43,231 nt of DNA from a virus. Of this stretch, positions 1-43,231 are shown in pieces. The notes beneath the pieces were generated by a model. It was not told the DNA's origin, did not search any database, and saw nothing but the letters and a program-made list of their open reading frames with translations. The first letter of the stretch is position 1, and each line of letters opens with the position of its first letter. The position numbers were made by a program, and so were the translations under genes. The stretch spans positions 1 through 43,231 of IMG/VR virus record IMGVR_UViG_3300042507_000782; one strand, 5' to 3'.

Positions 1-47
1 GACTTGATAGCCAGATCAATCGCCTTAACCTCAGTTATAAGTTTCAT
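1..47 (-). pseudogene. Partial 5' end of the first early gene (repeat copy)
   Basis: This is the first 47 bases of the reading frame starting at 43079, present a second time because of the terminal repeat. The start codon lies at 47-45 on the - strand, with the AGGAAAG ribosome-binding site just upstream. On a circular molecule it is the same gene as 42627-43079. It is not an independent gene. Confidence 0.85.
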
Positions 48-142
48 GATTACTTTCCTTTCTGTTACTTGCTTTTCGTCAATCCCTACTTGTTACCTAG
101 AGATTGATAAAGAGCAAGTATACAATTCTTCTTATGTTTGTG

Positions 143-191
143 GGTACTAGCCTTTTCGCGTTTGCGATTGCTTAGGGTTACTCGGTACTAG
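143..191. repeat. GGTACTAG direct repeat pair
   Basis: GGTACTAG occurs at 143-150 and again at 184-191, 41 bp apart, which is about four helical turns. The spacing and the location upstream of the early - strand arm fit a protein-binding site pair, but this is inference. The same pair is present in the right terminal repeat. Confidence 0.4.
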
Positions 192-521
192 TGCGCGGCT
201 ACTGCCTTTTTACGTCAACCTGTACCTCAGGTGCGGCGCATCTAGTGATCTCCCCTAGCGTGTCTTTTAGATAAGTCAGCGCGACACGAGCGCCCGGTAG
301 CCTAAAGCCCCTCATATTTATCCCGTCAAGCCTCTCCCGCTACCGCCTCACGCTGGCAGCATTCTAGACCATCAAGTATGTAAATCAGCAGCGCAGCCAA
401 CCTCTCAACCGCAAGTATATCGCAGCATCCTAAGTAAACCGCTAAGTGTGATGTGTCCGTCTGTTTCGTTTGTTCTCCATGTCTCTCTCTATGAACCCAA
501 CATAACACAACCGAATAGGCG

Positions 522-556
522 TGGTAGTACCAGTTGCTCGAAAATGGTAGTACCAG
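522..556. promoter_or_regulatory. Two operator-like palindromes TGGTAGTACCA
   Basis: The 12-mer TGGTAGTACCAG occurs at 522-533 and 545-556. Each contains the perfect dyad TGGTA-G-TACCA. Their 23-bp spacing places both sites on about the same helical face. This is the pattern expected for a dimeric regulator binding cooperatively. No protein is assigned to it. Confidence 0.55.
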
Positions 557-660
557 ATATGTAACTGGATGTGTTACAAATACCCGGAGGTATGTAAGAT
601 TCTTTATATAAATCATATGGATAAATCTTTGAGACATTGGTTGTTGGTTAACCCACATAA

Positions 661-784
661 ATTGTATACAATCAATATGTAAATCCAATTGATGTATCCC
701 TTTGGTAAAACAATTATATAAAACAATCTGTTAGGAATATATTCCTAGGGCCTCCCCTAAGTATATACAATAAGTTTATACAAT
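661..784. repeat. TATACAAT boxes around an ATTGTATACAAT palindrome
   Basis: The perfect 12-bp palindrome ATTGTATACAAT is at 661-672. TATACAAT recurs at 764-771 and 777-784 (13 bp apart), and another copy lies at 119-126. This is a short AT-rich repeat family that could be iterons, regulator half-sites or -10-like elements of early promoters. The function is unknown. Confidence 0.45.
732..747. promoter_or_regulatory. 16-bp perfect palindrome
   Basis: TAGGAATATATTCCTA is perfectly self-complementary, with AT at its centre. It lies in noncoding sequence close to a - strand TATAAT at 713-718. The distance places the palindrome about where the -35 box of such a promoter would be, so it may bind a regulator. 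This is a sequence observation with an inferred role. Confidence 0.5.
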
Positions 785-836
785 ATATAGATAAAATCTC
801 TTTAGGTTTACTCCTAGGGTTAACGGGTGGGAGGGG

Positions 837-865
837 GGTTAGGGCTACCTTCCATCCCCCTAATC
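837..865. other. Stem-loop with TTAGGG / CCCTAA arms
   Basis: Bases 837-844 pair with 858-865, giving an 8-bp stem with one G-U pair and a 13-nt loop. It lies in a G-rich tract within the control region. There is no T-tract after it, so it is a weak terminator candidate. It could act as an insulator, a replication-related structure or nothing. Confidence 0.35.
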
Positions 866-936
866 ACAACTAAAGATTTTCTCAGAAAAATTCTAGACAA
901 ATGGGTTTTACCCCTAGTCATCCGTAGCATTTACCT

Positions 937-965
937 GTGACATATCAGCGCAGATATATTATTAT
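937..965 (+). promoter_or_regulatory. Probable upstream late promoter (GTGACA-17-TATTAT)
   Basis: GTGACA (937-942) is separated by 17 bp from TATTAT (960-965), each differing from the sigma70 consensus at one base. ACCGGGGG follows at 976-983. The same ACCGGGGG occurs again 66 bp downstream, just after the second promoter, so the two look like a tandem pair feeding the late + strand arm. This one is the weaker call. Confidence 0.45.
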
Positions 966-999
966 GTTGATCTAGACCGGGGGTGAGACATAATAGTTC

Positions 1000-1028
1000 T
1001 TGATTCCCGGTTAGCTATATGTTATAAT
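1000..1028 (+). promoter_or_regulatory. Probable late promoter (TTGATT-17-TATAAT)
   Basis: TTGATT (1000-1005) lies 17 bp from a perfect TATAAT (1023-1028). The -10 box sits inside the dyad GTTATAATAAC. The promoter core is flanked by the inverted repeat CCCGGTT (1006-1012) and AACCGGG (1041-1047). A G-run begins at 1045, 17 nt after the -10 box, as at two other promoters in this genome. It would drive the + strand genes from 1217 with a leader of roughly 180 nt. Confidence 0.65.
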
Positions 1029-1216
1029 AACCATATGTTAAACCGGGGGGATTAAACTTAAGTTAGACTAGTCCTAGATAGAGGTAATAAAATCTCTAAG
1101 GTACTAAAGTTAAAGTATCTTACCTAAGGAACAACTAATAGTATAACCTATAGTTAAACCATTCTTATCTTTTGTCTTTCTTTTGTCTAACCATTCTTTG
1201 ACAGGGGCTCGAATTT

Positions 1217-1561
1217 ATGGGTGTCTACTCACCAGCAGGGAATCTTTATGTAACTGTCAATGACACGACAGGTACTGGAAGGTATGCTGCTGATGGTTCT
1301 GTCAGGATTACTCTTGTCTCTGGTAGTACCTATACTGGTCTGTATGCCCCTGATGGGTCCATGAATGTGGTCAAGGAGGATGGACCTCTCTATCATCCCT
1401 GCGGTGCTGTCCGAGGTATTATCCCCTATGGTGGTCGTAGTCTTCATGCTCCTTCTGGGGCTTTCTATATGGATGGTCTTGACCAGTCCTTCTTTAATCT
1501 TGAGACTGAGGATGGGTTTAACCTCCTTCAGGAAAACTCTAGCTTCATTCTTCTGGAATAG
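1217..1561 (+). CDS. YAPDGS-repeat virion-associated protein
   Basis: A 114-residue protein starting with ATG about 9 nt after an AGGGG ribosome-binding site. It has four imperfect copies of a motif of the form G-[YH]-[SA]-[PA]-[DAS]-G-[NSA], seen as VYSPAG, RYAADG, LYAPDG and LHAPSG. Between the third and fourth is a YHPCG element. I recall similar short repeat proteins near fibre or structural genes of alphaproteobacterial phages and prophages, but their function is not established. It precedes the main fibre gene by 7 bases, so an accessory fibre or surface role is inferred. Confidence 0.6.
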   Translation: MGVYSPAGNLYVTVNDTTGTGRYAADGSVRITLVSGSTYTGLYAPDGSMNVVKEDGPLYHPCGAVRGIIPYGGRSLHAPSGAFYMDGLDQSFFNLETEDGFNLLQENSSFILLE

Positions 1562-1568
1562 GATCAGT

Positions 1569-3635
1569 ATGGCTAAGAAACCGAATATCACAACAGTTAC
1601 TTCTGGGTACCAGTCTACGGATGTTTTGAATACAAACTTCCAGAACCTGCGTGATGCTTTTGATAATGTCTTGTCCAGAGATGGCAGTACTCCTAACTTT
1701 ATGGATGCTGACCTTGACATGGATTCTAATGACATCCTTAATGTCAACACCCTCAGCGTTGAGGGTCTCTACATTAATGGCCAGCCAGTCTCACCGGGTA
1801 CTATCCAGTACAATGGTGTTACGAAAGAGACACAGGTAGCTACCTCAGGTCAGACAGTCTTTAATCTTTCTAATATTACATACACACCGGGGATTAACAA
1901 TCTTTCGGTCTACGTCGATGGTGTATACCAGAATCCGACTACATACTCTGAGACTAATGCTACAAGGGTAACATTCTCTGTTGGTCTCCACGTAGGAGCT
2001 ATCGTTGACTTCGTAGCCCTTACTATTAATGCTATCTCAGGTACAACAGACGCTACCTCTGTAACTTATACTCCTGCCGGATCTGGAGCAGTTACAACTT
2101 CAGTTGCTAATAAGCTTAAGGAGACTGTTTCAGTCAAGGACTTTGGTGCCGTAGGCGATGGCGTTGCGGACGATACGGCCGCTATTCAAGCCGCGATTAA
2201 CTCTTTTAAGACAAATGGCATACCTATTCTACTGAACGGAAATTTTCGGATAACCGCGCCGCTTGTCTATCAAACGCAGGGTAGCTCTAGCGGCTTGCAG
2301 ATTGTTGGAACCGGCATTTACGACAGTTCGATCATTGCCGATTTTACAGGTACAACCGCCTTTGATATTGATGGATCATCTCTCCAGAAAAATAGATTTC
2401 AATACGGTGGCGGGTTCCGCGATTTTCAGATTACAACTGCACTCGGCGCGGCGGTTGAAAACGCCATCACATGTAATGGGTGGTGGTTTGCAACGCATAG
2501 CAACTTGCTGATTGGTAATTTTGGCTCTGCTTCGTTCACAAAAAATGGCCTTTACATTCCGTTACGGACAGACATCGACGCAAACCCGGATGCTTACGCC
2601 TCTGTTAATTGGGCGTTAAACAGCGTTCAGATAGATTTTATGGGTGAGTATGGCGTCTATGGCGCTAACAACACCGGATATGCAAACTGGATTATCAATG
2701 GCGGGCGTTTTGAACGCAACGGCTTGGACGGTTTGTATGTCAACACTAATGGGTGGCGCGTTACTAATGCGGCAATCGCCGCAAACGGCCGTTACGGTAT
2801 CAACTACACTGGTTCGGCCAGCATTACGCTTACGAACGGTTTTTTTAGCCAGTGCGAAATAGATGGTAACGCAACTGCTGGCATTCGTATAAGCCGCGTC
2901 AACAGCGGCGTATTTCAAAACATGCGTTTGATAAGCCGCGTATTAAACACGGTTGAGACGCAACTAACACATGTATTGGGCGACGGCGCCAACGTTATTC
3001 TGGGGATGGAAATGGCCAATTTCTACCATAGAGTTGAAACAGGAATTACGTCTCCTGTGACGCTATACAGTTTTGGTTCTGCTTCTTCAAATGTACAGGG
3101 CAACACCATTAAAGGTTACTCGCTGCTTAATTCAGCGGGAGTTACTGTTACAGAACAGTCTGCGGCTCTTCTTGATCGCAGGTACAAGAACTACGTTTCG
3201 GATCGTTTTGGTGCCGAGAAAACAGCATCCCCAACCAAATTTGCTTGGTCTAGTCAAAGCAACCAAGCGATCACTAACACACTCTCGACGTGGATTTTTG
3301 ACCAGAATGTTTCGGCTACAGGCTGGACCGACTATAATACCACTACGGGCGTTTTGACCGCTCCGCACAACGGGTTTTATTTCTTCAACATAAACTTCAA
3401 TCTTACGAGTGTCCCTGCTGGCGAACGCATTGTTGTTAACTTGGTGCGTGCGGGGTCTGTAATTCGTACTTGGTATTGGGATTGGCCTTCTGGTGTCGGC
3501 GCAGACCGCTGGGCGTTTACTGCATCTGATCTAGTCACTGTCAACGCAAGCCAGCAGCTACTTATTGAGGTTCAAGCCACTGTTGCCTCTGCTACGCTGT
3601 TTGGCAACGCAAAACTTGACATATTTGCGGTGTAG
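1569..3635 (+). CDS. Tail fibre / tailspike with pectate-lyase-like beta-helix and C1q/TNF-like tip
   Basis: A receptor-binding protein of 688 residues. I chose the ATG at 1569 because it starts MAKKPNITTVTSGYQS, a typical virion-anchor beginning, whereas the open frame upstream overlaps the previous gene. Residues 1-185 form the anchor region, including a YVDGVYQNP segment common in phage fibres. At about 189 begins VKDFGAVGDGVADDTAAIQ, the entry motif of the pectate-lyase superfamily 3 right-handed beta-helix. The last 135 residues or so resemble a C1q/TNF-like trimeric tip. Codon use changes sharply at the beta-helix boundary (near 2120-2160), which points to a domain swap. The sugar or protein receptor is unknown. 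Confidence 0.85.
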   Translation: MAKKPNITTVTSGYQSTDVLNTNFQNLRDAFDNVLSRDGSTPNFMDADLDMDSNDILNVNTLSVEGLYINGQPVSPGTIQYNGVTKETQVATSGQTVFNLSNITYTPGINNLSVYVDGVYQNPTTYSETNATRVTFSVGLHVGAIVDFVALTINAISGTTDATSVTYTPAGSGAVTTSVANKLKETVSVKDFGAVGDGVADDTAAIQAAINSFKTNGIPILLNGNFRITAPLVYQTQGSSSGLQIVGTGIYDSSIIADFTGTTAFDIDGSSLQKNRFQYGGGFRDFQITTALGAAVENAITCNGWWFATHSNLLIGNFGSASFTKNGLYIPLRTDIDANPDAYASVNWALNSVQIDFMGEYGVYGANNTGYANWIINGGRFERNGLDGLYVNTNGWRVTNAAIAANGRYGINYTGSASITLTNGFFSQCEIDGNATAGIRISRVNSGVFQNMRLISRVLNTVETQLTHVLGDGANVILGMEMANFYHRVETGITSPVTLYSFGSASSNVQGNTIKGYSLLNSAGVTVTEQSAALLDRRYKNYVSDRFGAEKTASPTKFAWSSQSNQAITNTLSTWIFDQNVSATGWTDYNTTTGVLTAPHNGFYFFNINFNLTSVPAGERIVVNLVRAGSVIRTWYWDWPSGVGADRWAFTASDLVTVNASQQLLIEVQATVASATLFGNAKLDIFAV

Positions 3636-3638
3636 ATA

Positions 3639-4826
3639 ATGCTTACGCCAGGATACAACTTGACTGCCACTGAACGTGTCCTCCCGCGTTTGGCTTTGGA
3701 TTTTACGACGGCATCTTTGGATAGCCGCGTAACTGTTTCCCGCGCGCTTGACACAGCCACGCGCATAAACAGCAGTGGGTTTATTGAGACGGTAAACGCA
3801 AATCTACCGCGTTTTGATTACGACCCCGTCACCATTGGAACATGCAAAGGTTTGCTTATCGAAGAGACGCGGGCAAATGCGCTGCCCAGCAGCAATGATT
3901 TTACTAACGCAACATACTGGGTAGTCAACGGATCACCGACAGTTTTAGCCGATCAGGTTTCTTCGCCAGACGGCACTACAAATGCCTGCACCATGGAAGT
4001 ATCGGGGGCCAGCAACGGATTTGGTGTCTATTCTGCCGCGACTTTTGCCGCAGGCACATACACAGCATCGCTTTATTTCAAACCTATTTCCGGCAACCTA
4101 GTGTTTCGTTTAGGGTTTAGCACGACTAACTCAACCATAAACATGAACACCTTGGCTATCGTAAACGGCGCTAACAGCGTTGGTACTGTAGAAGCTGGGC
4201 CTAACGGGTACTATCGCTTCAAGGTGACTGTAACTACGGCGTCTACTTTGTCGCTTAACATCTATAGCATTGGCAGCAACACTGGAAAGATGGCGTTCTA
4301 CGGGGCGCAAATTGAAGTCGGTGCCTTCGCTACGAGCTATATTCCTACGACGACGACAAGCCTGACGCGAAATGCCGATGTCGTCAGCATGACAGGAACC
4401 AATTTCAGCGATTGGTATAACGCCAGCGAAGGTACGTTTGCTGCTCGGGGCACTCGTTTTGCTACTGGTTTAGTGACGAACATTCTTGGTGTTTCGGATG
4501 GCACAACGACCAACCGCATCCGTCTGTACCAAGAAACCAATAACCGCATGACAATTAATACTCCTGTGCTGGGCAGCACGACGACCGGAAATGGCGGTTC
4601 AACATACGGAGTTGCCTCCGCATATTCTTCTAATGGTGTCGGCATTTCATGTAATGGAGGGACTGTTGCGGTTTCGGGCGCTGGGGCATTGCCAACGGGC
4701 ATTTCGTCAATGGATATCGGCCGCAATAGCCCAGCATCTACCGTAACATTGAATGGTTGGCTGCAATCAATTCGCTATTGGCCGCAACGTCTAACCAATG
4801 CTGAACTTCAAGCCTTTTCAAAATAA
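3639..4826 (+). CDS. Probable surface-binding (fibre/spike) protein
   Basis: A 395-residue protein that starts 3 bases after the fibre gene. The N-terminal part contains LALDFTTASLDSRVTVSRAL and NLPRFDYDPVT, then CKGLLIEETRANALP. This pattern is common in phage fibre, head-spike and carbohydrate-binding proteins. The middle region (about 95-235) looks like a beta-sandwich carbohydrate-binding module, and the C-terminal half like a concanavalin/LamG-type fold ending in a WPQRLTNAELQAFSK-type tail. No catalytic site is obvious. Codon use (GCG, CGC, ACG) matches the foreign-looking half of the previous gene, so the two probably moved together. Confidence 0.7.
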   Translation: MLTPGYNLTATERVLPRLALDFTTASLDSRVTVSRALDTATRINSSGFIETVNANLPRFDYDPVTIGTCKGLLIEETRANALPSSNDFTNATYWVVNGSPTVLADQVSSPDGTTNACTMEVSGASNGFGVYSAATFAAGTYTASLYFKPISGNLVFRLGFSTTNSTINMNTLAIVNGANSVGTVEAGPNGYYRFKVTVTTASTLSLNIYSIGSNTGKMAFYGAQIEVGAFATSYIPTTTTSLTRNADVVSMTGTNFSDWYNASEGTFAARGTRFATGLVTNILGVSDGTTTNRIRLYQETNNRMTINTPVLGSTTTGNGGSTYGVASAYSSNGVGISCNGGTVAVSGAGALPTGISSMDIGRNSPASTVTLNGWLQSIRYWPQRLTNAELQAFSK

Positions 4827-4835
4827 GGATTTATC

Positions 4836-6410
4836 ATGGCTTTGACTAAAGTAACATACTCCATGATTGAAGGCGCAACCGCCAACATTTTGGATTTTGG
4901 TGCCTCTCCGTCAAATTCTGCTGCAGATAATACTACAGCGATCAATGCGGCTATTCAAGCAGCTAACAGTATTTATATACCATCTGGTGTATTTACAACA
5001 AATTTTATTACATTGCGTTCTGGTGTATCAATTTATGGTGCTGGTCCTTCATCTATCCTGTCATTTCCGGCTGGACAATCTGGACTATACGGTCTTTCTT
5101 CTGGCGCTGGAAGCTATCTAGAAGACATTACACTTTCAAACTTTAAGCTGCTAGGCGCGGTTGCAGCATCCGGGTTTAGTGAATTTGTTCATCTGATTAA
5201 CGTCAATGGCGTCCGCAATCTTTTAATTGATGGAGTGCAATTTGTAGGCTTCCAAGGTGATGGCCTGTATCTTGGAGCGCACTCCGACAACACGCGCCAT
5301 AATATTAATGTATCTGTTACAAACTGTTTGTTTGACGGTGTTAACAAAGATAATCGCAATGGTATTAGTGCTATTGATTGTGATGGTCTAAAAGTAAGCG
5401 GCTGCTCCTTTAAACGCCTTACTCGGTCAAACATGCCGGGGCCAATTGATATTGAACCAAACGTCAACGCAAATACAGTCAGAAACATTTCAGTCATTGG
5501 AAACAGTTTTGAGGATACGGACGCGGCTGTAGGTGTGTTCAGCGTTGCTGTTGTTGGCAAGACTTTAACAGTTGACCCTACTAATTTTACTTTTAGTAAC
5601 AACATTGTAAATGCTACTCAACGCATGGTAACGTTTCTTGTTGATGGAACTTATACGTCAAACCACAATCTTAATGTTATTGGGAATACGTCAGTTGGTA
5701 CTGGAGGCGGAGGTCAATTTTACCCAAAACTACATGGCGGATGTTTTTCTAACAATATAATACGTGGTGGAACGTTGTTTGGCTTTTCTGCCGGAGATAG
5801 TATTAAAGACCTATCCATTATTGGAAATACTTTTGATGGCGCTAGCGTAACCGATAGAGCGTTTAACTTGCGTGACGGTAGCGGTATTACAATTTCCGGT
5901 AACACTTTTTCAAATTACACTACCTACGGATTTTTGTGTGGTATTTCTGGCGGCACTCTTTCAAACGTGTCAATCACAGGTAATACGTTTGTGAACGTAA
6001 GCACCTATGCTGTTGGTTCAGCTGGTGGCACTGATGGTTCAACTTGTACTTATATGAACAATACCAGCGCAGTCACACATCAGTTTCCGGCTTGGAGAAC
6101 TGATGACACAGGTAACATCACCAATGGTGATACCTCGCCTACTACGTTTAATGCTGACAATCTTCCTAGTGAGTTTGCTCGCCAAGGTATTTTTAGATCA
6201 ACAATAAACGGTGATACGGCTGTTCCTAATACTAGTGGGCGTCAGGGGCTTCTTGAAACACATTGCGAAGCGGGACAAAACGGGCGCAAATGGAAGTACC
6301 AAGTGTACTGGCCCGCAAACAACACGACCAATGTAAAAAGTTTTTATCTGCGTAAAGCGGCAAATGCTACCGATACATGGGAAACGTGGGCAGAAGTAGT
6401 TGGCGTTTAA
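4836..6410 (+). CDS. Tailspike with right-handed beta-helix and knob-like C terminus
   Basis: A 524-residue protein. The N terminus MALTKVTYSMIEGA leads to LDFGASPSNSAADNTTAIN, a variant of the pectate-lyase superfamily 3 entry motif. Residues about 60-410 are a repetitive N-x-F/ITGN beta-helix, with many VIGN, ISGN and ITGN turns. The C-terminal 90 residues (GIFRSTIN ... GRKWKYQVYW ... TWETWAEVVGV) resemble a pyocin-knob-type receptor-binding tip. It is a second, distinct spike: the phage may display two specificities, or one spike may attach to another. AT-richer codon use than the preceding gene suggests a separate origin. The enzymatic activity, if any, is unknown. Confidence 0.8.
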   Translation: MALTKVTYSMIEGATANILDFGASPSNSAADNTTAINAAIQAANSIYIPSGVFTTNFITLRSGVSIYGAGPSSILSFPAGQSGLYGLSSGAGSYLEDITLSNFKLLGAVAASGFSEFVHLINVNGVRNLLIDGVQFVGFQGDGLYLGAHSDNTRHNINVSVTNCLFDGVNKDNRNGISAIDCDGLKVSGCSFKRLTRSNMPGPIDIEPNVNANTVRNISVIGNSFEDTDAAVGVFSVAVVGKTLTVDPTNFTFSNNIVNATQRMVTFLVDGTYTSNHNLNVIGNTSVGTGGGGQFYPKLHGGCFSNNIIRGGTLFGFSAGDSIKDLSIIGNTFDGASVTDRAFNLRDGSGITISGNTFSNYTTYGFLCGISGGTLSNVSITGNTFVNVSTYAVGSAGGTDGSTCTYMNNTSAVTHQFPAWRTDDTGNITNGDTSPTTFNADNLPSEFARQGIFRSTINGDTAVPNTSGRQGLLETHCEAGQNGRKWKYQVYWPANNTTNVKSFYLRKAANATDTWETWAEVVGV

Positions 6411-6432
6411 ACACTATAGTAAGGATAAATAA

Positions 6433-6858
6433 ATGGCTGATACAAAAATCTCTCAGTTGACTGCGGTATCAACACCGTTGGCAGGAATAGAAGTTCTTCC
6501 GATTGTGCAGAGCAGCACAACAAAGAAGGTTACTGTTGACCAGATGATTGCAGCACAGCTTACTGCTAATATCCTCACAGAATCAGGGACAAGCAGAACT
6601 CTGTCTGCCTCGGATAATCAGAAGGTTATCTACTGCACCAGTGGGTCTGCTGTAACAATTACCTGTGCATCTGGTCTTGGTGTTGGTTTCAATTGCACGA
6701 TTATCCAAGGTGGTGCAGGTAAAGTCACTGTTGCTGCTGGTGGTCAGACGCTGGTGAGTTACTCAAGCTTGTTCAGTACAATGGGCCAGTACGCGGTGAT
6801 CTCCCTTGTCTGTCCTGTTGCTAATACTTTTGTTGCTGCTGGTAATCTTGGTGTCTAA
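6433..6858 (+). CDS. Small fibre-associated structural protein
   Basis: A 141-residue protein with a good ribosome-binding site (AAGGAT) and ATG at 6433. It begins MADTKISQLTAV followed by EVLPIVQSSTTKKVTVDQM, an opening seen in many phage fibre and virion appendage proteins. The second half (TLSASDNQKVIYCTSGSAVTI ... GAGKVTVAAGG) resembles the small beta-structured domain found at the ends of fibres. It closes the receptor-binding module and returns to phage-typical codon use. Function beyond that is unknown. Confidence 0.65.
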   Translation: MADTKISQLTAVSTPLAGIEVLPIVQSSTTKKVTVDQMIAAQLTANILTESGTSRTLSASDNQKVIYCTSGSAVTITCASGLGVGFNCTIIQGGAGKVTVAAGGQTLVSYSSLFSTMGQYAVISLVCPVANTFVAAGNLGV

Positions 6859-6860
6859 GA

Positions 6861-7100
6861 ATGTCTGATGATCTCAAAGCACTTCTTGATGAAGCCGCAG
6901 AGCGTGGTGCAGAAGCAGCCCTTAAGAAAATAGGATTGCACGATAAACACGCTGGTAAGGATATTCAGGAAGTGCGAGATCTTCTTTACAATTGGCGCGA
7001 GACAAAGAAGACTATTGCTCAGACAGTAGCTAAGATTATAACAACAGGTATCCTTGCTATGCTGGCTTTGGGTACTTGGCAGTATATGGAGACAAAATGA
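6861..7100 (+). CDS. DUF6127-like membrane protein, candidate holin
   Basis: A 79-residue protein with an N-terminal acidic/basic helix (KALLDEAAERGAEAALKKIGLHDKHAGKDI) and one C-terminal membrane segment at about 58-76. The pattern matches the DUF6127-type proteins I know from alphaproteobacterial phages and prophages, where they sit next to endolysins. Its stop overlaps the endolysin start (ATGA at 7097-7100), so the two are probably translated in step. A holin or lysis-timing role is inferred from position and the membrane segment. Confidence 0.65.
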   Translation: MSDDLKALLDEAAERGAEAALKKIGLHDKHAGKDIQEVRDLLYNWRETKKTIAQTVAKIITTGILAMLALGTWQYMETK

Positions 7101-7741
7101 TTAACCGTAAAATCTTTTTTGACAAGATTAGACAGAGCCTTTTCAAAGGGTCGTTAAGCCAGTCTCAGGTTGATGGCATGAACTATATGCTTGATGTCTT
7201 TGAGAATGATTATAACTGGTCTGATCTTCGTTGGATATCTTATGCGTTTGCTACGGCATATCATGAGACTGCTTTTACGATGCAGCCAATTAAAGAGTAT
7301 GGTGGCGAGTCGTATCTTCAGAGTAAGCCGTATTATCCCTACTATGGTCGTGGTTATGTCCAGTTGACTTGGGAAGAAAATTACCGTAAAATGGGTGATA
7401 AGCTTGGTGTTAACATGCTTGGGGCTAATAAAGATAAAGCCCTTGAGCCATCTATTGCTGCTGAAGTTATGTATGTTGGCATGAGAGATGGTGACTTTAC
7501 TGGTAAAAAACTGTCAACTTACTTTTCTTCTTCGGTTAATGATCCAGTGAATGCCAGAAGAATTATCAACGGTACTGACAAGGCTCAGACAATTGCTGGA
7601 TACCACGATAAGTTCCTTTCTGCTTTTAATGAAGCGCATACCTCAGAAGAAAATACGAATACAGTAGACGAATCTATTTGGATTAAAAGAGAAGAAGTAG
7701 CCCAAAAGCTGGAAGCATTAGCAAAGGAAATCAGAGGATGA
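7097..7741 (+). CDS. Endolysin, glycoside hydrolase family 19-like
   Basis: A cell-wall hydrolase of 214 residues. I place the start at the ATGA overlap with the upstream gene. Family features are ATAYHETAF with the likely catalytic Glu57, and YYGRGYVQLTWEENY, the GRGPIQLTW-type substrate-binding motif of GH19 chitinase/lysozymes. The C-terminal 30 residues are a charged helix (EESIWIKREEVAQKLEALAKEI-like). There is no signal peptide, so export would rely on a holin. Its neighbours on both sides are single-span membrane proteins, which makes this the lysis cassette. The expected action is cleavage of the peptidoglycan glycan strands. Confidence 0.85.
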   Translation: MINRKIFFDKIRQSLFKGSLSQSQVDGMNYMLDVFENDYNWSDLRWISYAFATAYHETAFTMQPIKEYGGESYLQSKPYYPYYGRGYVQLTWEENYRKMGDKLGVNMLGANKDKALEPSIAAEVMYVGMRDGDFTGKKLSTYFSSSVNDPVNARRIINGTDKAQTIAGYHDKFLSAFNEAHTSEENTNTVDESIWIKREEVAQKLEALAKEIRG

Positions 7742-7932
7742 CCGACGAACTTGCAGGAAAAGTTCTTGAAGCTTATAAAACTTCACCTCTTCTTACCGGA
7801 TTGCTTCTGTTAAACATTGGGCTATTCATTGGGATGGGCTGGTACATTGTGCAGGTCCAGAACAATGCCAGAGAATTTGTTAAAGATCTGCAAACTGAAG
7901 TAATAGCATTAGCTAAGACTTGTAATAAATAG
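7738..7932 (+). CDS. Small single-span membrane protein of the lysis cassette
   Basis: A 64-residue protein beginning at an ATGA overlap with the endolysin stop. A hydrophobic segment at about 18-38 (LLTGLLLLNIGLFIGMGWYIV) is followed by a polar helix, VQNNAREFVKDLQTEVIALAKTC. The topology (short N terminus, one membrane span, then a coiled helix) resembles Rz-type i-spanins or class III holins. No lipoprotein partner was recognised, so either role is possible. Confidence 0.55.
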   Translation: MTDELAGKVLEAYKTSPLLTGLLLLNIGLFIGMGWYIVQVQNNAREFVKDLQTEVIALAKTCNK

Positions 7933-7942
7933 GAAAAAATAA

Positions 7943-8116
7943 ATGAATAAAGAATCAATTCTTGGTGTTATTCGTCACATCCTGACCTTTGGTGGTGGCT
8001 TTGTCGTAGCACAGGGTTTTGTTGACCAGAGCATGGTTAGCGATGCCGTTGGTGCGCTTATGACATTGATTGGTATTGCTTGGTCTGTCTATGACAAGAA
8101 GGCTCTAATTAAGTAA
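7943..8116 (+). CDS. Holin-like protein (57 residues)
   Basis: A short frame starting with ATG at 7943 after AGGAAAA. It encodes a small hydrophobic protein with segments ILTFGGGFVVAQGFV and VGALMTLIGIAWSVYDKK. This pattern strongly resembles a widespread family of small phage holins (Pam3 gp28-type), with two membrane helices and a basic end. It ends TAATG, overlapping the next start by one base, and lies inside the lysis cassette. It is the best holin candidate here. Confidence 0.65.
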   Translation: MNKESILGVIRHILTFGGGFVVAQGFVDQSMVSDAVGALMTLIGIAWSVYDKKALIK

Positions 8117-8343
8117 TGGATTGGATTGGAGTCATCCTTTTCCTCTGCGCTTTACTCGGTCTTACTGCTGGGGCTTTTATGGTTGCTAGAAGTCCTGCAT
8201 TCTGGCTAGGTATGGGTGAAGAAATCTTTAAGAAGATGATTCCAATTATTACAAAGAGAATGACACCAGAGGAAGAAGAAGCTTGGAGAAAGTGTATTCT
8301 TAAGGGTGGCGAATGGGATTACAAAAAGAAGAGATGTAAATGA
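8116..8343 (+). CDS. Small membrane protein of the lysis cassette
   Basis: A 75-residue protein whose start codon shares one base with the preceding stop (TAATG). The N-terminal 30 residues form one membrane segment (WIGVILFLCALLGLTAGAFMV). The rest is charged, with EEEEAWRKCILKGGEWDYKKKRCK and two cysteines near the end. A spanin-like or lysis-regulatory role is possible from context. I do not recognise the family. Confidence 0.55.
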   Translation: MDWIGVILFLCALLGLTAGAFMVARSPAFWLGMGEEIFKKMIPIITKRMTPEEEEAWRKCILKGGEWDYKKKRCK

Positions 8344-8462
8344 AAAAGAAGTTTGACGGAGACCAGCTTGTCAAGATTGTTAGGAAGCGTAGGACAAAGC
8401 CTAAGCACCTCAGAGTACGGAAGAAGCTTGGACCCAAGTCTGATATGAGAGGTGCAAGATAA
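8340..8462 (+). CDS. Small basic protein (40 residues)
   Basis: A short frame linked by ATGA (8340-8343) to the previous gene and by TAATG to the terminase small subunit. The product begins MKKKFDGDQLVKIVRKRRTK and is about one third Lys/Arg. The tight coupling on both sides and phage-typical codon use argue that it is real. A nucleic-acid-binding role related to packaging is plausible, but nothing identifies it. Confidence 0.5.
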   Translation: MKKKFDGDQLVKIVRKRRTKPKHLRVRKKLGPKSDMRGAR

Positions 8463-8962
8463 TGGGTATGACGCATACAAAGGGTTTGTTCTATGAGACT
8501 ACCCTCCCTGAGAATAGGGAAGAAATGGGTACTGCATGGACTCTGAAAGAGAATGATCATCAGGCTGATGGCCGGGTCTACAAGTCCATGAAGAAGATGT
8601 ATATTGAAATGGAGGATGTAACTGAGTACGATTTTGCTCATGCTGCCCTTGGCTCTTATAAGCATTGGGAGCGACTTCTTGAATCTCCTATCATTCGTCC
8701 TCACATTGACCAGTGGAGAAAAGAACTGAACCTGAAGCTGAAGGCCAGAGCTATGAAGTCTATCATTAAGGCTGCTACCGAAGATGAGAAGCTTTCGTTC
8801 CAGGCTATGAAGTATCTTGCTGATAACGATTACCTTGATAAGAAGGGTAAGAGAGGAAGACCCAGCAAGGAAGAAGTACAGGCTGAACTCCGTAAGGAAG
8901 TCCAGACGAATAAGACCTTGCTTGATGATGCAGCCAGAATTGGTCTTAAGCTGGTTAAGTAA
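8462..8962 (+). CDS. terS: Terminase small subunit
   Basis: A 166-residue protein placed directly before the large terminase and overlapping it by one base (TAATG). It has a helical central region (YDFAHAALGSYKHWERLLESP, then WRKELNLKLKARAMKSII) and KKGKRGRPSKEEVQAELRKEV, a basic RGRPSKEE stretch often seen in podovirus small terminases. It would recognise the phage genome and recruit the large subunit to packaging. Identification rests on position, size and the basic helical C terminus. Confidence 0.75.
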   Translation: MGMTHTKGLFYETTLPENREEMGTAWTLKENDHQADGRVYKSMKKMYIEMEDVTEYDFAHAALGSYKHWERLLESPIIRPHIDQWRKELNLKLKARAMKSIIKAATEDEKLSFQAMKYLADNDYLDKKGKRGRPSKEEVQAELRKEVQTNKTLLDDAARIGLKLVK

Positions 8963-10506
8963 TGGCAAGCATTGAAGACATCAGAGAAGCTGCTGAACAG
9001 GATCTTCTGACCTTTATTAGGCTTGTTGCACCGCAGAGAGTTCTTGGCTCAGTCCATGAAGAACTCTGCCGTTGGTGGAACAGGGAAGATGCTAAGTCTC
9101 ATCAGCTTACCCTGCTGCCCAGAGATCATGGTAAGTCTGCCATGATTGCTTATCGGGTTGCTTGGAAGTTGACCAGAGACCCTACCCTGAGAATCCTGTA
9201 CATCTCTGCAACTTCTAATCTGGCCCAGAAGCAGCTTTCGTTTATTAAGTCTATTTTTACTTCGGATATCCATAGGAGATATTGGCCTGACCATATCCAT
9301 GATGACGAAGGCAAGAGAGAAAAGTGGACAATGAGTGAAATCTCACTGGATCACCCCAGAAGAAAAGAGGAACACATCCGTGATCCTTCAGTCTTTACTG
9401 GTGGTCTGACCACTTCACTGACAGGATTGCACTGTGATATTGCTGTACTCGATGATGTCGTCGTCTATGAGAATGCGTATACTCAGGAAGGTAGGGACAA
9501 AGTTAAGTCTCAGTATTCTCTTCTGTCTTCTATTGAGGGCGCTAACGCCAGAGAATGGGTGGTGGGTACACGGTACCATCCCAAGGACTTGTACTCAGAA
9601 CTCCTCAGTATGGAGGAGGATATCTATAACAAGGATGGTGAGATAATCGGGTCTGAGCCTATCTATGAAACCTTCGAGAGGGCTGTAGAGGACGTAGGGG
9701 ATGGAACTGGTGAGTTTCTGTGGCCGAAGCAGGTAAGACACGATGGTAAGTCCTTTGGGTTTGACATTCAGATCCTTGCTAAGAAGAGAGCGCAGTACTT
9801 GGACAAGACCCAGTTCAGGGCGCAGTATTATAATGATCCGAATGACCCGGATAACAGACCCATTGACTATGATAAGTTCCAGTATTTTGAAAAAGAATAC
9901 TTGACAAATACGGCAGGTTCGTGGTATTATAGAGAACGAAAGCTTAATGTCTTTGCTGCTGTAGACTTTGCTTACAGTCTTAGACGTAAAGCAGACTATA
10001 CCGCGATTGTAGTTATAGGTGTTGATTACGAAAATAATGTTTATGTTCTTGACATTGACCGATTCAGAACGGACAAGATTTCAGAATACTTCAGACACAT
10101 TCTTGATCTGCTTAATAAATGGGATTTCAAGAAGCTTAGGGCTGAAGTAACGGCTGCACAGGCCGCGATTGTGCAAGAGTTAAAGGACAGTTATATCAAG
10201 CCTCATGGCCTGATGCTCAAGATCGAAGAGCATAGACCGACAAGGCATGATGGTTCAAAGGAAGAGCGAATGTCTGCTGTCCTAGAACCAAGGTACGATA
10301 ACCTTTCCATCTACCATTACAAGGGTGGTAACTGTCAGCTTCTTGAGGAAGAGCTTGTAACGAATAATCCTCCTCATGATGACATCAAGGATGCTCTTGC
10401 CTCTGCTATCGGTATTGCTGTTAAACCGTCAAGCAATGCTGCTGGTAGAAGATTTAATACCGAGAACATTATTTTTTCTTCTAGATTCGGAGGCATTGCT
10501 CACTAA
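8962..10506 (+). CDS. terL: Terminase large subunit
   Basis: The packaging ATPase-nuclease (514 residues). The N-terminal ATPase domain has the Walker A-like LPRDHGKS at about 52-59 and a Walker B strand IAVLDDVV near 158-165, then a VVGTRYHPKDLY coupling segment. The C-terminal nuclease domain begins with FAAVDFAYSLRRKADYTAI near 330, with the first metal-binding Asp, and has a distal HDDIKDALASAI motif near 474-485. The start shares one base with the small subunit stop and the stop shares one with the portal start. Codon use is AGA-rich, as in most of the genome. Confidence 0.9.
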   Translation: MASIEDIREAAEQDLLTFIRLVAPQRVLGSVHEELCRWWNREDAKSHQLTLLPRDHGKSAMIAYRVAWKLTRDPTLRILYISATSNLAQKQLSFIKSIFTSDIHRRYWPDHIHDDEGKREKWTMSEISLDHPRRKEEHIRDPSVFTGGLTTSLTGLHCDIAVLDDVVVYENAYTQEGRDKVKSQYSLLSSIEGANAREWVVGTRYHPKDLYSELLSMEEDIYNKDGEIIGSEPIYETFERAVEDVGDGTGEFLWPKQVRHDGKSFGFDIQILAKKRAQYLDKTQFRAQYYNDPNDPDNRPIDYDKFQYFEKEYLTNTAGSWYYRERKLNVFAAVDFAYSLRRKADYTAIVVIGVDYENNVYVLDIDRFRTDKISEYFRHILDLLNKWDFKKLRAEVTAAQAAIVQELKDSYIKPHGLMLKIEEHRPTRHDGSKEERMSAVLEPRYDNLSIYHYKGGNCQLLEEELVTNNPPHDDIKDALASAIGIAVKPSSNAAGRRFNTENIIFSSRFGGIAH

Positions 10507-12260
10507 TGGCTGGTACTACAATTGACATGTCGCTGATTATCAGCCCGGACAATATCGCTACGGAAATCTCCGATAGATGGCGTCTCTGGAATCAGCAAAG
10601 AGTTGGTAAGCTTGAGGAGTGGAAGGAACTTCGTAACTACCTCTTCGCTACCGATACCAGATCCACAAGCAACAGTGATCTTCCTTGGAAGAACTCTACG
10701 ACTGTCCCTAAGCTGACACAGATCAGAGATAACCTCCATGCCAATTACATGGCTGCTCTGTTTCCACAGAACAAGTGGATGAGATGGACTGGTCAGGACA
10801 AGGATTCTAATACCAAGGTCAAGAGAGATGTTATCCAAGCTTATATGGAGAACAAGGTACAGCTTTCTGACTTTGAGATTACGATGTCTAAGCTTGTCCT
10901 TGATTATATTGACTATGGTAATTGCTTTGCCACGGTAGATTACGAGACTAATTATACAGAACTTGAAGATGGCGAGTTTATCGCCGGGTATATCGGCCCG
11001 AAGATTGTCAGAATCTCTCCCTACGATATTGTCTTTAACCCCGTTGCTGCTGACTTTAAGAAGACTCCGAAGATCATCAGATCTCTTGTTACCTTTGGTG
11101 AGGCTAAGAAGATGATTGAGGATGATCCGAACAAGGAGTTCATGTCCAAGGTCTTTGATAGAATGATCGGGACCAGAAGTGCTATTCAGGGTTACTCTGA
11201 CTCGGATCTTCATAAGAACGATGGCTTTGTTGTAGATGGCTTCGGGTCTATCAGAGAATACTATGAATCTGATTATGTTGAGATCCTGACATTTTATGGG
11301 GATATCTATGACAAGGCAACGAATACTCTGCTCAAGAACAGAATCATTAAAGTTGTTGATAGATCTTACATCCTTAACGATATTCCTAATCCTAGTTGGC
11401 TTGGTACTTCCCCTATCTTCCATGTAGGTTGGAGAGAAAGACCTGATAACCTGTACGCTATGGGGCCTCTGGATAATCTTGTTGGTATGCAGTACCGTAT
11501 TGATCACCTTGAAAACCTTCGTGCTGACGTATTCGATCAGGTAGCGTTTCCTGTCATCAAGATCAAGGGTGATGTTGAGGACTTTGACTTCCAGCCCGGT
11601 TCCAGAATCTACTGTGGTGATGAAGGTGATGTAACCTACCTCCAGTCTGATGCTGCTGGTACAGCCCTTACCGCTGACAACCAGATTGCTGTCCTTGAGA
11701 ACAGGATGGAACAGCTTGCTGGTGCGCCCAGAGAAGCTATGGGTATTAGAACACCCGGTGAAAAGACAGCATTTGAGGTAAGTTCTCTCCAGAATGCTGC
11801 ATCCAGAATCTTCCAGAACAAGACCCAGCACTTTGAAAAGATCTTCGTTGAGCCTATCCTGAACTCAATGCTTGAGGCTGCAAGAAGGAACATGGATGCT
11901 ACGGATATCATCCGGGTCTTTGATGATGAACTTGGTATCTCTATCTTCCAAACGATTACAAAGGAAGATATTACAGCAAAGGGTAAGATTATCCCAATGG
12001 GTGCCAGACACTTTGCTGAGAGAGCGCAGAGACTTCAGAACCTCCAGCAGCTTTGGCAGATTAAGTCTGCTGATCCTACGGTTGCTGCACATATGAGTGG
12101 TAAAGAGTTTGCCCGTATCCTCTCTGAGGAGCTTGGTGAGAAGAACCTGTTCTCTGAGAACATTGCTGTCTATGAAAACTATGAGACACAGAAGACAGCA
12201 CAGGAAGTCCAGCTTATGGCTGAAGAAGAGAACATGATTGCTGCTGAACAGGGAATCTAA
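10506..12260 (+). CDS. Portal (head-to-tail connector) protein
   Basis: A 584-residue protein that follows the large terminase with a one-base overlap. Features typical of podovirus portals include an N-terminal helical part (RWRLWNQQRVGKLEEWKELRNYLFA), the LPWKNSTTVPKLTQIRDNLHANYMAALFP segment, and a stem/crown region with GIRTPGEKTAFEVSSLQNAASRIFQNKTQHFEKIFVEP. The C terminus is a long charged helix. It would form the dodecameric ring through which DNA enters and leaves the head. Long open frames on the opposite strand are shadows caused by its codon bias. Confidence 0.88.
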   Translation: MAGTTIDMSLIISPDNIATEISDRWRLWNQQRVGKLEEWKELRNYLFATDTRSTSNSDLPWKNSTTVPKLTQIRDNLHANYMAALFPQNKWMRWTGQDKDSNTKVKRDVIQAYMENKVQLSDFEITMSKLVLDYIDYGNCFATVDYETNYTELEDGEFIAGYIGPKIVRISPYDIVFNPVAADFKKTPKIIRSLVTFGEAKKMIEDDPNKEFMSKVFDRMIGTRSAIQGYSDSDLHKNDGFVVDGFGSIREYYESDYVEILTFYGDIYDKATNTLLKNRIIKVVDRSYILNDIPNPSWLGTSPIFHVGWRERPDNLYAMGPLDNLVGMQYRIDHLENLRADVFDQVAFPVIKIKGDVEDFDFQPGSRIYCGDEGDVTYLQSDAAGTALTADNQIAVLENRMEQLAGAPREAMGIRTPGEKTAFEVSSLQNAASRIFQNKTQHFEKIFVEPILNSMLEAARRNMDATDIIRVFDDELGISIFQTITKEDITAKGKIIPMGARHFAERAQRLQNLQQLWQIKSADPTVAAHMSGKEFARILSEELGEKNLFSENIAVYENYETQKTAQEVQLMAEEENMIAAEQGI

Positions 12261-12262
12261 AA

Positions 12263-12493
12263 TTGAAAACAATTTGGTTTATGGATCTTCCGAAGGACCA
12301 ACAGGAAGGTTTCAAGAAACAGATTAGTTCTTCCAAGGATGTCTTGGAGAAACTTGAGAAGATAATCAAGGATAAGATCAAGGAAGTTGTTCTTACCGAA
12401 GATTATGAGAATCCTAGCTGGGCTTATAAGCAAGCAGATAGGAACGGTTATAACAGGGCTTTGACAGAAGTCCTTAACATTTTAAAGTTCTAG
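12263..12493 (+). CDS. Small protein between portal and scaffold
   Basis: A 76-residue protein, probably starting at TTG 12263 two bases after the portal stop. An in-frame ATG at 12281 would give a protein six residues shorter. It begins MKTIWFMDLP and ends YNRALTEVLNILKF, with a Lys-rich helical centre (EKLEKIIKDKIKEVV). I recall similar small proteins near portal genes of related podoviruses, but the function is unknown. AGGGA 8-10 bases upstream supports the TTG start. Confidence 0.55.
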   Translation: MKTIWFMDLPKDQQEGFKKQISSSKDVLEKLEKIIKDKIKEVVLTEDYENPSWAYKQADRNGYNRALTEVLNILKF

Positions 12494-12507
12494 ACCAAGG
12501 AGAACGT

Positions 12508-13257
12508 ATGACAGATATTTTTAATGCCGCGACCACGGCTGAGACGGCAACTGCGGATCAGGTGACTCAGACAAACGATTCATTTGTGGCACAGTTGGTA
12601 GGAGAAGGCAAGAAGTTTAAGGATGTGGAATCCCTTGCAAAGGGGAAACTTGAGGCAGATAGACACATTGGTGAAATCACCAAAACTCTGGATGAACTCC
12701 GGGCAGAGCTTGCAAAGCAGGACTATGCCAAGACACTCCTTGAACAGATGAGCAAGGGTTCTGATGCTGGTGCAGAACAGCCGACTCTGAATACTACCAG
12801 TCCCTCTAATACTGAGAATACCACTCAGAGCGCGAGTGACATCGAATCCCTTGTAGAAAGAGTTATCACTGAGAAGGAAAAGAATCGGACTCTTAACCAG
12901 AACCTTGGAGTTGTCTCTGAGGAAATGGAGAAGAAGTTTGGAGACAAGGCTGGTCAAGTTCTTAAGACGAAGAGTCAGGAACTTGGAATGTCCTTGGATA
13001 GGCTAAAAGAAATTGCTGCTGAGTCTCCTACCGCATTTTTCCAGTTGATTGGTGTATCTGCACAGAAGCCTTCAATGGCCGCAGCACCCCAGTCTTCAGT
13101 TCGTAGTGAGGGCTTTAATCCTAATTCTGCTGACAGAGATTTTGATTATTATCAGAAGCTTCGTAAGGAGAACAGGAGTCTCTATTATTCCCCGAAGATT
13201 CAGAATATGCTTATTCAGGATCGTCAACGTCTGGGGGATAGGTTCTACAAATCTTAA
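12508..13257 (+). CDS. Capsid scaffold / assembly protein
   Basis: A 249-residue protein with a strong AAGGAG site 8 bases before the ATG. It is acidic and highly helical. It has a conserved-looking SFVAQLVGEGKKFKDVESLAKGKLEADRHI opening, a low-complexity centre (PTLNTTSPSNTENTTQSASD), and a C terminus rich in basic and aromatic residues (FDYYQKLRKENRSLYYSPKIQ). This arrangement, directly between portal and major capsid protein, is that of podovirus scaffolding proteins, which shape the procapsid and are then lost. Confidence 0.75.
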   Translation: MTDIFNAATTAETATADQVTQTNDSFVAQLVGEGKKFKDVESLAKGKLEADRHIGEITKTLDELRAELAKQDYAKTLLEQMSKGSDAGAEQPTLNTTSPSNTENTTQSASDIESLVERVITEKEKNRTLNQNLGVVSEEMEKKFGDKAGQVLKTKSQELGMSLDRLKEIAAESPTAFFQLIGVSAQKPSMAAAPQSSVRSEGFNPNSADRDFDYYQKLRKENRSLYYSPKIQNMLIQDRQRLGDRFYKS

Positions 13258-13277
13258 CATTATAAAGGAGAACAGTT

Positions 13278-14219
13278 ATGTCGGGTATGACAACTGCTAA
13301 TACTACACTCCTTACTCGCGCAGAGGTTTGGTCGCGTGAGCTTAAGGAAATTCTGCGTGATGAGCTTATGGCTCAGACCTACGTTCGTTGGCTTCAGGAG
13401 TTCCCTGATGGCGATACGTTCAAGATCCCGTCTATCGGTCAGGCGTATGTCGATGACTACGCTGAAGATGAGGCGGTTAAGTACCGTCCTCTGGATACGG
13501 GTCAGTTCACCTTCCAGATCACTGAGTACCTGTCTTCGGGTACCTATGTGACAAAGAAGGCTGAGCAGGATATGTTCTACATGAACGAGCTTGTTTCGCG
13601 CTTTGTGCCGGAGCAGGAGCGTGCGATTATGGAGCATGTCGAGGAGGCTATCCTTGGTCTTCAGTCGCAGCAGACAGCGGCTAACACGAACACGATCAAC
13701 GGCGGTAAGCATCGCTACGTTGCTACGGGTTCCTCGAATGTTATCAACGTGGCTGACTTTGCCCGTGCTAACCTTTCGCTGAACCTTGCCAATGTCTCGG
13801 CTAACAACCGTGTCGCTATCGTGGACCCGTCTGTGGCCTACACGATTGAGACGGCTACTCAGCTTGTTGGTATTAACAACAACCCGATGTTTGAGGGTAT
13901 TGTTTCGACGGGTATTGCTACGGGTATGCGCTTCGTCCGTAATGTCTACGGCTTCGATGTCTATACTTCGCAGCGTCTGGCTACGATCTCTGCCGAAACA
14001 CTGGAGACGATTAACTGCGCTGGCTTCAAGGCCAACCTGTTCTTCTCTGCTGATGCTTCGGTGACGCCGTTCATTGGCGCTTGGAGACAGATGCCGGAAG
14101 TTGATACAGAGTATAACAAGGACTTCCAGCGTACAGAGTTTGTGACTACCGCCAGATATGGTGTCAAGCTCTATCGTCCTGAGAACCTCGTTACTGTTCT
14201 GTCGAACCCGTCTGTGTAA
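13278..14219 (+). CDS. Major capsid protein
   Basis: A 313-residue protein with a strong AAGGAG site. It lies between the scaffold and the capsid accessory genes. Motifs include WSRELKEILRDELMAQTYV, FKIPSIGQAYVDDYAEDEAVKYRPLDTGQF and, near the C terminus, ARYGVKLYRPENLVTV, consistent with an HK97-fold podovirus coat protein. Arginine is coded almost entirely by CGT/CGC and serine often by TCG, unlike the neighbouring genes, which prefer AGA. This looks like selection for high expression in the host before the phage tRNA-Arg is available, or simply the highest expression demand in the genome. Confidence 0.85.
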   Translation: MSGMTTANTTLLTRAEVWSRELKEILRDELMAQTYVRWLQEFPDGDTFKIPSIGQAYVDDYAEDEAVKYRPLDTGQFTFQITEYLSSGTYVTKKAEQDMFYMNELVSRFVPEQERAIMEHVEEAILGLQSQQTAANTNTINGGKHRYVATGSSNVINVADFARANLSLNLANVSANNRVAIVDPSVAYTIETATQLVGINNNPMFEGIVSTGIATGMRFVRNVYGFDVYTSQRLATISAETLETINCAGFKANLFFSADASVTPFIGAWRQMPEVDTEYNKDFQRTEFVTTARYGVKLYRPENLVTVLSNPSV

Positions 14220-14233
14220 TAGGAGGATAGAAT

Positions 14234-14713
14234 ATGAGTGTTGATTGGACAAATTCGGATGGTCTAGAGATCCGTTTCACTGGCCCGGAAGCTAACCAGA
14301 GTGGTGCTGGTGTTTCCACGCTGGGTGCCGTAAAGAACCTTATTGTGGACTTTACCTTCTCAGAAGCTATTACGGCTGCTGCTTGGTCCCATGAGGCTTT
14401 TATCCCGGCTGGCTCGTACATTAAGGCAGCTACGCTGGTTGTTACGGAAGCGGCTACCTCTGGTGGTACAGCTACCCTGACGATTGGTCTGGCTAAAAAG
14501 GATGGTACGGTAATTGATGCTGATGGCATTGATGCTACTATTGCTCTGGCTGACCTTGCCGCTGCTAAGGTGGTGAAGTGTGATGGTGCGCTGTCTGGTG
14601 GTGTAACCTCTGTTGGTGCAGATAATGCCTATGTGTACACGACTCCGACTACTTCTTCTAATGCCTTTACGGCTGGTAAGGGTAGACTTGTGATTGAGTA
14701 CATCGAAGTCTAA
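14234..14713 (+). CDS. Capsid-associated (decoration-type) protein
   Basis: A 159-residue protein with a strong AGGAGG site and the same operon as the coat protein. The sequence is beta-rich and Ala/Thr-rich (LVVTEAATSGGTATLTIGLAKKDGTVIDADGID) with no charge clusters. Small beta proteins directly after the coat gene are often capsid-stabilising or decoration proteins, so that role is inferred. A very stable hairpin follows its stop codon. Confidence 0.55.
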   Translation: MSVDWTNSDGLEIRFTGPEANQSGAGVSTLGAVKNLIVDFTFSEAITAAAWSHEAFIPAGSYIKAATLVVTEAATSGGTATLTIGLAKKDGTVIDADGIDATIALADLAAAKVVKCDGALSGGVTSVGADNAYVYTTPTTSSNAFTAGKGRLVIEYIEV

Positions 14714-14721
14714 CGAACTTA

Positions 14722-14743
14722 GGGGAGATCTTCGGGTCTCCCC
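14722..14743 (+). terminator. cUUCGg hairpin after the capsid genes
   Basis: Bases 14722-14730 pair fully with 14735-14743 (one G-U pair), closing a C(TTCG)G tetraloop. This is among the most stable small RNA hairpins. It is not followed by a T-tract, so it may be a partial terminator or a 3'-end stabiliser that protects the capsid mRNA. A consensus promoter begins only 8 bases later. Confidence 0.7.
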
Positions 14744-14750
14744 AATACTC

Positions 14751-14778
14751 TTGACAATTTTGAAAATAATAGTATAAT
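14751..14778 (+). promoter_or_regulatory. Consensus sigma70 promoter (TTGACA-16-TATAAT)
   Basis: TTGACA at 14751-14756 and TATAAT at 14773-14778, with 16 bp between them, are both perfect consensus boxes. It restarts transcription for the head-fibre, tail and ejectosome genes directly after the capsid hairpin. Transcription would start near 14785. The leader carries a G-rich hairpin at 14796-14809 that is also found after a - strand promoter at 40505-40532. Confidence 0.85.
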
Positions 14779-14792
14779 ACCATTACTGGTCA

Positions 14793-14809
14793 GGCGGGGT
14801 GTAAACCCC
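14793..14809 (+). promoter_or_regulatory. G-rich leader hairpin GGCGGGGTGTAAACCCC
   Basis: GGGGT (14796-14800), loop GTAA and ACCCC (14805-14809) form a 5-bp stem near the start of the transcript. An almost identical sequence (GGCGGGGTGTTAACCCC) lies at the same distance after the - strand promoter at 40505-40532. The conservation of both sequence and spacing suggests a function in initiation, RNA stability or recognition by a phage regulator. Confidence 0.6.
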
Positions 14810-14828
14810 ATACATAGGGATAAAATCA

Positions 14829-15464
14829 GTGGCAAATGTGCAACACAGTAACCTAACAGATCCTAACCTTCATGAGCCTAAGGGTATCTCTACGGCTACT
14901 GCTGATCAGGTGTATCTCTCTAATGGTAGTGCCTCTGGTAACTGGAGAGATGTAAACAGACTACCGGGTACTGGCTGGGGTCAGTACTCTAACAGTGTGT
15001 ATACAGCTACGACTTACCTTAATATTACTGATGCAGGTGTTGTCCTTCCCTTTGATACAAATGTTAATGTTACCCAGCTTCCGATTACTCTGACTGGCAG
15101 TACAAGTCCTTTGATGGATCTGACTACGGAAAGACTTCTTTTTGTCTCTGCTAACGATATGCACTCGATTACCATTGGGTTCTTTATTGCTACTGAAACA
15201 GGATCTGCTGCGTATGTAGATCTCTCTTTGTATACTTCTACTGATGGTTCAACATACGCTACTCTTGTTGGTGAAAGTACATACCCTATCCTGAAGTCTA
15301 CTGGTGGTACTGTTAACCAGTATGTTAATGCTTCTTCCTTGTTCCCTGTCTCATCTAATATGGCTACATACGGGGCTAAGATCCAGCTTAAGACAGCAAC
15401 AGGTGATGCTATCAATATCAAAGATATTAATCTGATTACAACCAGAGTTCATAAGGCTAGATAA
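14829..15464 (+). CDS. Head-fibre-like virion protein
   Basis: A 211-residue protein starting at GTG 14829, 9 bases after AGGGA. The N terminus contains NLTDPNLHEPKGISTATADQVYLSNGSASGNW. This H-x-L-x-x-P-x-L-HEPKG pattern recurs at the start of capsid fibre and head-decoration proteins of many phages. The remainder is beta-rich, with no enzymatic motif. It has its own promoter. It probably decorates the capsid and may help in attachment to cells or surfaces (inference). Confidence 0.65.
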   Translation: MANVQHSNLTDPNLHEPKGISTATADQVYLSNGSASGNWRDVNRLPGTGWGQYSNSVYTATTYLNITDAGVVLPFDTNVNVTQLPITLTGSTSPLMDLTTERLLFVSANDMHSITIGFFIATETGSAAYVDLSLYTSTDGSTYATLVGESTYPILKSTGGTVNQYVNASSLFPVSSNMATYGAKIQLKTATGDAINIKDINLITTRVHKAR

Positions 15465-15467
15465 AGC

Positions 15468-16220
15468 ATGGCTACAATTAAGATGACATTGCTGGAGATC
15501 GTTCAGGACGTAATGAACGATATGGACTCTGATGAAGTTAACGGTATCGCAGATACTGTAGAAGCTACCCAGATTGCCAACATCTGTAGGAGTGTGTATT
15601 ATGATGTAATTACAACGATAGATCTTCCTGAACATTCTGAGTTGGTTACTGTAACCGGGTTGTCTAATTCCCTCTACCCTAACTGGATGGATGCCAATTC
15701 TGTTACAGAGATTAAGGAGTTGAGGTACAATGTATCTGACACCCCCGGGGAACTTGAGTACAAAACAATCGATTATATTCCACCGGATGAATTTGTTCAG
15801 AGAATTTCTACAAGGGATACCACTGCGACCGAAGTAATTGTAGTAAATGATCCCGTATCCGGTATTGGTCTTCCGATTGTAAATAATAAGATGCCTGACT
15901 ATTTCACATCATTCGATGACAGGTATTTTTGCTTTGATAGTTATGACTCCTCTATCGATAATACACTCCAGACAAGCAAGACTCTCTGCCTTGGTATCAA
16001 GATTCCTACCTTTACCATGACAGATAGCGCAGTACCGGATATGGATGATACGATCTTTCCTTACTACCTCGCAGAGGTAAAGACTCGGGCTCTGTCTCTC
16101 CTTAAGGGAGGGGCAGACCCATCTGTTACAGAGTTTGCCAGAAAGCACAGGTACTTCCAGAAGAACAATCGTTGGAAGACCGGAGAACAAAGGATACTTA
16201 ACAACTATGGCCGTAGATGA
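15468..16220 (+). CDS. Tail adaptor / tubular protein A-like
   Basis: A 250-residue protein at the position of T7 gp11 (tail tubular protein A), between the capsid genes and the large tail protein. It begins MATIKMTLLEIVQDVMNDMDSDEVNGIADTVEA and ends ARKHRYFQKNNRWKTGEQRILNNYGRR, both typical of this family of head-tail connector rings. It would sit under the portal. The last 14 bases overlap the next gene. Confidence 0.7.
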   Translation: MATIKMTLLEIVQDVMNDMDSDEVNGIADTVEATQIANICRSVYYDVITTIDLPEHSELVTVTGLSNSLYPNWMDANSVTEIKELRYNVSDTPGELEYKTIDYIPPDEFVQRISTRDTTATEVIVVNDPVSGIGLPIVNNKMPDYFTSFDDRYFCFDSYDSSIDNTLQTSKTLCLGIKIPTFTMTDSAVPDMDDTIFPYYLAEVKTRALSLLKGGADPSVTEFARKHRYFQKNNRWKTGEQRILNNYGRR

Positions 16221-16527
16221 TCTACTCATTGTAGAAGAGAACCCTGAGGGTACTATCATGACAGTATCCTCAGAGAAGAGAAAGTCTAAGTACACGATTT
16301 ATAAGCCTGAAGATGGCTTTAGCATGTTCAAGATTAAGTCTGAGTCTGGTAATGTACCTGAGCAATTGTCCGGGTATTATACAAGCCGGAAGTCTGCCCT
16401 GAAGGATCTGACCTACTGGCTTGATCATGTACCTGAGAGTAAGAATGTTAAGTGGGATAGGATGTTTGGTGAGGAGAAAGCTCCTCCACTAAAGACAAAG
16501 GAAAAGAAGATTGCCCCAACAGTATAG
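16207..16527 (+). CDS. Small protein between tail tube genes
   Basis: A 106-residue protein. I use the ATG at 16207 (MAVDDLLIVEENPEG) because the longer frame extends 72 bases into the previous gene. It has a beta-rich centre (SKYTIYKPEDGFSMFKIKSES), a helical SRKSALKDLTYWLDHV, and a Lys/Pro-rich tail (KAPPLKTKEKKIAPT). It overlaps genes on both sides. The function is unknown. The placement suggests a virion-assembly or chaperone role. Confidence 0.55.
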   Translation: MAVDDLLIVEENPEGTIMTVSSEKRKSKYTIYKPEDGFSMFKIKSESGNVPEQLSGYYTSRKSALKDLTYWLDHVPESKNVKWDRMFGEEKAPPLKTKEKKIAPTV

Positions 16528-18952
16528 CACCAAACCAGTAAACAACTTCATCAAGGGGCTTATCACCGAAGCCTCTGTGATGACGTTTCCTGATGGTGCT
16601 TCTTCTGATGAACTGAACTGTGACCTCCTTAGAAATGGTGCAAGGCAGAGAAGAAGAGGCATTGAGTTTGAATCTGGTTACCAGACAAGTACTTTTAATG
16701 CCCCTGTTGGTTCCTTTATCCATACCCAGACATGGCAGAATGTCTCTGGTCTTGGTGGTGCTGAGTACCTTGTTGTTCAGGTAGACAATAAAGTTTACTT
16801 TTACGATAAGTCTTTTGCTACTCTTTCCGCTGGTCTTAAATCTTTTAGCATTGACCTGAATAATTACTCTGCTGGTAATGGTGTAGACGTTAATACATCA
16901 GCTATTGGTGTATCTTCATCTATTGGTTATCTTGTCATTGTCTCTGCTGCAATTGATCCTATCCGGGTTATCTATAATAAAGACGGTGATACTATTTCTG
17001 TCTCTAAGATTAAGATTGAAGTTAGAGACTTTGAATACCTTAATATGTCCTCTGATATTTCTACTATCCAGAGGTCAAGCAATACTGTAACAGTTAATAC
17101 TAGTTCTGACCATGCTTTGAGTATTGGTAATACAGTAAGAATTGATTGTAAACTTTCCCAGTTCAATGGTGATTTTACAGTAGCAACTGTTCCCTCGACT
17201 ACTTCATTTACATATACACAGGCTGGTACAAATGTATCTTCTACTTCTGTGGAGGGTACGGCTACAAGGCTTCTTGGTAATGATGCTATCCCGTCAAGCA
17301 TCACAAAAAATTACCAGTATGATCTGTATAACCAAGGTTGGGGTGAAAGAGTTGAGCTTGAAAATAAAGCTGCTCAGTCTACTCCATATGCCAGCTACCG
17401 GACTATTTCTGGATTCTTTGGATACCCCCCAAGAAATAAACCTTGGTATGTAGGTAAAGTTCTTGATCAAACTGATATCAAGTTTAAGTCTAGCCTTTTT
17501 TATTCGTCAGCTACTGGTAATACTCTGGCTCCGAATGGTTTCTTTATCCTTGACTTTTTTGTCCAAGATAGATCTGCTGCTACGAATGAAACCCCTTCTC
17601 CGATCTCTGGTCTTAAGACGGTTATAGAACCTGCAAGGTTTACTTGCACAACAGCTTTTGCTGGTAGAGTCTGGTATGCTGGTCTGAACTCAGCTAAGAA
17701 CGGTGGTAAAATCTTTTACTCCAAGGTCATTGAAAGCAAGGATGACTTTGGTAAGTGCTACCAGATGGCTAGCCCTACTGCTGAAGACACTGCTGGTGTT
17801 GTAGACTCTGATGGTGGGTGCATCATCATTCCCGATGTCTCTGATATTCAGGCTCTGTTCCCTGCTGGTCCTATCCTGTTTGTCCTTGCCAGTAATGGTA
17901 TCTGGGCTATCGGTGGTGTTGATCAGGTCTTTAAGGCTACTGAGTATTACGTCAGCAAGATCTCTAACTTTGGTATTGTCAATTCAAGAACACTCTCTAA
18001 CGTGTCTGGAACTCCGGTGTACTGGGGTACATCTGGTATTTATGCCATTGGTGTCGAGGGTAATACCCCGTCTGTTACTTCTATCTCAGAGAACATCAAG
18101 ACATTCTATGACAATATCGCTAACGATGCTAAGAAAGCAGCTACCTCTGTCTTTGATAGACTGAATGACAGGATCTATTGGATCTATCCTGATGCTGATG
18201 AGTCTATTGATAATAAGAAGAACAAGGTTCTTGTCTTGGATATGACCCTGAAGGCTTTCTTCCCGTGGGAAGTCTCGGATAAAGACAGCAATACCCCTTA
18301 TATCGTAGACGCTGTGTACCTTTCTGGTCTTGGTTCTGAAGAAGTTGTAGGCAACGTCATCGACAATGCTGAAAACCTTGTCTTCCAAGAAGCTTCGTTT
18401 ACAAATCAGGTTGTGGCTAATCTTACAGAGTCCTCTTCTGCTGCTACAGAAGTTAAGTTCCTTGTCTCAACTGTTGTTGGTGGTAACAGAAAGCTTACGT
18501 TTGCCACGTTCAGTAACAGAGACTTCCTTGATTGGGATACTGAGGACTACTCTTCGTATGCAGAGACAGGCTATGACTTCTTCGGTTCTGCTACACTGAA
18601 AAAGAATACACCATATATCACGACATATATGAAGAGGACAGAGGAGAACTTTGTTGCCTCTGGGTCTGGTTACGAAACTGACTACCCCTCTGGGTGTATC
18701 CTTACGGTTAAATGGGATCTCTCAGGGGATAACTCCCGGTGGAGTAGCCCTAATCAGTTGTACAGACTAGCCCATTCAGTAATTGTTAATCCAAGTAATT
18801 TGACTTTCTCTTATCCTTATGATACAATTGTATGTAGAACAAAGGTTAGAGGTAAAGGCAGAGTTCTTAGAATGCGGTTTGAATCCGAACAGGGTAAAGA
18901 TTTCTACCTCATTGGCTGGGAAATGATTGGTGCAACAAACCCAAGATACTGA
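16511..18952 (+). CDS. Tail tubular protein B-like (tail nozzle)
   Basis: An 813-residue protein, close in size to T7 gp12 (794), at the corresponding position. It starts at TTG 16511 after AAGGAAAAG and overlaps the preceding gene by 17 bases. The N terminus KPVNNFIKGLITEASVMTFPDGASSDELNCDLL..GARQRRRGIEFE is characteristic of podovirus tail nozzle proteins. Later segments include VIESKDDFGKCYQMASPTAED and NGIWAIGG, resembling a beta-propeller. It would form the lower tail tube that closes and opens the DNA channel. Confidence 0.8.
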   Translation: MPQQYSTKPVNNFIKGLITEASVMTFPDGASSDELNCDLLRNGARQRRRGIEFESGYQTSTFNAPVGSFIHTQTWQNVSGLGGAEYLVVQVDNKVYFYDKSFATLSAGLKSFSIDLNNYSAGNGVDVNTSAIGVSSSIGYLVIVSAAIDPIRVIYNKDGDTISVSKIKIEVRDFEYLNMSSDISTIQRSSNTVTVNTSSDHALSIGNTVRIDCKLSQFNGDFTVATVPSTTSFTYTQAGTNVSSTSVEGTATRLLGNDAIPSSITKNYQYDLYNQGWGERVELENKAAQSTPYASYRTISGFFGYPPRNKPWYVGKVLDQTDIKFKSSLFYSSATGNTLAPNGFFILDFFVQDRSAATNETPSPISGLKTVIEPARFTCTTAFAGRVWYAGLNSAKNGGKIFYSKVIESKDDFGKCYQMASPTAEDTAGVVDSDGGCIIIPDVSDIQALFPAGPILFVLASNGIWAIGGVDQVFKATEYYVSKISNFGIVNSRTLSNVSGTPVYWGTSGIYAIGVEGNTPSVTSISENIKTFYDNIANDAKKAATSVFDRLNDRIYWIYPDADESIDNKKNKVLVLDMTLKAFFPWEVSDKDSNTPYIVDAVYLSGLGSEEVVGNVIDNAENLVFQEASFTNQVVANLTESSSAATEVKFLVSTVVGGNRKLTFATFSNRDFLDWDTEDYSSYAETGYDFFGSATLKKNTPYITTYMKRTEENFVASGSGYETDYPSGCILTVKWDLSGDNSRWSSPNQLYRLAHSVIVNPSNLTFSYPYDTIVCRTKVRGKGRVLRMRFESEQGKDFYLIGWEMIGATNPRY

Positions 18953-19412
18953 CGTAGGAAGAGTTACTAAGGTTAGTATCAGATACCTGATTAAAGAAGA
19001 CTACCCTGAGATATTAAACCTTGCCAAAGAACCAGTACAGAGTGTCCTTCCTGATAAAGAATATGAGGAAGAAAAGATCCTGAAACTCTGTGATGCTGCC
19101 CTGCTAAATGAAGATATTACAGGGATTGTGCTGGTAGTAGCAGGTAGAGTTAAAGGTTTTATCCTTGGTATCCTGACAGAACACTACTTCCATTCGTCTA
19201 AGATGGCCTACTGTATGGCAATCTTTGTAAGCAAAGACAGCAGGAAGTATGGTCTGGAGATGGTAAGAGCCTTTGAAGCTTGGGCTAGGTACAAGAAAGC
19301 AGAGTCTCTTCACATAGCAACGTATACAAATTTAAGTCCAAAGAGTCTGGGTAAACTTTACCAGAAACTTGGTTATTCAGTAAAAGAAGTAATCTATCAG
19401 AAGGAAATATAA
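18927..19412 (+). CDS. GNAT-fold acetyltransferase-like protein
   Basis: A protein of about 161 residues. The start is TTG 18927 or GTG 18930, overlapping the tail gene end. The layout VSIRYLIKEDYPEILNLAKE ... GIVLVVAGRVKGFILGILTEHYF ... AIFVSKDSRKYGLEMVRAFEAWARYKKAESLHIATY ... LGKLYQKLGYSVKEVIYQKEI is the usual GNAT order, although the acetyl-CoA loop (normally R/Q-x-x-G-x-G/A) is degenerate here as SRKYGLE. GNAT-like proteins are common at this position, before the ejection proteins, in podoviruses. The substrate is unknown and the protein may be structural. Confidence 0.7.
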   Translation: MVQQTQDTDVGRVTKVSIRYLIKEDYPEILNLAKEPVQSVLPDKEYEEEKILKLCDAALLNEDITGIVLVVAGRVKGFILGILTEHYFHSSKMAYCMAIFVSKDSRKYGLEMVRAFEAWARYKKAESLHIATYTNLSPKSLGKLYQKLGYSVKEVIYQKEI

Positions 19413-19413
19413 T

Positions 19414-19893
19414 ATGGCTGTTGCTGCAATTGGTGCATTGGTTAGTGCTGGTTCTAGTATCTTTGGTATGGTCCAGCAGAACAAGGCTATGCAAGCTCAG
19501 GAGAAGGCTGCAAAGGAACAGAGAAACCTTCAGATGGCTGCTGATGCCAGAGAGCGTAGGAAGATGCTGAGAGAACAGGCCATTGCCAGAGGTCAGACAG
19601 TCAACGTAGCGGCTCAGGTTGGTGCTGGGCAGGGTCCGACAGCAGGTACAGCATTGACTGGTGGTCTTTCTGGTCTTGAGAGTCAGGGACTTTCTGCCAT
19701 GGCTTTCCAAGGTTTTAGCCAGTACTCTGTTAATAGACAGCAAAAGTTCCTGAATCAGGCATCAAGATACCAGCAGACAGCTAGTATCGCACAGGGTATC
19801 GCAGGTGCTGCCCCGGATCTGGTGTCTATGGGGTCTGGTTTGTTTAATACTACCCTTAGGGCAATCCGTCCCCCTAGTCTAACACAGGTTTAA
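19414..19893 (+). CDS. Internal virion protein (T7 gp14-like)
   Basis: A 159-residue protein one base after the GNAT gene. An N-terminal glycine/alanine-rich hydrophobic segment (MAVAAIGALVSAGSSIFGMVQ) is followed by a long coiled coil (QAQEKAAKEQRNLQMAADARERRKMLREQAIARGQ) and a Gly/Ala/Gln-rich second half. This matches the small ejection protein that inserts into the outer membrane to form the DNA channel. The following genes encode the two large core proteins. Confidence 0.7.
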   Translation: MAVAAIGALVSAGSSIFGMVQQNKAMQAQEKAAKEQRNLQMAADARERRKMLREQAIARGQTVNVAAQVGAGQGPTAGTALTGGLSGLESQGLSAMAFQGFSQYSVNRQQKFLNQASRYQQTASIAQGIAGAAPDLVSMGSGLFNTTLRAIRPPSLTQV

Positions 19894-19895
19894 TA

Positions 19896-22800
19896 ATGGA
19901 TCTTTTTGGTACAGAACAGGAAGTTACCGTAGAGGAGTCTCTTTTTCCTTCAGAGGAGGAGATTAATCAAGAGGTACAGAAGAGTGAAAAGTTTAAGCTT
20001 TCTTTGGCAGAACGCTATGCTAATGCAACTGGTGTCTCTGTAGAGGAAGCCTATACTGCTGTTCAGGAAGAGAAGTACTACGATCTCTTTAATCAAGAAG
20101 AAGCAGATCAGACAACTGTCTTGGACAAAGCTTTTACAGAAGGGTATGATTCTAAGACATTCAACTCAATGCTTGATGTCTATAACAAGAACTCTGCGCT
20201 TATGGCTACGGCCAGAGAGAGCAAAGACGTTGTAGACAAGATTGTTGTTGATAGGTTTAATACGGATGTAGACCAAAGAGCTTTGACTCTCTCCATTCTC
20301 AGAGATGCATTTCAGGCTGTCGCACCTGATGAAGGTATGTGGGGTTATGCTGCCTCTGCCTTTGGTATGATTGCCAGAGAAACAGTTATTGGTCCTGTTG
20401 AGAATGTCCTTGGTGTAACTGGTACTTCTATCGGTGGTATGCAGGGTAAGTCTCAGCTTGGTCGTGACCAGTACATGGCTATCTTCCTTGAGCCTGACCT
20501 GAACAAGAAGAAGATTCTGGCCCAGCAGTTTGCCCAACAGGCTAAGGATCTTGGTGCCTTTGGTGATAATAGTCTACTGTATTGGTCGAGATTTAATTCC
20601 ATTACAGAGATGGGCAAGAATGAGAATGAAGACATCTGGCTTGGTGTTGACATTGCTGGTCTTGTCCCTGTTGGTAAAGCCCTTGGTATTGGCGGTAAAA
20701 CAATCCAGACAACTGGTACTGCCAGCAAGCTTGCTTTGTCTACGGATGCCCTTGAGGTTGCAGAAGCTGTTGGTGGTAAAGCCGCAGCTAACAATGTCAT
20801 GGATACTGCACTTAATACTGGTGTGACTTCTATTGGTACACCGAAGCATGCAGCCCCTTCTACGTCTTCTGTGGCTAGCAATGGCCTTGGTCCTACGTTG
20901 AAGCCAACACTCCAGAATGAAGTTGTTAACGACTACCTTGCAAAGGTTGAGTCTGCTTACAGAGATATGTATACTCCTGAGATGATTCAGGCTGCTAAGG
21001 ATAGGTACAAGACTTTCCTTGAGAAGACAACAAAGACCCATATCCTTGACATCTCCGAGACTAATCTTGGTCTGGATAACTTTGCTGTTAAGGTTACGAT
21101 GGGCAGAGAAGATGGTCTTCCGTTTAAAGACTGGGCTAATGCTCAGAAGTTTGCCAAGAACTTTGGTGCTGAAGTAGAACCTTATGGTATTAATGCCAAG
21201 GGCGATGGACCTGAAGGTTATGTCGTTTCTTTCCAGCGTAACTTGAATATGAAGGGTTTGGCTACACCTACGGAGACTGGTGAGCTTAGATCTTTCCTTG
21301 GTGATTTCTTTGTGTCTCCTGAAGTTACTTCTCCTGAAAGGCTGAACACTGCCCTTAAGAGGGGTCTGGATAAGATCGGCTATGTCGAAGCTGAGATTAT
21401 GAACAACCATAACAAGCTTATCAAGGCTGTGTCCAGAGATGAAATTAGAAACCTTAGAAATGTAATCTCTAAGATCAATATTGAAGACTCTGACTGGTAT
21501 GATATCTCTGCTTTTAAGGATGCTTATTTTAGACAGACAGGTAAACAGGCAAGTCAGGCAGTTCAGGATGCTTATGTCTCTACTTATAAGGTAGCTGAGA
21601 CAGCAAGATGGCTTGAGGCTGATAAGATTCTGAAGAGAACAACTGGTGAGAAGATCAACCAGTTTATTGGCACTGGTGATGGTACTAACTTCTATCGTAT
21701 GAAGTCTTTGTATAAAAGAGATCTTCCTGTTTCAGACAAATATCGCCAAGATTTTATTTACGATCTGAATACAGGTAAGGTAATTTCTAGATCTGACTTT
21801 ATGAAAGACAAAAAGAAGCAGAATCTATACCAGATTGTAGATGTAGAGAATACTCCTGAGATTGATGGTAAGAAAGTACTTTACGCTACAGGTACTCTGA
21901 AGGGTTCCAGACCCCTGATGCCTTCGGATGTTGTCCCTAGGATTGCTGGAGGCTTCAGAGATATCAGCAATGTACACGGTTTCCTTGTCTCTAGGAAGAC
22001 AGCATCTGATCTGTCAGGTAATATCTTACAGCTTACGCCTAATATTTCTTTTGTTGGTAGAACAGCAAAGGAACTGTCTGATGCTGCCAGAGATATCAAT
22101 ACTTCTCTTAAGGCTTTTCGTAGCTTCAAGGATGGTACTATTACAAGACAAGCTGCTGATGATATCATCCGGGCTAACAACGGCTTTAACCCCAGCATTG
22201 AGGATCTTGATAGACTTGAGGACTTCATTGCTAAGTCAGGTATCGATGAGACTGTAGACCTTGAGATCGTGACCAAAGAAATGGCCCTGCCTGATGTGGG
22301 CGTTGGTCAGTTTGAAAACTATCGTCTTGGTAAGTTTACAAACTATGCTGACCTGTACTCTAAGGGTGCTAAAGATAACCAGATCCTGTATGGTTATGGT
22401 GGTGGTAGCTTTAAACACCTTGACCCTGTTGTCTCCATTGAAAGAGACTTTGCCAAGGGTGTGAATTACATGGCCGAGAGGGAGTACTCTTATAAGGCTC
22501 TTGATGGTTTCATGAAGGGAGCCAAGGCTAACAAGGTCATTACTAATCTTGATAACATTGAGAAGCTTCCTCTGGTAGAACAGATCAAGAGGGCAGAGTT
22601 TCTTGACTCTCCGACTGGTCGTAAGTTTATGACCGAGCGTAGAGTTATCATGAACAGACTCAGTGAGACTAATGAGTTTGCTCAGGTCTGGAACTCTAGG
22701 ATGCAGGGCTTTGGTGAGTTTATCTTTGACAAGAGAGGGTTTGATGTCATCGATAAGACAAGCTTTAGACCAGATGTTGCCCTAAGATCTTTTGCCTTTG

Positions 22801-24263
22801 ACCTTAAGCTTGGTCTGTTTAACATTGACCAGCTTATTGTTCAGTCTTCCTCTGCCCTTAATATCATGGCTATCTCTCCAGTCTATGGTCTTAAGGCAGC
22901 AGCTTCGTATATGCCGCTGCGTATTGCTATGGTAAATACAAACCCTGATGTGCTTAAGGCTTTGTACAAGAGATCAAAGGCTTTCATTGGGATGTCCGAG
23001 AAAGAGTTCCTTGAGTCTGTAGACTATATGTACAGGTCTGGTAGATTCCAAGTTAACCAGAACATCTCTGAGATTAACTCTACCTACGATGTTACAAGGG
23101 GTGTTGTTAGATCTATCCGTGAAAAGGGTAGAGTCTTCTTCAATGAAGGTGATAGAGTTGCCAGACTTATGGCTACGAATGTTGCCTACCGTGAGTTTAG
23201 AAAGGCGTATCCTACACTGGATGTAGCTACAGATGCTGGCTTCAGAGTAATGGATGACTTCATTACCAGAAGGGCTGATGTCCTGACCAACAACATGACA
23301 AGAGCTTCGGCTGCTGGTTGGCAGCAAGGGTTTATGTCGCTTCCTACCCAGTGGTTGGGGTATCAGGCCAGACTTCTGGAGAACATCTTCTTTGGTAAGA
23401 ATCTTTCTGGTGCTGAGAGAGCAAGGCTTGGGCTTGCACAGGTAGCTTTCTTTGGTGCTGCTGGTCTTCCATTTGCTGGCAATGTAACGAATATGTTTAT
23501 TGATCAGACCTCTGAGGGTATCAATAAGGATATGTACACTTTCCTTAGGTATGGTCTTGTTGACTCTGTGCTGTCTAACATTACAGGGGAAGATACTGCA
23601 CTGTCCGGTAGACTTGGTACTGGCGAGGGCTTAACCCAGATCTATGAAGATATCATGAATAAGAACTTTGTTGAAGTCCTTGGTGGCCCTGCCGGATCTA
23701 TCGCCTACGATACAGGTATGGGTGCTGTTGGTCTTGTTGCTTCTTTGTTTACCTCTGATGTGTCTATTGCTCAGTATGACATGACCAAGGTTCTTCGTAA
23801 CGTGTCTTCTTTAGATAAGGCTGCAAGAGCTTACTATCTTATCCAAACAGGTGAGTTTATCAACAAGAAAGGTCAGACTCTTGCTGAAGGTATGAGTCCT
23901 TGGAATGCCCTGTGGAGTACCCTTGGTATTCCCTTCCAAGAAGTAGAGATGTACTATGATCTTAAAAGCTCTTTGTACGCTGAGAACAAGATGGTACAGG
24001 GAGTTACTGATAGAGTAAAAGAACTTAACAGAGTCCAGACCAAGTACATCCAAGAAGGTGATCTTGCTTCTGCTGAAGGTATCAGAGACGAAGTTATGTC
24101 TCTCCTTGCCCCCTTGTCTTGGCAGCAGAAGTCTCAGGTTATCAGAAGATCAAGAGAAAGTTGGATTGGCCTTGGTGAGTCAGCAATTATTCAGGACTCT
24201 AAGACAGCTAAGGATGGTCTTAGCAGACAGTTTCAAAAACTTATTTCTAAAGAAGGACAGTAA
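19896..24263 (+). CDS. Large internal virion / ejection protein
   Basis: A 1455-residue protein, the largest in the window. It starts MDLFGTEQEVTVEESLFPSEEEINQEVQKSEKF. It is long, helical and without cysteine clusters, with a hydrophobic stretch around LAQVAFFGAAGLPFAGNVTNMFID near the C-terminal third. Size and order (after a gp14-like protein) match T7 gp16-type core proteins that span the inner membrane during DNA ejection. The transglycosylase domain usually seen at the N terminus of gp16 was not recognised here; muralytic domains are instead in the separate protein at 26146-27210. Confidence 0.72.
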   Translation: MDLFGTEQEVTVEESLFPSEEEINQEVQKSEKFKLSLAERYANATGVSVEEAYTAVQEEKYYDLFNQEEADQTTVLDKAFTEGYDSKTFNSMLDVYNKNSALMATARESKDVVDKIVVDRFNTDVDQRALTLSILRDAFQAVAPDEGMWGYAASAFGMIARETVIGPVENVLGVTGTSIGGMQGKSQLGRDQYMAIFLEPDLNKKKILAQQFAQQAKDLGAFGDNSLLYWSRFNSITEMGKNENEDIWLGVDIAGLVPVGKALGIGGKTIQTTGTASKLALSTDALEVAEAVGGKAAANNVMDTALNTGVTSIGTPKHAAPSTSSVASNGLGPTLKPTLQNEVVNDYLAKVESAYRDMYTPEMIQAAKDRYKTFLEKTTKTHILDISETNLGLDNFAVKVTMGREDGLPFKDWANAQKFAKNFGAEVEPYGINAKGDGPEGYVVSFQRNLNMKGLATPTETGELRSFLGDFFVSPEVTSPERLNTALKRGLDKIGYVEAEIMNNHNKLIKAVSRDEIRNLRNVISKINIEDSDWYDISAFKDAYFRQTGKQASQAVQDAYVSTYKVAETARWLEADKILKRTTGEKINQFIGTGDGTNFYRMKSLYKRDLPVSDKYRQDFIYDLNTGKVISRSDFMKDKKKQNLYQIVDVENTPEIDGKKVLYATGTLKGSRPLMPSDVVPRIAGGFRDISNVHGFLVSRKTASDLSGNILQLTPNISFVGRTAKELSDAARDINTSLKAFRSFKDGTITRQAADDIIRANNGFNPSIEDLDRLEDFIAKSGIDETVDLEIVTKEMALPDVGVGQFENYRLGKFTNYADLYSKGAKDNQILYGYGGGSFKHLDPVVSIERDFAKGVNYMAEREYSYKALDGFMKGAKANKVITNLDNIEKLPLVEQIKRAEFLDSPTGRKFMTERRVIMNRLSETNEFAQVWNSRMQGFGEFIFDKRGFDVIDKTSFRPDVALRSFAFDLKLGLFNIDQLIVQSSSALNIMAISPVYGLKAAASYMPLRIAMVNTNPDVLKALYKRSKAFIGMSEKEFLESVDYMYRSGRFQVNQNISEINSTYDVTRGVVRSIREKGRVFFNEGDRVARLMATNVAYREFRKAYPTLDVATDAGFRVMDDFITRRADVLTNNMTRASAAGWQQGFMSLPTQWLGYQARLLENIFFGKNLSGAERARLGLAQVAFFGAAGLPFAGNVTNMFIDQTSEGINKDMYTFLRYGLVDSVLSNITGEDTALSGRLGTGEGLTQIYEDIMNKNFVEVLGGPAGSIAYDTGMGAVGLVASLFTSDVSIAQYDMTKVLRNVSSLDKAARAYYLIQTGEFINKKGQTLAEGMSPWNALWSTLGIPFQEVEMYYDLKSSLYAENKMVQGVTDRVKELNRVQTKYIQEGDLASAEGIRDEVMSLLAPLSWQQKSQVIRRSRESWIGLGESAIIQDSKTAKDGLSRQFQKLISKEGQ

Positions 24264-24265
24264 GA

Positions 24266-26146
24266 ATGGCTGAATTGTTTAAGCCCGAGATTAGAGAAGT
24301 TGGTGGCACTAATCTTACAGCGTATACTCCTCCAAGCATGGACTACTCTGGTGCAATTACTGGCATTACTGCAATGTTCGCAGGTGCTATGGAGCAAAAG
24401 GAAGTTAAGGGTCCGACTGAAGCTGAGAAGAAGCAGGAAGCCTTGAACATTATTGCCGCTTCTATTGAAAGAGTTAATGCAATTGAAGATCCTACAAGAA
24501 AAGCAATTGAATTTAAAAAGACACAACAGAAGGCTCTTCTTCAATTTCCCTCTTATCAGGAAGAAGTAAATAAACTCTTCGGGTCTTTTACCGGGGATGT
24601 ATATATGGGGACTGGACAGGCTGTTCAGGATCTGCAACAGGCTAACACTGCTAAGTGGGTTACAGATACTACCGAAGGCAAAGCTGCCTTGAGCTATGCC
24701 TATATCACTTCTGGTGGTGACGAAGCTGAGGCACAGAATATCCTGACACAGCAGTACATGATAAGCACACAAAAGCAGTTGCAGATTGATCAGGCAAAGC
24801 TTGCTTCAGATAGAATTTCTGCTGATGCAGCTACAAGAAAGACTGAGTTCTCTCTTAGATCTAGACCTATTATCCAGACAGATATCTCTAATAAGTTTAA
24901 GATGGATACTTCACCTGAAATGGTAAGGACTATTGCTGATCAGGCTCTTAAGCAAGGTCTTGATCCTGCTGTTGTACTTCTTGATAGTCTTTCACAGGCA
25001 AGAGCCGTAAGACTTGCAGAGGTTACAACTGATATTAATAAGTATGGTCTTGATCCTAAGTCAGAGAATCCTGAAACATTCCTTGCTGAGTATGATGCTC
25101 AGATTGAGGCGTTCAAAGCTAACCTTGATATCTTCTCTAGATCTTTCAAGAACAAGAATGCAGAGCAGATTGCACAGCTTGCCAGCAAGATTGATAACCC
25201 GATTATTGCAAGAGGTATTATCTCTGGTGATGCTGCGGTTACAGCTTATACCCTTGAGGCGGATGTAAAGGCTAAGTCTGATCTTGTTAATGCTATTCAG
25301 ACAAGCACCTCAATTGCTGCTGGTGATATGTCGGCTCAGACACCAATGTCTGTTATCTCTAATAACACTGTTGGCGATTCTCCGTCTGCTTTTGCTGAAC
25401 AGTATAAGGGTCTGGCTCCTGCGGCAGAACTTACCAAGATCTTTAGTTCTCCTCCTGCATGGAGAAGCTCTATTAAGATTGCTACGGATATCTCTAACGG
25501 TTACAAGTTTGAGAATGAATCTCCTGAGATGGTTGAGGCCGCTCATCGTGCGTTGTCTACGATGTATATTGTGTCTCTCCCTGAGATTGACAAAGCCTTT
25601 GAGTCTATGCGTCCTCAGAATGTCAGAACACTGATGAGTGAAAAGATGCTGTCGATTGCTGATAGCATGTCTAAGACAACCCCATTGAAGGGTAAGGATC
25701 TTTATAATAAGATGAACAATTATGCGGCTAATGCTGCTAATATCCTTCTTAATAACTTCAATACCAATATGGATATCATCAAGGATACTGAAGAAGTTCC
25801 TTTCAAGCTTAGTATGGATGCAAACGGTAACGTATCTTTGAATGTTAATCAGGTTGCTGCTAGGACAGACCCCAGACTTAAGAGAGCGATGGGTATGTAT
25901 CGCTATGAAACAAAGTCTGCTGGGCGAGGTACCCAGAGGATGGCTATTGAACAGACTGCTACTGAGACAGACCCGGTTAAGATCCTTGCTAACTACGTTA
26001 CCCTTGGTACTGGATCTAACCAGAAGGAAATCCTTGACATTGTAGAGTCACTTAAAATTCTGGCTATGCAGTCGAAGAAGATTCCTGTTGATGTCAGGTC
26101 CAATGGCGTTGATACACTTGAACTTATCAGACAGGGTATCCAGTAA
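24266..26146 (+). CDS. Internal virion / ejection protein (gp15-like)
   Basis: A 626-residue protein. It starts with MAELFKPEIREVGGTNLTAYTPP and then ITGITAMFAGAMEQKEVKG. The rest is predicted helical, with many Ala/Gln/Glu-rich stretches. Its size and position, directly after the largest core protein, match the T7 gp15 role in the inner core and periplasmic tunnel. The stop shares one base with the next start (TAATG). The opening is similar in style to that of the next protein (MALLKPEISDLQTN), perhaps a shared virion-targeting segment. Confidence 0.68.
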   Translation: MAELFKPEIREVGGTNLTAYTPPSMDYSGAITGITAMFAGAMEQKEVKGPTEAEKKQEALNIIAASIERVNAIEDPTRKAIEFKKTQQKALLQFPSYQEEVNKLFGSFTGDVYMGTGQAVQDLQQANTAKWVTDTTEGKAALSYAYITSGGDEAEAQNILTQQYMISTQKQLQIDQAKLASDRISADAATRKTEFSLRSRPIIQTDISNKFKMDTSPEMVRTIADQALKQGLDPAVVLLDSLSQARAVRLAEVTTDINKYGLDPKSENPETFLAEYDAQIEAFKANLDIFSRSFKNKNAEQIAQLASKIDNPIIARGIISGDAAVTAYTLEADVKAKSDLVNAIQTSTSIAAGDMSAQTPMSVISNNTVGDSPSAFAEQYKGLAPAAELTKIFSSPPAWRSSIKIATDISNGYKFENESPEMVEAAHRALSTMYIVSLPEIDKAFESMRPQNVRTLMSEKMLSIADSMSKTTPLKGKDLYNKMNNYAANAANILLNNFNTNMDIIKDTEEVPFKLSMDANGNVSLNVNQVAARTDPRLKRAMGMYRYETKSAGRGTQRMAIEQTATETDPVKILANYVTLGTGSNQKEILDIVESLKILAMQSKKIPVDVRSNGVDTLELIRQGIQ

Positions 26147-27210
26147 TGGCTCTTCTTAAACCAGAGATTTCTGATCTTCAGACTAATGTAACACCTACCC
26201 AAAGGACTGTCGCAATAGATCCTGAAAGCATTGTTAGTCTGGGGTCTTCTATTAGAACTTTGCTTGAGTCTGTTCAACCTCAACAGCCTGAAGTAGAGAT
26301 CTCCCCTGATACAAAGGAGCCAGTATCGGAACCTGTACCTACTCCTGCTATGGCTGACTCAGGTCTGTCTATCCCTGCCCAGAGTTTCCTTGACTCTATT
26401 GCCAGTGCAGAGGGTACAGGTGGTGACTACAACATCATCGTTGGTGGTGGCAGATTTGATGACTATGCCCAGCACCCTGATGTTATTGGTCTAGTCACAA
26501 AAGAAGGACCAAGCACTGCTGCTGGTAAGTACCAGATTACGAAGCAGACATGGGATTATCTCCAGAGCAAGTACTCTGATCTTACAGACTTCTCTCCGGC
26601 TAATCAAGACAAGGCTGCAATCTACCTTGCCAGAGAAAGATACAAGATTGGTACAAAGGGTAGAGATCTAGAGGCTGATCTCCTTGCAGGTAACACTTCT
26701 TACCTTCGGTCTGCCCTCCAGAATACATGGAGAGGTATCGTCATTGACAAGGACTTTGAAGGTAGACTCAGTAGAGGTGTTGAAGCTAGGACAAAGACTG
26801 TGATCAAGCCTGTTGGTTTCTCTACTATAAGATATTCCAATGTCGGTGCTATTAGAAATAAGCCAGTATCCACCGAACTAGAAAACAAGCTTGATGTTGC
26901 TGTTAGCTCTGTCCTTGGTCAGGGATATACAGTCGATATCTTTTCTGGTGGGCAGGAAGGTGAAAGAAGGACAGGATCTATCAGGCATAATGTAGACTCT
27001 GAAGGCAGAGGCATGGCTGCTGATGTTAAGATCTTTGATCCTGAGGGTAAGCAAGTTACAGATAGAACCAAGCTTGATACTCTTCGTAAGTTTTGGCTGG
27101 ATAATAACTATGGTTCAGTCGGATCTTATATGAAGGGTGATGGTATCCACTTTGACATCTGGACACAGGATAAACTCCTGCCCGGTATGTCCCTATCATG
27201 GAGTTATTAA
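26146..27210 (+). CDS. Bifunctional virion lysozyme and M15-like peptidase
   Basis: A 354-residue protein with two wall-cleaving domains. Residues about 80-200 (SFLDSIASAEGTGGDYNI ... STAAGKYQITKQTWDYL) fit phage-type lysozymes, with the likely catalytic Glu in SAEGT and the AAGKYQI substrate motif. Residues about 245-350 (RRTGSIRHNVDSEGRGMAADVKIFD ... GDGIHFDIW) show an M15-type pattern, with His and Asp zinc ligands in RHN ... AAD and a final H-x-D. In this position it would pierce the peptidoglycan during DNA ejection, cutting both glycan and peptide. The N-terminal 60 residues are a linker rich in Pro/Glu. Confidence 0.78.
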   Translation: MALLKPEISDLQTNVTPTQRTVAIDPESIVSLGSSIRTLLESVQPQQPEVEISPDTKEPVSEPVPTPAMADSGLSIPAQSFLDSIASAEGTGGDYNIIVGGGRFDDYAQHPDVIGLVTKEGPSTAAGKYQITKQTWDYLQSKYSDLTDFSPANQDKAAIYLARERYKIGTKGRDLEADLLAGNTSYLRSALQNTWRGIVIDKDFEGRLSRGVEARTKTVIKPVGFSTIRYSNVGAIRNKPVSTELENKLDVAVSSVLGQGYTVDIFSGGQEGERRTGSIRHNVDSEGRGMAADVKIFDPEGKQVTDRTKLDTLRKFWLDNNYGSVGSYMKGDGIHFDIWTQDKLLPGMSLSWSY

Positions 27211-27483
27211 ATGGCTGTTGAATATAGAGGTGAGAAGTTCTCTGGGTATAACAAGCCCAAGAAAACCCCTAATGCAAGTAAGTCTCATGCTGTCCTTGCC
27301 AAAGAAGGTAGCAAGATTAAGCTGATCAGGTTTGGTCAGCAGGGTGTATCTGGTTCCCCTAAGAAGGCAGGAGAGTCTGAGTCCTACCGTAAGAGAAGGG
27401 AATCGTTTAAGGCTAGACATGCTAAGAACATTTCTAAAGGTAAGATGTCTGCTGCCTACTGGGCCGATAAGGTGAAATGGTAA
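27211..27483 (+). CDS. Small basic phage protein (DUF5872-type resemblance)
   Basis: A 90-residue protein beginning at 27211 next to the previous stop. EKFSGYNKPKKTPNASKSHAVLAKEGSKIKLIRFGQQG and ESYRKRRESFKARHAKNI...AAYWADKVKW form a pattern that I recognise from many phages and prophages (DUF5872-like), with no known activity. It is strongly basic. It is the first of six small Lys/Arg-rich genes that end the late arm. Confidence 0.7.
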   Translation: MAVEYRGEKFSGYNKPKKTPNASKSHAVLAKEGSKIKLIRFGQQGVSGSPKKAGESESYRKRRESFKARHAKNISKGKMSAAYWADKVKW

Positions 27484-27623
27484 TGGCAAAGCAGGGTCTG
27501 TACGCCAACATCTGGGCCAAGCGTAAGGCTGGTAAGAAGATGAGGAAGAAGGGTGAGAAAGGCGCACCTACTGATAAAGCCTTTAGGGAAGCTGCTAAGA
27601 CAGCAAGGAAGAAAAAGAAATGA
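27483..27623 (+). CDS. Small basic protein (46 residues)
   Basis: A short frame coupled to the previous gene by TAATG. It begins MAKQGLYANIWAKRKAGKKM and ends with a poly-lysine tail. The opening GLYANIWAKRK is familiar from small late phage proteins. There is no known function; nucleic-acid binding is likely from charge alone. Confidence 0.6.
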   Translation: MAKQGLYANIWAKRKAGKKMRKKGEKGAPTDKAFREAAKTARKKKK

Positions 27624-27664
27624 TGAAAACATCTAACACTGGTGATTTAAGAAGGAGTTCTATT

Positions 27665-27883
27665 ATGCCGGGTAAAGGTCAGATTTATAAGAAGCCTATG
27701 AAGAAGATGAAGAGAGATCCCTACGCTGAAGGTATTGATCCTTCGGCTGGCAGAGGTGTTCCTCTCAGTGCCTATAACGAGACAGTCCCTAAGCCCAAGA
27801 GAAAGCCGCAGGTGTCTAACACAGTAGCCAAGGGCAACAAGATGGCTGTTAAGAAGAAGCCTATGAAGAAGAAGATGAAGTGA
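27665..27883 (+). CDS. Small basic protein (72 residues)
   Basis: I place the start at ATG 27665, which has a strong AAGGAG site 8 bases upstream. The longer frame from 27620 lacks one. The product begins MPGKGQIYKKPMKKMKRD, has a middle SAGRGVPLSAYNETVPKPKRKP, and ends KKKPMKKKMK. It is rich in Lys and Pro. It ends TGATG, coupled to the next gene. Function unknown. Confidence 0.55.
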   Translation: MPGKGQIYKKPMKKMKRDPYAEGIDPSAGRGVPLSAYNETVPKPKRKPQVSNTVAKGNKMAVKKKPMKKKMK

Positions 27884-28074
27884 TGGCCAAGGATAAGAAG
27901 TGGATCAAGAAGGCTATTAAAAAGCCGGGAGCCTTAAGAGAACAGATGGGTGTTAAAGAGGGTGAGAAGATCCCTAAGAAGGCCCTTGAGAAGGCTGCTA
28001 AGAAGCCGGGTAAGCTGGGCCAGAGGGCAAGACTTGCAATGACCCTTGGCAAGATGAAGAAGAAAGGTAAGTAA
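27883..28074 (+). CDS. Conserved small basic phage protein (63 residues)
   Basis: Starts at the ATG of a TGATG overlap. The sequence KWIKKAIKKPGALREQMGVKEGEKIPKKALEKAAKKPGKLG is a pattern I have seen in many unrelated phages, usually as a short orphan of unknown function. It is very basic and may bind DNA or RNA or fill the virion. The spacing and codon use match its neighbours. Confidence 0.65.
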   Translation: MAKDKKWIKKAIKKPGALREQMGVKEGEKIPKKALEKAAKKPGKLGQRARLAMTLGKMKKKGK

Positions 28075-28075
28075 A

Positions 28076-28807
28076 ATGGCTGCTCCTAGAAAACCAATTA
28101 GAAAGAAAATGGGAACTGCAAAGGGTACTCTTCTTGAGAGAATGGGTGAGGCTAAGAACCGCCCGTATAAGGGTACAAGAGGCGGTGTTCCTGCCAGAGT
28201 TCAGAAGGTTCGTGGCAACCCTAACCTTGCTAGACCTCAGGAATCCATCCGTATGGGAGGTACTGGAGGTACAGGCAGGTCTGTAGCCACGGTAAAGGCT
28301 GGTCTTCCTGCCAGAGTAGAGGCTCCTAGCACAGGTAAAGCTTTGACTGTTGCGAAGGAGACTGCAAAGACAACTGCTAGGGTTGGTCTTAGAGGTCTTC
28401 TTGGTGCAGGTAGTGCTGTTGTAGGTATGGTTACAGAGTCAAGACCTGCTGGTAGTGCAGCAGAAAGAGCTTGGGAAAGACGTAATACTGAGCAGAGACG
28501 GATGAAGGGTAGAGTTTCTGGTATGGCTTTTAATAAGGCTACCCAGCCGTCACCGAAGGGTGGTGGACCCAGATCCAGACAGGGTTCTCAAGCTCCCTCT
28601 ATGAGGGCTGGTACGACAGTTGCTGGTAGACCTGAGACTCCGGGTGCTTATATGCCCCAGAGGAAGGCTGCTGGTGTTAACCAGATGGGAATGGCTAAGA
28701 AGAATGCTGCTGCTAAGGCAAAGCCGAAGCGTAGAACTAATCTGGAGAGAATGAGAAGAAGACAGGCAGAGAGATTTGCTATCTCTTCTTCTGGTAGATC
28801 ACTCTAA
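28076..28807 (+). CDS. Basic low-complexity protein (243 residues)
   Basis: The last late gene. The product is rich in Arg, Lys, Gly and Ala, with repeated GGVPARVQKVR / AGLPARVEAPS segments, one possible short hydrophobic stretch (GLRGLLGAGSAVVGMV) and a strongly basic C terminus (KPKRRTNLERMRRRQAERF). It resembles disordered DNA-binding or internal head proteins but no family is recognised. Its stop overlaps the stop of the convergent - strand gene by two bases. Confidence 0.55.
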   Translation: MAAPRKPIRKKMGTAKGTLLERMGEAKNRPYKGTRGGVPARVQKVRGNPNLARPQESIRMGGTGGTGRSVATVKAGLPARVEAPSTGKALTVAKETAKTTARVGLRGLLGAGSAVVGMVTESRPAGSAAERAWERRNTEQRRMKGRVSGMAFNKATQPSPKGGGPRSRQGSQAPSMRAGTTVAGRPETPGAYMPQRKAAGVNQMGMAKKNAAAKAKPKRRTNLERMRRRQAERFAISSSGRSL

Positions 28808-29055
28808 AACTCATACATGTTCGCCAGAAGCCTTGACTTAGCAAGGTCAAGCAAAACATAAACCTCATCTGGAGTAAGACCAAGGTTCCATGACACTTTA
28901 AAGTGATCACCGGACCAGCCTACAAGGATCAGACTTTCATAGTTACCGATCCCTTCCTTCAGTAGATCGTCAGGAGTAACCCCCGGAGTTTCCTCTGGGG
29001 GTTTTTCTTTGCTCTTCTGTACCAGCTTCAGTACCTTCTTATCTTCATTATCCAT
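28804..29055 (-). CDS. Small conserved phage protein of unknown function
   Basis: An 83-residue protein at the end of the - strand arm, coupled to the RNR stop by a one-base overlap. The middle is acidic and Pro-rich (KEKPPEETPGVTPDD) and the second half is more structured (YESLILVGWSGDHFKVSWNLGLTPDEVYVLLDLAKSRLL). I have seen the VGW..DHF..S..L...E..Y.LL..AK pattern in other phages, without known function. The Pro-rich section coincides with the + strand terminator hairpin, so its coding is constrained by that structure. Confidence 0.6.
   Translation of the reverse strand: MDNEDKKVLKLVQKSKEKPPEETPGVTPDDLLKEGIGNYESLILVGWSGDHFKVSWNLGLTPDEVYVLLDLAKSRLLANMYEF
28978..29007 (+). terminator. Rho-independent terminator of the late arm
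   Basis: Bases 28978-28988 pair with 28993-29003 (11 bp with one G-U pair) around the loop TTTC. The 3' arm runs into TTTTT (29002-29006), then CTTT. It lies 170 bases after the last late gene, on the + strand, inside the coding region of the - strand gene at 28804-29055. It would stop late transcripts before they run antisense into the RNR gene. Confidence 0.85.
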
Positions 29056-30983
29056 TAGGTAATATCCACAATTTCACAAACACCAGCGGTACAGGCCAAG
29101 GACTGAGATGCCTTAGTCGTATCTTCCTTCTCGTACTCAGACAACCTAGACCAGTCAATAGTCTCTGGCATCTGAGCAAGGAGGGCTTCGTACTCTTCAA
29201 CAGTGCAGTCCTCATACGGTGCTTGCTTATAGATATGATCAGAGTGAGGAAGGAAGCTAAGACCAGAGGCGATGTTGAAGTTCTCGTACAACCAAGAGCC
29301 TACCGATACCCACTCATCAGGCTTGACTGAGACAGTAATCGAAGGCTTATGCTCACACCAGAACTCAGCATAGATCTTCCACAGGTCAAGGTGTTCCTCT
29401 GCATCCAGATCATGGCGAGTAACAGCATCGACAGGAGCTTTTACAGGGAAGCTGAACACCGTAGTATTCTCAGGCTTCATAATATCAGGCTCGTTAGGAA
29501 TACCCATGTCCTTCATGAACTGGGTAATCGGGTCTTTGTTATCACCACGGACACGGCGGATGTAGTAGTCATTGTGCCGGGGGTGAATACCAGAAGCAGA
29601 GTTAACAAGCTGAGACACTGTACCAGAAGGCTTGACACAGGTAATAGCAGCAGAGACAGGAATACCGAGCTTCTCAGCCCAGATCTTGTTTGTATTAATC
29701 GCTGCTTCCTTCAGGGCAGTTAGTGCAGCAGGAAGCTGACCAAAAGGATTCCTACCATTAAGGACATCATGATCCATGATACCAGTAAGGCTGACACCAA
29801 GGAGGCGCTCTTCTTCTGTGTTCTTAGCCCAGATCTTACGGAGGTAGGGGAAGTGAGTGTACGTTGCTTGGACAGTACCAAGGATCGTAGCAAGTTCTAC
29901 CTTACGCTTCAGATCTTCAATGCTATCTGTTGCACGAACAACAACCTCAGTCAGGTTACAGAACTGGTACGGACGAAGGATGATCTCAGAGCAAGGGTTC
30001 GTACCAAACTCATGATTAGGATCACGCCTACCGTTCTTAGCCGTATGCTTTTGTGCTGCAACGCGAGAGAACATACCACGCTCACCAGTACCAGAGTCAA
30101 CCAACGAGGCCCATTCATGGAGGAAGGTGCTGGCATCAGGCTTTTCTGTATAGGCAACAGAGTTGTTAGCCAGTGAACGCTGGGGGTTTGTCTCCCAGAA
30201 CTGGCCTGTCTTGGCATGGCGCATACGGTCATCAGACAGGTTAGACAGAGAGATCATGGCAGAGCGACGAACACCGCCGACTACGACAACCTCACCAATC
30301 TTGCACATAATGTCATGGCACTCAAGGGAACTAAGCTTACGACCAGAAGCATTACGGAAGATGGAGACAACAAAGCGGAACAACTGGTCAAGAGGTTCAG
30401 GACCAGAAGCACGGCCACCAAAGACCTTCAGCCTAGAACCAGCAGGGCGGATCTTGCTCATATCCCACTTCGGTACTTCACCTGAGTACAACAAAGAGAT
30501 AAGCTGACGAAGAGCCTTGGCCCAGCCTTCCTTGCTGTCAGAGACAACGATCATCGTCTGAGAATCGAAGAGCTTCTCCGGTACTTCAGGAAGCTTGCTG
30601 ATGTACTGACGCTCAACACTGAACCCAACACCAGTACCACACATCAGGATAAACATAGCCTCATCGAACGACTTCATGTCATCGACAGGGAGGTAGGAAC
30701 AGTTATAGGCACAAGTATTATCACGCTCCAGAGCCTTGCCAGCAGTCATCATGGCCCGCATACTGGGCATGATCTCAAGGTTCAGGATAGCCTCACGGAT
30801 AGCAGTATTAGTCGCTACTGCCTCCTCAGTCTCAGGCATTTTAGGATAGACAACATTCTCCATGAACCTATCAACAGTCTCTTCCCAAGACTCACGGCGG
30901 TTATCATCTTCAATCCAACGTGCGTACCGGGAGGTGGCAATAAAAGTCTGGTAGTCAGTTGGAAGATTCTTCATCGTATTCAT
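29055..30983 (-). CDS. nrdJ: Class II (adenosylcobalamin-dependent) ribonucleotide reductase
   Basis: A reductase of 642 residues that makes deoxynucleotides for phage replication using vitamin B12, without oxygen or a second subunit. Key parts are the NTCAYNC segment, GTGVGFSVER, NPCSEI (Asn-Cys-Glu catalytic motif), FCNLTE, and VKPSGTVSQLV. A C-terminal Cys pair in LACTAGVC serves in re-reduction. The length fits monomeric class II enzymes of phages. It overlaps a small upstream gene by 29 bases and is coupled to the downstream gene. It is intact. A B12-using or B12-containing environment is implied, since no cobalamin synthesis genes are present. Confidence 0.9.
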   Translation of the reverse strand: MNTMKNLPTDYQTFIATSRYARWIEDDNRRESWEETVDRFMENVVYPKMPETEEAVATNTAIREAILNLEIMPSMRAMMTAGKALERDNTCAYNCSYLPVDDMKSFDEAMFILMCGTGVGFSVERQYISKLPEVPEKLFDSQTMIVVSDSKEGWAKALRQLISLLYSGEVPKWDMSKIRPAGSRLKVFGGRASGPEPLDQLFRFVVSIFRNASGRKLSSLECHDIMCKIGEVVVVGGVRRSAMISLSNLSDDRMRHAKTGQFWETNPQRSLANNSVAYTEKPDASTFLHEWASLVDSGTGERGMFSRVAAQKHTAKNGRRDPNHEFGTNPCSEIILRPYQFCNLTEVVVRATDSIEDLKRKVELATILGTVQATYTHFPYLRKIWAKNTEEERLLGVSLTGIMDHDVLNGRNPFGQLPAALTALKEAAINTNKIWAEKLGIPVSAAITCVKPSGTVSQLVNSASGIHPRHNDYYIRRVRGDNKDPITQFMKDMGIPNEPDIMKPENTTVFSFPVKAPVDAVTRHDLDAEEHLDLWKIYAEFWCEHKPSITVSVKPDEWVSVGSWLYENFNIASGLSFLPHSDHIYKQAPYEDCTVEEYEALLAQMPETIDWSRLSEYEKEDTTKASQSLACTAGVCEIVDIT

Positions 30984-31128
30984 AGGTGTTCCTTACATTC
31001 AGCTTTGTACGTTTATATGTTTTCTCAGACTCTTTTATTCTTTGTCGGTACTGCCCTTCCTCAAGTTCCTTTGCATACGGGCTACGGTTCTTAATCTTCT
31101 TCTGAAAATTTTTCTTTCTCCAGCCCAT
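30955..31128 (-). CDS. Small basic protein overlapping the RNR start
   Basis: A 57-residue frame overlapping the end of the upstream gene by 38 bases and the RNR start by 29 bases. It starts at ATG 31128 after an AAGAGA site. The product begins MGWRKKNFQKKIKNRSPYAKE and continues LEEGQYRQRIKESEKTY. The NRSPYAKxLExxxYRQR pattern is familiar from short phage proteins next to nucleotide-metabolism genes. Continuous coding through the otherwise empty 31000-31090 gap supports it. Confidence 0.65.
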   Translation of the reverse strand: MGWRKKNFQKKIKNRSPYAKELEEGQYRQRIKESEKTYKRTKLNVRNTYEYDEESSN

Positions 31129-31273
31129 TGTCAATCTCTTTTATCTTGTCTAGCTTGTCCAGAATAATGTCTTCCATTCTATCATAGAACTCTTCTGGGT
31201 CTAGGTCAAGGATTTCTACCAGTTCAAGGACAGAGAACCTATCAAGGATAAGCTGCTTAAGATCGAACGACAT
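31091..31273 (-). CDS. Small acidic conserved phage protein
   Basis: A 60-residue protein with a GAGG site before ATG 31273. It begins MSFDLKQLILDRFSVLELVEILDLD and is acidic at the end. Very similar openings occur in T7-like phages of several hosts. Function unknown. It lies between the metallophosphatase and the RNR. Confidence 0.6.
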   Translation of the reverse strand: MSFDLKQLILDRFSVLELVEILDLDPEEFYDRMEDIILDKLDKIKEIDNGLEKEKFSEED

Positions 31274-31284
31274 CGTAACCTCGT

Positions 31285-32034
31285 CTACTTAAACTCATCT
31301 TTGATCCTATCCAGACTGATCCACTCATGGTCATACTGTCCGTTGTTTACTCCACGCTTAATGACAACACCCGGCCACCACATCTTATTTGCCTGACCAG
31401 CATACTCATGAGTCCTGTCAATGTAACAGCCAGTTACAAGTCCCATAAGCCGTCTTCCGTCAGGTCCAGTCCTCTCTGCGAAATCTCTAGTGTGAGTGTG
31501 ACCTTGCGTACAGGATACGAACTGCTTTGTGAGGAGGGTGTACGCCTGATGTTCACCACTTGTAGCTCTACCCATGACCCCCGTTGGGAAATAGTGCGCG
31601 TAATATACACCATCCACTTCAGCAGGTTCCAGAAAAGGGTAAGTCTCCCAACCAAACTCTTCATATTGAAGATCCTGTACGGAGATAGTTCCGTCAAGGA
31701 CTGCATCTTTCTGGATAGCCTTTTCAATACGAGCATAGTCATGGTTTCCTGTTACCATAATGAACCGGGGCATCTTCTTCTTCGCTTCCTTGATAGGCTT
31801 GAACATAAGTTCCTGTGCCATGCATGAAGCTTCGATATCTTTCCTGTACCGTCTACCTTCAAAGCCCTTCGTACCCTTATCATATGAACAGAGGCTAGGC
31901 ATATCTGCCCAGTCACCGATACAGATAACAGTATCAGGCTTCACTGAAGTGATGAGCTTACCAAGGTAACTGAACCTTGACAGATCCTCATCAGGTGCAG
32001 CATGCGGATCAGGTATCACCAAATGCGTCTTCAT
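31285..32034 (-). CDS. Calcineurin-like metallophosphatase
   Basis: A metal-dependent phosphoesterase of about 249 residues. The metal-site motifs are DPHAAPD near the start, GDWAD, GNHDYARIEKA, and C-terminal QGHTHTRDF, the normal order for the calcineurin-like superfamily. I prefer the ATG at 32034, whose AGGA site is 5 bases upstream, over earlier TTG or ATG codons, which are too close to it. It overlaps the upstream small gene. Substrate unknown; phage members may act on nucleotides, cyclic nucleotides or modified DNA/RNA ends. Confidence 0.82.
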   Translation of the reverse strand: MKTHLVIPDPHAAPDEDLSRFSYLGKLITSVKPDTVICIGDWADMPSLCSYDKGTKGFEGRRYRKDIEASCMAQELMFKPIKEAKKKMPRFIMVTGNHDYARIEKAIQKDAVLDGTISVQDLQYEEFGWETYPFLEPAEVDGVYYAHYFPTGVMGRATSGEHQAYTLLTKQFVSCTQGHTHTRDFAERTGPDGRRLMGLVTGCYIDRTHEYAGQANKMWWPGVVIKRGVNNGQYDHEWISLDRIKDEFK

Positions 32035-32215
32035 CATCTTCCTCAATAAGACCGACCATAAGCATCAGATCAATTTCAACTTCTTCTAGTGCCTTCTCCC
32101 AGTCCCAGTCATCGTAGACTGTACCATCGTCGTGCTTGATCTCAAAGTACAGACGGACAACTGCACGGAGTTCTTCATACATATTTCTGTAGTCGTTCTG
32201 GTAGTCTGCTGTCAT
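32009..32215 (-). CDS. Small acidic protein (68 residues)
   Basis: Starts at ATG 32215 with AAGGAG 7 bases upstream; the RBS lies within the last codons of the RlpA-like gene, and the start shares one base with its stop (TAATG). It is very acidic (YDDWDWEKALEEVEIDLMLMVGLIEEDDEDA). No family recognised. Acidic DNA-mimic behaviour is possible but unsupported by anything more than charge. Confidence 0.6.
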   Translation of the reverse strand: MTADYQNDYRNMYEELRAVVRLYFEIKHDDGTVYDDWDWEKALEEVEIDLMLMVGLIEEDDEDAFGDT

Positions 32216-32535
32216 TACAATCTCCTTAGTGTTACACGACATAAACCTTTGCACCCGATCTTACGGGCTGCTGCTTCGGACAGATCAATAGATCTCCCTT
32301 TGATGAAGGGACCACGGTCATTGATCCTGACGATGACGCATTTACTCCTATTACATACCCTAACCCTAGACCCGAAAGGAAGACTCCGGTGAGCAGCAGT
32401 ATACCCATAACGATTAAAGATCTCTCCACTCGCTGTCCTCTTACCATGAAACCCCGGTCCATACCATGATGCTATTTCAGCTTTAACACTTGTACTAAAC
32501 ACTGTTACCGCAAGCACTATAAGAAGATACTTCAT
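32215..32535 (-). CDS. Secreted RlpA-like double-psi beta-barrel protein
   Basis: A 106-residue protein with a clear signal peptide ([19 protein letters not shown], likely cut before Glu20) and strong AGGAG site at ATG 32535. The mature part has [37 protein letters not shown] and [10 protein letters not shown], the RlpA family signature. Glu38, His49 and Asp73 correspond to the residues important in RlpA lytic transglycosylase activity. The C-terminal SPOR domain of cellular RlpA proteins is absent. It would act in the periplasm on peptidoglycan. Being in the early/middle arm rather than the lysis cassette, it may alter the wall before lysis. Confidence 0.82.
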
Positions 32536-32550
32536 ATATGCTCCTGTGAA

Positions 32551-32625
32551 TGGTGCTCCTATCCAGAGTCGAACTGAATTATCCGGGTTACAAATCCGGT
32601 GCATCACCGCCAATGCTTTAGGAGC
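32551..32625 (-). tRNA. tRNA-Thr (anticodon TGT)
   Basis: A cloverleaf of 72 nt plus encoded CCA. The acceptor stem GCTCCTA pairs with TAGGAGC. The D arm is GCAT/ATGC. The anticodon loop is TTTGTAA with TGT at 32592-32590, and the T arm is TTCAG-TTCGACT-CTGGA. The pair at the loop end of the anticodon stem is A-C, a mismatch that is sometimes tolerated. It would read ACA threonine codons, which are common in this phage. Confidence 0.88.
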
Positions 32626-32644
32626 TTTAACTTCTAAACCTTTC

Positions 32645-32673
32645 TTTACATTAGAGTCCTAGTGTGGTATAAT
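32645..32673 (+). promoter_or_regulatory. Promoter for the HNH gene (TTTACA-17-TATAAT)
   Basis: TTTACA (32645-32650) and a perfect TATAAT (32668-32673) are 17 bp apart on the + strand, pointing toward the HNH gene at 32779 and against every neighbouring gene. It lies between the two tRNA genes, so its transcript runs antisense through tRNA-Arg before reaching the HNH gene. Confidence 0.7.
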
Positions 32674-32680
32674 AATCCTA

Positions 32681-32758
32681 TGGCGGTCCCGGTAGGACTT
32701 GAACCTACAGATCTTCCGTTTAGAAGACGGATGCTTTATCCAGTTAAGCTACGGAACC
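32681..32758 (-). tRNA. tRNA-Arg (anticodon TCT)
   Basis: A cloverleaf of 75 nt plus encoded CCA. The acceptor stem GGTTCCG pairs with CGGGACC (one G-U). The anticodon stem-loop is TCCGT-CTTCTAA-ACGGA with TCT at 32724-32722. The T arm is GTAGG-TTCAAGT-CCTAC. It reads AGA, by far the preferred arginine codon in most genes of this phage. Confidence 0.92.
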
Positions 32759-32778
32759 TTTAACATAGGAGTTAAACA

Positions 32779-33135
32779 ATGCCTAGTAATAACCCTGAAT
32801 ACCAAAAAGAGTACATCAAGAAGCATTACCAAGCAAATAAAGAGTACTACAAACAAAAAGCAAAAGCAAATAGAAAGATTGCTAGAGAAAAAGCACATGC
32901 TTTTACAAGAAGATATAAAAAGATGTGCGGTTGTGTCGATTGTGGCTACTCAGCTAACCCTATTGCTTTGCAATTTGACCATGTGGTAGGTTTAAAAGAA
33001 AAGGATATTGCCTCCATGATAGGTAGGGGTTTGTCTATTTCTAAAATCAAAAATGAAATTAGAAAGTGTGTTGTACGTTGTGCTAACTGCCATGCTATTG
33101 TCACCTATGAAAGAGCTAAGGGTAGAACTCTTTAG
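32779..33135 (+). CDS. HNH endonuclease (probable homing nuclease)
   Basis: A 118-residue protein with an AGGAG site and its own promoter, opposite in direction to all surrounding genes. A Lys-rich N-terminal helical region (about 1-40) is followed by CGCVDCGYSANPIALQFDHVVG and KCVVRCANCHAIVTYERAKG. Two CxxC pairs bind zinc and FDH...N.H forms the HNH core. It ends convergently with the GIY-YIG gene, overlapping it by 20 bases. The independent promoter, inverted orientation and place next to tRNAs suggest a mobile homing element. Confidence 0.82.
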   Translation: MPSNNPEYQKEYIKKHYQANKEYYKQKAKANRKIAREKAHAFTRRYKKMCGCVDCGYSANPIALQFDHVVGLKEKDIASMIGRGLSISKIKNEIRKCVVRCANCHAIVTYERAKGRTL

Positions 33136-33517
33136 GTATAAACTTGATTGCCCCTATCTGTCCGTTATAAAACTCTCTGTCTCCATGAAGATCACAGGCA
33201 GTAAGGACATCAAGCTTGTGTTGTATGTTTGCCTCACCGTATACCAGTCCACCTCTTGTCTTATAAACCTGAAGTATCTCAAACTTAAAGTTATTCTTCT
33301 TAAAGTTTTTGATGTCTTGGTTCAGTTCTTTAGAGGAGGAGGTGTAGGTAAGCCAGTCTGACTCCTTTGCTTTCTTCTTCTTACGATACGAATGGAACTG
33401 TTTCTTACCAATGTACTTTCTTTGTGTGATCAGATTAGTTATCTGGTAGACAAACCCAAAGTATTCTTCTGGGTTTATCTTTACCCTTGATACCCAATGA
33501 CCATACTTGTAAGTCAC
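33116..33517 (-). CDS. GIY-YIG-like endonuclease
   Basis: A 133-residue protein starting at GTG 33517, overlapping the exonuclease stop (GTGA). It contains EYFGFVYQITNLITQRKYIGKKQFHSYRK, a recognisable GIY-YIG-type strand pair with FVY and YIG, followed by a Lys-rich helix. A downstream LVYGEANIQHKLDVL segment carries a likely catalytic Glu. Similar small nucleases occur in T4-like and T7-like phages (SegE-type). It may be a homing nuclease or a recombination/DNA-debranching enzyme within the replication operon. Confidence 0.72.
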   Translation of the reverse strand: MTYKYGHWVSRVKINPEEYFGFVYQITNLITQRKYIGKKQFHSYRKKKKAKESDWLTYTSSSKELNQDIKNFKKNNFKFEILQVYKTRGGLVYGEANIQHKLDVLTACDLHGDREFYNGQIGAIKFIPKEFYP

Positions 33518-34344
33518 AGTTCAACCTCAGGGACATTCGGTTCTTTCTCGACATGAGTTAGATAGACAGGGCCAGTCGAGTAAATAAATTTCCTTAGTCC
33601 AACATCCTTCCAACACTCAAGATTAAAAGGACAATAAGAACAACCAGTAGGAAGCTTAAGGTTTCCGGTCTTACCCATAGGTTCAGGAGAGAAGCAGCGA
33701 GGAGGGATATCTTCAGAAGAGACAACTTCTTTAACATGCCTGATCCTGTCTTTAACATCCACCCTGTCTCCATCTTCTAGTGTCATAACAGTGATGTTAC
33801 CGTTCTGTTTATCGACAGCGACGAAGGCACCGTTGTCAATACCAGTACCGTCGAGGTAGCCAGACAACTGAGGAAGGTAAGCGAAGGGATCATCCTCACG
33901 AAGGGTACCATCCTTGAACTTCTTAAAGGAATGGGGATTAGTACTCTTCACATCAATAAGGACATCATCGATAACAGCATCAATATGACCGACAATTCCA
34001 GAAACAGCCACTTCACGCTGTCTATCCTTGACACTGTGTCCAGACAGTTCAGCAAGAAAGAGTACAATCTCTTCGATAAGATCTCCGTAAAGGAACTTAA
34101 GATAGGTAGGCCCATTGAACTCTCCCTTCGGTACATCAGATCTAGTCTCATACCAGAGCATCCTGTCAGGCTTACCAATGTTAGACATCCTGAGTGTACG
34201 CTTTTCTTCCTTTGGCTTCAGCCTATCCTCTACAAGAGCAGAGAGCCTGTTACCGAAAGCAATGCAAGCTTCGTGGATGTCTTCCTTGGTACCCTCTTCA
34301 AGGAGAGTATAGATATCCTGAACAAGGGTATTGATAGAAGCCAT
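33514..34344 (-). CDS. PD-(D/E)XK exonuclease (Cas4/RecB-like)
   Basis: A 276-residue nuclease. GHIDAVIDDVLIDVKST holds the D...D-V-K core of the PD-(D/E)XK fold. YLPQLSGYL is the usual QxxxY-type helix. Near the C terminus, CSYCPFNLEC provides three cysteines of the type used for an Fe-S cluster in Cas4-like enzymes; a fourth ligand was not identified with certainty. In this position it corresponds to the T7 gp6-type exonuclease for host DNA breakdown, primer removal or recombination. Starts at 34344, TAATG-coupled to the MazG gene. Confidence 0.8.
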   Translation of the reverse strand: MASINTLVQDIYTLLEEGTKEDIHEACIAFGNRLSALVEDRLKPKEEKRTLRMSNIGKPDRMLWYETRSDVPKGEFNGPTYLKFLYGDLIEEIVLFLAELSGHSVKDRQREVAVSGIVGHIDAVIDDVLIDVKSTNPHSFKKFKDGTLREDDPFAYLPQLSGYLDGTGIDNGAFVAVDKQNGNITVMTLEDGDRVDVKDRIRHVKEVVSSEDIPPRCFSPEPMGKTGNLKLPTGCSYCPFNLECWKDVGLRKFIYSTGPVYLTHVEKEPNVPEVEL

Positions 34345-34694
34345 TAGCGATTGTCTCCATTCCCACGAAGAGTACCGTTCTTAACCCGGATGCCCAGCTT
34401 TTCTAGATTGTGTTGGGCAACAGAGGAGAGAGGAAAACCATGATGCTGGCAAAGACAAGAGAGATACCAGAGGACATCTCCCAGTTCAGCAAAGAGCTTC
34501 TCCTTAAACAACGGGGTATAGTTCCCGAAAAACATATCAGTCTGGTCTGACCAGTACCTGCTGTCCTGACGCTCATACTTTTGCATCAGTGACATTACCT
34601 CACCAATCTCAGCGGCAAGGCCATAGGTAAGATGCTCTGGTGTATCAACCAGCAGGGTAGTCAAAGCCTTTTCTTGATACTCATCAAAGTCCAT
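34344..34694 (-). CDS. MazG-like nucleotide pyrophosphohydrolase
   Basis: A 116-residue all-helical protein. AAEIGEVMSLMQKYER and KLFAELGDVLWYLSCLCQHHG give the E-x-x-E ... E-x-x-D metal-binding pattern of the MazG family. It would hydrolyse (d)NTPs or alarmone-type nucleotides, adjusting the pool during infection. It overlaps DUF3310 by 11 bases and shares a base with the exonuclease start. Confidence 0.82.
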   Translation of the reverse strand: MDFDEYQEKALTTLLVDTPEHLTYGLAAEIGEVMSLMQKYERQDSRYWSDQTDMFFGNYTPLFKEKLFAELGDVLWYLSCLCQHHGFPLSSVAQHNLEKLGIRVKNGTLRGNGDNR

Positions 34695-34950
34695 CTTCTA
34701 GTTCCTTTAAAAGTCTGTTCAGGTACCACTGTGCTTTCTTAAGATCTTCCAGAGGCTTCTTCTTGTACCTCCAACGATGGAGATACTTCTTCATGTTACC
34801 CTCAAGATAACCAACGTAGTTATCGAAGGGCATATTATCTTTGAGGTATTCGATACACTCGATTGTCCCATTGTTGTAATGGGAGGGGGACTCCACAGAA
34901 TCCCCCTTATCTTTAACCTCTACTTCATCAGGGATGTAGTAGTTGATCAT
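34684..34950 (-). CDS. DUF3310 protein
   Basis: An 88-residue protein with the family signature SPSHYNNGTIECIEYLKDNMPFDNYVGYLEGNMKKYLHRWRYK and LEDLKKAQWYLNRLL. DUF3310 is widespread in phages and includes part of T7 gp1.7, which is linked to nucleotide metabolism. It starts at the ATGA overlap with the SSB stop. Its message contains a strong hairpin just before the SPSHY codons. Confidence 0.85.
   Translation of the reverse strand: MINYYIPDEVEVKDKGDSVESPSHYNNGTIECIEYLKDNMPFDNYVGYLEGNMKKYLHRWRYKKKPLEDLKKAQWYLNRLLKELEDGL
34885..34906 (-). other. Stable 9-bp mRNA hairpin inside DUF3310
   Basis: On the - strand transcript, GGGGGATTC pairs with GAGTCCCCC around loop TGTG. The one non-Watson-Crick position is G-U on this strand but C-A on the other, so it favours function in the - strand RNA. 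No T-tract follows. It may stabilise or separate segments of the message. Confidence 0.45.
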
Positions 34951-35495
34951 GCTTCGATTTCAAACTCCACTGACCGGGGCTTAACCTCAAGGTTCTCAGA
35001 CGGAGGGAACGGATCGCTTTCAATTGCAGCAGCGAACTCATCAGTAGGCTTCTCGTAAGAGACAAGCTCGACAACCTTCAGAGTACCAAACTTCTTCTTC
35101 TTATTCTCTTCGTCCCAGTCAATCATCTTGCCAAGCTTGATGACCTTGCCATACTTCGGCGTATCATACGAACGCCAGTAAACAATGCACTCAGAGCCGT
35201 TACCGATTAGAGCCTTTGTACGCTTACCATTCTCATCAATGATAACCATCTCAGACTCAAAGCCCTTCAGGTCAACGACAGGATTACGCAGGGTAAGATA
35301 CTTACCACCGTCATTGATCCGTTCCTTACCATCCTTGATCTTCTTATCAAGGCGAAGTTCGATAAGCTTCTTCTCAATCTCAGGAGTTACCGCAAGGTTA
35401 ACTTCATAGTTCCCGAACTGCGAGGGTTCTTGAACATGGGCGAAGTAAACCTTGGTGCGGAACTCACCAGTAACAGTCTTCGATGCAGTAGCCAT
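34947..35495 (-). CDS. ssb: Single-stranded DNA-binding protein (T7 gp2.5-like)
   Basis: A 182-residue protein starting at ATG 35495 with a GAGGAAAG site. The longer frame upstream lies in the promoter. It has EFRTKVYFAHVQEPSQFGNYEVNLAV, a typical beginning for this phage SSB family (DUF2815/gp2.5-like), and an OB-fold-type beta pattern. The acidic, hydrophobic-ended C terminus VEFEIEA resembles the partner-binding tail. It would coat single strands and coordinate the polymerase and helicase encoded just upstream. Confidence 0.78.
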   Translation of the reverse strand: MATASKTVTGEFRTKVYFAHVQEPSQFGNYEVNLAVTPEIEKKLIELRLDKKIKDGKERINDGGKYLTLRNPVVDLKGFESEMVIIDENGKRTKALIGNGSECIVYWRSYDTPKYGKVIKLGKMIDWDEENKKKKFGTLKVVELVSYEKPTDEFAAAIESDPFPPSENLEVKPRSVEFEIEA

Positions 35496-35524
35496 TGTGT
35501 CTTTCCTCAGTTGATCGTAATCAT

Positions 35525-35552
35525 ATATTATCATGTCGTAGTAGATTGTCAA
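35525..35552 (-). promoter_or_regulatory. Promoter for the SSB operon (TTGACA-16-TGA-TAATAT)
   Basis: On the - strand, TTGACA (35552-35547) is followed after 16 bp by TAATAT (35530-35525) with an extended TGA before it. The -35 box overlaps the DNA polymerase stop codon (caTTGACA). The leader to the SSB start is about 25 nt. It could boost SSB and the downstream genes above the polymerase level. Confidence 0.55.
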
Positions 35553-37267
35553 TGGGTTTCTGCCCAATTGTTCCCAACCTTGTATTCGCCGTCGAGAGGA
35601 CAGTTCATCTTGAAGTATGAACCAGCATCTCTGATAGCCTGTACTTGCAGCTTACCAAGATCTTCTGCTCTTGTTTCTTCCACCTCCGTTTGCCATTCAT
35701 CGTGGACCCAGACAACCTGTTTGAAATTGATCTTCTCCTTCTTTGCTCTGTTATACCAGAAGACATTAGCCAGTCGCATGATGACAGTCTCACCGCCTTG
35801 GAGGTAGACAGAGAGAGACTTATGCTCAGACTCAATCTGTATTCTCCTGCCGTCAAGACCAACAAGATAACCACGCTGCGCTGCCATAGAAGCCTTACGC
35901 TTCAGTTCTTTCAGGGCAGGAATACTATGGAGGAAGTTATCCATAGCAACCCCTGCTTCTTTTACAGTACAGCCCAGTATCTGTGCTACCTTAGCCTGTC
36001 CTGCACCAAGCAGCCAAGCATAGATAAAGGTCTTAGCTGTTGGGCGGTCCTTACAATGCTCACCCAAAGCATTCTTGTTAAAGGTATGGATGTCACCCTC
36101 AAGCAATGTCTTCGTGTACTCAGGGTCATTCATGTAGTGGGCAAGTACACGAAGTTGTATTCCTGAAGCATCTGTTCCAACCAGTTTAGAGCCTCCGGGG
36201 ACAGTCCAAGCCTGTCTGCATTCGTATGCAAATAGCCCAGATAAGCCACGCTCTGTGGTGATAGAGGGGATGTTCGCCATGTTGGGGTTCTGGTGAGTGG
36301 CTCTGTGGGTTGAGGCTCCGGGTACGATAACTTGTCCGTGGACTCTTCCATCTCCGTCCATTCTATCCAACCAGTCTTTTGCTGTCTTCCATCTTGTCTC
36401 AAGGATCTTCCACCTCTTCAAGTCTTTAACACACTCAGGCATATCCCTACCGTCAGGCATACTATCAGGAATAGTATCAAGGTTTTCCTGACAGATCTTC
36501 CAACTCTTACCTGTCTTCGTAGGGACTGTCGGTTTCCAGCCAAGTTCGTCAAGTCGCTTAACGATCTGAGAAGGTGACCCAAGATTGAAGTATTCGACAT
36601 GATCCTTTAACCTTTTACCTGTCTTCTCAGAGTACCGTTCTGTTACAATCGGAGGGAAGTACTGAACGATGGCATTTTCAATACGGTTAGCCTCTTGCAA
36701 AGCACCAGTATAGATCTCCATAGCTACAGATTTATCCAGAAGAAAACCATTCCTGATTTGCTCAGAGATAATATACTGCATCGAATGCTCAAGGCGGATA
36801 GACTCAGCAGAGAAGCCTTTCATCTGGTGTGTTAGATGCAGGTACAGTTTCTCTGTAACCTTGACATCCTGTTTGCAGTACACCTTCATCTCTTCTGAGT
36901 ACCTGTCGAAGGATTTGAACTCTAGTTTTCTTTCGCCAAGACGTTCACCCCATCGCTCAAGGGAATGCCCGTCCAGACTAGGCTGGTACATGCGGGACAG
37001 TACAAGAGTATCCGTTTGCCGTTGTACTGGTATAGTAATTCCCCACAGTTTGGACAAAGCCCATCCGTCAAAGTGTATTGAGTTGTGTCCAATATACTCT
37101 GCCCCGGAGAACTTATCATAAAATTCTCCAAACTTATCTTTGTCTCTGAAGATGTAGTATCCATCCTGCCCAACAATCTTTGCCACCAAGATATGAATAA
37201 CCTTGGGATCAAGGGCATCAGTCTCGATGTCCCATACGATCTTCAATTTCCCAGTCTCGGATTGCAT
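35549..37267 (-). CDS. T7-type DNA polymerase (family A)
   Basis: A replicative polymerase of 572 residues with 3'-5' proofreading. Exo motifs are WDIETDAL near 12-19, GHNSIHFDGWAL and YCKQDVKVTEKL. Polymerase motif A is TDASGIQLRVLAHYMND, motif B KTFIYAWLLGAG and motif C VWVHDEWQ. The residue equal to E. coli Pol I 762 is Tyr, as in T7 and typical of virulent phages. Motif B is unusual in having Leu where the otherwise conserved Tyr (766) is expected, and Ala for Gly763. It is shorter than T7 gp5 (704). It overlaps the preceding small gene by 50 bases. Confidence 0.92.
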   Translation of the reverse strand: MQSETGKLKIVWDIETDALDPKVIHILVAKIVGQDGYYIFRDKDKFGEFYDKFSGAEYIGHNSIHFDGWALSKLWGITIPVQRQTDTLVLSRMYQPSLDGHSLERWGERLGERKLEFKSFDRYSEEMKVYCKQDVKVTEKLYLHLTHQMKGFSAESIRLEHSMQYIISEQIRNGFLLDKSVAMEIYTGALQEANRIENAIVQYFPPIVTERYSEKTGKRLKDHVEYFNLGSPSQIVKRLDELGWKPTVPTKTGKSWKICQENLDTIPDSMPDGRDMPECVKDLKRWKILETRWKTAKDWLDRMDGDGRVHGQVIVPGASTHRATHQNPNMANIPSITTERGLSGLFAYECRQAWTVPGGSKLVGTDASGIQLRVLAHYMNDPEYTKTLLEGDIHTFNKNALGEHCKDRPTAKTFIYAWLLGAGQAKVAQILGCTVKEAGVAMDNFLHSIPALKELKRKASMAAQRGYLVGLDGRRIQIESEHKSLSVYLQGGETVIMRLANVFWYNRAKKEKINFKQVVWVHDEWQTEVEETRAEDLGKLQVQAIRDAGSYFKMNCPLDGEYKVGNNWAETH

Positions 37268-37505
37268 CAGCTTGCTTTCTCAGGTATGCCGCAGTTGCTT
37301 CTAGTTCGTAGGCCAGCTTGGCAATAGCTTCCCTACCATCTTGTCTGATCGTTGGTGGGATACTTGGTACACACTGACTCTCAATGAAATCATTAGCCAT
37401 CTTGAAAAAGGTAATGATCTCTTCCTTGTCATCGACAAAGATATGGAAACCTTCCTCGCTCAACCACCCATCGATGTACAAGGTAAACTTAGTTGTCATT
37501 TCCAT
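37218..37505 (-). CDS. Small protein between primase-helicase and polymerase
   Basis: A 95-residue protein. I place the start at ATG 37505, 6 bases after AGGAGG and inside the end of the primase-helicase gene. It begins MEMTTKFTLYIDGWLSEEGFHIFVDDKEEI and has a helical C terminus (AIAKLAYELEATAAYLRKQADAIRDWE). No family is recognised. Overlap with genes on both sides suggests a role connected with the replisome (inference). Confidence 0.55.
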   Translation of the reverse strand: MEMTTKFTLYIDGWLSEEGFHIFVDDKEEIITFFKMANDFIESQCVPSIPPTIRQDGREAIAKLAYELEATAAYLRKQADAIRDWEIEDRMGHRD

Positions 37506-39066
37506 CATGCTCCTCCTGCCCAACGGGCTTATCAGGTTGCTCTTCGATTAGTCTGCCAGATTCAGTATGGTAACGGAGATGCGTAGCCAATCCTGTCATA
37601 CCACTGAACCTGTTCTTGACTACACGGACACGGACGATGTGCCTCTCAGCAGGATCATCCGCCTGTGTATTCCTTTCAAGACCCAGAATGATATTAGACA
37701 ACTGCCCAATCCCGGCAGTCCCACGGATATCAGACAGGCTAACAGCAGCGCCTTCTTCATGCGACTGACCATTCGGTTGCCTCTTCAAGTGTGCAGCCAT
37801 GATGATACAGATACCAAGCTCAACAGTCAATGTCTTAAGCTTGGTAGAGATCTCATCTAATGCACGGCGCTCATCACCATTGCTCTGGTCAGAGACTACA
37901 ATAGAGATGTGATCCAGTACAACATACTTACAGTCCAAAGCACGGACAAGGTAACGTATAGTACTGAGAATCCTATCAATACTGTTACTGCCAAAGCTAT
38001 CATAAAGAAATACACGGCCTGAGCCAACCGTTGCTTTATACGCATCATCGAACTCATCCTTTGTGTACTCTGCATCAGGGAGATAGAGTCTCTTATTCGC
38101 ATGGACAGACATCAACCCAAGACCAGTATCCCTGATAGGTTCTTCAAGGAAGAGGACACCGATGTTAGCCTCAGTGTTATTCAAGAGTCCATAGACAAGC
38201 TCTCTGAGGAATTGTGTTTTTCCAACGCCTGTTCCAGCAATGACAGTAACAAGTTCTCCAGTTCTGAGTCCATAGGTATAGTCGTTGACACCATCCCAAG
38301 GGTAGTTGACAGAGAGATACTCAGGCTTTCGGAGGAGAAGATCATAGATGCTTGACCCGGATACAATACCATCTGGTGTGAATGGTCCTGCTGTTCTGTG
38401 CTGCTCATAGAACTCCTTGATATTATTATTAACAAGATAATCAGAAGCATCCTTGTGATGGGACAGCTTCATGATCCTGACTTTCTTAGGATCAAAGAGA
38501 CCAGCAGCCTTAGCCATAGCCTCCTGCCCTGCCTTATCATTGTCAAAGGCGAAGGTGATACGCTTAAAGGAATTGACCCATTCGTAGTTACGCTTCAGGT
38601 CAGAGACAGCAGTGCTTGCTGAACAGACAGAGACAACAGGTTCATTCAGCATCTGGTATGCAGAGAGTGCATCAAGCTCGCCCTCTACAATAGTCAAAGA
38701 GTTACCCCCTTGGGGGAACAACCCCTGACCAAACAACTCAACCTGACCCGGAGATCCAGACCAAGGGAAGCCAGCCTTATCAGGTAGTCTGGTCTTAACA
38801 GCAATGAGTTTACCATCCTTATAGTACGGGTACATATGCCGTCCGTCATGCTGTAGGACTTTGTAGAACTCAACAGTCTTCTGGTTGATCCTCCGGTCAT
38901 TGATAGGGGCGATGTCACCCTTCATCATCACTGGAGTATTGCTCATGTTCGTCATCTCTTCTTCACCTTTGAAGTACTTGTTGCATACGAAGCAGTACTG
39001 GTGGTCACCGTAATCGTATAGCCCGTCACTCGATGTCCCACAAGGGCAAGGTAGGTGCTTCTTCAT
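37489..39066 (-). CDS. T7 gp4-like primase-helicase
   Basis: A 525-residue fusion. The N-terminal zinc-binding motif (CPCGTSSDGLYDYGDHQYCFVC, split here as CPC...CFVC) is followed by a TOPRIM primase domain (SLTIVEGELDALSAYQML and ITFAFDNDKAGQEA). The C-terminal RecA-like hexameric helicase has Walker A AGTGVGKTQFL, Walker B-type KYVVLDHISIVV, and RGTAGIGQLSN. This matches T7 gp4 (566 residues). It would unwind the fork and lay primers for the DNA polymerase. The first 41 bases overlap the small zinc-ribbon gene. Confidence 0.92.
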   Translation of the reverse strand: MKKHLPCPCGTSSDGLYDYGDHQYCFVCNKYFKGEEEMTNMSNTPVMMKGDIAPINDRRINQKTVEFYKVLQHDGRHMYPYYKDGKLIAVKTRLPDKAGFPWSGSPGQVELFGQGLFPQGGNSLTIVEGELDALSAYQMLNEPVVSVCSASTAVSDLKRNYEWVNSFKRITFAFDNDKAGQEAMAKAAGLFDPKKVRIMKLSHHKDASDYLVNNNIKEFYEQHRTAGPFTPDGIVSGSSIYDLLLRKPEYLSVNYPWDGVNDYTYGLRTGELVTVIAGTGVGKTQFLRELVYGLLNNTEANIGVLFLEEPIRDTGLGLMSVHANKRLYLPDAEYTKDEFDDAYKATVGSGRVFLYDSFGSNSIDRILSTIRYLVRALDCKYVVLDHISIVVSDQSNGDERRALDEISTKLKTLTVELGICIIMAAHLKRQPNGQSHEEGAAVSLSDIRGTAGIGQLSNIILGLERNTQADDPAERHIVRVRVVKNRFSGMTGLATHLRYHTESGRLIEEQPDKPVGQEEHDGNDN

Positions 39067-39205
39067 CTTCTAGTTCTTTCAGTAGTACCGTTCGTTGAAT
39101 AACATTCTGGCATTCAGAGCATGGTGAGAACTTAACTCTGCCATTGTGCCTCTCAATTCTTATCTCTCCATCAGGTGCATCCTTGTTACAGACATAGCAT
39201 CTCAT
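39026..39205 (-). CDS. Small zinc-ribbon protein (59 residues)
   Basis: A short frame starting at ATG 39205 (TGATG overlap with the previous stop) and ending inside the primase-helicase gene. The product begins MRCYVCNKDAPDGEIRIERH and has a second pair, CSECQN, so CxxC...CxxC could bind zinc. The end is acidic (LLKELEDEEAPTLPLWDIE). It is probably a small regulatory or replisome-associated zinc ribbon. Coupling and phage-typical codons support it. Confidence 0.65.
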   Translation of the reverse strand: MRCYVCNKDAPDGEIRIERHNGRVKFSPCSECQNVIQRTVLLKELEDEEAPTLPLWDIE

Positions 39206-39396
39206 CAGATATTCCAGTACCTACAATAGAAATGTTTACCAAGAGAATCAATCTCATGGCGAGGGTACCCGTTATCTACAAGCCAGTCAAGTGTCCTGTG
39301 CTGGTGTTCCTTTGGGAGAACCTTCGGGAACCCATACTTCCACCCGTTAGGGGGATCTACCATGAGACGTTCAGCCTTCAACTCTGACGATGACAA
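39205..39396 (-). CDS. Small conserved phage protein (63 residues)
   Basis: Begins MSSSELKAERLMVDPPNGWKYGFPKVLP and ends HFYCRYWNI. The DPPxGWKYGFPK motif recurs in small phage proteins of early and replication regions; function unknown. It overlaps the HTH gene by 26 bases and couples to the zinc-ribbon gene. Confidence 0.6.
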   Translation of the reverse strand: MSSSELKAERLMVDPPNGWKYGFPKVLPKEHQHRTLDWLVDNGYPRHEIDSLGKHFYCRYWNI

Positions 39397-39616
39397 TGCT
39401 GCCTCCTAGTGTGTTGATAACTGCTTCGATATCTGAAACCTTCGGGGAACTATCGTTGTTCCTCCACTTCCTGATAGTGTTGGCACCAATGCCAGACATC
39501 TCAGATAGTTTCTCGTAGGTAATCTTTCTTTCCATTACCTGTTCATGTATCCACCTGATCATGGGGTGGATGTAAACATCAGTAGGTAGTGGCTTGAGTG
39601 GTTTACCTTTAGTCAT
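39371..39616 (-). CDS. Small XRE-type helix-turn-helix protein
   Basis: An 81-residue protein; I use ATG 39616 after AGGA because the longer frame runs across the preceding gene. WIHEQVMERKITYEKLSEMSGIGANTIRKWRNNDSSPKVSDIEAVINTLGG is a clear Cro/CI-type HTH (helix 2 ITYEKLSEMSG, recognition helix NTIRKWRN). It could regulate the early arm and is the best candidate to bind the palindromes in the control region. No lysogeny genes accompany it. Confidence 0.75.
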   Translation of the reverse strand: MTKGKPLKPLPTDVYIHPMIRWIHEQVMERKITYEKLSEMSGIGANTIRKWRNNDSSPKVSDIEAVINTLGGSIVIVRVEG

Positions 39617-39797
39617 CAGTGTTATCCTGTGTAAGAGGGAGGATGATGCGGCTGGGGTTGAACGTGGGGCGCATCTCCATATCAGGCCATGCATTGATGG
39701 CAGCGGCGATGGCTCCCTTAGCGGTCAAGGTTCCGTCCATCCAAGCTTTGCGAAATGCACATTCCACCTCATCCGGTATCTGGTCAGCGCGGATCAT
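39609..39797 (-). CDS. Small protein with foreign codon use (62 residues)
   Basis: Begins MIRADQIPDEVECAFRKAW and contains TAKGAIAAAINAWPDM. The IPDEV..A...A......GAIAAAINAWP pattern is common in small proteins of alphaproteobacterial phages. It is GC-richer and uses GCG and CGG-type codons, unlike the AGA-rich neighbours. Function unknown. Probably acquired with the next gene. Confidence 0.55.
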   Translation of the reverse strand: MIRADQIPDEVECAFRKAWMDGTLTAKGAIAAAINAWPDMEMRPTFNPSRIILPLTQDNTDD

Positions 39798-40069
39798 GTG
39801 TCACCTCCAAGGGGCTTCGCCATACGGTCCTGCGGACCTTCTAGAGCGGCAAGCGCGATGCGCCACCGCTGGTCATCCAATGTCATCGGGCCAGCGTCAC
39901 GGATTTCCTTCAGCGCCGCCCTCAGCCGCTCAATCTCATCAGCAGCTTCAACAAGAAGAGTATCGCGCTTTCCATCGTAGCCACACGAACAGTCATACTC
40001 ACGACCTTGGCAACCACGCTCATGGTCATCTCTTGCGTAACCGCGCAGCTTCTCCACTGTGTCAGCCAT
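39794..40069 (-). CDS. Small protein with Cys motif and helical ADEIERLR tail
   Basis: A 91-residue protein starting at ATG 40069 after GGAGG. It begins MADTVEKLRGYARDDHERGC, includes CQGREYDCSCGYDGKRD with three to four cysteines, and then has LLVEAADEIERLRAALKEIRDAG, a phrase typical of accessory proteins in temperate and virulent phages. GC-rich with GCG/CGC codons, it looks recently exchanged. Function unknown. Confidence 0.6.
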   Translation of the reverse strand: MADTVEKLRGYARDDHERGCQGREYDCSCGYDGKRDTLLVEAADEIERLRAALKEIRDAGPMTLDDQRWRIALAALEGPQDRMAKPLGGDT

Positions 40070-40235
40070 TCTCACCTCCAAGGGCAGTGCGCAGCTTGGC
40101 GTTCTCTTCCAATAGTCTACGGATCTCCTGCTTCAACCTTTCGTTCTCAGTATCCATACTCTTGTTCTCTACCTTGTAAGTGTACAGCATACTTTGAAGG
40201 TGTTCCAGTTCCCTATCCCTGTGTATCTCACTCAT
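40062..40235 (-). CDS. Short coiled-coil protein (57 residues)
   Basis: I use ATG 40235 (MSEIHRDRELEHLQ). The product is almost all coiled coil, with ERLKQEIRRLLEENAKLRTAL having Leu at heptad positions like a leucine zipper. Overlaps both neighbours by 8 bases. Probably a dimer that pairs with another protein; function unknown. Confidence 0.55.
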   Translation of the reverse strand: MSEIHRDRELEHLQSMLYTYKVENKSMDTENERLKQEIRRLLEENAKLRTALGGENG

Positions 40236-40431
40236 GCATAGCATCCTGTTGCTTCTTGTTTCTCTCAATACAAATAGCATTCCACCCGATGAAGTCACCA
40301 TTACTCTTAAGCTTGTTCATCTCTTCACTGAACATCTGTACATCTGGGCAGTTGTCTACATCAAAAACCTTCATGTTAAGGTTACCCTCATTGGTAATGA
40401 CAGACATGACAAAGATAAATTTGGTGAGCAT
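40228..40431 (-). CDS. Small early protein (67 residues)
   Basis: ATG 40431 follows AGGAG at a good distance and is the first start codon after the internal promoter at 40505-40532. Begins MLTKFIFVMSVITNEGNLNMKVFDVDN and includes QMFSEEMNKLKSNGDFIGWNAICIER. No recognised family. It is the first gene of the middle transcription unit. Confidence 0.6.
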   Translation of the reverse strand: MLTKFIFVMSVITNEGNLNMKVFDVDNCPDVQMFSEEMNKLKSNGDFIGWNAICIERNKKQQDAMHE

Positions 40432-40472
40432 GTTAGATCTCCTGTGTTAATCACTGATTTGTACCTACGATA

Positions 40473-40489
40473 GGGGTTAACACCCCGCC
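40473..40489 (-). promoter_or_regulatory. G-rich leader hairpin GGCGGGGTGTTAACCCC
   Basis: Starts 15 nt after the -10 box of the - strand promoter. GGGGT, loop GTTA/TGTTA and ACCCC-type arms form a short stem. The sequence differs from the leader at 14793-14809 by only one base, on the opposite strand and 26 kb away, so it is unlikely to be chance. Confidence 0.6.
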
Positions 40490-40504
40490 AACATTGGTTC
40501 AATG

Positions 40505-40532
40505 ATTATACTGGTATTCGTCTAACTGTCAA
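40505..40532 (-). promoter_or_regulatory. Consensus sigma70 promoter (TTGACA-16-TATAAT), middle arm
   Basis: On the - strand, TTGACA (40532-40527) and TATAAT (40510-40505) are both perfect with 16 bp between, identical in layout to the late promoter at 14751-14778. The -35 box overlaps the last codons of the 40522-40692 gene. It should drive the regulators, primase-helicase, polymerase and following genes. Confidence 0.85.
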
Positions 40533-40692
40533 TGAGTTTAACCAGTGTATCCCTAAGTTCAATGATCTGGTAGTACTTCGGGGTAGGTTCCTCATTGTAA
40601 TAGTGGAACTCCTGATCCATATCATACAACCTACGATCCATAGCCTCCACCAATAACTCAACCTCAAACTTATTAAGACTGATCTTGTACAT
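40522..40692 (-). CDS. Small early protein (56 residues)
   Basis: A short frame with GGAGAAAG before ATG 40692, overlapping the GcrA-like gene end by 20 bases. It begins MYKISLNKFEVELLVEAMDR and contains QEFHYYNEEPTPKYYQIIELRDTLV. It looks helical and acidic. No family recognised. Its last codons double as the -35 box of the middle promoter. Confidence 0.6.
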   Translation of the reverse strand: MYKISLNKFEVELLVEAMDRRLYDMDQEFHYYNEEPTPKYYQIIELRDTLVKLIDS

Positions 40693-40960
40693 TTGCTTTC
40701 TCCATCTTGTACTTAACTGTATCCGTAAGGCCCGGTATAAAGGGCAGGGAAGGCCTTGTATCCCTACCCTCTACATCCATGCCTGTCTCATAGACTGCCC
40801 GTCCAGCCCCCATTTCTAGGCTAATACGCTGGTGTTCACGATAGATGATGCCCAGTACTTGGTTAGTAGTAAGCCCCATCTGAAGTCCGACTAGCCTATA
40901 CGATAGACCATCTTTCTTTAAAGCAACCACCTCATCTATTACAGCCTTAGGATGCACCAT
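40673..40960 (-). CDS. GcrA-like helix-turn-helix protein
   Basis: A 95-residue protein with an AGGTGG site. Residues 8-45 (IDEVVALKKDGLSYRLVGLQMGLTTNQVLGIIYREH) have the spacing of a GcrA-type HTH, in which the family shows L...W..G.S...IA..LG.T.N.V.G..HR. GcrA binds sigma70 RNA polymerase at methylated sites in alphaproteobacteria. A phage version might redirect host transcription. The C-terminal half is less structured. The similarity is from pattern only. Confidence 0.55.
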   Translation of the reverse strand: MVHPKAVIDEVVALKKDGLSYRLVGLQMGLTTNQVLGIIYREHQRISLEMGAGRAVYETGMDVEGRDTRPSLPFIPGLTDTVKYKMEKANVQDQS

Positions 40961-40962
40961 AA

Positions 40963-41619
40963 TTACGCCACCTTTCTGACACGATTGATCTGAACGTTGA
41001 TCTTCTTCTTCGGTGTATGCAGAGGATACACGACTAGACTGATAGACTTATCCCAACAGGCACGGCAAGGACCACACTTACCACCTCTGGTATAGGCATC
41101 GCAGAGTTTAGCACCATCGATGGTATCGGTGATCTCTTGGACTACGACAGAGCCATGCTCTTCTGTGTAGACTCCATTGGTAGACGGGGAAGAGTATCTG
41201 ACACTGGCATTCGGCAGTGACTTAATTCTATCCAGCCAGTACCTGATCTTGGGAATAGTGTAAGACTTAGACGGGAGCCAGTGATGGCACCATGGTGTAC
41301 GCCTGATGACTTCATAGATCTTTTGTGCAAGCGCAGCAGAGTAAACGTCACCCGAATCAAACCAACGGAAGTATCGCTCTGTGTCCAAGGCTTGGACCAT
41401 ATCATCCGCCCAAGAAATACGCTTCCAGTCTTGCCTGTTATGCTGGCGTGGCTTGATGACATTATCCATCCGATAGAATCCAGACTTGGCATAGCAGTCA
41501 CGGCATACCTCTATAACTTCTTTAGTTACTGGATTGATACTGCCCGGACAAGTCTCCCCTGCTTGGAGGGACCATGATTTACCGGGCATCTTGCTTGCCT
41601 TGGACAACAGAACTGGCAT
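40963..41619 (-). CDS. Gene product 88-like cysteine-rich protein
   Basis: A 218-residue protein; I use ATG 41619 (GGAGG upstream), since the frame before it overlaps the previous gene. KASKMPGKSWSLQAGETCPGSINPVTKEVIEVCRDCYAKSGFY is the signature of phage 'gene product 88' proteins, with CPGS and CRDCYA cysteines. Near the C terminus, CGPCRACW adds three more. The cysteine sets could bind Fe-S clusters or zinc. The fold and activity are unknown to me. It is in the early arm, so it probably acts on the host or on phage nucleic acids. Confidence 0.7.
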   Translation of the reverse strand: MPVLLSKASKMPGKSWSLQAGETCPGSINPVTKEVIEVCRDCYAKSGFYRMDNVIKPRQHNRQDWKRISWADDMVQALDTERYFRWFDSGDVYSAALAQKIYEVIRRTPWCHHWLPSKSYTIPKIRYWLDRIKSLPNASVRYSSPSTNGVYTEEHGSVVVQEITDTIDGAKLCDAYTRGGKCGPCRACWDKSISLVVYPLHTPKKKINVQINRVRKVA

Positions 41620-41620
41620 G

Positions 41621-41881
41621 TTAGAACTCCTCCATTGCATTGTCAGACCAGAACATAGGTTCACTGTAACAGGACCAAACAGTAACCTCCTGCACAACAG
41701 GATCACCCCAGAAATCTACATCCACCTGATCACGGTACATGACATAGACTTTATCCCAGCCACCCATATCCTCCTCACTACAGTACTTCTTAGCCCAGTT
41801 AACGGCAGATGTTCTCCAATCTGTTTCGTGTAGGCAGACAGTATCATCCGTCTTTCTATCCCAGCCCATGATATAGAACAT
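41621..41881 (-). CDS. Small early protein, Trp/Tyr-rich (86 residues)
   Basis: Starts at ATG 41881 in a TAATG overlap, with GGAGG upstream. MFYIMGWDRKTDDTVCLHETDW and WDKVYVMYRDQVDVDFWGDPVVQEV contain many aromatic and acidic residues. No family recognised. Typical of host-takeover proteins only by position. Confidence 0.6.
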   Translation of the reverse strand: MFYIMGWDRKTDDTVCLHETDWRTSAVNWAKKYCSEEDMGGWDKVYVMYRDQVDVDFWGDPVVQEVTVWSCYSEPMFWSDNAMEEF

Positions 41882-42171
41882 TATTCCACCTCCTGTATTG
41901 GCAGTGCAGATACCATACAAGTAACCCAGTTGTGCAGATCTTCCACCGCATACATAGCCTCGGATCTCTTGTACTTCCGGCCAGTGTACACCGTAGCCAT
42001 CTTCAATAGCTTACTAATAGTGACTCCCCTTGTTGGGATAAGACCGCATTTAACATACAGCTTGATGCTAGTCTTGATCATGTTAACCCTGAACAGTTCA
42101 GTAGCATCTCGACCGACATAAGAAGTCGCTTCCTTACGGCCCTTACTATAGACGATGTATGAGTCTTCCAT
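41881..42171 (-). CDS. Small early protein (96 residues)
   Basis: Starts at ATG 42171 after GGGAG; an earlier in-frame ATG lacks a site. Begins MEDSYIVYSKGRKEATSYVG and has a helical, moderately basic centre (LFRVNMIKTSIKLYVKCGLIPT) and SEAMYAVEDLHNWVTCMVSALP. No recognised family. Its stop shares a base with the next start. Confidence 0.6.
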   Translation of the reverse strand: MEDSYIVYSKGRKEATSYVGRDATELFRVNMIKTSIKLYVKCGLIPTRGVTISKLLKMATVYTGRKYKRSEAMYAVEDLHNWVTCMVSALPIQEVE

Positions 42172-42172
42172 G

Positions 42173-42349
42173 TTATTCTCCCAATCCTTCAGATACATAT
42201 GCAGCTACTGCCTTGGACTCATCGCCAGACATAAGCAGGTGCTTAAGGCTACGGATATCCCGCCCTGTTATCTTGGCTAATTGCTTCAGTGTCGTGTTGG
42301 GATTTGTATCGTACATCTCCCGGATTTCCTGAGGTGTATACCAGCGCAT
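42173..42349 (-). CDS. Small helix-turn-helix-like protein (58 residues)
   Basis: ATG 42349 follows AGGAG in the previous gene and shares one base with its stop. MRWYTPQEIREMYDTNPNTTLKQLAKITGRDIRSLKHLLMSGD reads as an HTH (TLKQLAKITGRDIRSLKHLL), with the polar recognition helix at 31-40. Possibly a small early regulator. The longer frame upstream is not used because it runs through two other genes. Confidence 0.6.
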   Translation of the reverse strand: MRWYTPQEIREMYDTNPNTTLKQLAKITGRDIRSLKHLLMSGDESKAVAAYVSEGLGE

Positions 42350-42423
42350 TAGATTTCTCCTGTTGCTGCAAAATAGAAGACCAAGATAGTGCCAGCCATG
42401 ATTAGATACATCGCCACCGTCAT
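42349..42423 (-). CDS. 24-residue membrane peptide
   Basis: A tiny frame locked between two genes: it starts in a TGATG overlap and ends in a TAATG overlap. The product MTVAMYLIMAGTILVFYFAA plus four more residues is almost entirely one membrane helix. It fills an otherwise empty 75-base gap and has a GAGGGTG site. Candidate early membrane modulator; function unknown. Confidence 0.55.
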   Translation of the reverse strand: MTVAMYLIMAGTILVFYFAATGEI

Positions 42424-42611
42424 CACACCACCCTCGCATCATAAACCCAATGGCTATAGTGATCATCAGGATCATGCTTTGCCATGACATTACTGATGTA
42501 TTTACAGTATTCCTCCGCCTTCTTCTGACTAGAGCATACCTCACTGATATAAGTAGATTTAGTTGATAGCTTGAAAGCCATGACGATATAAACCTTGCGA
42601 GACTTAGGCAT
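42423..42611 (-). CDS. Small early protein (62 residues)
   Basis: ATG 42611 follows GGGGAGGA. MPKSRKVYIVMAFKLSTKSTYI and AEEYCKYISNVMAKHDPDDHYSHWVYDARVV show a beta-strand/helix pattern. Proteins of this sort ('KVYIV...S....AEEYC') are common in phages without known function. Coupled to the membrane peptide gene. Confidence 0.6.
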   Translation of the reverse strand: MPKSRKVYIVMAFKLSTKSTYISEVCSSQKKAEEYCKYISNVMAKHDPDDHYSHWVYDARVV

Positions 42612-42626
42612 TTGATATTCCTCCCC

Positions 42627-43079
42627 TTATGCCACAAGCTTGTTAAGAGCGTTGAACAGTTCCTCAGGCACGTTGTCGTTCTCAGATCCTACGCGATCCG
42701 CAGCTTTCTTGACAAGCGCCTTGATAGCCTCTGCCAGATCCATAGGCTTGTACTCTGCTTCCGGCTTGTATTCCTCCGGTGACGTAGCAATCGCACCTTC
42801 GATGTTGGACTTCTTGGACTTGTCATAGACAAAAGCCTTCTGAGTATTATCCCAGTTAACTTTACCAAAATCCTCCGCCCATGACTTGAGCGCATTAGAC
42901 CTCCATCCGCCCGGAAGGGCAGACATAAGCCTATTGAGCAAAGTGATATCACCATGCTTTTCGATATGGTTCAGGCACGACACCGCACAGATATGAATAT
43001 CCTTTTGCAGCTTCGCACCACGGCTCTGGATTGACTTGATAGCCAGATCAATCGCCTTAACCTCAGTTATAAGTTTCAT
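42627..43079 (-). CDS. First early protein, conserved phage family of unknown function
   Basis: A 150-residue protein with an AGGAAAG site before ATG 43079. MKLITEVKAIDLAIKSIQSRGAKLQKDIHICAVSCLNHIEKHGDITLLNRLMSALPGGWRSNALKSWAEDFGKV is a pattern I recognise from many T7-like and other podoviruses (A...I..RG.KL..DI......C..H...HGD...LN.L..A.P.G.R..AL..W...). Function unknown. The C terminus is acidic/helical. It is the first gene of the early arm and begins inside the terminal repeat. Confidence 0.75.
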   Translation of the reverse strand: MKLITEVKAIDLAIKSIQSRGAKLQKDIHICAVSCLNHIEKHGDITLLNRLMSALPGGWRSNALKSWAEDFGKVNWDNTQKAFVYDKSKKSNIEGAIATSPEEYKPEAEYKPMDLAEAIKALVKKAADRVGSENDNVPEELFNALNKLVA

Positions 43080-43231
43080 GATTACTTTCCTTTCTGTTAC
43101 TTGCTTTTCGTCAATCCCTACTTGTTACCTAGAGATTGATAAAGAGCAAGTATACAATCCTTCTTATGTTTGTGGGTACTAGCCTTTTCGCGTTTGCGAT
43201 TGCTTAGGGTTACTCGGTACTAGTGCGCGGC
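43033..43231. repeat. Right copy of 199-bp terminal direct repeat
   Basis: Matches bases 1-199 throughout except for C at 43159 (T at 127). Its first 47 bases are the 5' end of the gene starting at 43079. The remainder, 43080-43231, is noncoding and corresponds to 48-199, holding the TATACAAT box and both GGTACTAG repeats. Confidence 0.95.

Follow-up and report, generated by a model that had tools for sequence, protein, structure and literature searches.

A predicted 24-residue membrane peptide gene, conserved among changing neighbours, beside the terminal repeat of a cobavirus-like podovirus

The window, that is, the whole stretch of 43,231 nt analysed here (IMG/VR virus record IMGVR_UViG_3300042507_000782), possessed two opposed gene arms, with the portal frame on the plus strand and the DNA polymerase frame on the minus strand. 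The portal shared 64.9% identity over 584 aa, its length, with that of Lentibacter phage ICBM2 (Zobellviridae, Cobavirinae), and was 61% to 65% identical to those of the Cobavirinae isolates Lentibacter phages ICBM1, ICBM2 and ICBM3, Celeribacter phage P12053L, and Roseobacter phages CRP-4 and CRP-5. Together with a terminal repeat and the opposed arms, this makes it most likely that the window is the complete genome of a cobavirus-like podovirus. The cobavirus group has been described as globally distributed. The features of the locus were as follows:

1..199, no strand: terminal repeat, left copy, a 199-bp direct repeat with one mismatch (comparison of the window ends)
43033..43231, no strand: terminal repeat, right copy, containing the start of the 150-aa gene (same comparison)
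42627..43079, minus: 150-aa gene, first frame of the minus-strand arm, phrog_1448 (PHROGs, E 1.6e-45)
42423..42611, minus: 62-aa upstream gene (gpA) with a DUF7336 match (Pfam, E 0.00069, below the curated cut-off), its stop overlapping the peptide start
42431..42435, minus: GAGGG, 7 nt ahead of the peptide ATG and candidate ribosome-binding site for the peptide (noted by eye, putative role)
42349..42423, minus: peptide gene of 24 codons, MTVAMYLIMAGTILVFYFAATGEI, with one predicted membrane span (sequence, substitution pattern and hydropathy)
42357..42361, minus: AGGAG in peptide codons 21-23, 7 nt ahead of the next ATG and candidate ribosome-binding site for the gene that starts there (noted by eye, putative role)
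42173..42349, minus: 58-aa downstream gene without a Pfam match at E 0.1, its start overlapping the peptide stop; replaced in relatives (frames and Pfam)
41881..42171, minus: gpD, the next conserved gene, 96 aa from a conserved MEDSYI start, used as bait (relatives)

Counted from the repeat, the order in the minus arm was thus 150-aa gene, 62-aa gene, peptide, 58-aa gene and gpD, which places the peptide within the first kilobase of this arm. In Pseudomonas phage SVOphi44, the homologue of the 150-aa gene was surrounded by small hypothetical genes and preceded a gene for a protein kinase. The same minus-strand array also encoded a GP88 family protein at 40963-41619 (Pfam PF17338, E 2.9e-27).

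The original prediction had described a tiny frame of 24 residues beginning in TGATG and ending in TAATG, and this was confirmed, on the minus strand, which the prediction had not given. The ATG lay at 42423-42421 and the stop TAA at 42351-42349; in TGATG the ATG overlapped the stop of the 62-aa frame (42611..42423), and in TAATG the stop overlapped the start of the 58-aa frame (42349..42173). The membrane-helix character proposed for the peptide held as well, with a best 17-residue Kyte-Doolittle mean of 2.12 and one hydrophobic stretch of helix length with little else, the span being judged from this hydropathy measure.

No known family was recovered for the peptide. In PHROGs no family was above threshold, the best E value being 0.023 for the window form, while a B form and a C form (see below) had no match even at E 1; in Pfam no match was obtained at E 0.1 with the window form, the only one searched. 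A DNA search of a phage collection with positions 41500-43231 gave no match, and three forms of the peptide, searched against its proteins, had no match at E 10, a weak absence, as low-complexity filtering may mask hydrophobic queries. Like the window, the Cobavirinae isolates have small hypothetical genes first on the replication arm, and terminal repeats are annotated in ICBM1 and ICBM2; in contrast, no homologue was found when short frames were scanned by profile in seven of seven isolate regions (ICBM2, 1-16000; ICBM1, P12053L, CRP-5 and CRP-4, 1-6000; ICBM3, 34500-40497; and one Pseudomonas phage region). The best isolate match (E = 0.0031) was a 16-residue frame inside the DNA polymerase gene of ICBM2, and was taken as chance. 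No paper on this peptide was found among the matches listed in a limited open-access literature search. These results indicate a new family, although tiny phage genes are as such a kind already known. Small phage proteins were reportedly the subject of a study by Fremin et al. in 2022. Small phage genes are described as known in great number, with functions mostly unknown, in the review of Beggs and Bassler (PMC11323111); the proteins treated there resemble the present peptide in being tiny and phage-encoded, whereas the main text of that review presents no membrane-helix mechanism and does not contain the word "transmembrane".

Relatives were sought by means of two neighbouring genes as bait, gpD and the 62-aa family, so that absence of the peptide could be counted, and 18 IMG/VR contigs were obtained; the bait alignments came mostly from peptide-bearing loci (9 of 11 rows in one alignment and 6 of 7 in another), which leaves a residual bias towards carriers. 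The peptide family occurred in 12 of the 18 contigs (L007, L008, L009, L011, L012, L013, L014, L015, L016, L017, L109, which is the same as L025, and L119), in profile counts for which form C was included in the profile itself, and form D also in the second count. The contig count overstates the independent evidence, since the copies in L013 and L014 were identical and one peptide was shared by L119, L012 and L015. Within the stretch examined, the peptide was not found in the other six (L010, L100, which is the same as L001, L101, L110, L111 and L112), where the absence is weak for L110, with just 767 bases before the bait match, and L101 is a distant relative on a 150-kb contig. With a third bait, a 69-aa protein labelled GREFFAN (L007:3627-3836) whose B-clade form had no Pfam match at E 0.1, 170 relatives were confirmed in viral contigs and 80 of them kept; among these 80 loci, the profile detected the peptide family in 10 and L025 made an eleventh, and every one belonged to the 18 contigs above. 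Scans of viral contigs with the 62-aa or 58-aa neighbour as single query gave no relatives; with the peptide alignment as query, 2 of 38 candidate stretches were confirmed, both on contigs already recovered; and a scan of genome contigs gave one locus, L102, uninformative on the peptide.

A frame broken in close relatives had been named as the finding that would speak against the gene. The frame was intact in the 12 carriers, but it was lost in L010, a relative of the B clade, and five more contigs were without it in the stretch examined. In L010 (407-1192), the frame of a gene of the 150-aa type continued across a stretch of low complexity, rich in Ala, Glu and Val, and joined the peptide's final codons, replacing the rest, and GGAG was kept at the position of AGGAG; this may be a real recombination or a misassembly. 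Because it is absent from the stretch examined in 6 of the 18 contigs, L010 included, the peptide is dispensable. In a gpD tree built for orientation, no inner branch reached the strict support mark, so gains and losses of the peptide are not separable from it.

Four forms of the peptide were distinguished. Form A (the window and L007), form B (MTLAMYGIIWATLILFYFAAKGVV; L009, L011, L016 and L017) and form D (MTLLFYILMAKIVVLGLAIASGEL; L025) consisted of 24 residues, and form C (MEMFLTAGMY..MVAIVTLLY.EGRKGI) of 28. A T, an M, a Y and a second Y eleven residues further on were invariant in six aligned A, B and C sequences, but were not all kept in form D. Nevertheless, the window and L025 peptides, which share 8 of 24 residues (counted by eye), were more similar than any of 3000 shuffles, and form D sat in the same place, behind the 62-aa gene; A, B and D are regarded as one family. 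Form C showed only moderate similarity, with a shuffle P of 0.003 to the window form and of 0.012 to B; a profile of A and B found it only at E 9.6, and with a profile of C neither A nor B was among the matches listed. As L025 combines the upstream gene of A with the downstream gene family of C (MQTLELR...), C probably belongs to the same family. The 26-residue membrane frames of L001 and L044 were considered as homologues and rejected, their similarity not being above that of shuffles (P 0.81 and 0.68). The frame of L001 (3635-3715, MSWSVQVNIFAGALAFTLGFLIAIYM), membrane-like and situated before a 62-aa family gene in a relative without this peptide, is a possible functional replacement of it. 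A 26-residue membrane-like frame starting at the end of the 69-aa gene was also observed in L041, L042 and L044 (4201-4281; MNILEMIGG..AFLIMWAFLFVLLSF), an arrangement of the same kind, with the L044 form not detectably related.

The neighbours of the peptide differed between contigs:

Window: 62-aa gene, peptide, 58-aa gene
L007: 62-aa gene, peptide, 69-aa gene
L025: 62-aa gene, peptide, MQTLELR gene
L009, L016, L017: gene like the 150-aa one (phrog_1448-type, by eye), peptide with TTG start, 69-aa gene
L011: 112-aa gene, peptide, 87-aa gene resembling the 69-aa one (by eye)
L008, L012, L013, L014: C form before MQTLELR gene
L015: C form before 117-aa gene

There were thus at least six gene contexts, with five downstream genes. 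The 24-aa forms overlapped the next start, whereas the C form ended one base before it; upstream overlap was seen only behind the 62-aa family, by one base in the window and L007 and by four in L025, and in most of the differing upstream sequences the start was preceded by purine-rich candidate binding sites (by eye). Accordingly, while both overlaps exist in the window, to call the peptide locked between two early genes, as had been proposed, was too strong, for only the 62-aa family overlaps it upstream and its downstream partner comes from several families. As neighbours differ between contigs, the peptide is not tied to one partner, and, from this sequence comparison, the most fitting interpretation is an accessory gene that is portable and would act in trans.

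Two readings assign the peptide to other phage functions. It could be a membrane anchor or subunit for another early protein of the phage, most naturally the upstream 62-aa protein, whose gene directly precedes it in the window, L007 and L025 and whose family occurs on 11 of the 12 peptide-bearing contigs, the twelfth ending soon after. However, the two genes are not adjacent in L009, L016, L017, L011 and the C clade, and the 62-aa family is also present in contigs without the peptide (L010, L001/L100, L110, L111 and L112), making such a partnership unlikely. It could also assist lysis when infection ends, in the role of a tiny holin, antiholin or pinholin, as the peptide is short and hydrophobic with a single span, and cobaviruses are thought to lyse by a holin-endolysin pathway (PMC6775973). 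Against this, the gene is not encoded with lysis genes: it lies beside the terminal repeat, on the arm opposite to an endolysin-like gene at 7076-7741 (sub-threshold glycoside hydrolase 19 match), and a separate plus-strand region, 6861-8343, contains four frames of 79, 64, 57 and 75 aa with membrane-like stretches by eye. Since the peptide is, in addition, missing from several relatives, a lysis role appears quite unlikely.

Conservation in relatives, proposed as a check on the prediction, was borne out as purifying selection confined to the peptide frame. Between the window and its closest relative, L007 (MTLAMYLIMAGTILVFYFAATGEI, same position), 6 of 7 substitutions were synonymous (neutral mean 1.5, P = 0.0005; 4000 simulations, kappa 2), a signal that rests on few substitutions; the NG86 estimates were dN 0.018 and dS 0.50, with a dN/dS of approximately 0.04. 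Read in the two remaining forward frames, the substitutions were non-synonymous in 7 of 7 and 6 of 7 cases. When clades A, B and C were pooled (2, 4 and 4 sequences, the last representing 4 of the 6 clade C contigs, start codon excluded), 15 of 23 substitutions were synonymous against a neutral mean of 4.9, a value reached in none of 4000 simulations. All four changes in clade B outside the start codon were synonymous; clade C alone had 5 synonymous versus 7 non-synonymous changes (5/12), and taken alone no strong constraint is visible in it. The dS between the window and L007 was higher in the peptide (0.50) than in gpD (0.12), and the 62-aa gene, though divergent elsewhere, had its final codons in common between the two; for these reasons, a small block around the peptide probably has its own recombination history.

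The substitution pattern also bears on whether the amino-acid sequence matters at all. The frame might be a coupling spacer, important only because its translation delivers ribosomes to the next gene, with the encoded residues incidental. Consistent with this are the TAATG overlap, the AGGAG within codons 21-23, the retention of just these last codons in L010, and the enrichment of the -1 nt spacing among prokaryotic gene pairs reported in PMC12548453; indeed, as L010 keeps the last codons together with the candidate binding site of the next gene, conservation of the C-terminal codons cannot be credited to the protein alone. However, 5 of the 6 synonymous changes to L007 fall in codons 2-16, upstream of AGGAG, the downstream gene comes from several families, and the 28-aa form ends one base before the ATG of its neighbour with no overlap, all of which render a mere spacer very unlikely. 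Next to negligible is the probability that the true coding frame is an overlapping one running into the 58-aa gene from upstream (a 154-aa TTG frame, 42637..42173), for although no stop interrupts it across the peptide in the window, and L007 has a similar open frame, 6 of 7 changes in it are non-synonymous, the register of the downstream start is closed by a stop codon within the peptide of L025 and of L008 (by eye), and the downstream gene differs in L007.

The prediction had also argued that the coupling makes chance unlikely, which is suggestive but insufficient, because frames that are coupled or hydrophobic recur by chance in the window and the loci. Five of the 96 ATG frames of 20-30 aa in the window reached a hydropathy of 2.05, as hydrophobic as the peptide, and one of these, at 30352 minus, starts in a TAATG string inside the 642-aa frame 29055-30983, a putative ribonucleotide reductase by likeness to cobaviruses. 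Over the loci collected, with nested starts counted separately, there were 39 distinct tiny hydrophobic frames overlapped at one end on the coding strand versus 16 on the opposite strand; with both ends overlapped there were 7 versus 2, and the 2 were the window's own peptide in a flipped locus. Other tiny hydrophobic frames overlapped at both ends on the coding strand, by longer frames that are putative genes, were observed at L045:5859-5924, L054:7638-7703, L046:3887-3943 and L092:1453-1530. What lifts the peptide frame above chance is conservation at the protein level, and given this and the substitution pattern a chance open frame has hardly any probability left; judged from these comparisons, the frame is almost certainly a genuine gene.

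The overall reading that we prefer, at a probability of about 0.5, is that of a genuine gene whose product, a membrane peptide of 24-28 residues with a single span, would act in trans on the host membrane. The peptide would be translated from its own candidate ribosome-binding site and, judged by its position as the third gene from the terminal repeat, be produced early; it would then insert into the cytoplasmic (inner) membrane, where a helix-helix contact in trans with a host membrane protein, or a lowered membrane potential, may favour infection. Because its neighbours vary, this action in trans would be expected to have a target shared by all settings, for which a host component is the simplest candidate. 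The overlaps of start and stop codons would be the usual junctions of a compact operon, at which ribosomes may be shared between neighbours and a gene may easily be exchanged at its boundaries.

Host peptides of similar kind make such an action conceivable. YohP of E. coli (27 aa) is reported to be inserted with SRP by SecYEG or YidC (PMC7549839) and to lower the membrane potential (PMC12719787); it resembles the present peptide in size class, but is a chromosomal stress protein, and no sequence relation is claimed. MgtR (30 aa), MgtU (28 aa) and AcrZ (49 aa) are described as short membrane proteins that bind a larger membrane protein (PMC10710835). They are likewise short and of membrane type, MgtR and MgtU being also of similar length, whereas they are host-encoded with known targets, so that they are likened by kind and not by sequence. 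The host-membrane mechanism is put forward tentatively, at slightly less than even odds. Of the effects originally suggested, superinfection exclusion is one possible outcome among several, and the sequence singles out neither it nor altered host membrane proteins. A bolder and rather unlikely extension is that the gene constitutes a minimal self-contained host-takeover cassette: it would consist of 72-84 coding bases plus the stop, come with a ribosome-binding site of its own and contain that of the following gene in its last codons, so that recombination at its boundaries could drop it between early genes without breaking translation, and its product, acting as one helix on a host membrane protein, would rank with the smallest phage effectors that are conserved.

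Annotation readily overlooks genes of such length, and a conserved effector of 24 residues would thereby go unseen. The arrangement suggests a route by which tiny genes may move in early operons, through overlap junctions and a coding sequence that contains the next ribosome-binding site. The four forms A to D, with their 24 or 28 residues, and the contigs that naturally lack the peptide are material for finding the target, and if this is a host transporter, receptor or protease, the peptide would show the action of one phage helix on it.
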